From: Methylotenera sp. | GTDB taxonomy: Bacteria > Pseudomonadota > Gammaproteobacteria > Burkholderiales > Methylophilaceae | Assembly: GCA_023259635.1 (NCBI GenBank) | Contig: JALRGX010000114.1 | Coordinates: 1 to 40,758, forward strand | Direction of reading: 5' to 3' | DNA length: 40,758 nucleotides | Shown: positions 1 through 40,758 of the stretch, piece after piece | How the letters are laid out: each line of letters opens with the position of its first letter | How positions within the stretch are numbered: position 1 is the first letter of the stretch | Translations under genes and position numbers: made by a program | The notes under the pieces: generated by a model | The model's input: the letters and a program-made list of their open reading frames with translations, nothing else | Database searches by the model: none | Told to the model about the DNA's origin: nothing

Positions 1-102
1 TTCAATCATCACCGGTTACTCAGCTCAATTGGCTATTTACCTCCGGCAGAAGCTGAGGCAAACTATTACCAGCAACTAGAAACTGAACCAGTTGCTGATT
101 AA
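1..102 (+). pseudogene. 3' end of an IS3-family transposase (orfB), cut by the window edge
   Basis: Frame 1 is open from the first base and stops at 100-102. The 33 visible residues include RLLSSIGYLPPAEAEANYY, the typical C-terminal end of IS3-family DDE transposases, where a variant of 'R.L..IGY.PP.E.E..YY' follows the last catalytic Glu. Only the tail is visible, so whether the full transposase is intact cannot be judged here. The element's presumed right terminal repeat follows directly. The family assignment rests on this tail and the terminal-repeat sequence only. Confidence 0.8.
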
Positions 103-141
103 CTTAAACAAAATACCCTCCTCAAAACCCGGAGCGATTCA
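1..141 (+). mobile_element. Right end of an IS3-family insertion sequence
   Basis: The transposase tail is followed by a short AT-rich stretch and then CTCAAAACCCGGAGCGATTC at 121-140, completed by A141. Read on the other strand this starts TGAATCGCTCCGGGTTTT, the style of terminal inverted repeat seen in IS3-group elements. The left end lies outside the window, so the exact boundary and target duplication cannot be confirmed. Confidence 0.65.
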
Positions 142-338
142 GGAGTGACTTTCATACTTCAGATGTCTACAAATGGGTATCAGAAAGATTCAAATTCAAG
201 CTATCAGATAATTTCGAAGATGCTCCTAAAATAGCTATTTATTACTACCTCCAAACTCTAGTCGAACTAAAACTTATTGAAAAAGGATATGGTAGAGGCT
301 CGTATGTCGTAGTTGGGAATAAATATGTGCCAGACTAG
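142..338 (+). pseudogene. C-terminal fragment of an unidentified protein, truncated by the IS
   Basis: Immediately after the IS end the frame starting at 144 is open for about 64 codons to TAG at 336-338. It encodes a plausible folded tail with the segments KWVSERFKFKLSDNF, AIYYYLQTLVELKLIEKGYG and RGSYVVVGNKYVPD. There is no start codon with a ribosome binding site. The alternation of a helix (IAIYYYLQTLVELKLIEK) with a short beta hairpin (GRGSYVVVG) resembles the end of a winged-helix domain, but I do not recognise the family. It is most simply the 3' part of a gene disrupted by the insertion sequence. Confidence 0.5.
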
Positions 339-599
339 ACCTAGTATTGATTGCAATATGCTGCGTTTATGAATTAAACTGTTACACATGCCTGTAACAC
401 ACAAGCTACACTTTAGAGTTATAAGTTATTGATTTATATATAGCATTGTCCACCCGCAAATTCCTCGTGTCGGGGGCACCATCAGCTACAGTGCAACCGC
501 ACTGTTAATGACCATGTACTTTTAATTCTATTAATTTTTAATTCAGTCATTTGGATATATCGGATTGTGACAATAGTAGGTCAAGACACTTAGTTGGTG
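339..599. other. Non-coding region with two small inverted repeats
   Basis: No convincing gene is visible. Two perfect short stems occur: GTTACA/TGTAAC at 381-398 and ACAGTGC/GCACTGT at 488-505 (loop aacc). At 470-481 the sequence TCGGGGGCACCA resembles the 3' acceptor end of a tRNA-Leu, but no cloverleaf can be built upstream of it. The region is downstream of the CDF gene on the minus strand, and no clear terminator for that gene is seen. Confidence 0.4.
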
Positions 600-1217
600 T
601 TAAGAATTAATGCGTATTTGTGAATAAGACATTTTCAAGATCTTGAAAGATGACTTAATTAGCAGTAACGATAAAGCCAAGCCCACTACAATATCAGCCC
701 ATCCTAAATTAGTAAGCCACACGAGTATTGAGGCCACAATAACTGAAACATTATTCAGAATGTCATTTCTGGAGCATTCCCAAACCGAGCTCATATTAAT
801 GTCTTGCTCTCGATGTTTGGTAAGTAATAGAAGGCAGGTGAGGTTTAACAATAAAGCGATAAACGCAACGACACCCATCGTTTCAAAAATTGGCACCGTG
901 TTATCAATAATGTGTTGAATTACTTGGCTCAACACAAATAGAGCGCCAAATAGAATTAAGCAGCCTTTAATAAATGCCACTCTGGCTTTCATTTGATCGC
1001 TTTTGTAGACGACAAATAAACTTAATGCGTATGTAGTTGCGTCGCCAAAATCATCAAGACTTTCAGCCAGTAGGCCTGTGGAGTTTGTAGTCAGTCCATA
1101 GGTGGCTGTTAAAAAAAATAGAAAAACATTTATGAAAAGCACAATCTTTAATGTCTTGGATTGTTTCGCTTTCATGGCTTCTATAGCACAAGATTTATTT
1201 TCACAGCAATCAGCCAC
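600..1217 (-). CDS. Cation diffusion facilitator (CDF) family metal transporter, short form
   Basis: The 205-residue protein is an inner-membrane efflux protein of the CDF type, which exports divalent metals such as Zn, Co or Cd in exchange for protons. The family signature in helix 2 is present as ESLDDFGDATTYALSLF (Asp ligands in place of the more common His), and the matching helix 5 motif is WECSRNDILNNVSVI. About five to six hydrophobic segments fill residues 24-195. The usual C-terminal cytoplasmic domain is missing, so this is the short class. The N-terminus is Cys-rich (ADCCENKSCAIEAMK), a feature of short CDF proteins that often sit beside MerR regulators, but no MerR gene is next to it here. 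The exact metal cannot be told from sequence. Confidence 0.85.
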   Translation of the reverse strand: MADCCENKSCAIEAMKAKQSKTLKIVLFINVFLFFLTATYGLTTNSTGLLAESLDDFGDATTYALSLFVVYKSDQMKARVAFIKGCLILFGALFVLSQVIQHIIDNTVPIFETMGVVAFIALLLNLTCLLLLTKHREQDINMSSVWECSRNDILNNVSVIVASILVWLTNLGWADIVVGLALSLLLIKSSFKILKMSYSQIRINS

Positions 1218-1547
1218 TTATCACTCTTTCAGAAATATGAATGCAGTGATTAATATACACTGATACTTGATAATAATTAAAGCAGCTAAACAGCCGTTTT
1301 TTGCATTGTAAGCATGCAAATGATTAAACGTGACAATATGCTGAACATCAGAGAGATGTTGGCGAGATGAAGCAAGTAAATACATAAGATGCAGAGGTTA
1401 AAACAACTTGTAACTCTATTATTTTACAATAAAATCAATAGGGTGCCTTTGTTGTTACAGAGTATACGATGCTAATTAACATGCAAAATTAAGGATGACT
1501 GATCGCAGCATTCTGCTGGCGGCCTGTTATCAAGTACTAACTGAGAC
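1218..1547. other. Intergenic region upstream of the CDF gene
   Basis: This 330-base stretch holds the promoter of the minus-strand CDF gene and the 3' end of the diguanylate cyclase transcript. A small hairpin TTGCAT/ATGCAA lies near 1298-1316, a possible operator, but it is too short to assign. I see no gene, no RNA and no convincing terminator. Confidence 0.35.
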
Positions 1548-3899
1548 TTAAGTAACACAAACTTTATTGCGGCCTGTTTTTTTCGCTTCATACAATGCGG
1601 TGTCAGCCTGATGGAGCAACATATCAATGTTGACATTTTCATCATGAAGTGTGGTGACGCCCATAGAAACCGTGAAATGTATAGGCAGGCCAACAGGCAT
1701 AGTTACTTCGATCTTGGCGACAGCCTTACGTAAACGTTCGGCAACTTCAAGAGCTTCTTTACTCGGTGTTTCAGGCAAAACGACAGCAAACTCTTCACCA
1801 CCTATGCGACCAATCAAGTCAACTTGACGTAATGTATCTTGACAGACTTTACTGAGCACTTGCAGTACGGTGTCACCCACTTGGTGACCATAGGTATCGT
1901 TTACATTTTTGAAGAAATCAATATCCAGCATCAGTACAGATAGATGCCTTTTATAGCGTATTGCCCGTGATAACTCTGTTTCGCCTTGTTCAATAAAATG
2001 ACGGCGATTTGATAAACCTGTAAGGTAATCAAGATGCGCCTGTCTTGTAAGCTCGAATTCTAGTTCTTTACGATTTGTGATATTGGTCTGTATTCCAATC
2101 ATTCTTAAAGGCTGGTGATTCTCGTTCCACTCTGTGACACTGCCGATGGTATTAAACCAGACCCAACCACCGGCACTATTCTTCCGACGGTAATCTAAGC
2201 TTTTAGGGCCGCCATCTCTTAGGCATTCTTGCATTGCTTCACGAACGGCATTTATATCTTCTGGGTGCACATTTTCAAACCACTGTTGTAGATTGCTTTG
2301 AAAAGTAGCTGGGTCGTAGCCGAGCATCTGGGCGTATTCAGGGCTAACTAAAATATCCCCAGTAGCTATATTAAGGTCGAACCAGCTCTGATTGGCGGAA
2401 ATGATTGCGAGGCGCAGACGTTCTTCGTTTTCATAAAGTCTTTTTTCAATTTCTTTTCGTTCTGTGTAATCAGTATATGACCCGGTCATTCGAACGGCTT
2501 TACCTTCGGCATCTCGCTGTACAACTTTTGCGCGGTCTAATATCCATTTATAGTCACCACTCTTGGTGCGCATTCTATATACTAACTCATGGGCCGGACT
2601 GCGTCCTTCTAAAACATCACTAATTGATTTCCTGGCAATTTGTACGTCATCCGGATGCAAAAAGTCTGCCCATTGATTCGTGGTTTGTCCTATTTCCTCA
2701 TGGGTGTAACCAAGAATTTCTGCCCAAATATGATTGCGCTCCACCTTGCCGGAGGGTATGTCCCAATCCCAGTAACCAAGGTTGCTGCCCTCAAGTACTA
2801 AATTCAGTTGTTTTTCCTTATTAATAATTAACAATTCCGTTTGCTTGCGCTCGGTGATGTCTGTGAGTGTCGCCACATAATTGGTTGCGTTACCGGCCGC
2901 ATCCTTAACAACGGTAATGGTGAGCTGCTCTGGATAAACTTTACCGCTCTTATGCCTATTCCATATTTCACCTTCCCAGCCTCCTGTCTCGTTGATATTT
3001 TTCCACATGGCTGTATAGAAGGTTTTGTCATGTTCTTTTGACTTGAGCAGACGCGGCGTCTGTCCTAAGGCTTCTTCTGCGCTATAGCCAGTGATTCTGG
3101 TGAAAGCGTTATTCACACGCAAGATAGTGCTATTGATATCAGTAATAAACATACCTTGTTGAGATTCAAAAACCGTGGCGGCGATGCGAAGGTCGTAGTT
3201 TGCCTGATTGAGTGATGCGTCTCGTTGGTGTAATAGTTTCAACACCCGTAGCGCTGTTATCGTTCCTACAGTCAGCATGAAGAATGCAAATACCAATACT
3301 GCAAGCAGGAACTGGCTACGCATCGACTCAGCATTTACTTGTGCTTGCTTAACTATGCCCTCAGCTTTTTTTTCTGAAAAATTAACAATGTAGTTTATGC
3401 GCTGTTCCAGCGCTTCGTATACAGGCGCGAGTTTTGTCTCAAGGACGTGTGTTGCTTCATCATTACGTTCATTTATGATGAGTTTGAGAAATTCAGCATG
3501 GGTTTTATGCCAAAGTCTGACAAGTTCACGAACTTCTCGTACTTTACTCATATCACTAAGAAAATTTGCTTCTATTACGGACAGATTTTTGTCCAGCAAG
3601 GCTTCGTGCTGATTAAGTTCCTTTTGATAAGCCGTATGGTCTGAGCTTTTAGGGACTAGTGTGGCTGACAAGTTTTCAGCCTGAATCTTTATGATGGAAA
3701 ATCTGGCTTCACGTGCCGCAACATTGACCTGAAACGCATGTTGATAGAGAGCGCTTGTCTGAGCGGAAAGATGAGCGACTGTTTTATTGAGATGCCATTG
3801 AAGAAAAGCCAGCCCAATTAGCATAACGATAAGGCCAATGATGGTAATTTTTAGGATATGGCGATATGACTTTAAAAGTAACTTGAACGACATTGCCAT
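1548..3899 (-). CDS. Membrane-bound diguanylate cyclase with three PAS domains
   Basis: A 783-residue sensor enzyme that would make cyclic di-GMP from two GTP. The order is: transmembrane helix about 16-34, periplasmic helical sensor region about 35-190, second transmembrane helix about 192-216, three PAS/PAC units (about 235-350, 360-480, 490-610; each ends in a DITERK, DYTERK or NITNRK-type junction), then GGDEF about 615-783. The active-site motif is GGEEF at 700-704, a functional variant, and the inhibitory I-site RxxD is present as RQVD just upstream. No EAL domain follows. The start is ATG at 3899; a second ATG at 3893 is equally possible, with GAG six bases upstream. It is transcribed alone; neighbours do not reveal its signal. 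Confidence 0.9.
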   Translation of the reverse strand: MAMSFKLLLKSYRHILKITIIGLIVMLIGLAFLQWHLNKTVAHLSAQTSALYQHAFQVNVAAREARFSIIKIQAENLSATLVPKSSDHTAYQKELNQHEALLDKNLSVIEANFLSDMSKVREVRELVRLWHKTHAEFLKLIINERNDEATHVLETKLAPVYEALEQRINYIVNFSEKKAEGIVKQAQVNAESMRSQFLLAVLVFAFFMLTVGTITALRVLKLLHQRDASLNQANYDLRIAATVFESQQGMFITDINSTILRVNNAFTRITGYSAEEALGQTPRLLKSKEHDKTFYTAMWKNINETGGWEGEIWNRHKSGKVYPEQLTITVVKDAAGNATNYVATLTDITERKQTELLIINKEKQLNLVLEGSNLGYWDWDIPSGKVERNHIWAEILGYTHEEIGQTTNQWADFLHPDDVQIARKSISDVLEGRSPAHELVYRMRTKSGDYKWILDRAKVVQRDAEGKAVRMTGSYTDYTERKEIEKRLYENEERLRLAIISANQSWFDLNIATGDILVSPEYAQMLGYDPATFQSNLQQWFENVHPEDINAVREAMQECLRDGGPKSLDYRRKNSAGGWVWFNTIGSVTEWNENHQPLRMIGIQTNITNRKELEFELTRQAHLDYLTGLSNRRHFIEQGETELSRAIRYKRHLSVLMLDIDFFKNVNDTYGHQVGDTVLQVLSKVCQDTLRQVDLIGRIGGEEFAVVLPETPSKEALEVAERLRKAVAKIEVTMPVGLPIHFTVSMGVTTLHDENVNIDMLLHQADTALYEAKKTGRNKVCVT

Positions 3900-4222
3900 C
3901 TCGTTTCATTTGTATTTTTCTAATGTGCCTTTCGGTCAATAATACACCTACTCCCGCTAAACTATCAAACAACTTCCGGTTATGGATTGACATGGAAATA
4001 AGTTTGCCAACTCGCACATCTGCAAAAACAATCAAGGGGATTCGATAACGTCGTAATCTCTTGATTGTTTCTAGTCGACATGCTGGTAGGCTGAGTAAAC
4101 CCGAGTTGTTTGGAACCAACTTTTATATTTAATGACTTAACTTGTAAATTAAATACATATTTAAAATGATTAAGAGTAGAGTAAAAAAACAGATAGCTTC
4201 ATTTACTTAAAGGAGTTGCCGT
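3900..4222. other. Divergent promoter region between the cyclase and the cytochrome-porin
   Basis: A 323-base AT-rich spacer between divergent genes. It should hold both promoters. I found no recognisable riboswitch, RNA gene or strong inverted repeat. A minus-strand open frame covers part of it but has no ribosome binding site or family resemblance. Confidence 0.35.
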
Positions 4223-5572
4223 ATGTTTAACTTTTTAAGGAAATTACCGCTTTTTGCTTTATTGGTATTTACTCTGGCGCCCTCCATCAGTGTTGCCGTT
4301 CCTTCCTTCGCCAGGCAAACAGGAATGGATTGTGCCGCTTGCCATACCAGTTTTCCAGAACTAACTTCTTTTGGGCGTGAATTTAAACTTGATGGCTACA
4401 CATTAGGCGAGCGTAAATTGTTACCCTTAGCCGCCATGATGCAATTTTCAATGACCAATCTTGCCAAGAACCATGACAACACAGGGGCACAGATCATGTC
4501 ACGTGAGAATGATCTGCAATTTGATGTGTTAGGACTTTTCCTGGCAGGTAAGCTAAATGACCACGCAGGTATGTTTGCCCAATGGACTTATAGTAACAAT
4601 GGCACCCAAAATACCGGGGGCAATATTATCGGGCATAGCGCCTTGGATAATACCGACATTCGATTTGTGTTGAACCATGATATTTTTGGTAAAAATACGG
4701 TGTTTGGACTTAGCTTGAATAATAACCCATCTGTGCAAGACGTATGGAATACTACGCCGGCATGGGGGTTCCCATTCAATGGTCCTAATCTACCTAACGT
4801 CCCAGGGCCAAGTTTTACAAGTTCAGTGATTGAAGGCGGCCTTAGCCAGCAAGTGGCTGGTATTGGGGGTTATTTCTGGTATGACAGGCATCTATATGGT
4901 GAATTGTCTTTCTATGGCAATGCCAACAAATCTTTTAGGGTATTGAGCGCCGGACAGGATTGGAATGGTGGCGTGACTAGAATTGATGGGAGGAATAACC
5001 CCTATTGGCGTCTGGCATGGAATGAGGATTGGGGAGACCACTCCCTGATGCTGGGGACTTACGGAATGCAGGTGGACGTATTTCCTGATCCATTAAATCC
5101 ACATGGTGCAACGGATCAGTTCATGGATACGGCACTTGATGCACAATATCAGTATCTGTCGGACCCGCATGTTGTGACGGTACAAACTACCTTCATTCAT
5201 GAGAAGCAAGATAATAGAGCTAGTTATGATCCTACCTGTATTTCAGGGCCTTGCAACCCTCGGAACCATTTAAACACATTTAAGGCTAAAGCTAGCTATC
5301 TCTACAACCACAAGTATGGCGCATCTTTTGCCTACTTTAATACTACCGGCAGCAATGATGCTTATGCATTTTCAACAGGAAATAACACCGTGACTAAGCC
5401 GGATACGCAGGGTTATGTGCTTCAGCTTGATTACGACCCATGTACATCTGCCAGAATTTCATTGCAGTATACTGGCTATATTAAATTTGATGGTTCCAGA
5501 GGTGTTGACCTTGTAGGGCTTAGGCCACGTGATAGAAATACCTTGTTCCTTAATACCTGGTTTGCGTTCTAG
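4223..5572 (+). CDS. Fused monohaem cytochrome c / outer-membrane beta-barrel protein, Cyc2-like
   Basis: A 449-residue exported protein. Residues 1-25 are a signal peptide ending SISVA. The mature protein begins VPSFARQTGMDCAACH, with a single haem c motif CAACH at 37-41 and then FPELTSFGREFKLDGY. The remaining 380 or so residues carry no other cysteine pair of the CxxCH type and show alternating, Gly- and aromatic-rich strands ending in a terminal Phe (LNTWFAF), as outer-membrane barrels do. One N-terminal haem joined to a porin-like barrel is the architecture of Cyc2, the outer-membrane iron oxidase of some Fe(II)-oxidising bacteria, and the A/P-x-F-A-R-Q context before the haem matches my memory of that family. 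Related cytochromes of unknown role occur in non-iron-oxidisers, so substrate is open. Ribosome binding site AAAGGAG is at 4209-4215, eight bases before ATG. Confidence 0.7.
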   Translation: MFNFLRKLPLFALLVFTLAPSISVAVPSFARQTGMDCAACHTSFPELTSFGREFKLDGYTLGERKLLPLAAMMQFSMTNLAKNHDNTGAQIMSRENDLQFDVLGLFLAGKLNDHAGMFAQWTYSNNGTQNTGGNIIGHSALDNTDIRFVLNHDIFGKNTVFGLSLNNNPSVQDVWNTTPAWGFPFNGPNLPNVPGPSFTSSVIEGGLSQQVAGIGGYFWYDRHLYGELSFYGNANKSFRVLSAGQDWNGGVTRIDGRNNPYWRLAWNEDWGDHSLMLGTYGMQVDVFPDPLNPHGATDQFMDTALDAQYQYLSDPHVVTVQTTFIHEKQDNRASYDPTCISGPCNPRNHLNTFKAKASYLYNHKYGASFAYFNTTGSNDAYAFSTGNNTVTKPDTQGYVLQLDYDPCTSARISLQYTGYIKFDGSRGVDLVGLRPRDRNTLFLNTWFAF

Positions 5573-5623
5573 TTTATTCAGAGAATGGTCATAAGGGCAT
5601 TTATATAAATAGGAGTTTCTGAT

Positions 5624-6148
5624 TTGATAGGAGTACCGTCACAATGGGTAGTTGAACATACACCTTTAATCCGTAAAGGGGGCAGGGTGCTGGATGTTGC
5701 CTGCGGTAACGGGCGTCATGCTATATGGCTGGCTCGGCAAGGTTACCTGGTCGATGCGGTTGACCGTGACTATCAGGCTGTGGCAGGTATGTCAGGTATC
5801 GCAAATATTAACGTTAGCATTGCTGATATTGAAACGGGTCATTGGCCTGTTTCAGACCGGAAATACGATGGCATTGTGGTTAGCCGGTATTTATATAGAC
5901 CTTTGCTGGGCAAGCTCGCTAAAATGCTTCATCCTGATGGGGTGTTGATTTATGAAACGTTCATGGTGGGAAATGAGCGTTATGGCCGGCCAAGCAACCC
6001 GGATTATCTTTTGCTGCCGGATGAACTCAAGCTGGTGTATGCGCCATTGTTAGAGATACGCGCGTTTGAGCAAGGTGAGGTTGATGGGCCTGCCCCAGCC
6101 GTGATGCAGCGCATTTGTGTTATCAACAGTCAGGATTCGGCACGATGA
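5624..6148 (+). CDS. Class I SAM-dependent methyltransferase
   Basis: A 174-residue Rossmann-fold methyltransferase. Motif I is RVLDVACGNGRHAIWLARQG (the SAM-binding glycine loop), followed by VDAVDRD with the acidic residue that binds the ribose, and IVVSRYLYRPLL as motif IV region. The substrate is unknown; proteins of this size are annotated only generically, with some resemblance to TehB. Translation probably starts at TTG 5624, because AGGAG at 5611-5615 lies eight bases before it and no upstream ATG fits. It lies 51 bases after the cytochrome-porin gene and could be cotranscribed with it. Its 3' end faces the VOC gene across a shared terminator. Confidence 0.8.
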   Translation: MIGVPSQWVVEHTPLIRKGGRVLDVACGNGRHAIWLARQGYLVDAVDRDYQAVAGMSGIANINVSIADIETGHWPVSDRKYDGIVVSRYLYRPLLGKLAKMLHPDGVLIYETFMVGNERYGRPSNPDYLLLPDELKLVYAPLLEIRAFEQGEVDGPAPAVMQRICVINSQDSAR

Positions 6149-6158
6149 TACTTTACAG

Positions 6159-6201
6159 ATATAAAAAGCTTACAAGCTCTGCCATTGTCAGCTTTTTATA
6201 T
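6159..6201. terminator. Bidirectional rho-independent terminator
   Basis: A perfect 12-base-pair stem joins ATATAAAAAGCT (6159-6170) to AGCTTTTTATAT (6190-6201) with a 19-base loop. It carries A-runs on one arm and T-runs on the other, so it can act on both strands. It sits exactly between the convergent methyltransferase (+) and VOC-PCP_red (-) genes. Confidence 0.85.
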
Positions 6202-6205
6202 TTGT

Positions 6206-6844
6206 TTAAGCATCAAATTCTTCTTTGTAGTCGTCCGGGTTAATGCCGCACATTTTTAATGGTTCAATCAGGCGGTCGCGTTTGATTTTAGCGCTGGCTA
6301 GTATGTAACCGCGAATCACATGTTCACGCGTTACCGATGAGTGATCGTAGCCAGCAACTTCTTCAATAATTTTAGTGACTTTGCGCCTTGCCATAGAACG
6401 GAACAGGGCGGGGACATATTTAAGCAGTTCGTTAAACAGGTCCTCAGCGTCTTTGTGCCATTCACCTTGTTTAGGCAGTTCCGGTATAAAACCGTATTCA
6501 TCTTCACTTAATTCGCGCCATACCACTACTGAATTACCGTCAGGGTCAGCGACGTGTGCTTCTAGTTCCAGCGCCGGTGTGCGCTGCGCTTCATATAGTG
6601 CGCGGCCACCGGAATTCACCAGCCTGGTGAAGGCTGCCTGTACATCAGGAACGCTTACCCTTAAGGTGACGGGCCGTGATATTTTATTAACGTGAACAAG
6701 ACGTAAAATCACGTTACCTGAATCAAGGTCAATAAAACCCTCGCCGTGTTTAACCTTTTGTAAGCCGATTAATTTACCCCAGAACTCTTCTGAACGTGCC
6801 AGATCGCAAACCGGTACATCAACGTGCGTAACACCAAAAAACAT
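6206..6844 (-). CDS. VOC (glyoxalase-like) domain fused to a PCP_red-like domain
   Basis: A 212-residue, last-in-operon protein. Residues 1-112 form a vicinal-oxygen-chelate domain (FFGVTHVDVPVCDLARSEEF at the start; VADPDGNSVVVWREL at the end), with H7 and E111 in the places where this superfamily binds metal. Residues about 136-186 (LLKYVPALFRSMARRKVTKI followed by a VTREHV element) resemble the small PCP_red domain found at the end of the light-independent protochlorophyllide reductase B subunit and in some proteins outside photosynthesis. No chlorophyll genes are nearby, so a pigment role is not implied. It starts 11 bases after the flavoglobin gene stops and is probably translated from the same message. 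The reaction is unknown. Confidence 0.75.
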   Translation of the reverse strand: MFFGVTHVDVPVCDLARSEEFWGKLIGLQKVKHGEGFIDLDSGNVILRLVHVNKISRPVTLRVSVPDVQAAFTRLVNSGGRALYEAQRTPALELEAHVADPDGNSVVVWRELSEDEYGFIPELPKQGEWHKDAEDLFNELLKYVPALFRSMARRKVTKIIEEVAGYDHSSVTREHVIRGYILASAKIKRDRLIEPLKMCGINPDDYKEEFDA

Positions 6845-6855
6845 ATAAAAAACTC

Positions 6856-8469
6856 CTAAGCGCCAGTAGTTTCTGGCGGTATTTCGTGGTTATGTTGAGT
6901 GCTGCAATCTGAACAGTATATTTTACCGATGCGCACATGGTAGATAACTTTTTCTCCCGGCATAACTTCACGAGAGCAGCTATCACAGAGTGTGCCTACG
7001 TCCATGGTGATTTCATCAAAGCCTTCAAATGGTTTTTCGATCCCACCTACAAGGCGCGCAAATGGCTTGGCTTTTACAATATCCTGTCTGTAAAAGCCTT
7101 CCATTTTCATGAATCTGTCTATCATAGGCTCGGACAGGCCAACTTTACGCAGAGAGTCCACCATCAGGGATTCGCGATAATCGAACAGTTCGTCTGATAT
7201 CACCATCCAGTGATGTGAGTTGCGAGGCCTGTCGCCAAAGTAAACTTTTTCACCAGTCAGTATCTGGCGAACAAAGAGGTATTGCTTTTCAATTAATCGT
7301 TGCTTGGTGACGCCGATAAAAAATGATGAAAGCTTGTCATCTGCGTATACGGTCGTATAAAAATCTGTAAGTACTTCTGTTAACAGCTTGCCTTCTTGCA
7401 GTGCATTCCATAGCTCTGCATCTGGTGGTGGGTATTTGGTGCTATCCTCATCCTGTGGGGTAAGATTCTCATCACGTTTGCTACTGCGTAAGTCGCGTAG
7501 CGTAAAGGCATCGCTGTAGATGTCATGAGGCGCAGCGCCATGCCTTGCAGCAAGCAAGGTGCCGTTATCTACCATCTCGGCAAGGCCGGCAAGGTAAATG
7601 TTCCACTGATGTACATCGTGGTGTTGTGCAAAAGCAACTTCCTGTGCACGGCCAGCGTAGGTGCCTGCTGGTGGAGTAGGGTTGCTGGAAATACATTCGT
7701 AATAATGAAAGTTAGGGTGTGCCTGTTCCAGCTGTTTTAATTGCTCGTGTAAATAAAACCAGTCGGTGTTTCTGCCGCCGTGATAAAGATGGATCTGATT
7801 TTGATGTTTATGATGCAACGCATCGCGCACTATGCCTATCAGCGGCGCCAATCCGGTGCCGGTGCCAATCAATAACAGTGGCTGATCATTTGCGTTTTTT
7901 TGATAATAACAGTTACCTTCGGCATCCTGTATGTCGACGCTATCACCAGCCATGAGTTCATCGATGAGCCAGTTGCTCATAATGCCGCCATCCTGGCGTT
8001 GTACGTGTAGTTCCAGAAAATAATCTTCGGCGGGCAGGCTGGCAAGTGAATAGCTGCGTGTGATGCCATCCTGACGGCGTACGTTAATAAACTGACCAGC
8101 CTTGTAAGCAAAGTCTGTCGGCGGTTCCAGAAGTATTCTGCATACGTTTGAAGACAGCATTTCTTTGTTATGCACTAAAGTGGTCTGAAAAAGACCGGTG
8201 GGTGGGCCAATTTGCATGACACCCATGGGTACGCATTGGCAGGCCAGGAAAAAGCCTTCTTTAACGAGCTCCTGTGATAATCCTTTTTGTGCTACCGGTG
8301 GAATTTCACCTTGTTTGCATTGTTGAATACATACATGGCAGACACCGCTGCGGCAGGAGAATGGTATTTCGATGCCTTGGCGCAATAATGCGTCAAGGAT
8401 GTTTTCAGTTTCTCGTGAATGGATATCACGATTTTGATTGTCATTAATATGGTATTTTAGATAAGCCAT
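6856..8469 (-). CDS. Ferredoxin / FAD-NAD(P)H reductase / truncated globin / zinc-ribbon fusion
   Basis: A 537-residue fusion. Residues 1-90 are a plant-type 2Fe-2S ferredoxin with Cys39, Cys44, Cys47 and Cys77. Residues 95-325 are a ferredoxin-NADP reductase-like unit with the FAD motif RSYSLAS (138-144) and the NAD(P) motif GTGTGLAPL (202-210). Residues about 351-466 look like a truncated haemoglobin: FYTTVYADDKLSSFF fits the B helix with its Tyr, and SHHWMVISDELFDY fits the segment around the proximal His (H419 or H420). The end holds CxxC (495-498) and CxxC (519-522), a likely zinc ribbon. This would let NAD(P)H electrons reach a haem, as in flavohaemoglobins that detoxify NO, but with the globin at the C-terminal side and an added 2Fe-2S domain. 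Its substrate (NO, O2 or other) is inferred, not shown. Confidence 0.8.
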   Translation of the reverse strand: MAYLKYHINDNQNRDIHSRETENILDALLRQGIEIPFSCRSGVCHVCIQQCKQGEIPPVAQKGLSQELVKEGFFLACQCVPMGVMQIGPPTGLFQTTLVHNKEMLSSNVCRILLEPPTDFAYKAGQFINVRRQDGITRSYSLASLPAEDYFLELHVQRQDGGIMSNWLIDELMAGDSVDIQDAEGNCYYQKNANDQPLLLIGTGTGLAPLIGIVRDALHHKHQNQIHLYHGGRNTDWFYLHEQLKQLEQAHPNFHYYECISSNPTPPAGTYAGRAQEVAFAQHHDVHQWNIYLAGLAEMVDNGTLLAARHGAAPHDIYSDAFTLRDLRSSKRDENLTPQDEDSTKYPPPDAELWNALQEGKLLTEVLTDFYTTVYADDKLSSFFIGVTKQRLIEKQYLFVRQILTGEKVYFGDRPRNSHHWMVISDELFDYRESLMVDSLRKVGLSEPMIDRFMKMEGFYRQDIVKAKPFARLVGGIEKPFEGFDEITMDVGTLCDSCSREVMPGEKVIYHVRIGKIYCSDCSTQHNHEIPPETTGA

Positions 8470-8485
8470 AGTTATTCATCTGTGA

Positions 8486-8899
8486 TTACGCTTTTGCTGA
8501 ATGGCTTTCCAGAGTATCCAGTAATTTTCTAGCAAATTTTTTGGAATCCATGAAAATCATGCCAAGATTTTTACTAGGTTTGGCAGCGACAGCCAGAATG
8601 GTGTCTGGTCCGGCTTGTACCAATAGCATCACGCCTTGCTCGCCTTCAACCAGTACTAACTTTAAATTGCCTCGTTGTATCTCCTGCGCTGCACGATGGG
8701 CCAAAGCCAGCAGGGATGCACACATTGCGCCAAAGCGGTCAGGATCGACGCCATTCCCAAGCACTGCAGCAAGAGTGAAACCGTCGCTTGAAATACATGC
8801 AGATGCTTCAATATCAGCAGATGTGGAATTCAGTTCACGCAATACGGATCTTAGGGCGGATGTACGTGCTTCTTCCGGTGTTTTTTGAGCAATATGCAT
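8486..8899 (-). CDS. Roadblock/LC7 domain protein
   Basis: A 137-residue protein, nearly all one Roadblock/LC7 fold: an N-terminal helix (ALRSVLRELNSTSADIEAS), the strand pair ACISSDGFTLAAVL, a long helix (FGAMCASLLALAHRAAQEI) and the strands LKLVLVEGEQGVMLLVQAG and DTILAVAAK. Proteins of this family (for example MglB) bind small Ras-like GTPases and often act as their GTPase-activating partner. The GTPase encoded in the same operon is the obvious partner. It begins 78 bases after the preceding Roadblock-like gene, with a strong hairpin between them, and ends 16 bases before the flavoglobin gene. Confidence 0.88.
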   Translation of the reverse strand: MHIAQKTPEEARTSALRSVLRELNSTSADIEASACISSDGFTLAAVLGNGVDPDRFGAMCASLLALAHRAAQEIQRGNLKLVLVEGEQGVMLLVQAGPDTILAVAAKPSKNLGMIFMDSKKFARKLLDTLESHSAKA

Positions 8900-8929
8900 A
8901 ATAGATTCTCTAATAGATTTATTTGACGA

Positions 8930-8968
8930 AATACCCCTGCAGTAGCATATTGCTACTGCAGGGGTATT
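8930..8968 (-). promoter_or_regulatory. Perfect 18-bp intercistronic hairpin
   Basis: The arms 8930-8947 and 8951-8968 are perfectly complementary over 18 bases with a three-base loop. In the operon it lies after the stop of the 134-residue Roadblock-like gene and before the start of the 137-residue one. There is no T-run after the stem on the minus strand, so it is unlikely to be a simple full terminator; mRNA end protection, partial termination or processing are more likely. Confidence 0.75.
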
Positions 8969-8977
8969 GCTGCGCTA

Positions 8978-9382
8978 TTACAGTGCGGCTTCTACTAAAG
9001 GCATGTTGCTGCGTGATTTTGTCAGTACCATACCCAGGTTCGCTGATTTACGGCATACAAAGCAAGCAACTTGCTCTTCATTTTTACCGCGGATGAAAAC
9101 GTGGATCAGGTTATCACTGTTGATAATAATTTCCTGAAAGTAGTGATGGCCGTCATCTGAAAGACCGCGTGACTTCTTGAAGATACTTTCAATCATTTTA
9201 ACGTTTGGGCCTTGGAATAGATCTGCAGTAGCCGCTGCCAACAGTTCAACTACTTCTGTCGGTTGTGAATCCACAGATTTGATACCGAGCAGCATGCCGC
9301 TGGCAAGGTCGATATAGCCTGCAGCTAAACATTCAGGAATTGAAGCGGTTGCGGCTTGTAAAGCATCATTTAGTTTGGTCAT
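8978..9382 (-). CDS. Small Roadblock/LC7-like protein
   Basis: A 134-residue protein with the layout of a Roadblock fold but weak sequence match: helix LNDALQAATASIPECL, strands AGYIDLASGMLLGI, helix EVVELLAAATADLF, then the strand FQEIIINSDNLIHVFIRG. It also contains EEQVACFVCRKSANLGMVL; the C-terminal 'NLGM' segment parallels KNLGMIF in the next gene, suggesting the two are paralogues. It may be a second GTPase partner or a heterodimer subunit. The start has AAGGGG eight to nine bases upstream of ATG at 9382. The 112-base gap to the ABC-phosphatase gene is long for this operon and could carry a secondary promoter. Confidence 0.7.
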   Translation of the reverse strand: MTKLNDALQAATASIPECLAAGYIDLASGMLLGIKSVDSQPTEVVELLAAATADLFQGPNVKMIESIFKKSRGLSDDGHHYFQEIIINSDNLIHVFIRGKNEEQVACFVCRKSANLGMVLTKSRSNMPLVEAAL

Positions 9383-9494
9383 ATAAATTTCCCCTTTTAA
9401 TTAAATAATTGTTTTTTTGTGATAATTGAACTGCCTTTGCTACATTTCATAACTTTGCCTGGACGGGCAAGTGATGATTCTTTTTTGGAGCGCT

Positions 9495-10862
9495 TCAGAC
9501 GCTATGTGAAAACGCCTCCAGAAATTTGACTTGTGCTTCAGATTGCACCCAGCGTGGCTCAATCCTTCGCACATATTCCAAAGCATATAGTGATCCCATT
9601 CCTTCCCAGATCAAATGCGCTGCAAGTACAGTTCCTGTGCGGCCCAGGCCAGCCCTGCAGTGCACTGCAATAACTTCGCCTCGTGTAAGCAGGGTTTCAA
9701 TCTGCTTGCATATACGTATGCCTTGTTCAACGCTTGGCGCTTCCATGTCAGGAATGGGCTCCCAGACACTTTTGATTCCAAAAGGTTCGAGTTTTGCATT
9801 GTCCAGAGGTGTCTCTGTTAGTGTCAGCAACGTAGTAATTCCTACACGCTGTAAAGCCTTAAGGTCGTATTCCATATCGAAATAGACACCAGGTACAGGT
9901 GTGCCGGCAAGTTTTCCTTTTTTAAGCCATAGAAATCCACGCGGACCAGATTGGCTTTTGGTTTTTGCAAGTGCGGCTTTTGGCAAAGGTTTTGCTGGAA
10001 TAACCGATTCATCAAGATGCTCAGGTGGAGTGCCTGGGCTTGCGATATTGCAAGAGCCGGTACGCGCAAATTCACGTGCCGCATGTGAAATCGGGCTATC
10101 GAATATCTGTGGGATAGGTTGTTCTTCTTGAACATGGCCTCCGGCGATCAATATCGCGGTGCCTCCTAGGAGTCTTGCATGTTTCTGATTGTGCAAAACC
10201 ACGAGCAGGGCGCGTCGCGTTGCTTCTTCACGCAGATAAGCTAGCAGGCGTTCGCTTTCCAGATCATTTAGCCCCGTTGTTGGTTCATCGATGCATAACA
10301 GGTGCGGGTCGGAGACTACTTGACGTAAAATCGAAAGGTGTCGTTGTGATGCCAGGGGCAGGCTTACTACAGGTTCATCAAGTTTGTCACATAATTCATT
10401 CAGGTTTGCACGTGCTAATAAACGTTTTGCAAGCTCATATTGCATGGTCCGTGTCAGCTGATGACGTTCTGTAAGATTTACTACGATATTTTCTAATACA
10501 GAAGACATCATGAGTTGGGCGCTTTGAGCAACCAGGTCTGGTCGCTCTTTTTCGGCTAATACAGCACCACGATAGTAAGCATTACCCCATGTCCGAAAGG
10601 AGGGGCTGGCGTAGCTTAGTCCTGCCAGTGTACGTAATAACGTAGATTTTCCAGTGCCTGAAGGGCCTAGCAGTACAAATGCACCTTGCTCTGGAATACT
10701 TAATGAAATTTCGCTTAAAACTACTTTTTTGCCAAAAGCGACGCCAAAGTTATTGAGCTCCAGCAGCACACCGGAGGAAGATGTATCTTCTGAAACTTGC
10801 TGCCTTACTTGACTGGCAGGCGAATTCTTTAGGGGCTTAAGCATTGGAATTATTTTATTCAT
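9495..10862 (-). CDS. ABC-type ATPase fused to a dual-specificity (tyrosine-type) phosphatase
   Basis: A 455-residue fusion with no membrane segments. Residues about 31-270 form an ABC nucleotide-binding domain resembling import/phosphate-type ATPases: Walker A GPSGTGKST (66-74), Walker B LLCIDEPTTGL with E193, and H-loop His224. The signature normally reading LSGGQ is changed to LPLASQ (168-173). After a linker rich in Pro, Ala and Lys, residues about 305-455 form a cysteine phosphatase: the loop HCRAGLGRTG (401-410) supplies Cys402 and Arg408, and D372 (PIPDMEAP) is a likely general acid. This resembles DUSP23-type phosphatases. No permease gene is nearby, so transport is doubtful. It lies nine bases after the GTPase gene. 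The fusion suggests nucleotide-driven control of a phosphoprotein, which is inference. Confidence 0.85.
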   Translation of the reverse strand: MNKIIPMLKPLKNSPASQVRQQVSEDTSSSGVLLELNNFGVAFGKKVVLSEISLSIPEQGAFVLLGPSGTGKSTLLRTLAGLSYASPSFRTWGNAYYRGAVLAEKERPDLVAQSAQLMMSSVLENIVVNLTERHQLTRTMQYELAKRLLARANLNELCDKLDEPVVSLPLASQRHLSILRQVVSDPHLLCIDEPTTGLNDLESERLLAYLREEATRRALLVVLHNQKHARLLGGTAILIAGGHVQEEQPIPQIFDSPISHAAREFARTGSCNIASPGTPPEHLDESVIPAKPLPKAALAKTKSQSGPRGFLWLKKGKLAGTPVPGVYFDMEYDLKALQRVGITTLLTLTETPLDNAKLEPFGIKSVWEPIPDMEAPSVEQGIRICKQIETLLTRGEVIAVHCRAGLGRTGTVLAAHLIWEGMGSLYALEYVRRIEPRWVQSEAQVKFLEAFSHSV

Positions 10863-10871
10863 ATTAATTTG

Positions 10872-11414
10872 TTAGCGACTCGTGCTAGGGTCAAGCAGGG
10901 CGAGCAGGGCGAGCAGCATTTGTTTCACATCTTTGCGTTCACGCCCATCTACCTCGAAAACGGGGATGTTCAAGTTAAATGCAGCAATACGTTCGTAGAA
11001 TTTATCAAGCTGGCCTATTTGCGGGTTTAGTTCGGTACGTGTAATGCCGATCACAGCCATGCCATTGCATTTGGCAATTAATTTACTGAATGCGTTCAAA
11101 TAATGATCCAGATCTGCTATCGGATCCGGTCTGGCATTATCGATAAGAATAACAAACCCCATTGCATTTTCGCTGAGGATTTCCCACATGAAGTTGAAAC
11201 GGTCTTGTCCGGGAGTGCCATAAAGGTGCACTTTGGCTCCTCCCTCAAGATTAAGCACGCCATAGTCCATTGCTACCGTGGTGTTGGTTTTGCGTTGTGC
11301 AACTTCGTCTGATGCTTTCGCCTCTGTGCCCACTACCATGATGTCGCTGACTGAACTGATGGCTGTGGTTTTACCTGATCCAACCGGACCAGCAAATATG
11401 ATTTTATTTTCCAT
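10872..11414 (-). CDS. Ras/MglA-like small GTPase
   Basis: A 180-residue single-domain GTPase. G1 is GPVGSGKTT (9-17), the switch I Thr is in TTVAMDYG, and G3 is GTPGQDRF (66-73), the form used by bacterial Arf/Srp-like and MglA/CvnD-type GTPases. The guanine-recognition motif G4, usually NKxD or TKxD, reads TRTE here (125-128), which may change base specificity. It would switch between GTP and GDP forms and work with the two Roadblock proteins encoded downstream. Its start lies three bases after the stop of the upstream gene (spacer 11415-11417), so the two are probably translationally linked. Related GTPase-Roadblock pairs occur in Myxococcus (MglA/MglB) and Streptomyces conservons, but neither has this gene set. 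Confidence 0.88.
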   Translation of the reverse strand: MENKIIFAGPVGSGKTTAISSVSDIMVVGTEAKASDEVAQRKTNTTVAMDYGVLNLEGGAKVHLYGTPGQDRFNFMWEILSENAMGFVILIDNARPDPIADLDHYLNAFSKLIAKCNGMAVIGITRTELNPQIGQLDKFYERIAAFNLNIPVFEVDGRERKDVKQMLLALLALLDPSTSR

Positions 11415-11417
11415 TTG

Positions 11418-12074
11418 TTAGAGACTCGAAATTTTAGTGAACAGTGAATTCCACAGCCCAGATTTTTGTTTTTGCTCTGACTTTCCTTCTGCTGGTAAAG
11501 ATTCGGAATTTAGTAATGAAGGTCCATGGCTAACTGTTTTGACGATGCCGGCACTGTAAGCAGCGCTGATTATTCGATTAACCTCGTTTCTATCAATGCC
11601 AAGGACGCGTCGTACAAGCATGATAGATGTGGGGTGACGCGTAAGCAGTGCACAGATGCGTGCGGTATTTGCAGTGACTGGCAATCGGGTTAGATTCGGC
11701 CAGCGGATGAATTGAACTACATCATTTTCTGAGCAGTTTTCTATCAATTTATGATCATAAGCATAAAAGGCCAGTTGCCATAACAACTCTCGAATATCTT
11801 TGCCTGAGGCTGAATTTGATGTCGGTGTGAAGTTGCTTAAAGGTATGGTTTCAAAACTTGTTGACGGTGATGTGCTGAATTCGACAATATCCTGAATATT
11901 GGCGTGGTATTGTTGTCGCTGCGGGAGTATGGTGATTTCACCATGGCCGGGCAAAATAATCTGGGTGTCGATTTTTGAGTTAAGAATCTGCTTTATTGTG
12001 TTAAGTAGATGCGTAGCAGGCGCAAAAGCAGGAACTTCAGTGTCGCTGAACTTGCTGGATAATCCAGTTAACAT
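11418..12074 (-). CDS. Unknown protein with a C-terminal winged-helix-like segment; first gene of the GTPase operon
   Basis: I do not recognise this 218-residue protein. The N-terminal 90 residues are low in clear motifs. Residues about 92-170 are helical (DIRELLWQLAFYAYDHKLI), followed by TARICALLTRHPTSIMLVRR and a segment with GIDRNEVNRIISAAYSAGIV, which has the spacing of a helix-turn-helix or winged helix. The end (EGKSEQKQKSGLWNSLF) is charged and probably flexible. Its place just ahead of a small GTPase recalls the DUF742-type (CvnC) proteins of Streptomyces conservons, but similarity is not visible. Start: ATG at 12074. About 450 bases of leader separate it from the riboswitch upstream. 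Confidence 0.7.
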   Translation of the reverse strand: MLTGLSSKFSDTEVPAFAPATHLLNTIKQILNSKIDTQIILPGHGEITILPQRQQYHANIQDIVEFSTSPSTSFETIPLSNFTPTSNSASGKDIRELLWQLAFYAYDHKLIENCSENDVVQFIRWPNLTRLPVTANTARICALLTRHPTSIMLVRRVLGIDRNEVNRIISAAYSAGIVKTVSHGPSLLNSESLPAEGKSEQKQKSGLWNSLFTKISSL

Positions 12075-12459
12075 AGTTTATTAAAATTCTTTGATTGATA
12101 ATGGCAACTGAATAGTTATGGTTATGCTTACCACTTACTTTAAAGTTGTTATTGCAATGCAATTATCAATTTCCAGAAATTTCCCCTTGTGTATTAAAAA
12201 ATGAGGTCATTCACATTTAATGCCCGGAAATGTCTACGCAATTTTCATTCCATAAAGAATGTTTGTAAGTATGTTTATGATTCTTATGGAAAATATGCTG
12301 GCAATTTTTTATTTTTATTCTAACAACGTTCCATATCGCCTGTCTAATGGCGAATATTCAGACACTGATGTTAAATTTTTAACAATTGCAAACACATGAA
12401 TTTAATACTGCATCGGATAGGTAAAACAAAAGCGACAGTCGTAGAAATTCCTAAGACCT

Positions 12460-12467
12460 GCAAAGTT
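12460..12467 (-). promoter_or_regulatory. Possible riboswitch expression-platform strand
   Basis: On the minus strand this reads AACTTTGC, the perfect complement of GCAAAGTT in the core of the aptamer (12564-12571). Pairing the two would break the aptamer, so this may be an alternative structure that couples ligand binding to expression. No clean T-run follows, so the mechanism is open. Confidence 0.4.
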
Positions 12468-12519
12468 CCAAGCTGGGGGAGTGTGAGTAAAACTGCTGGA
12501 GTAATCCTGTGCAATTCTA

Positions 12520-12602
12520 TTTAGCAATTCCGCTGCCATAGAGCCTGCGCTCCTTAGACCGGTAACTTTGCGCCCCAAACTTTCGGATGGTTTGCCCTAT
12601 TT
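12520..12602 (-). promoter_or_regulatory. Class I cyclic-di-GMP riboswitch (GEMM-I) aptamer
   Basis: Read on the minus strand, the sequence shows the conserved blocks in order: GGGCAAACC (12589-12597), a hairpin with a GAAA tetraloop, GGGGCGCAAAG, ACCGGTCTAAG, a GAGC/GCTC stem with loop, TATGGC, and then GCGG. The TCTAAG...TATGG pair is the 11-nucleotide receptor that docks the GAAA tetraloop in this class. The tetraloop stem has two central mismatches compared with the Vc2 aptamer. The element points toward the GTPase operon and lies between the LuxR-type regulator gene and the operon. Whether c-di-GMP turns it on or off cannot be read directly. Confidence 0.9.
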
Positions 12603-12648
12603 TGTTTTAAAAACCTAACGCAATTTTAAATATATTGCATAGCATCTA

Positions 12649-12689
12649 ATTTTATTTATAAATCATATATATAAATTTAGATGTCAGCG
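12649..12689. repeat. Long AT-rich inverted repeat
   Basis: CATCTAATTTTATTTATA pairs with TATATAAATTTAGATG across a short loop, with one or two mismatches. It lies between the regulator's stop codon and the riboswitch. It could end the regulator transcript or be a protein-binding site; there is no T-run to decide. Confidence 0.5.
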
Positions 12690-12881
12690 ATGCTACTTAG
12701 GGTTTTTGTTTATGTCAATCACTTTTTTTGTGAAGTGTGGTTAAGCGTATTTAGTAAGATATTGCGATGCGGAGCGGCAGATATTGTGAATATGCAGTCC
12801 ATTTTTCTAATTGGATGATGAAGGAGTCAGCGTATTTAAAATTATTAATTTTCAATCAATGTTTATTTTAAAAACAATAAC

Positions 12882-13583
12882 TTAATATATATTTCCCTTG
12901 TTATCAGATGTTTTGTTTGCCAGCAATGCCAATTGCAAACGATCGTGAACTTTTAATTTCTGGAATATGACTGACAAGTGTGCTTTTACAGTGCGATCTG
13001 CAATATCGAGCTTACTAGCGATAATTTTATTGCTATTGCCACTTGCAACCAATTCTACAATTTCGCGTTCACGCGGGGTTAAAGAAGCTAATTTTTCTAG
13101 GTTCTGGTCAGGTTTATTTTTCGTTGATCTTTTTGAGGTCAAATTTTCGAGGTGTTTTAAACGTTGTAATAAAAGTGGTAAGCCTGCACTGGATATCCAA
13201 ACGCCGCCGTCTTGTACAGTAGTGAAAATTTGGCGAATCTTATCCGGTAACAAATTGGACCTGCAGCTACCAGCCGCACCGGCAGCTAGCGCTGATAATT
13301 CATCTTCAGTTGACAGATCGATGGCTATTACCAGTATTTTCAGATTCTGATTAATGCGTTTTAAATCGGTGATGTGGTGCATATCGGAAAAACCATCAAC
13401 CCCAATATCTATCAGTGCCAGCCCTGCGCCTGACGTTTTAGCCCGCCATAGCAAATCAGTAAAATCAGATAACAATAATGATTCGCCGTGCGCTAGCAAA
13501 GTATTCCAATACAAGTCAATCAAAACAGGATTTTTGCTAACCAGAAAATTCATTGTCATCTCATTTTTTTTATGTTTATTCAA
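12882..13583 (-). CDS. LuxR/NarL-family transcription regulator with a degenerate receiver domain
   Basis: A 233-residue regulator. Residues about 10-130 are receiver-like and residues about 165-230 are a LuxR helix-turn-helix (LTPREREIVELVASGNSNKI and RTVKAHLSVIFQKL). In the receiver the aspartate of LALIDIG is kept, but the acidic pair that binds Mg is replaced by SKN (FLVSKNPVLI) and the usual Lys region reads GSCRSN. Phosphorylation is therefore doubtful. The biofilm regulators CsgD and VpsT share this design; the VpsT c-di-GMP-binding W[FLM][TS]R motif is not evident here. The gene lies between the riboswitch-led operon and the Lap operon, divergent from the latter, and may control either. 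Confidence 0.85.
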   Translation of the reverse strand: MNKHKKNEMTMNFLVSKNPVLIDLYWNTLLAHGESLLLSDFTDLLWRAKTSGAGLALIDIGVDGFSDMHHITDLKRINQNLKILVIAIDLSTEDELSALAAGAAGSCRSNLLPDKIRQIFTTVQDGGVWISSAGLPLLLQRLKHLENLTSKRSTKNKPDQNLEKLASLTPREREIVELVASGNSNKIIASKLDIADRTVKAHLSVIFQKLKVHDRLQLALLANKTSDNKGNIY

Positions 13584-13734
13584 TCATATCCATGCTAAGG
13601 ATAGATGATTGTAAATAATCATTAAAAGTGTTTAGAGCCTTGTTAATTTAGGTTAATTTAGGCTGGTTTTGACGGAGTCGTTATTATTATTCATGCTATT
13701 ATCAATTGCGATTGTTTTTTATAAGGGTATTGTC

Positions 13735-14082
13735 ATGCCTTACGTTAGTCGGGATGCTTCAGGGTTGATCAATGGGATATTTTTAAGGTCACAATCAAAT
13801 GTAACTGAGTTTCTGCCTAACGACCACCCCGATATTATTCTTTTTTTTGGCGGTACGCTTCCTGAAAGTATCGCAGATAATGCGCTAATCGATTTGACGC
13901 AATCAGACATTGATTTTATTCGCGTTATTGAAGATTTGATTGATGTTCTGATCAGCAAGAATCTTTTAACCTTTACTGACCTTCCACCTAAAGTACGTGA
14001 AAAAATTATTAACCGTAATGATGCGCGCGGCCGATTGGCCGGCTCTAATGATCTTGTCGTCTCGGATAAAGGAATTCTTTAG
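13735..14082 (+). CDS. Small conserved protein of the MPYV family (often called 'tryptophan synthase beta-like')
   Basis: I chose ATG 13735 because AAGGG seven bases upstream is well placed and the product then begins MPYVSRDASGLINGIF, the typical start of a small conserved family. A longer frame from TTG 13669 adds a hydrophobic leader that lacks a good ribosome binding site. The 115 residues include NDHPDIILFFGG, SDIDFIRVIEDLIDVLISK and LTFTDLPPKVREKII. Members are sometimes misnamed tryptophan synthase beta subunit, but no such catalytic features exist; the role is unknown. The family often sits near biofilm and secretion genes, and here lapB starts 71 bases downstream, so an operon is likely. 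Confidence 0.75.
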   Translation: MPYVSRDASGLINGIFLRSQSNVTEFLPNDHPDIILFFGGTLPESIADNALIDLTQSDIDFIRVIEDLIDVLISKNLLTFTDLPPKVREKIINRNDARGRLAGSNDLVVSDKGIL

Positions 14083-14153
14083 ATAGTTTTATTTCCAGGA
14101 ATTGTTTAAAACAATCATAGTTAGTCAATAATTGACTCAGATTAAGGTACGTT

Positions 14154-16325
14154 ATGGGTGACAATGCAACAAAACAAGGTGTTTGGGATATTCCAAAAGA
14201 TGCATTACTTCCTGATGATCCATTGACTAATTGTCTGGTATTGCTGACCAGGTACCAGCATCGTCCGTTTTCAGCACAAACTTTGGTTGCTGGGCTACCT
14301 CTTGAATCATCAAGGCTTACACCGGAACTTTTCCCCCGGGCCGCTGCACGTGCTGGCTTGAGTGCTCGAGTCATCAAGCGGCCACTCGAGAAAATTGCAG
14401 ATATTACTTTGCCGGTTGTATTGCTGCTTGAGGGTGGTGGGGCAACTATCTTATTACAAAACGCTAAAGATGGGTTGGTCCGCCTGCTTAGTCCGGACGC
14501 AGGAGCTGCGGATATTGAGGTGCCGTTGGAGGAAATTGAAGTGCAGTATACCGGCTTTGCTATCTTCGTTAAATCCGCCTTTCAATTCGATAGCCGTTCG
14601 GATATCAGTTTTATTCCGCGTCCGTCAAACTGGTTCTGGGATACCGTAAAGCAGGCTTGGCCGATATACAGTGAAGTATTGGCAGCATCCTTGCTGATTA
14701 ATATTTTTGCGCTCGCCATCCCTTTGTTTACGATGAATGTCTATGACCGGGTTGTTCCTAATCAGACATTTGGAACACTTTGGGTTTTAGTGGCCGGTGT
14801 TGCTACGGTATATATTTTTGATTTTGTAATGCGTACTTTACGCGGCTATTTTATTGATATTGCAGGCAAAAAAATCGATATTATTTTATCTGCAAATATT
14901 TTCGAGAAAATCCAGGCTATCCGTATGGAAGCACGTCCCCAGTCTGTGGGAGCAATTGCCAGCAGTGTGCAGGAATTTGAATCATTTCGGGAGTTTATAA
15001 CCTCTGCAACAATTACCGCATTGGTTGATCTGCCATTTTTAGTATTGTTTTTATTAATCATATGGTGGCTGGGCGGTCTTGCTGTTGTGCCTATCCTGGT
15101 TGCCATTCCTTTAATACTGCTGGTTTCATTCCTGGTTCAGCGGTCTTTGGCGGTGGTGATTGGTGAGTCTTTCCGCACAGCATCTCAACGGCAGGCCACT
15201 TTGATTGAAACGCTGACAGGGCTTGAAACAATCAAGGCGATTGGTGCAGAAGGCCCCATGCAGCGTAGATGGGAGCAGCACATTGGCCATCTGGGTAAGC
15301 TGAGTCTGAAAGCACGTGTACTCTCGTTATTGGCAACAAATTCAGCAGCGTTTTTCCAGGCAATGGCAACAGTGAGTGTCATTGTCGTTGGTGTGTATTT
15401 GATTTCTGAGAAAGAAATGACGATGGGGGCGCTGGTTGCATGTACATTACTTACCGGACGTGCGCTTGCGCCACTTGCGCAGATTGCGTCGCTATTGACG
15501 CGCTTTCATCATGCCAAGGCAGCACTGGATGGCATTAACCGCATGATGGCACTTCCGGTAGAACGCGAACCAGGCAAGAGTTTTGTCAACCGTCAGTCAT
15601 TCGCGGGAGATGTGGAATTTAAAAACGTTAGTTTCAATTATCCTGGTCAACAGGTAAAAGCTTTGCAAAATGTGTCTTTTCATATTCGAGCTGGAGAGCG
15701 TGTCGGTATTCTGGGGCGTATTGGCTCAGGAAAAACCACTATTGAAAAACTCATATTAGGGCTTTACCAGCCAGCGGAAGGTTCGGTGTGGATTGATGGT
15801 ATAGATATCAGGCAGATAGATCCGGCAGAGTTGCGTAAAAATATCGGTTACGTGCCGGATGAGCCTTTATTATTTTTTGGTACGGTAAAAGACAATATTG
15901 TGCTAGGTGCCCCTTATGTGGATGATCTTGCCGTGCTTCGTGCCGCAGAAATATCTTGTGCATCTGAATTTATCAATCGCCATCCGCAAGGCTTTGATAT
16001 GCCGATCGGTGAACGCGGACTTGGATTGTCTAGCGGTCAAAAGCAGTCAGTAGCCATTGCGCGAGGATTATTGCTTGATCCGCCGATTTTATTATTTGAT
16101 GACCCCAGTAATTCTCTTGATAACCGCAGTGAAGATAACCTTAAAGTCAAACTGGCAGAGCACACTGAGGGGAAAACCCTGGTATTGATTACACATCGTG
16201 CTTCTATGCTTACTTTGGTTGACCGCCTATTGGTTATTGATAATGGACGTGTAGTAGCAGATGGCCCGAAAGAGCAGATATTGAAAGCATTGTCAGGAGG
16301 TGGCTTAAATGTCACAAAAAGCTGA
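14154..16325 (+). CDS. lapB: LapB-like type I secretion ABC permease/ATPase with altered ATPase motifs
   Basis: A 723-residue inner-membrane exporter of adhesins: N-terminal C39-peptidase-like domain without the catalytic pair (about 1-140), membrane domain with six helices (about 170-450), and ATPase domain (about 480-715). Walker A is GRIGSGKT (521-528) and the H-loop is ITHRAS. Three normally conserved points differ: the Q-loop glutamine is Asp (VPDEP, D569), the signature is LSSGQ (625-629) rather than LSGGQ, and the catalytic Glu after Walker B is Asp (FDDPS, D649-D650). ATP hydrolysis may be slow. It pairs with the LapC-like adaptor, whose start overlaps its end, and with the TolC-like channel at 22643. 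Confidence 0.88.
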   Translation: MGDNATKQGVWDIPKDALLPDDPLTNCLVLLTRYQHRPFSAQTLVAGLPLESSRLTPELFPRAAARAGLSARVIKRPLEKIADITLPVVLLLEGGGATILLQNAKDGLVRLLSPDAGAADIEVPLEEIEVQYTGFAIFVKSAFQFDSRSDISFIPRPSNWFWDTVKQAWPIYSEVLAASLLINIFALAIPLFTMNVYDRVVPNQTFGTLWVLVAGVATVYIFDFVMRTLRGYFIDIAGKKIDIILSANIFEKIQAIRMEARPQSVGAIASSVQEFESFREFITSATITALVDLPFLVLFLLIIWWLGGLAVVPILVAIPLILLVSFLVQRSLAVVIGESFRTASQRQATLIETLTGLETIKAIGAEGPMQRRWEQHIGHLGKLSLKARVLSLLATNSAAFFQAMATVSVIVVGVYLISEKEMTMGALVACTLLTGRALAPLAQIASLLTRFHHAKAALDGINRMMALPVEREPGKSFVNRQSFAGDVEFKNVSFNYPGQQVKALQNVSFHIRAGERVGILGRIGSGKTTIEKLILGLYQPAEGSVWIDGIDIRQIDPAELRKNIGYVPDEPLLFFGTVKDNIVLGAPYVDDLAVLRAAEISCASEFINRHPQGFDMPIGERGLGLSSGQKQSVAIARGLLLDPPILLFDDPSNSLDNRSEDNLKVKLAEHTEGKTLVLITHRASMLTLVDRLLVIDNGRVVADGPKEQILKALSGGGLNVTKS

Positions 16326-17688
16326 TTCAAGTACAAGAGGTCGTTTGTCGAAAAAACCTCAGATGGTCAGTAGGGATGATATTGACTTATTGTCAGACAG
16401 TAATGCAGCACTGTTTGAGGTGCCGCCGCATCTGGGTTCAATGATTATTCGCGGTTTTTTTGTATTTATTTTTGTTTTTTTTGTTTGGGCCTATTTTGCT
16501 GAAATTGATGAAATTACTGTGGGGGAGGGCAAGGTTATCCCGTCAAGCCAGATACAGGTGATTCAGAATCTGGAGGGAGGTATTGTTGCTTCTATCCCGG
16601 TAAAGGTGGGAGACCTTGTGAGTAAAGACCAAATTATCATGCAACTTGATCCTACGCGCTTTTCTTCATCCATGGGCGAGACGCAGGCAAAGCATGACTC
16701 ATTATTGGCCAAGGTTGCACGACTGGAGGCTGAAGCCACAGGCCAGCCATTCCAGGCGCCTGCAGAGCTACTCAAAAGTAATCCGCAGCTGGTCAATGAA
16801 GAGAGAACGCTTATGGTAACCCGCCAGCAGGAGCTGGATACCGCAATGCAAGTGCTGCGTCAGCAGGCAGAACAGCGCACCCAGGAGTTAAGTGAGAAGA
16901 AAGCCAGGTACCAGCAATTGCAGGAAAGCCACGATCTTGTGAGCCAAGAACTCAAGATCAGCAAACCGATGGCGGCGCAAGGCGTGATGTCCGCAGTTGA
17001 GATTTTGCGTCTGGAACGCCAGTTAAGTGATGTAAAAGGGCAGATGGATGCGGCTCGTTTGGCTATCCCCCGCCTGGAACAGGCTGCGGCTGAAGCGCGG
17101 TCTAAAATTACGGCTTCAGTTGCTAAATTCAGGTCTGACGCTGCAGCCGATTTAAACCTGGCGCGAGCTGAATTGGCAAGCACGAGTGCTGTCAGCATGG
17201 CTGCAGAAGATCGTTTGGCACGTACAGCAGTGCGTTCTCCTGTTGCCGGGATTGTAAAACAGTTAAAAGTGACCACGGTTGGCGGCGTTATCCAGCCTGG
17301 TATGGAAGTTATGGAAATCGTCCCTTTGGAGGACACCTTGTTAGTTGAAACTAAAATCAGGCCTTCAGATATTGGTTTTATTAAACCTGGTCAGGATGCT
17401 ACTGTTAAAATTACCGCCTATGATTTTTCTATATATGGCGGGCTGGAAGCGAAGGTTGAGAATATTACGGCTGACACCATTACTACAGAAAAAGGTGATA
17501 AGACCGAGAGCTTCTATGTTGTACGTGTGCGTACCAAGTCTGCAAAATTTACCGGCAGTACAAAGAACCTCCCGATCATGCCTGGTATGGTTGCATCTGT
17601 ACATATCCGTACTGGTAAAAAAACAATCTTAAACTACTTGCTGAAACCCATTATCAAAGCAAGGTATGAGGCGATGCGGGAGAGGTAG
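16309..17688 (+). CDS. lapC: LapC-like HlyD-family membrane fusion protein
   Basis: A 459-residue type I secretion adaptor. It has a cytoplasmic N-terminus, one transmembrane helix about 43-64 (IIRGFFVFIFVFFVWAYFAE), a lipoyl-like half motif (GEGKVIPSSQIQVIQNLEGG), a long coiled coil about 130-290 (repeats of QQ and EL), the second half motif RSPVAGIVKQLKV, and a C-terminal beta domain. It spans the periplasm between the LapB-like ABC protein and the outer-membrane channel. Its ATG lies 17 bases inside the lapB end, with AGGAGG upstream, so the two genes are translationally coupled. Confidence 0.92.
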   Translation: MSQKADSSTRGRLSKKPQMVSRDDIDLLSDSNAALFEVPPHLGSMIIRGFFVFIFVFFVWAYFAEIDEITVGEGKVIPSSQIQVIQNLEGGIVASIPVKVGDLVSKDQIIMQLDPTRFSSSMGETQAKHDSLLAKVARLEAEATGQPFQAPAELLKSNPQLVNEERTLMVTRQQELDTAMQVLRQQAEQRTQELSEKKARYQQLQESHDLVSQELKISKPMAAQGVMSAVEILRLERQLSDVKGQMDAARLAIPRLEQAAAEARSKITASVAKFRSDAAADLNLARAELASTSAVSMAAEDRLARTAVRSPVAGIVKQLKVTTVGGVIQPGMEVMEIVPLEDTLLVETKIRPSDIGFIKPGQDATVKITAYDFSIYGGLEAKVENITADTITTEKGDKTESFYVVRVRTKSAKFTGSTKNLPIMPGMVASVHIRTGKKTILNYLLKPIIKARYEAMRER

Positions 17689-17726
17689 TTTTGTAAGGTT
17701 TATATATTTTTAAACCCTTAAAATAT

Positions 17727-18659
17727 TCAACTGCTGCGTATGATGATCGGCGATGGTTTTGTCAGCCCTTCATCATAAGGGTGTGATTGCTGCCGGTATA
17801 GCTTAAGCACACGTTGCACATATTTTTTTGTTTCCGGATATGGCGGAACACCTTGATATCTATCGACAGCTTTTTCACCAGAGTTGTAGGCAGCGGCAGC
17901 AAATGCAACATTGCCCCGGTAATAAGATAGTAACCACCGCAAATACTTGATTCCACCTTTAATATTTTGTGCGGCATCAAAGGCATTCTGGATATTGAAT
18001 CTATCCGCCGTACCTGGAATCAATTGCATCAATCCCATGGCATTTTTAGGGGATTGGGCTTTAACTTCAAAATTAGACTCAACTGCAATGATTGCCAGCA
18101 CAAGTTTCGGGTCAATTTGATGCCGGGCAGCAATCGTATCAACCAGATCAATAATCCATCGTTTAGTATCAGGTAAAATTGCAAGTCGCCGTTCCATCTC
18201 CATCGTGGTGCTCGGCTCTTGGATTTCTGCAATTACTGGCCTTTCAGGTAGTGCCTCGCTGATAACACAAGGCGGCAGTTCAGATGATGCCAAGTTAATG
18301 GTGTCTAGCATATTAAGCGCTTCCATATGACCTTGACTGCTTGCCTGTGAAAAAAGTGCGGTAGCAAATGCCTGGTTTTCAGGTACGCCTTTGCCAAACC
18401 TGTACAGCATACCTAGGCGATATTGTGCCTCTATGCTGCCAAATTTTGATGCTTGGCAATAATTGGCCGCAGCTTGCCACTCTGCATCCGGGTTGTCAGG
18501 CATTTGTTCGTAATTTCTGGCAGCCGATAATATGGCTTGAATTTTAGGTAGCTCAAGTTTTTCTTGTGCATTAGTGCTTGTATCAGCAAAAGAAATGCTT
18601 ATCCCTAAAGCCCAAATAGAGACGCATCCCATACAAGTAAAAAAGATACGGTATCTCAT
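17727..18659 (-). CDS. Periplasmic lytic transglycosylase with a Sel1-like repeat
   Basis: A 310-residue exported protein. A signal peptide ends near SISFA (24). Residues about 60-120 contain a Sel1/TPR-like repeat pair (SIEAQYRLGMLYRFGKGVPE), and residues about 165-290 are a Slt/MltE-type lytic transglycosylase domain. The catalytic Glu is E194 in AIIAVESNFE, with the supporting motifs NAMGLMQLIPGTA and AAAYNSGE. Such enzymes cut peptidoglycan, here possibly to let the secretion channel pass through the wall. It is on the opposite strand, between lapC and the adhesin gene. Confidence 0.92.
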   Translation of the reverse strand: MRYRIFFTCMGCVSIWALGISISFADTSTNAQEKLELPKIQAILSAARNYEQMPDNPDAEWQAAANYCQASKFGSIEAQYRLGMLYRFGKGVPENQAFATALFSQASSQGHMEALNMLDTINLASSELPPCVISEALPERPVIAEIQEPSTTMEMERRLAILPDTKRWIIDLVDTIAARHQIDPKLVLAIIAVESNFEVKAQSPKNAMGLMQLIPGTADRFNIQNAFDAAQNIKGGIKYLRWLLSYYRGNVAFAAAAYNSGEKAVDRYQGVPPYPETKKYVQRVLKLYRQQSHPYDEGLTKPSPIIIRSS

Positions 18660-18732
18660 AGATTCGCTCTCCTTACGTTATACAAAGCTTACGCCCGAAA
18701 AACTATTTTTAAAATAGCATAAAACGAAATGT

Positions 18733-18754
18733 AAAAGTTAACCGTAACTTTTTT
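18733..18754 (+). terminator. Rho-independent terminator-like hairpin
   Basis: AAAAGTTA (18733-18740) pairs perfectly with TAACTTTT (18745-18752) across the loop ACCG, followed by more T. The stem is AT-rich and so modest in strength. It faces plus-strand transcription that could come from lapBC. Confidence 0.5.
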
Positions 18755-18778
18755 GTAGATTAGTAAGCCGCTTAATTG

Positions 18779-18811
18779 ATTCCATGTGTCAAATATTCAT
18801 GGAATATTTTT
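18779..18811 (+). terminator. Second rho-independent terminator-like hairpin
   Basis: ATTCCATG (18779-18786) pairs with CATGGAAT (18798-18805), then ATTTTTT follows. With the hairpin 26 bases upstream it forms a tandem pair ahead of the adhesin gene, which may stop read-through from lapBC. Confidence 0.6.
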
Positions 18812-18996
18812 TCTTAATCTATTGTTTATAAATGTTTTTTAATTTTATTCGTTGTGGTGTTGTTATGCTGTCGCATGCGGGACCGCACCTAGTACCAAGG
18901 TACTATATAAGTTGTAAAAGTTGTGTTCTAACATCATCAAAAATCGTGAATATATTTTCATAATTAATTTGATTGTGCAGTTTAAAGGAGTTCATC

Positions 18997-21900
18997 ATGG
19001 CAATTGAGAACACAACTACAGTAAAAAGTGTTACTTCAGGAACACAATTATCTTCAGTGGGTACTGTCAAAACAGTTGTTGGTTTAGTGAAGGCTGTTGA
19101 CACTAACGGTGTAGAGCGCGTCCTGCAGGTGGGGGATAAAGTATATGCCAATGAGACGATCTTTACTTCTGCGGATGGTGCCGTAATCGTCGAATTCCAA
19201 AATGGTAGTTACCTTGATTTGCCACGTTCAGCGCATATTGTTCTGGATCCGGAAATCTATAGCGCTGGCGGCCAAAAATCAATCGAGCAAGAAGCCCAGG
19301 ATGAAGCTGCCAGAATCGCCAGGGCCATTGCTGAGGGCAGGGATCCTAATGCAGAAGTTGGTGCTACGGCTGCCGGTGGTAATGTGGGTGATGAGGGTTC
19401 TTCAACACCGCTTGTGATTGATTTTAATAATACCCAAGGTAATGTAACCAGTGGTTTTCCGACTGGCCCGATTTCTTTGTCATTCCCGCCTCCTCAAGAG
19501 GAGTTGCCACCTACAGAACCTGTAGCTACTGTTGCGCCTGAAAACTTTCTGCCTTCAGCCGGAAACATTCAAATTGCAGTAGATGAAGATGACATCAGCT
19601 TTCAGGAGCAGGCTGCTCCAGGCTGGTTAGCTGCCTTTGAAATTGCAAACGGTGCAGATGCCAGCTTTTTTAATGCCCCTGGTAACTCAGACTTAGAATT
19701 GGCTGCGGGTGATGACTTGCCTGATCCTTCACCAACCATTATTTCTGGCCTTCTCAATATTGATTTCGGTGGTGATGGGGCAGGCGATATTAAATTTGAT
19801 ATCGCACAGGATCTGACATTTAACTCCTTGCCAATTGAATCTGGTGGTGAGGCATTGCAGTACTGGGTTTCTGCTGATGGACACACATTGGTAGGTTATA
19901 TAACCGTAACTGAATTTAATGGTGAGAGTGCCTCCACATTTAACAAGATCATTTTTAGCGCTGAAATTACTGATCCTGCTACTGGAGCGTATACCTATAC
20001 ACAATATGGGGTTCTGGATCATTCTGGATTGAATGTAGAAGATAATATTTTAATCACTTTAAGCTTTACCGTTAACGATAGTAACGGTGATGAAGCCAAT
20101 GGCACTTTAAGCATTGATGTGGATGATGACGTTCCTGTTGGTAATCAAAACAGTCTACCGGCCTATGCAGTACAAGAAGACGCCTTGCTGGGCGGCAACC
20201 CTGAAGGTGATAGCCAAACCACGACGCAGACGATTCTGGGCACGGACGTAGCCTCACTGGTGGATGCCGGTGCGGACGCCCCGGTTGCGATCAGCCTCAA
20301 CCTGGCCTTACTGGGTGAAGACGGCTCACTCGAAGGCATAGACACAGGCCTCAACCAGACCACGGACGGCGTAGCCTACGACATCGTCTGGCACGTCAAT
20401 GAAATTACCGGCGCCCTTGAAGGCATCGTTGACGGCGGTGCCAATGACGGCGGTATCGTATTTACCATCACCGTATCTGGCGACGACTTTGTATTTGAAC
20501 TCAAAGACAACATCGACCATGCGGTAGCCCCTGCTGGCGATGACGACACAGAAACCCTCAGTCTGGACGGCGTATTCATTGCGACTGACACAGACGGTGA
20601 TGCGGTAGCGGTTGCTGGCGGCATCACGGTCACGATCGAAAATGACGTCCCAATTACTACCGGGGTTAACTTGGTATTTGATGAGACATTGAGTGAAATT
20701 AAAGCTGCTAGCGGTGAAGTGGATGTTGCTTCAGTTTTGGCTTATGTCAATCTTGCCCATATTGCTGGAGGGTTCGACCTTGATGCATTAAATGCAGCGC
20801 AAGGAACGGTTACAGGTGCCAGCACTGGTGGTGCCGATGGGTTTGTTAAGTTTGCGTTCGATATGGAGAGTGGAACCAGTTCCGGATTGACTACTTCTAT
20901 CACTGATTTGCAAATTACCTGGGTTCAGGTAAGTGATTCTCTGATACTTGGTGTTACTGGTTATAACAGCAGTGATTCAACTTACACTGGTGTTGCGCTT
21001 TCGCTGCATATGGATGAGGCAACCGGTCTCTTTACGGTAATCCAGTATCAGGCATTGACCAATCCAATCGGTGGAACATCTTATGATGAGCTGTTAAGCT
21101 CTGCCGTATCTATCGATTATGTTGTAATCGATGGCGATGGTGACAAGACTTCCGGCGCCGCTACATTCAACTTTAATGATGATGGATTGCTTGCGAATAC
21201 AGATATTATTACGGCGAGCGCTGTCGGGTCTGTTACAGGTAATTTACTGACGAATGATGTTGCGGGAGTTGATGGCATCAATGTAACAAGTATTACAGTT
21301 GATGGCGTCGTTCATAATCTCGTTAATGGTACGGTGACAGTTACAGTTGCGACTCACAGGGTTACAGGTGGTGGTCCGCCTGTAACATACGAAGATACGT
21401 TAACGGTTAATAGTGATGGTTCCTATACTTACACGATCACTTACTATGATGCTAATACTGTTATCCCGCCGGTTTCATACACCATAATGGATGGCGATGG
21501 CGATATCAGTACAGCAAGCCTTGAATTCCAGCTAGTAAATACGGCTTTCCTTGTCGCTAATACTAATAATCCAGGTGGCGGTAGCACTGTTGCTGATGAG
21601 CAGACTGTTAATGTGTTTATCACGAATGATGATGTTACCTTATCTAAATCAGTGACAGTTGGTGATCAGGAAGGCCAGCAGGATTTGCCATTGGTTTTTG
21701 ACCAGGACGTTGTTTTTGCGCCTAACAGTTCTTATACCGTAGTTGTAGATCACGTTTCTGGTGCAGGGCACACGAATATTACAGAATTTACCCTTTACGA
21801 CAAAAACGGTGATGGCGTTGTCTTGAATGAACCTAACAATGGTAATGACAATACTAGCCTGAGTGCTGATGGTGCCAGTTCTAATGCAACCTATGATGGC

Positions 21901-22371
21901 GTGATCTATGACCTCAATGTTGACGGGGCAGGTGTTGTTAATGCATCAGATGCGATCGGTTATGATTTGGGCTCAAAATCAGGCGGTGATATTTTAGATG
22001 ATGGTACGGTATTGATACTTGATTCTGCTAACAGTAATAACACCAGTTTTAGTCTCGATTTTTCTGATTTGCCGATTAATGGTGTTGATGATTTGTTCGG
22101 TGTTGTGAAAACAATTGATATTTCTGGCAGCGGTACCAATGAAGATAACACCATTTTGCTGACAGCACAGGACGTGCTTGATCTGGGAGATGGCGGTGAT
22201 TACACGTTATTTGTTACCGGTGACGTTGGTGATACTGTTGATTTAACTGGCTTTGCGCCCGCGCCAGTCCCTGTGGTAACAGTCGATGGTGTTGATTACA
22301 ACAGTTATCAAACTACGATCAGTGGCCATATGGTAACCTTGAATATTGAACAAGAGGTTTCAGTGACTTAA
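18997..22371 (+). CDS. Type I-secreted surface adhesin with a LapA-like retention module
   Basis: A 1124-residue secreted adhesin, small for its class. I start it at ATG 18997, six bases after AAAGGAG; an upstream ATG lacks a site. Residues about 1-125 are the retention module (GTVKTVVGLVKAVD, VGDKVYANETIFTSADGAV), which folds in the channel and holds the protein in the outer membrane. The LapG target TAAG is at 124-127. Next comes a Pro-rich linker, VCBS/cadherin-like repeats rich in Asp-Gly (DDDVPV boundaries near residues 380 and 550), and a C-terminal end of the T1SS type (LFVTGDVGDTVDL...YNSYQTTISGHMVTL). No RTX nonapeptide run is visible. Bases about 20155-20650 have more GC and different codon choice than the flanks. 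Cleaved at low c-di-GMP by LapG, it would be released. Confidence 0.85.
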   Translation: MAIENTTTVKSVTSGTQLSSVGTVKTVVGLVKAVDTNGVERVLQVGDKVYANETIFTSADGAVIVEFQNGSYLDLPRSAHIVLDPEIYSAGGQKSIEQEAQDEAARIARAIAEGRDPNAEVGATAAGGNVGDEGSSTPLVIDFNNTQGNVTSGFPTGPISLSFPPPQEELPPTEPVATVAPENFLPSAGNIQIAVDEDDISFQEQAAPGWLAAFEIANGADASFFNAPGNSDLELAAGDDLPDPSPTIISGLLNIDFGGDGAGDIKFDIAQDLTFNSLPIESGGEALQYWVSADGHTLVGYITVTEFNGESASTFNKIIFSAEITDPATGAYTYTQYGVLDHSGLNVEDNILITLSFTVNDSNGDEANGTLSIDVDDDVPVGNQNSLPAYAVQEDALLGGNPEGDSQTTTQTILGTDVASLVDAGADAPVAISLNLALLGEDGSLEGIDTGLNQTTDGVAYDIVWHVNEITGALEGIVDGGANDGGIVFTITVSGDDFVFELKDNIDHAVAPAGDDDTETLSLDGVFIATDTDGDAVAVAGGITVTIENDVPITTGVNLVFDETLSEIKAASGEVDVASVLAYVNLAHIAGGFDLDALNAAQGTVTGASTGGADGFVKFAFDMESGTSSGLTTSITDLQITWVQVSDSLILGVTGYNSSDSTYTGVALSLHMDEATGLFTVIQYQALTNPIGGTSYDELLSSAVSIDYVVIDGDGDKTSGAATFNFNDDGLLANTDIITASAVGSVTGNLLTNDVAGVDGINVTSITVDGVVHNLVNGTVTVTVATHRVTGGGPPVTYEDTLTVNSDGSYTYTITYYDANTVIPPVSYTIMDGDGDISTASLEFQLVNTAFLVANTNNPGGGSTVADEQTVNVFITNDDVTLSKSVTVGDQEGQQDLPLVFDQDVVFAPNSSYTVVVDHVSGAGHTNITEFTLYDKNGDGVVLNEPNNGNDNTSLSADGASSNATYDGVIYDLNVDGAGVVNASDAIGYDLGSKSGGDILDDGTVLILDSANSNNTSFSLDFSDLPINGVDDLFGVVKTIDISGSGTNEDNTILLTAQDVLDLGDGGDYTLFVTGDVGDTVDLTGFAPAPVPVVTVDGVDYNSYQTTISGHMVTLNIEQEVSVT

Positions 22372-22401
22372 TGACTGATTGTAGGTATCAATGTTTAGGA
22401 T

Positions 22402-22429
22402 ATCAGGTGCTTTCAGGCACCTGATTTTT
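22402..22429 (+). terminator. Rho-independent terminator of the adhesin gene
   Basis: ATCAGGTGC (22402-22410) pairs with GCACCTGAT (22417-22425) across a six-base loop, followed by TTTT. It lies 30 bases after the adhesin stop. Confidence 0.9.
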
Positions 22430-22642
22430 GATATGAAAATTATGTATAAAAATCAGGGGGCATAAATTTAAACTGCATAACATTTGTTTACATTTGAAGT
22501 GTCTCTTTTTAGCAACAAATGAATGATTTATTTATAAGAAGTCACTAGAATTTCATTGCATTAGATTAGTTATAGAATTAAATTCAATACATAATCGTAT
22601 GTAGGCGTATGACTGCGTAAAATAAAACAAGTGGGGTTAAAA

Positions 22643-23962
22643 ATGAATAAGAAATTTATAGTGATTGCAGTATCGTTAGTGTGTCAGTTTGGCTTGATTG
22701 CTGGCGTTAATGCAGCAACTTTGGCTGAGGCTGTCGATCACACTATTAAAACCAACCCAGATATTCTAATTGATGCTAACCAGAAGCTATCAATAGACGA
22801 GGCTGTAAAACAGGCTAAGGGTGGTTACTATCCAAAAATTGATTTTAATTTAGGTTACGGCAGGGAGTGGAGCGAAAATATTTCCACTCGTCCAAAGCAT
22901 GGGCATGATGATACGCTCACACGAGGTGAAGCTGGCCTGACGCTTACCCAGTTACTGTATGATGGCTCAGCTACAACCAGTGAAGTTGAACGTCAGGAAG
23001 CGCGTTTAAATTCGGCATCCCGTAAAGTCATGGGTACATCAGAGCAGATTGGTCTAAAAGCGATAGATGCTTATTTGAATGTGTTGCGTAACGCTGAATT
23101 ACTTAAGCTGGCACAGGCAAATCTGGAAGTTCATGATAAAACATATAGCCAGATCAAGATTCGCAGTGAAGGCGGCATCGGTCGTAAAGCTGATTTAGAT
23201 CAGGCTCAATCAAGACTGTCCCTTAGTCAGGCTAATGTCGCTTCTGCAGAGGCAAACCTGCGTGAAGCGAATATTGCATACAACCGTGTTGTAGGTGAGA
23301 TGCCTGATGCTCTTGTTAAACCAGAGGTCGCTACAGCTCCCGCTAGTGTTGATGATGCATTGACTGTTGCGTTAGAAAATAATCCTATCGTGCAATCTGC
23401 AATGGCTGATATTGATGCAACACATGCACAGAAAAGGGCTGCTGAATCATTGTTAAAACCACGTGTTAATCTGGAGCTTGGTACCAGTTTTAATAATGAT
23501 TTGGATGGTGTCGATTATAAAAACAATGATGCTTACGCAATGGTACGCTTGCGCTACAACCTGTTTAACGGTGGTGCAGATACTGCCAAGATATCTGAAG
23601 CCGCCATTCAGACGCAGGAAGCAACTGAAGTCTTGAATCGTACCAAGCGCCAGGTTGAAGAAAGCTTGCGTCTGTCATGGAATGCAATGCTTACTGCGCA
23701 AGACCGCCTGCCAAAACTGAAATCTACAGCTGAAGCAGCAGAGCGCACACGTGATGGCTATTCACAACAGTTCAACCTTGGTCAGCGCACTTTATTAGAC
23801 CTGCTGGATTCAGAAAATGAGTTATATATCAGCCGCTCAAACTACTTGAACGCTCAATATATTGACCTGTTCTCACGTTATCGCTTAATGGCTGACATGG
23901 GGCGCTTGCTTGATACATTGGGTGTTGAAGCGCGGGCAGAGTCAAAAGTTGGGATGAAGTGA
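22643..23962 (+). CDS. lapE: LapE-like TolC-family outer-membrane channel
   Basis: A 439-residue protein with a signal peptide ending VNA-ATL. The two TolC halves show the expected pattern: YYPKIDFNLGYGREW..., TLTQLLYDG..., LNVLRNAELLKLAQANLEVH in the first, and LKPRVNLELGTSF, VRLRYNLFNGG and QFNLGQRTLLDLLDSENELY in the second. It forms the outer-membrane tunnel for the adhesin. I start at ATG 22643, since GGGG lies six bases upstream; an alternative GTG at 22631 only adds four residues. It has its own spacer after the adhesin terminator. Confidence 0.92.
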   Translation: MNKKFIVIAVSLVCQFGLIAGVNAATLAEAVDHTIKTNPDILIDANQKLSIDEAVKQAKGGYYPKIDFNLGYGREWSENISTRPKHGHDDTLTRGEAGLTLTQLLYDGSATTSEVERQEARLNSASRKVMGTSEQIGLKAIDAYLNVLRNAELLKLAQANLEVHDKTYSQIKIRSEGGIGRKADLDQAQSRLSLSQANVASAEANLREANIAYNRVVGEMPDALVKPEVATAPASVDDALTVALENNPIVQSAMADIDATHAQKRAAESLLKPRVNLELGTSFNNDLDGVDYKNNDAYAMVRLRYNLFNGGADTAKISEAAIQTQEATEVLNRTKRQVEESLRLSWNAMLTAQDRLPKLKSTAEAAERTRDGYSQQFNLGQRTLLDLLDSENELYISRSNYLNAQYIDLFSRYRLMADMGRLLDTLGVEARAESKVGMK

Positions 23963-24037
23963 TAGTTTCGTGTGGATGATAAAGCGTGTGAATATTAATA
24001 GTCATGCAAAAAGGTCACACTTGCTAAACTAACTTTA

Positions 24038-24072
24038 AAAATAAGCCGGCATAAAACCCGGTTTATTTTTTT
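24038..24072 (+). terminator. Rho-independent terminator after lapE
   Basis: AAATAAGCCGG pairs with CCGGTTTATTT (one G-T pair) and is followed by a run of T. It ends the lapE transcript and separates it from the lapG-lapD group. Confidence 0.85.
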
Positions 24073-24122
24073 GTGGTATGAACATATTTGCTAAAGCTAA
24101 TCACTACACATCCGGATAGATA

Positions 24123-24830
24123 ATGCCAATGCGTTACATGCTACGACTAAATGTTTTACAGATGCGATGGGTCGTACTTGTTTGTTTGTCAGGTATGTCT
24201 CTGCTGTTGTCCGCAGTAACGGGTGACAGCTTTACAATATCCATTTCTGAACATCAGTTGTCAGTGATAGAAGCAAAATATAAAGCGCCTGGCCGCAAGA
24301 GGGTTAATGAATGGATTCAAATGGTTGCCTCGGCTCAAGGGAGGCCTGTTAGGGAAAAACTAACACTTGTTAATGACTTTTTTAACCAGAATGTACTTTG
24401 GGTATCGGATTTTGATCACTACGGGGTTGAAGATTACTGGTCAACCCCGCTGGAGACCATCGCATCAGGCGGCGGTGATTGTGAGGATTTTTCAATTGCC
24501 AAGTACTTTACACTGATTGCATTAAATGTACCTATGGAGAAGCTGACTATCACCTATGTTAAAGCTGAAAATGTGAACCCTATAAACCGTTCACACATGG
24601 TGCTGACTTATTATGAAAAACCTTCAGCAATTCCATTGGTGTTAGATAACCTTAACCCCGAAATTAAACTGGCTTCTGAACGCAAAGACCTTGTACCTGT
24701 ATACACGTTTAATGGGCAGGGCTTGTGGCTCGCTAAAGAGCGTGCCGCAGGCAAGAGTATGGCAAGCAGCCCAAGCAATATCGCGTTGTGGCGCGAAATG
24801 ATGGCACGCATGGGCAGGGAGTTTGAGTGA
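24123..24830 (+). CDS. lapG: LapG-like periplasmic cysteine protease
   Basis: A 235-residue transglutaminase-like cysteine proteinase. The hydrophobic N-terminus (about 10-35) is a signal or anchor. The catalytic triad is visible: C120 in GGGDCEDFSIAKY, H158 in RSHMVLTYY and D175 in PLVLDNL. The family cuts LapA-type adhesins after the first Ala of the TAAG motif, which occurs in the adhesin at 18997, and is held inactive by LapD when c-di-GMP is high. LapD is encoded directly downstream. Confidence 0.93.
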   Translation: MPMRYMLRLNVLQMRWVVLVCLSGMSLLLSAVTGDSFTISISEHQLSVIEAKYKAPGRKRVNEWIQMVASAQGRPVREKLTLVNDFFNQNVLWVSDFDHYGVEDYWSTPLETIASGGGDCEDFSIAKYFTLIALNVPMEKLTITYVKAENVNPINRSHMVLTYYEKPSAIPLVLDNLNPEIKLASERKDLVPVYTFNGQGLWLAKERAAGKSMASSPSNIALWREMMARMGREFE

Positions 24831-24849
24831 GATTTGTAAAGGAATCAAG

Positions 24850-26793
24850 ATGACGTTACTTAAGCAGCTTTTAGCAATGATAGTCTTGCTTTTTACCATG
24901 CTATTTATTGGTTCATTTTCACTTAGCATAGAAAATACGCGCAGTTATTTAAATAATCAATTACGTACAATTTCTCAGGATACTGCGACATCACTCGGTT
25001 TGTCATTGTCTCCACATATCAGCAAGCAGGATTATGTGATGGTTGAACGAATGGTCAGTGCAGTTTCAGATAGCGGCTACTATCGCCAGGTGCTGATTAC
25101 CGATGTTGAGGGAAAAATCATTATCAATAAAACCCAGCAAGTCAGTTTGAATGATGTGCCTGCATGGTTTATCAACATGTTTAAACTTGATACCCCAGAA
25201 GGTGAGGCGCTGATAATGGCAGGCTGGCAGCAGGCCGGCACGGTAAAAGTGCTGGTGAATCCCGGATACGCTTATATGGCGTTATGGTCCAGTGCCATAC
25301 AGTCTTTTCTGTGGTTTGCCGGTATGTCTGTGCTGGCTTTTGTCTTGGGTGTAATTGCCTTGCATTACATTCTCAATCCTTTGCGCATGGTTGAAGCGCA
25401 GGCCAGGGCGATATGCGATCGGGAATATCCGATTCAGAACAAACTTCCCTGGACAATCGAACTGCGTAGCGTTGTAGAAGCCATGAATCGGATGACACGC
25501 AAGGTCAAGCAAATGTTTGAGGAACAGTCCGCATCCATTGAACGGCTGCATGCGGAAAATTACCGTGATAGCCTGACTAACCTTGCTAACAGGCGTTATT
25601 TTGATATGCAGCTTAATCATTTGATTAAAACTGGTGAGCATGGTGCGGTAATTCTACTTGAGCTGAAAAACTTCAAGGAATACAACAAGAATCGCGGCTT
25701 TCAGGCTGGGGATGAGCTGCTACGTAATGCTGCAAGTTTCATTAATGCAATCTGTAAGGCCCAGCCAAATCAAGAATATTTTGTAGCCCATTTGTCGGGG
25801 GCAAGTTTTGCGATTGTAATCATTAATGCCGATGAGCAGGAAGCCAGGGACTTGGGTGACAGAATTGTCCGCGCATTGCCAAGATTCAAGGAGCGTGGCC
25901 TGGTTGAATCTGATGAGATCGGGCATGTCGGTGTTGCCTTGTTTACACATCAATCATACACCGAGGTAATGTCGGCAACAGATCTGGCACTTCGTACAGC
26001 ACAACAGCTGGGACCTAATGCGATGTATTTGGTGGAGCCATCCAAGTCTGTTCCAAGTGTGGTCAACACTTCAACCCATTGGGGTGAAGTATTGCGTGAA
26101 GCGTTGCAAAATAACCGCCTGTCTTTATTGATGCAGCCGGTAAAAGATTCTGCAGCCTCTGTACTGCATTACGAAGCTTTAATGCGGCTCACTGATGCAA
26201 ACGGAGAAATAATTCCGGCAATGATCTGCACACAAATGGCTAACAGGCATGGGCTTGCAATGGATTTTGATAAAATGATGGTGACTGAGGTCTTGTCCCG
26301 ACTAGCTGCCAAACGCTATGGAGATGCCCCAGTGGCCGTTAATATTTTTCCATCTGGCGTTCAGAATAAGGTCTTTGTTGACTGGCTTTGCTCCAGGTTG
26401 GCTGAAAATCCCGGTGTGGCCTCAAGGCTGCTGATCGAGTTGCCAGAATATGGCGTGATAGAAAATATTGAAGCACTAAGAGAATTTATCCATAAGTTGG
26501 CAGCTTATGGCGTGCGTGTTGGCCTTGATCATTTTGGCCGCGGATTCTCTTCATTTGGCTATCTTAGCAAACTCAAGCTTGATTATATTAAGGTTGATGG
26601 CGGCTATGTACATACAATTGTGGAAGATAAGGACAATCAGTTCCTGATGGATTCTATAACCAAGGTGGCACATAGTCTTGATATACAGGTATATGCGGTG
26701 TCGGTAGAAGATGAAGCGCAGCGCAGAATGCTGACTGACTTACATCTGGATGGCATGCTGGGGTATGGCGTCGGACGTCCAGAAGATATTTAA
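24850..26793 (+). CDS. lapD: LapD-like c-di-GMP receptor with degenerate GGDEF and EAL domains
   Basis: A 647-residue inner-membrane receptor. I start at ATG 24850, six bases after AAAGGA; an upstream GTG adds nine residues. Two transmembrane helices (about 8-28 and 150-172) flank a periplasmic domain with the LapG-binding Trp region (PAWFINMF, AGWQQAG). HAMP follows, then a GGDEF domain without its active motif (LSGASF at 315-320) and an EAL domain that keeps EAL (442-444) but has DH for the DD pair (LDHFGRGFSSF) and EYGV in place of ES. It would bind c-di-GMP without degrading it and recruit LapG when bound. Confidence 0.93.
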   Translation: MTLLKQLLAMIVLLFTMLFIGSFSLSIENTRSYLNNQLRTISQDTATSLGLSLSPHISKQDYVMVERMVSAVSDSGYYRQVLITDVEGKIIINKTQQVSLNDVPAWFINMFKLDTPEGEALIMAGWQQAGTVKVLVNPGYAYMALWSSAIQSFLWFAGMSVLAFVLGVIALHYILNPLRMVEAQARAICDREYPIQNKLPWTIELRSVVEAMNRMTRKVKQMFEEQSASIERLHAENYRDSLTNLANRRYFDMQLNHLIKTGEHGAVILLELKNFKEYNKNRGFQAGDELLRNAASFINAICKAQPNQEYFVAHLSGASFAIVIINADEQEARDLGDRIVRALPRFKERGLVESDEIGHVGVALFTHQSYTEVMSATDLALRTAQQLGPNAMYLVEPSKSVPSVVNTSTHWGEVLREALQNNRLSLLMQPVKDSAASVLHYEALMRLTDANGEIIPAMICTQMANRHGLAMDFDKMMVTEVLSRLAAKRYGDAPVAVNIFPSGVQNKVFVDWLCSRLAENPGVASRLLIELPEYGVIENIEALREFIHKLAAYGVRVGLDHFGRGFSSFGYLSKLKLDYIKVDGGYVHTIVEDKDNQFLMDSITKVAHSLDIQVYAVSVEDEAQRRMLTDLHLDGMLGYGVGRPEDI

Positions 26794-26796
26794 ATT

Positions 26797-29700
26797 ATGA
26801 CGGTAAAAAATATATCGAATAGCTCTTTTGCCCGGTATACATGGACTTCTATAGGTCTGCTTATTGCTATTGCTATTTATTTTGTGTCACATGTTTTGCT
26901 GGAGCAAAAGATTGATTTTGCAAAAGGTATTCGCTATCAATCAGTATTGTTGCTTAATGAGTATCGCCAGTCTTTAGACGAACAGAGAAGGATGGCATTA
27001 ACCTATGTTGCAACAGGTAATCCCATTTACAAAAAACAATATCAGAATATTGTGGATATCCGCGAAGGTCGTCAGGCTAGACCGGAAAGATACAATCATC
27101 CCTACCTGGGATTTGGCATAAAAGAAAAAATGTCTTCTGATAAGCCGGTAGCATTGCTAGATCTGATTGGGCAAGAGGGATTTTCTGAGCAAGAGTACCG
27201 CAGGCTTAAGGAGGCTGATTCCAGGCTCTCTGAGTTAAATGCGGCTGAACTAAATGCCATAGCCTTGAGTGAATCAGCCGGCAAAGATATCAATCCCCGG
27301 CGGGCCAAAGCGATTCAGATTTTACAGGACGGAAACTATCAGCAGGCTGTTGCTAGCATCACTAAGTCAATTAATGATGTTAATGCAACAGTAACAGAGC
27401 GTAATCTTAATACCGCTCAATCGGCTGAGACACTTTCTGCAATTCTTAAAATTTTAGCCATATTATTTACTTTCGCTTTTATATTTACTTGCAGAAAGGC
27501 TTATCTGGCATTGAAATCTCAGCTGGGAGGGTCCATAGATGAGATTCAAGAACAGGTCGCCAGAATGAACACAGGAGCTCTGTTACATGCCGTTGCCGTT
27601 ACGGATGACATGGATAACAGTGCAATGGGCCTTCTGGCAAAAATGCAGGCCAGTTTAATTGAGAAGAGCCGCGAACAGAAAAAGTCTGAGAAATACGAGT
27701 ATTTGCGTAATGTAGTTTTTGAGCAACTGGCTAGTGATGAGCCGTTGCCTAATATCCTGAAGATCATAGTACGCGGCATTGAGAAATTAAATCCGGAGAT
27801 GGTCTGCACGGTGATGTTACTCGATACTGAGAATAGATTTTTTAGCAAATGCGTTTCGTGCAGTTTGCCTATCTTTTTCAGCACGATCATCAGCAGGGTC
27901 GAGATTGCCATTGGTTTTGGCTCCTGTTCAGCTGCTATCTTTTCTGGGGAGCGAGTTGTTGTTGATGAAATTGCTACGCATCCATACTGGATTTCTCTTA
28001 AAGATATAGCTGCCCAAGCCCGGTTCGGGGCGTGTTGTTCACAGCCAATCCGTTCATCATCCGGAGAGTTGCTCGGTACCTTCGCGATTTATCATCATGA
28101 GCCTCACGAATATACAAAGTCAGACCTTACTATTCTTGAGCAATCTGCCCGATTGGCGGGAATAGCGATTGAGCGCAAGATGATTGAACAGAATCTCCAG
28201 ATTGCCGCTATTGCCTTCGAATCGCAAGAGGGAATGTTTGTGACTGATGCCAATAGGGTAATCCTGCGCGTTAACGGCGCCTTCACTGCAATTACCGGTT
28301 ATTCTGAAGATGAGATTATAGGCAAGCACCCAGGCATGCTCAGTTCCGGTCGTCATGACATAGATTTTTACGCAAGCATGTGGGAGAGTATTGTCAGCAC
28401 CGGTTCATGGGAAGGCGAAGTTTGGAATCGGCGCAAGAATGGTGAAGTTTATCCCGCACACCTAACTTTTACTGCGGTAAAAGGCCGTGATGGTAAGACC
28501 GTAAACTATGTGGCAACATTGGTTGATATTACATTACGTAAGTCGGCGGAGGAGGAGATTCAGCAGTTAGCTTATTATGACTCTCTCACTGGTTTGCCCA
28601 ATCGACGGCTGCTCATGGATCGGTTAAGACAGGCACTTGTATCCAGTGCCCGGGGCAAAGGTGGCGGTGCAATTCTGTTTCTTGACCTCGACCATTTCAA
28701 GACCCTTAATGATACGCTTGGCCATGATGTAGGTGATTTGCTATTGAAGCAAGCCGCTGAAAGACTAACCTCATGCGTACGTGAAGGTGATACCGTGGCG
28801 CGAATAGGTGGTGATGAATTTGTAGTAATGCTGGAGGGTCTGAGTGACTCCATATTCGAGGCGGCTACACAAGCAGAACAAATTTGTGAAAAAATTCTGG
28901 ATGTCCAGAATCAGCCGTATCATTTGGGTGCCTATGAGTATCATAGTACAACCAGTATCGGTGCTACTTTGTTCAATGGCCATGAGCTGGAGTTGGATGA
29001 GTTGCTCAAGCAGGCTGATATTGCCATGTATCAGTCCAAAACAGCCGGACGTAATGCTATACGCTTCTTTGACCCTGTCATGCAGGAAGTCATTAATAAT
29101 CGTGCTGCGCTTGAACGAGAACTGCATAAGGCATTTGAGAATAACCAATTCCAGCTGCATTACCAGCTTCAGGTCAATAATCTGGGGCAATCATTAGGTG
29201 CCGAAGCTTTAATCCGCTGGATGCATCCTGAGCGTGGAATGGTTCTGCCGTTCCATTTTATTTCCCTTGCCGAAGAAATAGGCCTGATCCTGCCCATTGG
29301 TAAATGGGTAATTGAAACCGCATGTGCGCAGCTTAAAATCTGGCAGCAGAATGTATATACCAAGAACATCGTATTATCAGTGAATGTCAGTGCTAAACAA
29401 TTTCGCCAGGCTGACTTTGCTGACCAAATACGAGAGACAGTGAACCGTTATGCTATTACCCCGGCATTGTTAAAGCTGGAACTTACTGAAAGCTTGCTGC
29501 TTGAGAATGTAGAAGAAATTATTGCCACAATGACTACGCTGAGGGAGCTTGGTGTACAGTTCTCCCTGGATGATTTCGGTACGGGCTATTCGTCATTAAT
29601 GTATCTAAAGCGCCTGCCACTGAACCAGCTCAAGATCGACCAATCTTTTGTACGTGACTTAATCTCCGATGGCAGTGATCAGGCGATTGTACATACCATC

Positions 29701-29892
29701 ATTGCAATGGCAAAAAGCTTGAGCCTGGAAATTATCGCAGAAGGTGTAGAAACCGAAGAGCAACTGAAATTCCTGCTGAATAAGGGCTGTACATGCTACC
29801 AAGGCTACTTGTTTAGCAGGCCTTTACCGATCAGGCAGTTCGAAGATCTGCTTAAAATGCGCACTTATGAAGCGGAGCAGCTCGGCGCTTAA
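26797..29892 (+). CDS. Membrane GAF-PAS-GGDEF-EAL protein, likely bifunctional
   Basis: A 1031-residue protein starting three bases after lapD. Domains: transmembrane helix (about 14-34), extracytoplasmic helical region, second helix (about 210-230), GAF (about 305-460), PAS (about 470-590), GGDEF (about 600-775) and EAL (about 785-1030). The cyclase motif GGDEF is intact (671-675), with the I-site REGD before it. The phosphodiesterase motifs are also intact: EAL at 803-805, ELTES, DDFGTGYSS and GVETEEQ. It can plausibly make and break c-di-GMP, with signal input through GAF and PAS. Its coupling to lapD suggests it sets the local c-di-GMP level that LapD reads. Confidence 0.92.
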   Translation: MTVKNISNSSFARYTWTSIGLLIAIAIYFVSHVLLEQKIDFAKGIRYQSVLLLNEYRQSLDEQRRMALTYVATGNPIYKKQYQNIVDIREGRQARPERYNHPYLGFGIKEKMSSDKPVALLDLIGQEGFSEQEYRRLKEADSRLSELNAAELNAIALSESAGKDINPRRAKAIQILQDGNYQQAVASITKSINDVNATVTERNLNTAQSAETLSAILKILAILFTFAFIFTCRKAYLALKSQLGGSIDEIQEQVARMNTGALLHAVAVTDDMDNSAMGLLAKMQASLIEKSREQKKSEKYEYLRNVVFEQLASDEPLPNILKIIVRGIEKLNPEMVCTVMLLDTENRFFSKCVSCSLPIFFSTIISRVEIAIGFGSCSAAIFSGERVVVDEIATHPYWISLKDIAAQARFGACCSQPIRSSSGELLGTFAIYHHEPHEYTKSDLTILEQSARLAGIAIERKMIEQNLQIAAIAFESQEGMFVTDANRVILRVNGAFTAITGYSEDEIIGKHPGMLSSGRHDIDFYASMWESIVSTGSWEGEVWNRRKNGEVYPAHLTFTAVKGRDGKTVNYVATLVDITLRKSAEEEIQQLAYYDSLTGLPNRRLLMDRLRQALVSSARGKGGGAILFLDLDHFKTLNDTLGHDVGDLLLKQAAERLTSCVREGDTVARIGGDEFVVMLEGLSDSIFEAATQAEQICEKILDVQNQPYHLGAYEYHSTTSIGATLFNGHELELDELLKQADIAMYQSKTAGRNAIRFFDPVMQEVINNRAALERELHKAFENNQFQLHYQLQVNNLGQSLGAEALIRWMHPERGMVLPFHFISLAEEIGLILPIGKWVIETACAQLKIWQQNVYTKNIVLSVNVSAKQFRQADFADQIRETVNRYAITPALLKLELTESLLLENVEEIIATMTTLRELGVQFSLDDFGTGYSSLMYLKRLPLNQLKIDQSFVRDLISDGSDQAIVHTIIAMAKSLSLEIIAEGVETEEQLKFLLNKGCTCYQGYLFSRPLPIRQFEDLLKMRTYEAEQLGA

Positions 29893-29940
29893 CTTTCATG
29901 ACCTGAGTGTGCAAGATAAAGTTACTTTAAGCAGTTTGAC

Positions 29941-29973
29941 AGGATTAAATTTGCTGAAAGCTTATTTAATCCT
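29941..29973. terminator. Likely bidirectional terminator
   Basis: AGGATTAAAT (29941-29950) pairs perfectly with ATTTAATCCT (29964-29973). It lies between convergent genes and has no long T-run, so it is a weaker candidate than the others. Confidence 0.5.
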
Positions 29974-29979
29974 ATGATG

Positions 29980-31896
29980 TTATATCCTTTTTTCCAGCTC
30001 ATCCCATCTCATTATTTTGGTTTCGATTTCGTTCTCGATTTCGTTTAGACGTGTTTGCAGTGTTTTGATTAATTCAGCATTTGAATAAGTTTCCGGTTTT
30101 ACAAGTTCCTCATTGATGCTAACTTGCTCGGCCTCAAGCTTTTCGATTGAAAGTGGTAGCTCTTCCAGCTCTTTTTGCTCTTTAAAGCTAAGTTTGGCTT
30201 GAGGCTGCTTGCTTGAAGGTTGGTTTGCGTTTGCAGCCGGTTGTTTGGTTTTAGTTTGCTGGGCATTAAGGGCAGCTTTTTCATCCTCCATGCGTTTTTG
30301 GGTATAACGCTGCCAGTCATCGTAGCCGCCGCCGAATTCGGTGAGTTTGCCGTTACCTTCAAAGGCAATTACCTGAGTTACGGTATTTTCCAGAAAAGCT
30401 CGGTCATGGCTCACCAGGAATAAAGTACCTTTAAAATCCTGGAGCAGGTTTTCCAGCAACTCCAAGGTATCAATGTCCAGATCATTGGTGGGCTCATCCA
30501 GCACCAGGATGTTGGCTGGCCTTGCAAACAGGCGGGCCAGAAGCAGGCGGTTGCGTTCGCCACCGGAAAGTGATTTTACCGGTGAGCGTGAGCGTTGCGG
30601 CGGGAACAAGAAGTCTTCCAGGTAGCTGATGACATGTTTACGCTCGTTACCGATTTCTACAAAGTCAGAACCTGGGCTGATGGTGTCAGCCAGTGTGGCT
30701 TCTTCATTGAGTTGTTCACGCATCTGGTCAAAGTAGGCTACGCTTTGTTTACTGCCACGTTCAATGTGGCCACTATCCGGTTCTATCTCACCCAGAATCA
30801 GTTTGAGCAGGGTGGTTTTACCTACGCCATTAGGACCCAGCAGGCCGATTTTGTCGCCGCGTAAAATACGGGTGCTGAAGTTTTTAATCAATACTTTATC
30901 ACCGTAGGATTTGCTGACGTTTTCAAGCTCGGCGACTAGTTTCCCGCTGCGCTCACCGGCGTCCAGATTGAGTTTGACATTACCCTGGCGTTCACGGCGC
31001 GCTGCACGCTCCAGACGCAGGGCTTCCAGACGGCGTACACGGCCTTCATTACGAGTGCGGCGTGCTTTAATGCCTTGCCGTATCCATACTTCTTCTTGCG
31101 CCAGGAATTTATCGAATTTAGCGGCATGGGTTTCTTCAACTGCTAACAATTCTTCTTTTTTGGTTTGATACTGGGTGAAATTACCGGTGAAATCTGTCAG
31201 TTTTCCGCGGTCCAGTTCAGTGATGCGCGTTGCCAACCTATCCAGAAAGCGTCGGTCATGGGTTATAAACAGTACGCTGCCGTTAAATCCCAGCAGCAGG
31301 TCTTCCAGCCATTCAATTGCACTGAGGTCGAGGTGGTTGGTGGGTTCATCCAGCAACAATACTTCAGGCTCTGCAACCAATGCACGACCCAATGCTACGC
31401 GTTTACGCCAGCCGCCAGATAAGGTGCTGATAAGTGCATCCGGATCCAGGTTCAAGCGACTTAATACGGCCTCAACACGTGATTGCGCTGCCCAGCCATT
31501 CTGGGCATCCAGGTCATGTTGCAAGGCTTGCATGCGTGACATCAGGGCTTCGATATCTGCCCCTGGCTGGCTCATGTCGTGTGTTACCTGATGGTAATCC
31601 ACAAGAGCTTGCTGTAGTTTGCCTAGACCTTCAGCTACGGCTTCAAAAACAGTATGTGTAGCGTCCAGCTCCGGTTCCTGCGGTACATATACGATGCGTG
31701 CATTTGGTGCGCGCCATACCGTGCCGTCATCCAGTTTGGATGTGCCAGCTATTACTTTCAGCAGGCTTGATTTACCAGCGCCATTGCGGCCGATCAGGCC
31801 AACGCGCTCACCTGCATCCAGCTGGAATGAAGCATGGTCGAGCAGGGCATGATGGCCATAGGCAAGTGAGGCGTTATCTAAGGTGATGTACGGCAT
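29980..31896 (-). CDS. uup: ABC-F family ATPase Uup
   Basis: A 638-residue cytoplasmic protein with two ABC ATPase domains and no membrane part. The first has Walker A GRNGAGKSS and signature TLSGGWRKR with LLLDEPTNHLD; the second has GPNGVGKTT, SLSGGERNR and LVLDEPTNDLD. The C-terminal 100 or so residues (about 540-638) form the coiled coil typical of Uup. ABC-F proteins act on the ribosome, and Uup is also linked to transposon excision and resolution of Holliday-like DNA. Length and end match Uup, about 635 residues. Confidence 0.92.
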   Translation of the reverse strand: MPYITLDNASLAYGHHALLDHASFQLDAGERVGLIGRNGAGKSSLLKVIAGTSKLDDGTVWRAPNARIVYVPQEPELDATHTVFEAVAEGLGKLQQALVDYHQVTHDMSQPGADIEALMSRMQALQHDLDAQNGWAAQSRVEAVLSRLNLDPDALISTLSGGWRKRVALGRALVAEPEVLLLDEPTNHLDLSAIEWLEDLLLGFNGSVLFITHDRRFLDRLATRITELDRGKLTDFTGNFTQYQTKKEELLAVEETHAAKFDKFLAQEEVWIRQGIKARRTRNEGRVRRLEALRLERAARRERQGNVKLNLDAGERSGKLVAELENVSKSYGDKVLIKNFSTRILRGDKIGLLGPNGVGKTTLLKLILGEIEPDSGHIERGSKQSVAYFDQMREQLNEEATLADTISPGSDFVEIGNERKHVISYLEDFLFPPQRSRSPVKSLSGGERNRLLLARLFARPANILVLDEPTNDLDIDTLELLENLLQDFKGTLFLVSHDRAFLENTVTQVIAFEGNGKLTEFGGGYDDWQRYTQKRMEDEKAALNAQQTKTKQPAANANQPSSKQPQAKLSFKEQKELEELPLSIEKLEAEQVSINEELVKPETYSNAELIKTLQTRLNEIENEIETKIMRWDELEKRI

Positions 31897-31924
31897 GTGT
31901 AACTTTCAAATATCTTTTAATTCC

Positions 31925-32104
31925 GTCATTCCGGCGGAGGCCGGAATCCAGACAGGTTTCATGGTCAAATAAAATAGTACGAGCAAGGATTGATATTAAT
32001 TCTTTTTAGAAAGAACAGGTTGTATTTAGATTTCTACATAATCCTTACTAAAATTATTATGCTAAATAGCACTTTGCCTGGATTCCGGCCTCCGCCGGAA
32101 TGAC
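31925..32104. repeat. Paired 27-bp inverted repeats of a dispersed type
   Basis: Bases 31925-31951 and 32078-32104 are perfect inverted copies, about 126 bases apart. Each arm is itself a palindrome (TTCCGGCggaGGCCGGAA). This 'GTCATTCCGGC...GGAATCCAG' form is a common dispersed intergenic repeat in proteobacteria. The arms lie between rep and uup; the right arm has a T-run after it and may also stop transcription. Confidence 0.85.
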
Positions 32105-32169
32105 AGTTTTTTGGTATTGATGTTAAAAAATTGAACTAATATTTGTTTTGTACAAAGTTCTCATTTGGT

Positions 32170-34227
32170 TTATTCAGTAGGCAAATTTGGAGCTTGATTG
32201 CCCGCAACTTTGTTTTTCTCAAGCATGGCACGGATATTAGCCATTTTGGATTTGCCAAAGTCTTTGCTGGCTTCCGGGTCTTTGTTAAACGGGTTACCGA
32301 AGTGGCGTACGTCATCTTTTGGTATTTCTGCAATAAATCGGCTGGGTTCGCACATTTCCATCTCACCCGCGCGTTTGCGTTTTTTACACCATGAGATATT
32401 CAGCGTTTTCTGTGCGCGTGTAATGCCTACATACATCAGGCGACGTTCTTCTTCGATCTTGTCATTATCGATGCTTTCGCGATGCGGTAATATACCTTCC
32501 TCGCAACCAATCAGGAATACATGACCGAATTCCAAGCCTTTTGCAGCGTGCAGCGTGGATAGTTTCACCGCATCGGGTTCGCCATTCTCGCGGCCTTCCA
32601 GCATGCTCATGAGTGACACCATCTGCGTCAGTTCAAGCAGGTTTTTACCATCACTTTCGTTGCCGTATTCGGTGCTTGGTTCACTTTTCTTGGTGAGCCA
32701 GCCGATGAAATCAAGCACGTTAGCCCATTTTACTTCGGCCGCACGTTGTTCTTCTGTATCGTACAAAAAGGCTTCGTATTGGATTGCTTCCAGTAAATCG
32801 TTTAATACTTCACCTGCCGGGTCGCGCACGGATCTGTCCTGTAACTTATTGATATATTGGCAGAACCTTAGCAGGTCTTCCAGTTGTTTGTTACCGATTT
32901 CACTTTGGAAGTCGCCTTCAAACGCAGCGGCAAACAGTGAAAGTTTATGTGCACTGGCATATTCACCAAGACGTTCCAGCGTGGTGTTGCCGATGCCTTT
33001 TTTGGGTGTGGTTGCAGCGCGGATAAAGGCCGGGTCGTCATCTTCATTGGCAATCAGGCGCAGGTAACTGATCAAATCCTTGATCTCGGCTTTGTCGAAA
33101 AATGACTGACCACCTGAAATCGTGTAGGGGATCTTGTGGTTGCGCAGGTGCTGCTCAAGAATACGTGCCTGATGATTGCCGCGGTAGAGAATGGCGTAAT
33201 CTTTGTAATAGGTTCGGTTTTCAAACTTGTGCGCTTGCAATTTCATTACAACGCTCTCTGCCTCGTGTTCTTCGCTCATGGCAGCGGTCACCTGAATCAG
33301 GTCGCCGGTGCCATGCTCGCTCCATAGTTTTTTCTCGAACAGTTTGGGGTTGTTGCTGATAACCTGATTTGCTGCACGTAGGATACGTACGGTTGAGCGG
33401 TAGTTCTGTTCCAGCTTGATGACTTTCAGCTTGCTGAAGTCATTGGTGAGCTGGCGCAGGTTCTCTACATCGGCACCACGCCAGCCATAGATAGCCTGGT
33501 CGTCATCACCCACTGCGGTAAACTGCCCGCGCAGACCAGTCAGCATTTTTACCAGCTTGTACTGGCAGGCATTGGTGTCCTGATATTCATCAATCAGCAG
33601 GTATTGCAGTTTACGCTGCCATTTATTCAGCGCTTCTTCATGCTGTTCAAATAATTCAACCGGTAGTTTGATCAGGTCATCAAAATCTACGGCCTGATAC
33701 GCCTTAAGCGTTTGCTGGTAAATCTGGTATACCCTGGCTGCTGCATGGGTGAGCTCCTCATCTGCCTGTGCCTTGGCTTGGTCTGGATTGATAAAAGCGT
33801 TTTTCCAGTTGGAAATCTGCCATTGCGTTTTGCGCAGCAGTTGTTTATCAGTTGTTGCGAGCACATCAGCTAAAATCTTGAAGCTATCGGATGAGTCAAG
33901 AATGGAGAACTGCGGTTTGTAACCGAGCAGGACTGCTTCTGCACGCAGCATCTGCAGGCCCAGCGAGTGAAATGTGGCGATGGTTAAGCCTTTAAGGTTC
34001 TTGCCCTGCATCAATTTCGCAACGCGTTCCTGCATCTCCAGTGCGGCTTTGTTGGTAAAAGTGATGGCGGCAATTTCCTTCGGGCTGTAGCCGGCTTCGT
34101 CGATCAGGTAATTGATTTTTTGTGTGATAACACGTGTTTTGCCGCTGCCAGCACCGGCCAGCACCAATAGCGGGCCATCAAGGTATTTCACAGCCTCGCG
34201 TTGAGGCGTATTCATTGAGTTCAGCAT
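32170..34227 (-). CDS. rep: ATP-dependent DNA helicase Rep (UvrD/PcrA superfamily 1)
   Basis: A 685-residue helicase. Motif I is LVLAGAGSGKTRV, motif II LLIDEYQDTN, motif III GDDDQAIYGWRGA, motif IV LEQNYRSTVRIL, motif V STLHAAKGLEFGHVF and motif VI EERRLMYVGITRAQKTL. The N-terminal wording (NTPQREAVKYLDGPLLVLAG) is closer to Rep than to UvrD, and the length matches Rep. It removes proteins ahead of replication forks. The start is ATG 34227 (or 34215); it is nine bases after rbgA, so the two are likely cotranscribed. Confidence 0.92.
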   Translation of the reverse strand: MLNSMNTPQREAVKYLDGPLLVLAGAGSGKTRVITQKINYLIDEAGYSPKEIAAITFTNKAALEMQERVAKLMQGKNLKGLTIATFHSLGLQMLRAEAVLLGYKPQFSILDSSDSFKILADVLATTDKQLLRKTQWQISNWKNAFINPDQAKAQADEELTHAAARVYQIYQQTLKAYQAVDFDDLIKLPVELFEQHEEALNKWQRKLQYLLIDEYQDTNACQYKLVKMLTGLRGQFTAVGDDDQAIYGWRGADVENLRQLTNDFSKLKVIKLEQNYRSTVRILRAANQVISNNPKLFEKKLWSEHGTGDLIQVTAAMSEEHEAESVVMKLQAHKFENRTYYKDYAILYRGNHQARILEQHLRNHKIPYTISGGQSFFDKAEIKDLISYLRLIANEDDDPAFIRAATTPKKGIGNTTLERLGEYASAHKLSLFAAAFEGDFQSEIGNKQLEDLLRFCQYINKLQDRSVRDPAGEVLNDLLEAIQYEAFLYDTEEQRAAEVKWANVLDFIGWLTKKSEPSTEYGNESDGKNLLELTQMVSLMSMLEGRENGEPDAVKLSTLHAAKGLEFGHVFLIGCEEGILPHRESIDNDKIEEERRLMYVGITRAQKTLNISWCKKRKRAGEMEMCEPSRFIAEIPKDDVRHFGNPFNKDPEASKDFGKSKMANIRAMLEKNKVAGNQAPNLPTE

Positions 34228-34236
34228 TATGGAATA

Positions 34237-35178
34237 TTACTTTGATGAATCAGCTGCGCTGTCAGTGTCCGCGCTGCTTTCTGGAGTTTCAGCTGGTTCA
34301 GGCTGTGCTTGAGCAATCATTTCAGCTCTGGAGCTCGGTGATTCAAGGCTTACCCGGCCAATAGCGCCGCTGCGGTAATCGGTGAGGAAAGCAACAGCCG
34401 TTTTTTCCATGTCCCATAAGCCGTCGTGACGTTTGTAGGAGCGGCGCTTGGCAATAGCTTCCAGCAAATCAACACCATCCATTTTTGTGACGTCCAGTTT
34501 CATTGCATCCAGCTTATAGCGGGCGTTGAGCAGAGCGGGGTAGCTTTTGAGCAAGTTGTCAGCTAAAAACGTTGCGACATCTTCATCAATTACTGCGTTT
34601 CGGCCAATTGCATGGCTGGCTGCCAGCATATAGCCATCTGATTCGTATGCTATTTTTGGCCACATCATGCCCGGTGTGTCGGTAATGCTCATGGTGTCAT
34701 CAATATCAAAGCGCTGCTGGCTTTTGGTTACGGCGGGTTCGTCGCCAACCTTTGCGATACGGCGGTTGAGCAGGGCATTCATCAGGGTAGATTTGCCAAC
34801 GTTTGGAATGCCCATGATCATCATGCGCAATGGTTTCAAATGGGTACCGCGATGCGGGGTTATTTTGCGGCACAGTGCAGGAATCTTTTTAGCATCGCCC
34901 GGTTTTTTGCATGATAACGCCACAGCCCTGGTGTTGGGCTGTGCATTAAAATAGTTAAGCCAGGCCTGGGTGACGGCTGGGTCGGCAAGATCAGCTTTGT
35001 TTAAAATCTTGAGCTGCGGGCGCTGGCGGAACAGGCGCATTTCATCAATCATCGGGTTATGGCTGGCGGCAGGTACGCGCGCATCCAGCACCTCGATCAC
35101 CATGTCGGTAAATTCCATGGTTTCTTCAGCTTTTTTGCGCGCTTGGGTCATGTGGCCCGGATACCATTGAATACTCAT
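34237..35178 (-). CDS. rbgA: Ribosome biogenesis GTPase YlqF/RbgA
   Basis: A circularly permuted GTPase of 313 residues with G4 NKAD ahead of G1 GIPNVGKST and G3 DTPG. Typical proteins start MTIQWFPGHM, and this one reads MSIQWYPGHM at ATG 35178, so I prefer that start over a GTG at 35193 inside the repeated sequence. It helps mature the large ribosomal subunit. The C-terminus is Ser/Asp/Ala-rich and probably disordered. Confidence 0.92.
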   Translation of the reverse strand: MSIQWYPGHMTQARKKAEETMEFTDMVIEVLDARVPAASHNPMIDEMRLFRQRPQLKILNKADLADPAVTQAWLNYFNAQPNTRAVALSCKKPGDAKKIPALCRKITPHRGTHLKPLRMMIMGIPNVGKSTLMNALLNRRIAKVGDEPAVTKSQQRFDIDDTMSITDTPGMMWPKIAYESDGYMLAASHAIGRNAVIDEDVATFLADNLLKSYPALLNARYKLDAMKLDVTKMDGVDLLEAIAKRRSYKRHDGLWDMEKTAVAFLTDYRSGAIGRVSLESPSSRAEMIAQAQPEPAETPESSADTDSAADSSK

Positions 35179-35506
35179 AAATTTATTAGCCACAGATGAA
35201 CACAGATAAACACAGATAACCCCTAACTACTTAAAACATTTACACAATTACAGTCAAAGCGTTTCTAAATATTCATTAGATTCCAGTGTTTTTGGATAAA
35301 AACAAGATATTCACAGTAATTGTATTAAGAAACTTGAAAGACTGTATAAGGTTGAATTTTACCATTGCAGCCAGCTTTATTGATTTTTATCTGAGTACAT
35401 CTGTGTTTCGCGTTCCAACTTATGGCGTTAGCCATTTTAGTGGAACGGTGATGACCTTTACGGTTATATATGCGGCCAATCGCGCTTTTTGATTTAAAAT
35501 GTGGCT
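35179..35506. other. Divergent intergenic region flanked by short repeats
   Basis: A 328-base spacer with three tandem ten-base units near 35191-35220 (CACAGATGAA, CACAGATAAA, CACAGATAAC) and a related inverted copy near 35388-35405 (TTATCTGAGTACATCTGTG). This 'TTATCTGTGTTCATCTGTGG' type is a widespread intergenic repeat. The part between them has no visible gene. Confidence 0.7.
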
Positions 35507-36328
35507 ATGACACTTATACCCGAAATAAAACCCAATCAATCCATAGCGCTGCTTAAAGAGCTGCATATTCTTACACGTGACGGCAAGCTTAATCAGGACA
35601 GCCGCCGCAAACTCAAGCAGGTTTACCATCTGGTGAATTTTATTGAGCCTTTGTTTAATGATGTGCTGGCGAGCAATCCAAATCCATTGCTGGTAGATCA
35701 TGGTGCCGGTAAATCTTACCTGGGTTTTATTTTGTATGATTTGTTATTAAAGCAGTTGAATGCCGGTGAAGTAATCGGTATCGAGACGCGTGCCGAGCTG
35801 GTGGAAAGGTCTCGCTCACTGGCAGCAAAGTTGGGGTTTGACCGCATGCGTTTTGAACACCTGACGGTGGAAGAATCCATTTCTTCGCCGACTATTCCTG
35901 AGCGGGTAGATATTGTGACCGCATTGCATGCCTGCAATACCGCAACAGATGATGCTATCCAGTTTGGCCTGGAAAAACATGCCAGATACATGGTGCTGGT
36001 GCCATGCTGCCAGGCTGAGGTGGCCGAGGTTTTAAGAAAACACAAAAACGAGAGTTTTGGTAAAACGCCGCTAAGTGAAATCTGGCGTCACCCGATTCAT
36101 ACACGTGAATTCGGTAGCCAGATTACCAATGTGTTGCGCTGTTTACAGTTGGAAAGTGCTGGATACAGCCTGACTGTGACTGAGCTGGTAGGTTGGGAGC
36201 ATTCAATGAAAAACGAATTGATCATTGCAAAATACACAGGTCAGCCACGTAAAAATGCACAAACCAGATTAGATGCAATTCTTGATGAGTTGAACCTTGA
36301 TGAACTGCGCCACCGTTTCTCAGTTTAG
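35507..36328 (+). CDS. SAM-dependent methyltransferase of the METTL25-like type
   Basis: A methyltransferase of 273 residues from ATG 35507 (GTG at 35501 adds two more). The SAM-binding motif is LLVDHGAGKSYLGFIL, and the motifs VDIVTALHACNTATDDAI and YMVLVPCCQAEVAE match a family with Cys-Cys before Gln. This resembles eukaryotic METTL25/RRNAD1 and bacterial relatives of unknown substrate. It starts without an obvious ribosome binding site. Confidence 0.8.
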   Translation: MTLIPEIKPNQSIALLKELHILTRDGKLNQDSRRKLKQVYHLVNFIEPLFNDVLASNPNPLLVDHGAGKSYLGFILYDLLLKQLNAGEVIGIETRAELVERSRSLAAKLGFDRMRFEHLTVEESISSPTIPERVDIVTALHACNTATDDAIQFGLEKHARYMVLVPCCQAEVAEVLRKHKNESFGKTPLSEIWRHPIHTREFGSQITNVLRCLQLESAGYSLTVTELVGWEHSMKNELIIAKYTGQPRKNAQTRLDAILDELNLDELRHRFSV

Positions 36329-36615
36329 TTTATCTGCTGATGCCAGTGCCTCTGTAACTTTAAGGCAACACACATTTCACCCTGGAAAATTACAATTTCA
36401 TACACAACCTTGTGTTTCACTGTAACCACTGCCACAAACCTTAGTGAGGTGTATGAATAATGCTCTGGAGATTGATCGCATGCTCTATCTATAATGATGG
36501 TTTGAAACTTAGGCATGATATCCATGAATGCCAAGAAATGCGCGAATAAGCCATTAATCACATTAAATAATCATTTAATTTCTTAAGCCAGGCTGATTAT
36601 TCGGTAATCGTAAAT
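36329..36615. other. Intergenic region
   Basis: A 287-base region between convergent genes. An open frame on the minus strand is present but has no ribosome binding site and no family match. I see no terminator with a T-run. Confidence 0.4.
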
Positions 36616-38667
36616 TCAAGCTTTTTTGCCCTCATCATAAAAACAGACCCGATTGCGACCAGAGTTTTTAGCTTGATACATTGCATCATCGGCATTTCTT
36701 AAAATATCATCAGTATTTATTTCATCATCAAAAAACAGCGTAGCGCCTATGCTTGCTGTGCAGAGATGTTTAATCATAACGTTTTTGCCATTTTTATCTT
36801 GTATTTTAAGAGCATAGGATTTCGCCAGTTCGATACGAATCTTTTCGGCCAGCATCCCGGCTTTATATTTTGAAGTTTCTTTGTCTTTTCCCAATTGTGA
36901 TAATACAGCTACAAACTCATCGCCACCCATCCTGGCAATGGTGTCTGATTTACGCACGCAACGTTTAAGTCGCTTTGCCACTTCCATCAGCAGCAAATCA
37001 CCAGCTTCATGGCCATGCGTGTCGTTTAGTGGTTTGAAGTTGTCTAAATCAAGGAAAAGCAGGGCGCCGCAGTTGTTGGTACGTTTGCTTATAGACATAG
37101 CCTGAGTCAGGCGATCAATCAGCAGACGGCGGTTAGGCAGTTTTGTAAGGGCGTCATAAAGGGCCTGCTGGCGGATGAGTTCTTCCATTTTTTTACGCTC
37201 ACTTATGTCTGTGTGAGTACCGATTGCACGCAGGGGGGCACCATATTCATCGCGGCTTACTATTAGTCCGCGGTCAAGTATCCATTTGTAACTGCCATCT
37301 TTGCAAAGTAAGCGGTGTTCATTACTATAGATAGGTGTTTTACCATCCAGATGTTCTTTTACCGCAATCATGGTGCTTGGCAGGTCTTCAGGGTGAACAA
37401 GCTTCATCCATTCGTTAAGGTTACTGTCGATCTCACTTTCGGAATAACCCAGCATGGTTTTCCATGTTTTTGAAAAGAATACTCTGTTGGTGGGTATGTC
37501 CCAGTCCCACAGTCCATCACCAGTCCCCTCAATAGCAAATTTCCAACGAAACTTGCTTTCCTCCAGTGCCTTTTCTCGCTCATGTAAAGTTTTTAATAAG
37601 TGATTGAAGGCTCTGATGAGATCGCCTATTTCACCTTTTTGGGTTTCTGGCAGCAGTTTGTCGTGCGTTTCTGACTTCGCTAAGACAGATAATTTATTAA
37701 TAATTGAAAATACTGGAGAGATTTCACGTAACAGCAGCCACCAAATAATCGTACCTAATATCAGCGTCATTAGAGTTGCACTAATGATAATACGTGACTG
37801 CATTTCTTTGATAGGGATAAAAGCTTCTGCTGTAGGAAGCACTGTAACCATTACCCAATTGGCAACAGAGATTCGCTTGGCAGATGCCAATACCTCAATC
37901 CCAAATGGGTTAGTGGCTATGTCACTTTCCTCAAAGCCGAGCAAATGACGGTCAATAAGCCAGTTTTTTCCTGGCGGGGGTTCCTGCTGCAATACCTGAC
38001 GTTCATCAGTACTGGTGATAATAATTCTGGTTTTTTGATCTTTCAGCAGGTAATAGCCAGTTTTTCCATAATGGCCATGGGTGATTTTATCCAGAAAATT
38101 GGGCTTGGTTAGATCAATATCGCCAGACAAAGCGCCAATTACGCTGCCTAGGGTATTGTGGATTGGCACGACAATAGAAAAATAATAATTTTGAGAGGCT
38201 TTATCAGCAAATATCTCACTGATGATGGGCTTTCCTTGTTCCAGAGCATGAGCGATATGTGATCTGCTCCGGAGATTGGTCCCGATGCGTGGAATCGTAT
38301 CTGGTACAGATGCAATCACGATGCCATCAGCGTTGATTATAAATGCGCCTAGATTGTAATTTTTCTTGATAATAAAGCGGTCATTTAAAAATGCTTGCAA
38401 CTGTTCTGTGTTATTCAGGCCAATCAGGCCTATTTTTTCAGCAAGACTCTCCAATGCGCTTCGTTTTTCCAGCAGATCATTATTAATCTGATCTGCTAAT
38501 AGAGCTGTAGTGAAAAGCTGTTGCTCGCTAATCTGTTTAGTTAGATCACTTTGCAGTTTCTGGCTAATGTAATAAGAAAATATCGGTACGCCAATAATAA
38601 AGATAGCCAGGGTGAGGGCAGTCACCTTCAATTTAATTGAACTAATTTTGAAAATATTTAAAGACAT
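36616..38667 (-). CDS. Membrane diguanylate cyclase with Cache, HAMP and PAS domains
   Basis: A 683-residue sensor enzyme. A transmembrane helix (about 13-33) and a second (about 290-311) enclose an extracytoplasmic double-Cache sensor (motifs such as YNLGAFIINADGIVIASVPD and YYFSIVVPIHNTLGSVIGALSG). HAMP follows, then PAS (about 375-500) and GGDEF (about 515-683). The motif GGDEF begins at 581 and the I-site RKSD precedes it. No EAL. Cache domains usually bind small molecules such as amino or organic acids, so an outside nutrient may set its activity. Confidence 0.92.
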   Translation of the reverse strand: MSLNIFKISSIKLKVTALTLAIFIIGVPIFSYYISQKLQSDLTKQISEQQLFTTALLADQINNDLLEKRSALESLAEKIGLIGLNNTEQLQAFLNDRFIIKKNYNLGAFIINADGIVIASVPDTIPRIGTNLRSRSHIAHALEQGKPIISEIFADKASQNYYFSIVVPIHNTLGSVIGALSGDIDLTKPNFLDKITHGHYGKTGYYLLKDQKTRIIITSTDERQVLQQEPPPGKNWLIDRHLLGFEESDIATNPFGIEVLASAKRISVANWVMVTVLPTAEAFIPIKEMQSRIIISATLMTLILGTIIWWLLLREISPVFSIINKLSVLAKSETHDKLLPETQKGEIGDLIRAFNHLLKTLHEREKALEESKFRWKFAIEGTGDGLWDWDIPTNRVFFSKTWKTMLGYSESEIDSNLNEWMKLVHPEDLPSTMIAVKEHLDGKTPIYSNEHRLLCKDGSYKWILDRGLIVSRDEYGAPLRAIGTHTDISERKKMEELIRQQALYDALTKLPNRRLLIDRLTQAMSISKRTNNCGALLFLDLDNFKPLNDTHGHEAGDLLLMEVAKRLKRCVRKSDTIARMGGDEFVAVLSQLGKDKETSKYKAGMLAEKIRIELAKSYALKIQDKNGKNVMIKHLCTASIGATLFFDDEINTDDILRNADDAMYQAKNSGRNRVCFYDEGKKA

Positions 38668-39008
38668 ATGTAACTTTCTCTACTATGCTTTTTATGTTTA
38701 CATTTATACGATATGCCTATCTTTAAAAGATTGCTATATTTTTTCATTTGTATTAATTTTTTTACTGTTTTTTTCATATCACATCCATTTTGGAATTTTG
38801 TTAGCTGCAGATTCATCAAGTAAACCGCTTGTTATTTTCAGGTTAACGGGGCTAACTAATCTTTGGCTCCTGGCTTATTAAGTAAAGATGGTTTTAATTC
38901 TTGATATGATTAGCCATATATCAATAAGTTATGGTTAAATTAAGCGCGCTGCGGACGTTTGAGTAGCGCCTTTTTTATTTAAGAATATGGATTATTTGAG
39001 AAAATAGA
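38668..39008. other. Divergent region and leader of the MFS gene
   Basis: This 341-base AT-rich region has two hairpins close to the MFS start: TTAGCCAT/ATGGTTAA (38910-38938) and a terminator-like hairpin at 38946-38976. The region holds the promoters of both flanking genes. No coding frame with a ribosome binding site is seen. Confidence 0.5.
38946..38976 (+). terminator. Terminator-like hairpin just before the MFS start codon
   Basis: GCGCT (38946-38950) pairs with AGCGC (38965-38969), followed by TTTTTT. It sits only 32 bases before the TTG start, so it may be an attenuator in the leader rather than the end of an upstream gene, as no plus-strand gene lies ahead of it. Confidence 0.55.
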
Positions 39009-40196
39009 TTGAAAACGCAACCGTCACCTTTATTTCTATCCGTCATACTTGCAAGTTTGGCCGCATTGGCACCTTTTGCTATCGACACCTATTTACCCGC
39101 ATTTCCTGTGCTGGAGAGTAACTTTCAGGCAACATCGCTGCAGTTGCAGCAGAGCCTTACTTTTTATCTGTTACCGTATGCGCTCATGACACTATGGCAT
39201 GGTGCAATTTCTGATTCTATCGGGCGCATCGCGGCAATCAAATGGGGTTTGGGCATTTTTGTGATTGCTTCTATTGGCTGTGCTTTTGCAAATAATATAG
39301 AAACATTATGGTTTTTCCGCGCATTGCAGGGGCTTTCAGGCGGTGCTGGTAATGTAGTGGCAAGGGCGATGGTGCGTGATTTATTTTCAGGTCCGCAAGC
39401 ACAGCGCGTTATGGCTACGGTGCAGATGTTATTCGGTATTGCGCCAGCCATAGCACCGATTATGGGCGGCCTGTTGCTAGGTATACACTGGCAGGCAATT
39501 TTTATATTTCTTGCATTGTATGCAGGCGTTAGCCTGTTGGCGGCAATGCGTTTTTTGCCGGAGACGATGCCAGCCGGCAAGCGTGTGCCATTGTCGGCTA
39601 AACAGGTCATAAAAGATTACCGTACCGTTTTTACTGATAAGGAATTTAATTTGGTGGTGTTCGCCTTGAGTGCAAACTTTGCCGGATTTTTTGTATATGT
39701 GCTGGCGAGTCCGGTATTCCTTGTCAAACATTTGGGGCTTGGCGATCATCAGTTCGGCTGGATGTTTATTCCTACTGTGTGCGGCATGGTACTGGGCTCT
39801 TATCTGGCTAAGCGTGCAGCTGGCAAGTATACGCAAAGCAAAGTCATTAAAGTAGCCTACTTATGGATGTTCGTAATTGCTACGCTTAATATATTGGTTT
39901 GTTTTGTGCTGCCAAGCGCACCTGCTTATAACATTGCGCCTATCGCGCTATTTAATGTCGGTATGGCGCTGGCAATGCCGATACTGTCGCTGGCTGCATT
40001 GGATCGTCACCCTAAAATCCGCGGTACGGCAGCTTCTGGTCAGGCTTTTATACAGATGCTGCTGTCTACGGTGTCAGCAGGCCTGATAGTGCCCTTAGTG
40101 TGGTATGCGCCATCCGGGCTTGCCATTACCATGGCTGGTTATCTGGTGTGTGGGTGGTTGATGATACGTAAAAGCAAGCTTTGGGCTAGCCGCTAG
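39009..40196 (+). CDS. Bcr/CflA-family MFS drug efflux protein
   Basis: A 395-residue major-facilitator exporter with 12 predicted helices. The N-terminal LAALAPFAIDTYLPAFP and the loop-2 region GAISDSIGRIAAIKWGL match Bcr/CflA-type proteins, which export bicyclomycin, chloramphenicol and other small molecules. The start is TTG at 39009; GAG lies eight bases upstream and no ATG fits. A terminator-like hairpin sits just before it, suggesting regulation by attenuation. Its 3' end overlaps the convergent YgjP-like gene by 11 bases. Confidence 0.88.
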   Translation: MKTQPSPLFLSVILASLAALAPFAIDTYLPAFPVLESNFQATSLQLQQSLTFYLLPYALMTLWHGAISDSIGRIAAIKWGLGIFVIASIGCAFANNIETLWFFRALQGLSGGAGNVVARAMVRDLFSGPQAQRVMATVQMLFGIAPAIAPIMGGLLLGIHWQAIFIFLALYAGVSLLAAMRFLPETMPAGKRVPLSAKQVIKDYRTVFTDKEFNLVVFALSANFAGFFVYVLASPVFLVKHLGLGDHQFGWMFIPTVCGMVLGSYLAKRAAGKYTQSKVIKVAYLWMFVIATLNILVCFVLPSAPAYNIAPIALFNVGMALAMPILSLAALDRHPKIRGTAASGQAFIQMLLSTVSAGLIVPLVWYAPSGLAITMAGYLVCGWLMIRKSKLWASR

Positions 40197-40713
40197 TGTC
40201 ACCTTTATTGATAAAAGTGTCCTGCTCACTTCTCCACAGCAGATATACACGGCAGTCAAACTCATACTGGTGGTAATTAGGTTCCATATGCTGGCATAGC
40301 TGGTAGAACGCTTTATCGTGGTCGCGTTCTTTCAGGTGCGCCAGTTCGTGCACCACAACCATACGTAGAAATTCGGCAGGAGTTTCTTTAAAAAAAGAAG
40401 CAATCCGGATTTCTTTTTTTGCTTTGAGTTTCCCGCCTTGTACCCGCGAGATCGCAGTATTGAGCCCCAGTGCATGATGCTCAATGCCCAATCGATTGTC
40501 ATAATGCACTTTGTCCAGCAATGGGGCGTTACGTAGATATGCTTGTTTTATTTCATTGCTGTAAGCATACAGGGCTTTGTCAGTTTGTACGCTATGTTGC
40601 TGGGGGTAGCGTTGCGCTATGTAGTCTCCCAGCAGATTCTGCCGGTGCAGCTGCCTGATTTTATCTTGTAGCGATATCGGATAATGCTGAAGATATTTGA
40701 GCGGTGCGGTCAT
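40186..40713 (-). CDS. ygjP: YgjP-like M48-type zinc metallopeptidase
   Basis: A 175-residue protein from ATG 40713. The longer frame from ATG 40740 adds nine residues and has no good ribosome binding site, while the family start resembles MTAPLKYLQHYP. The zinc motif HELAHLKERDH is clear, and SRVQGGKLKAKKEIRIA, LRMVVVHELAHL and YQLCQHMEPNYHQYEFDCR match E. coli YgjP closely. Its biological role is poorly known. Confidence 0.92.
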   Translation of the reverse strand: MTAPLKYLQHYPISLQDKIRQLHRQNLLGDYIAQRYPQQHSVQTDKALYAYSNEIKQAYLRNAPLLDKVHYDNRLGIEHHALGLNTAISRVQGGKLKAKKEIRIASFFKETPAEFLRMVVVHELAHLKERDHDKAFYQLCQHMEPNYHQYEFDCRVYLLWRSEQDTFINKGDTSG

Positions 40714-40758
40714 CGGGACATGTGCAGGACACTGTCTCATCCTAAAATAGATTGACAG

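Follow-up and report, generated by a model that had tools for sequence, protein, structure and literature searches.

The window, by which is meant the whole 40,758-nt stretch of contig JALRGX010000114.1 from Methylotenera sp., contains seven open and intact reading frames on the minus strand. In gene order these encode a winged-helix-like protein of 218 amino acids (positions 12074-11418), an MglA-family small GTPase (11414-10872), an ABC-type ATPase lacking LSGGQ that is joined in one chain to a DSP/PTP phosphatase (10862-9495; ABC-DSP), a Roadblock-fold protein (9382-8978; RB1), a Roadblock/LC7 protein (8899-8486; RB2), a chain comprising a 2Fe-2S ferredoxin, an FAD/NAD reductase, a truncated-type globin and a four-Cys ribbon (8469-6856), and a protein with a VOC (glyoxalase-fold) and a DUF2621/PCP_red part (6844-6206). 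The successive gaps are 3, 9, 112, 78, 16 and 11 nt, which bears out the initial annotation of a closely packed, single-strand group of genes. Upstream on the same strand lie a c-di-GMP-I (GEMM-I) riboswitch aptamer (12606-12520) and a 445-nt leader that runs from it to the first gene (12519-12075). Domain matches identified a LuxR/NarL-type regulator further upstream (13583-12882, minus strand); its membership of the operon is uncertain, and among the loci profiled it was syntenic only in one other genome (G204, locus L082). The operon is adjoined by a Lap adhesion system (LapD, LapG and a type I exporter), the exporter part of which shares synteny with a congener. Five of the operon proteins had no match in PHROGs, and among the NCBIfam matches listed none exceeded a curated cut-off.

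The GTPase matched Pfam PF03029 above the cut-off and carries the motifs GPVGSGKTT (G1), TT in G2, GTPGQ, TRTE without Lys (G4) and DGR (G5). In a 27-row alignment TT45-46, PGQ68-70, D156 and R158 were invariant, while GAPGQ was present in some rows and TK was kept in the G4 of some relatives. RB2 is a Robl_LC7 protein (PF03259) in which D39-G40 was invariant across 35 rows. The available text of Wuichet and Sogaard-Andersen 2014 (PMC4316618) defines Group 3 MglA proteins by GTPGQ in G3, a Thr replacing the G2 arginine, a G4 from which the Lys of [NT]KxD is missing and a D-A-R-like G5, coupled to an MglB with a DG pair and to a partner protein with a receiver-like N-terminal part and a winged-helix C-terminal part. 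The G2 Thr, GTPGQ, Lys-less G4, G5 and RB2 DG pair were all found here, and the first gene, which had no Pfam family above cut-off, would encode the partner protein. In both its AlphaFold (AF2) model (pLDDT 86.5) and the alignment, the C-terminal part shows three helices followed by a strand, as in a winged helix, behind a short N-terminal part; several relatives measure 365-384 amino acids, others as few as 124. Judged by these motifs, the GTPase, winged-helix and RB2 part fits a Group 3 MglA system of the type already described in 2014. The claim that the system is undescribed therefore does not hold for this part, while no description was found for the remaining parts.

The same published text reports, for beta- and gamma-Proteobacteria, one MglB-like protein or two that bear a DG pair, as seen here. 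The winged-helix protein of the window differs in being short, and the portion available mentions no ABC-DSP, globin, VOC-PCP protein or riboswitch alongside. Group 1 identity, as in MglA/MglB of Myxococcus and Thermus, was ruled out since the TVPGQ and G2 arginine finger of that group are absent, although the GTPase family is shared and MglB is resembled by RB1 in predicted fold and by RB2 in sequence. The conservons of Streptomyces (CvnA-D, Group 2 MglA), as far as the available descriptions go, likewise combine a Roadblock protein, a small protein and a GTPase with GTPGQ, but with a histidine kinase and DUF742 where the present cluster has an ABC-phosphatase and a globin. Conservon identity was ruled out by motifs and partners: there is no CvnA-type histidine kinase, and a Pfam search of the seven proteins gave no match to DUF742, which is CvnC.

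The third chain matched both ABC_tran and DSP/PTP in Pfam. Its phosphatase loop, HCRAGLGRTG, is an intact HCX5R site, and this loop and the general-acid Asp were invariant in 25 chosen rows. HCxxGxGRT was present in 77 of 83 rows, the six misses being five ABC pieces and one row with QCC replacing HC. In the ABC part, a Walker A pattern occurred in 67 of 74 rows, and DEP (Walker B) was conserved along with an H-loop-like HNQ. LSGGQ was found in a single one of the 74 rows and reads LPLASQR in the window. The top NCBIfam score among the matches listed was for PstB, below cut-off. PstB-type ATPases share the Walker A, Walker B and HNQ elements; unlike them, the present protein lacks LSGGQ, is fused to a phosphatase and has no gene for a membrane partner within its operon.

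For RB1, no Pfam family scored above cut-off, and phmmer against PDB sequences returned nothing below E 0.07. The Roadblock fold was therefore assigned from structure: the AF2 model (pLDDT 89) matched MglB/Roadblock structures in Foldseek, with a best E of 2.8e-07 and a query TM of up to 0.73 among the matches listed. Similarity between RB1 and RB2 by hhalign was weak (42.8% over 29 columns), and the RB1 alignment has no invariant DG pair at the place matching that of RB2.

The distribution of these genes was studied in the best 80 of 156 loci chosen by RB1 (78 distinct, many from related Comamonadaceae). Greedy ORF calling had misassigned genes in GC-rich loci, and so genes were counted as profile matches on stop-to-stop frames; 17 of the 78 loci with short flanks were omitted, leaving 61 fully flanked loci. 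RB1 was present in 61, the phosphatase in 60 and the ABC part in 59, one locus (L091) being without both and another (L154) without the ABC part. In L152, L158, L160, L161 and L143, RB1 lies ahead of the ABC part. About half of the 61 loci had the GTPase module, and roughly one in three the ferredoxin(-reductase)-globin. GTPase and RB2 varied together (31 with both, four with GTPase only, one with RB2 only, 25 with neither), although the loci are mutually related and the Fisher p should not be taken at face value, and in the best 80 of 156 RB1 tracked the ABC-phosphatase rather than the GTPase. When 300 genomes of the order were surveyed by the phosphatase, seven matched, the source genome included, and in six of the seven the ABC part and RB1 lie next to it. 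Among 30 genomes hand-picked for loci without a nearby GTPase, some on short contigs, 10 had no MglA-like match (E<=0.001) anywhere, so that RB1 and ABC-DSP appear able to dispense with the GTPase. In a family from another class (f238), divergent RB1-like proteins (45-75 bits) occur without ABC-DSP in 9/9 loci and with a GTPase in 7/9; these sequences show the tie of RB1 to ABC-DSP to be less than strict. That cluster combines GTPase and Roadblock genes, partly a globin, weak VOC-PCP matches, a kinase and another phosphatase.

Conservation of gene order, whose failure would have told against the initial annotation, was apparent in relatives. A second species of the genus shows synteny across the whole gene set, and other families and orders show it across large parts; Beta- and Gammaproteobacteria repeatedly have the genes in this order. 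Marinobacter isolates carry the GTPase, ABC-DSP, both Roadblock genes and ferredoxin-globin, and Comamonas and Delftia the ABC-DSP-RB1 core. The GTPase was present in 1 of the 14 other same-genus genomes listed. Within the order most related GTPases do not lie beside ABC-DSP; outside the source genome the two were found as neighbours in two genomes of the set examined, G058 (L030) and G163 (L215, about 2-3 kb away). Locus L197, from a genome with 3% contamination, repeats the globin, VOC-PCP, Roadblock and GTPase matches of L205 (8% estimated contamination). The composition proposed for the operon is conserved but modular, and the VOC-PCP protein is a rare partner in it.

The redox chain matched Fer2, FAD_binding_6, NAD_binding_1 and Bac_globin in Pfam and ends in a four-Cys ribbon that the initial annotation had not included. 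His85, Trp87 and the four Cys were invariant in an alignment of 23 globins. In the VOC-PCP protein, glyoxalase and DUF2621 were confirmed and the PCP_red match fell under its cut-off. The globin occurred in 23 of the 61 loci (from the best 80 of 156), the reductase/ferredoxin in 22 and VOC-PCP in two, which makes the redox module optional. Ferredoxin-globin is kept and the reductase gone in Marinobacter (L133) and Acinetobacter junii (L140), and the globin alone is kept in Thiohalophilus. Flavohaemoglobin Hmp likewise carries a globin and an FAD/NAD reductase in one chain; it differs in that here there is an N-terminal 2Fe-2S domain, a C-terminal truncated-type globin and a reductase that is optional among relatives. 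From its domains the module plausibly has a gas or redox sensing or detoxification role, as had been proposed, and the globin likely binds O2 or NO.

The riboswitch reported upstream proved to be a full-length c-di-GMP-I aptamer, scoring 74.5 bits with the RF01051 covariance model (gathering score 35). No other RF01051 match turned up in the window genome (92% complete), and in four genomes (window, G204, Thiohalophilus G436 and that of L095) the single match found lies ahead of this operon. An aptamer was detected at 4 of the 78 distinct loci (best 80 of 156), where absence was judged from whole-genome scans scoring part of the first-look candidates and direct scans of 16 of the 78 loci. The scans also took in L084 and L085, situated in the genomes of L105 and L151, and a direct locus scan of Gallionella L086 and L089 gave no aptamer. 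On the GTPase tree, aptamer presence requires five gains or losses, at least four of them forced by well-supported branches. No terminator-like element was found in the leaders of the window, L082, L095, L085 and L037, and weak ones were seen in L087 and L088; in none of these seven leaders was a clear expression platform recognised. Promoter-like sites were not above chance (16 vs 15.5). The recurrent aptamers support a link between c-di-GMP and the operon, with ligand binding and control being predicted; among the loci the aptamer is a minority feature.

An 18-bp perfect hairpin (8968-8930, minus strand) lies between RB1 and RB2 and is a possible attenuator or mRNA-end element. The 71-nt stretch folds at -37.9 kcal/mol (z -8.2). 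Long stems follow RB1 in some relatives, the control genes of this comparison differing in that coding sequence often comes directly after them. Because of this strong internal hairpin, a single uninterrupted transcript is uncertain.

One interpretation of these data, to which we give about an even chance, is that the seven genes form a composite, c-di-GMP-gated signalling operon of three modules with the globin as input and surface behaviour as output. The sequence itself gives the genes, motifs, predicted folds, synteny and recurrent aptamer, whereas the interactions, the ligand, the direction of the riboswitch response and the output are inferred. The first module would be a Group 3 MglA G-protein with its winged-helix partner and RB2 as an MglB-type regulator expected to gate the GTPase. 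The second would comprise the ATPase, without the LSGGQ half of a composite ATP site, its intact dual-specificity phosphatase and RB1, which is expected to gate both. In the third, NAD(P)H, FAD and the 2Fe-2S centre would feed the globin, with VOC-PCP as an accessory. Operon production would be set by c-di-GMP via the riboswitch; O2 or NO binding, or NO turnover, at the globin would be the likely input, and the globin redox state would feed the Roadblock-controlled NTPases. Judging by the neighbouring genes and MglA kinship, the most probable output is surface behaviour, by adhesion or type IV pili, of attached cells rich in c-di-GMP. More tentatively, and short of an even chance, RB1 could have been recruited to control an LSGGQ-less ABC ATPase-phosphatase and not a Ras-like GTPase, the two Roadblock-controlled NTPases forming a cascade in which c-di-GMP, acting through RNA, is integrated with the redox state of haem and Fe-S. 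A proposal of globin-to-Roadblock signalling exists for HGbRL of Methylacidiphilum, where a globin is joined to Roadblock/LC7 (PMC4476040); that is one fused protein with another globin class, and the available text mentions no ABC-phosphatase or riboswitch.

It could be that the operon is instead an MglA-MglB-like type IV pilus or polarity switch, in which the GTPase places or activates pili and ABC-DSP and globin tune this to energy and O2. MglA kinship is consistent with such a switch, as are a TPR protein beside the WH-GTPase pair in some Group 3 variants (L032, L037) and a PilZ gene directly after one aptamer, at a locus reading aptamer-PilZ-ODP-TPR-WH-GTPase-Roadblock-like-RB2. In Myxococcus, according to the available text, MglA-GTP acts on pili through the TPR protein SgmX (PMC7519303). 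The seven genes, however, include no known pilus gene, the operon in the form found in the window showed neither a TPR nor a PilZ gene, and Group 1 catalytic features are lacking, so that this explanation seems rather unlikely.

A little less probable still is an NO/O2 detoxification operon, with the fusion protein acting as a flavohaemoglobin-like NO dioxygenase whose synthesis or location is tuned by the other genes. The reductase part scores with NO-inducible flavohaemoprotein, though far under the cut-off (77.8 bits, cut-off 432), the globin residues are conserved, and some hosts presumably live in low-O2 habitats. The constant core is nevertheless ABC-DSP with RB1, not the globin, and the absence of the reductase in L133 and L140, with the globin alone in Thiohalophilus, is more in keeping with sensing or single-electron chemistry than with turnover.

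Transcription control, with the winged-helix protein binding DNA as the GTPase output, was proposed for Group 3 systems from a Phyre2 fold match, as given in the available text of PMC4316618, and accords with the winged-helix order in the alignment and AF2 model. Foldseek, however, returned nothing at E<=0.001 for this protein, DNA-binding winged helices scored only at E near 1 or worse, and the best weak matches were eukaryotic FAM91A1 and SEA/GATOR1 chains. The winged helices of those chains are protein-protein modules, and DNA binding is considered distinctly improbable as the output. That unrelated same-strand units were assembled by chance, as the 112- and 78-nt gaps, the internal hairpin and the separate occurrence of modules could suggest, is hardly credible given the same order in Beta- and Gammaproteobacteria and the renewed presence of VOC-PCP and globin near ABC-DSP-RB1 in a deltaproteobacterial MAG (L163).

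No description was found of an ABC ATPase that resembles PstB but lacks LSGGQ, carries a fused phosphatase and lies beside its own Roadblock protein, which would make this a new element of the composite operon. Among the open-access papers listed by a literature search, subscription papers being outside its scope, none joined these parts in its title or the start of its abstract. Group 3 MglA systems have so far been bioinformatic descriptions only, in the literature examined and the parts of it available. The cluster offers them candidate inputs, c-di-GMP by riboswitch and O2 or NO by globin, and adds a second NTPase, paired with a Roadblock protein of its own. As Marinobacter carries part of the set, and Comamonas and Delftia its core, these predictions are testable in culturable environmental bacteria. 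If true, the model would mean that Roadblock regulation in bacteria is not confined to Ras-like GTPases, and that RNA links c-di-GMP with bacterial small G proteins.

All seven ORFs of the operon were found on the minus strand, spanning 12074 to 6206, in a 2.2-Mb genome of 159 contigs, with intergenic gaps, in order, of 3, 9, 112, 78, 16 and 11 nt. The named domains were backed by Pfam with three exceptions: the first Roadblock protein (RB1) had no Pfam match, the winged-helix (WH) protein had no family above cut-off, and PCP_red in the VOC-PCP protein fell below cut-off, an overlapping DUF2621 match lying above it. A c-di-GMP-I aptamer was located at 12606-12520 (minus strand; RF01051, 74.5 bits where 35 are needed), its end lying 445 nt upstream of the first gene's start codon. 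The seven-gene, single-strand arrangement behind an aptamer proposed in the initial annotation was thus confirmed. Gene order was likewise conserved, as a second species of the genus (G204, locus L082) carried the aptamer and all seven genes in identical order at 59-96% identity, with DNA synteny extending into the adjoining Lap exporter genes. The locus is patchy, however, since the GTPase was present in one of the 14 other congeneric genomes listed; at family level, 3 of 120 genomes had it, counting the window's own.

The adjoining Lap-type adhesion system (14154-26793, plus strand) comprised a type I exporter, HlyD-type genes, an outer-membrane channel, a LapG-like protease and a LapD-like receptor, and a GGDEF-EAL gene lay beside it (26797-29892). 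A 1132-aa ORF without Pfam match (18973-22371) could be its adhesin. On the operon's other side, a PAS-rich diguanylate cyclase (1548-3899, minus) was assigned three PAS_3 stretches and a GGDEF domain by Pfam.

When named genomes were queried with RB1, 156 relatives emerged. The 78 distinct loci retained came, among others, from Gallionella, Comamonas, Delftia, Polaromonas, Marinobacter, Acinetobacter and Thiohalophilus. Profile searches covered the 61 loci whose flanks reached at least 4.5 kb upstream and at least 5.5 kb downstream of RB1, the bait; they detected the ABC ATPase in 59, the dual-specificity phosphatase domain (together ABC-DSP) in 60 and RB1 in 61. The GTPase (35/61), WH (34/61) and the second Roadblock protein, RB2 (32/61), were less frequent, as were the globin (23/61), ferredoxin/reductase (22/61) and VOC-PCP (2/61). 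Because RB1 had been the bait, a second search used only the phosphatase; of 300 genomes of the order, own included, 7 matched at E<=1e-20, and in six of them ABC-DSP adjoined RB1, the seventh having a weaker phosphatase with neither ABC nor RB1. GTPase and RB2 occurred together at 31 loci and were both missing from 25. The four loci with GTPase alone (L094, L098, L099, L105) belonged to one well-supported clade, and the sole locus with RB2 alone (L154) also lacked ABC. In these relatives, RB1 accompanies ABC-DSP and RB2 accompanies the GTPase. Among 30 genomes with a GTPase-less locus, 20 encoded some MglA-like protein elsewhere and 10 had none at E<=0.001.

Several loci carried reduced or rearranged modules. 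Two adjoining ORFs encoded the ABC and phosphatase parts separately in Acinetobacter junii (L140), with RB1, a reductase-less ferredoxin-globin and another Roadblock gene after them; Marinobacter L133 retained ferredoxin-globin without reductase, and Thiohalophilus L085 only the globin. Two RB1 copies in a row were seen in L087 and L088 (Nitrosomonadales), and in a deltaproteobacterial MAG (L163) the globin and VOC-PCP lay together (11872-12699, minus) on the strand opposite ABC-DSP-RB1.

The predicted RB1 model (pLDDT 89) adopted a Roadblock fold, its best structural matches being 3kye and MglB from Thermus and from Myxococcus; against MglB in complex with MglA, the query TM was 0.73. Profile comparison of RB1 with RB2 gave a weak match. 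RB2 has the DG pair reported for Group 3 MglBs in the description drawn on here (PMC4316618); no such pair was among the invariant columns of the RB1 alignment. In ABC-DSP, the Walker A pattern was present in 67 of 74 rows and LSGGQ in one, and the phosphatase part carried HCX5R and a conserved Asp.

Across 27 aligned GTPases, GxxxxGKT, the TT of G2, the PGQ of G3 and D156/R158 of G5 were invariant; the G4 Lys was absent in the window, and some relatives had TK. To judge from these motifs, the GTPase agrees with Group 3 and partly with Group 2 as outlined by Wuichet and Sogaard-Andersen (PMC4316618). There, Group 3 systems comprise a protein of unknown function (receiver-like N-part, winged-helix C-part), MglA and one or two MglBs, and are almost confined to beta/gamma-Proteobacteria. 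A related GTPase was found in 19 of 200 genomes across the order, own included, and lay near ABC-DSP-RB1 in two besides the window's: G058 (L030) and G163, whose GTPase is more distant and lies ~2 kb after RB1 (L215). In the GTPase tree, the window's closest named relatives were MAGs of Nitrosomonadales and Gallionella. Of 12 other profiled GTPase loci from the order and family searches, 11 had WH, GTPase and RB2 (RB2 on the strand opposite the WH/GTPase stretch in L039), and profiles found WH and GTPase in the other, L038. The two annotated loci, L032 and L037, added a TPR protein, and L037 a further Roadblock-like protein below the Pfam cut-off. The WH model (pLDDT 86.5; gene at 11418-12074) had no structural match at E<=0.001; its best weak matches were eukaryotic FAM91A1 and SEA/GATOR1 chains (E 0.018 and up), a faint, model-based likeness to Rag-GTPase machinery that would be a curious parallel and carries no weight in the argument.

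The association of RB1 with ABC-DSP is not universal. In a phylum-wide sample, an RB1-like protein (E<=1e-5) was present in 36 of 398 genomes, 28 of them from f238, a family of another class. At nine f238 loci, the GTPase lay in the stretch in seven, the globin in three and ABC-DSP beside RB1 in none, so RB1's wider family extends beyond ABC-DSP, weakening the claim that RB1 serves ABC-DSP solely. In one f238 cluster (L205, 3074-12835), RB1, further Roadblock proteins and the GTPase occurred with a double globin, an atypical kinase of the ABC1 type, a phosphatase of the calcineurin type, a protein without assignment in the WH position, and a protein with DUF2621 below cut-off and a weak PCP match. 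This recurrence of Roadblock, GTPase, globin and phosphatase with different enzymes in the slots favours function over chance.

In the redox module, globin residues H85 and W87 and four Cys of the fusion's C-terminal ribbon were invariant over 23 rows. One published precedent was found for globin-to-Roadblock signalling, the globin-Roadblock fusion HGbRL, where it is itself a proposal in the account cited (PMC4476040).

Besides the window, L082, L087, L088, L095 and the Thiohalophilus genome (L085/L151) had the aptamer upstream of the operon. In L037 (7869-13550) the aptamer preceded a Group 3 operon without ABC-DSP: pilZ, ODP-type protein, TPR, WH, GTPase, Roadblock-like gene and RB2. The only RF01051 match found in the genome lay at the operon in the window's genome, G204, Thiohalophilus (G436) and L095's genome. 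Mapping the aptamer onto a GTPase tree of 58 rows took five gains or losses, and well-supported branches forced at least four of these; when the labels were shuffled 500 times, as few changes sufficed in 8 cases. Note, however, that any RF01051 match was present in 11 of 76 genomes searched (9/49 plus 2/27), at the operon in four (L087, L088, L095, L151) and elsewhere in seven, and none was found for Gallionella L086 and L089, which counts against a general rule. As a raw count, GGDEF genes occurred in 22 of 78 loci, many from closely related Comamonadaceae.

An 18-bp perfect hairpin lay between RB1 and RB2 (8968-8930, minus; z -8.2 for the 71-nt stretch). Stems of at least 9 bp followed RB1 in 14 of 80 relatives, WH in 0/41, GTPase in 0/43, DSP in 0/72, RB2 in 4/48 and globin in 0/27; RB1 3' stems were equalled by at most 2% of shuffles in 24 of 80. 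The relatives' long hairpins directly after RB1 were unrelated in sequence, RB1 being the last gene in part and followed by genes in others. The hairpin may determine how much RB1 is made relative to the products encoded downstream.

The initial annotation's reading, an undescribed GTPase-Roadblock system with redox fusions acting as a gas or redox switch, is partly supported: the G-protein part fits the described Group 3, and the operon departs from that form in its riboswitch, its redox module and its core of ABC-DSP and RB1. The operon would encode a c-di-GMP-gated, globin-informed switch with two NTPases, in which c-di-GMP would act through the leader to alter synthesis, O2 or NO would be reported by the redox/haem protein, and RB1 and RB2 would gate ABC-DSP and the GTPase, respectively. 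Kinship to MglA, the PilZ and TPR variants, the precedent of SgmX, described as an MglA effector in Myxococcus (PMC7519303, as drawn on here), and the Lap system alongside suggest that the output would be surface behaviour.
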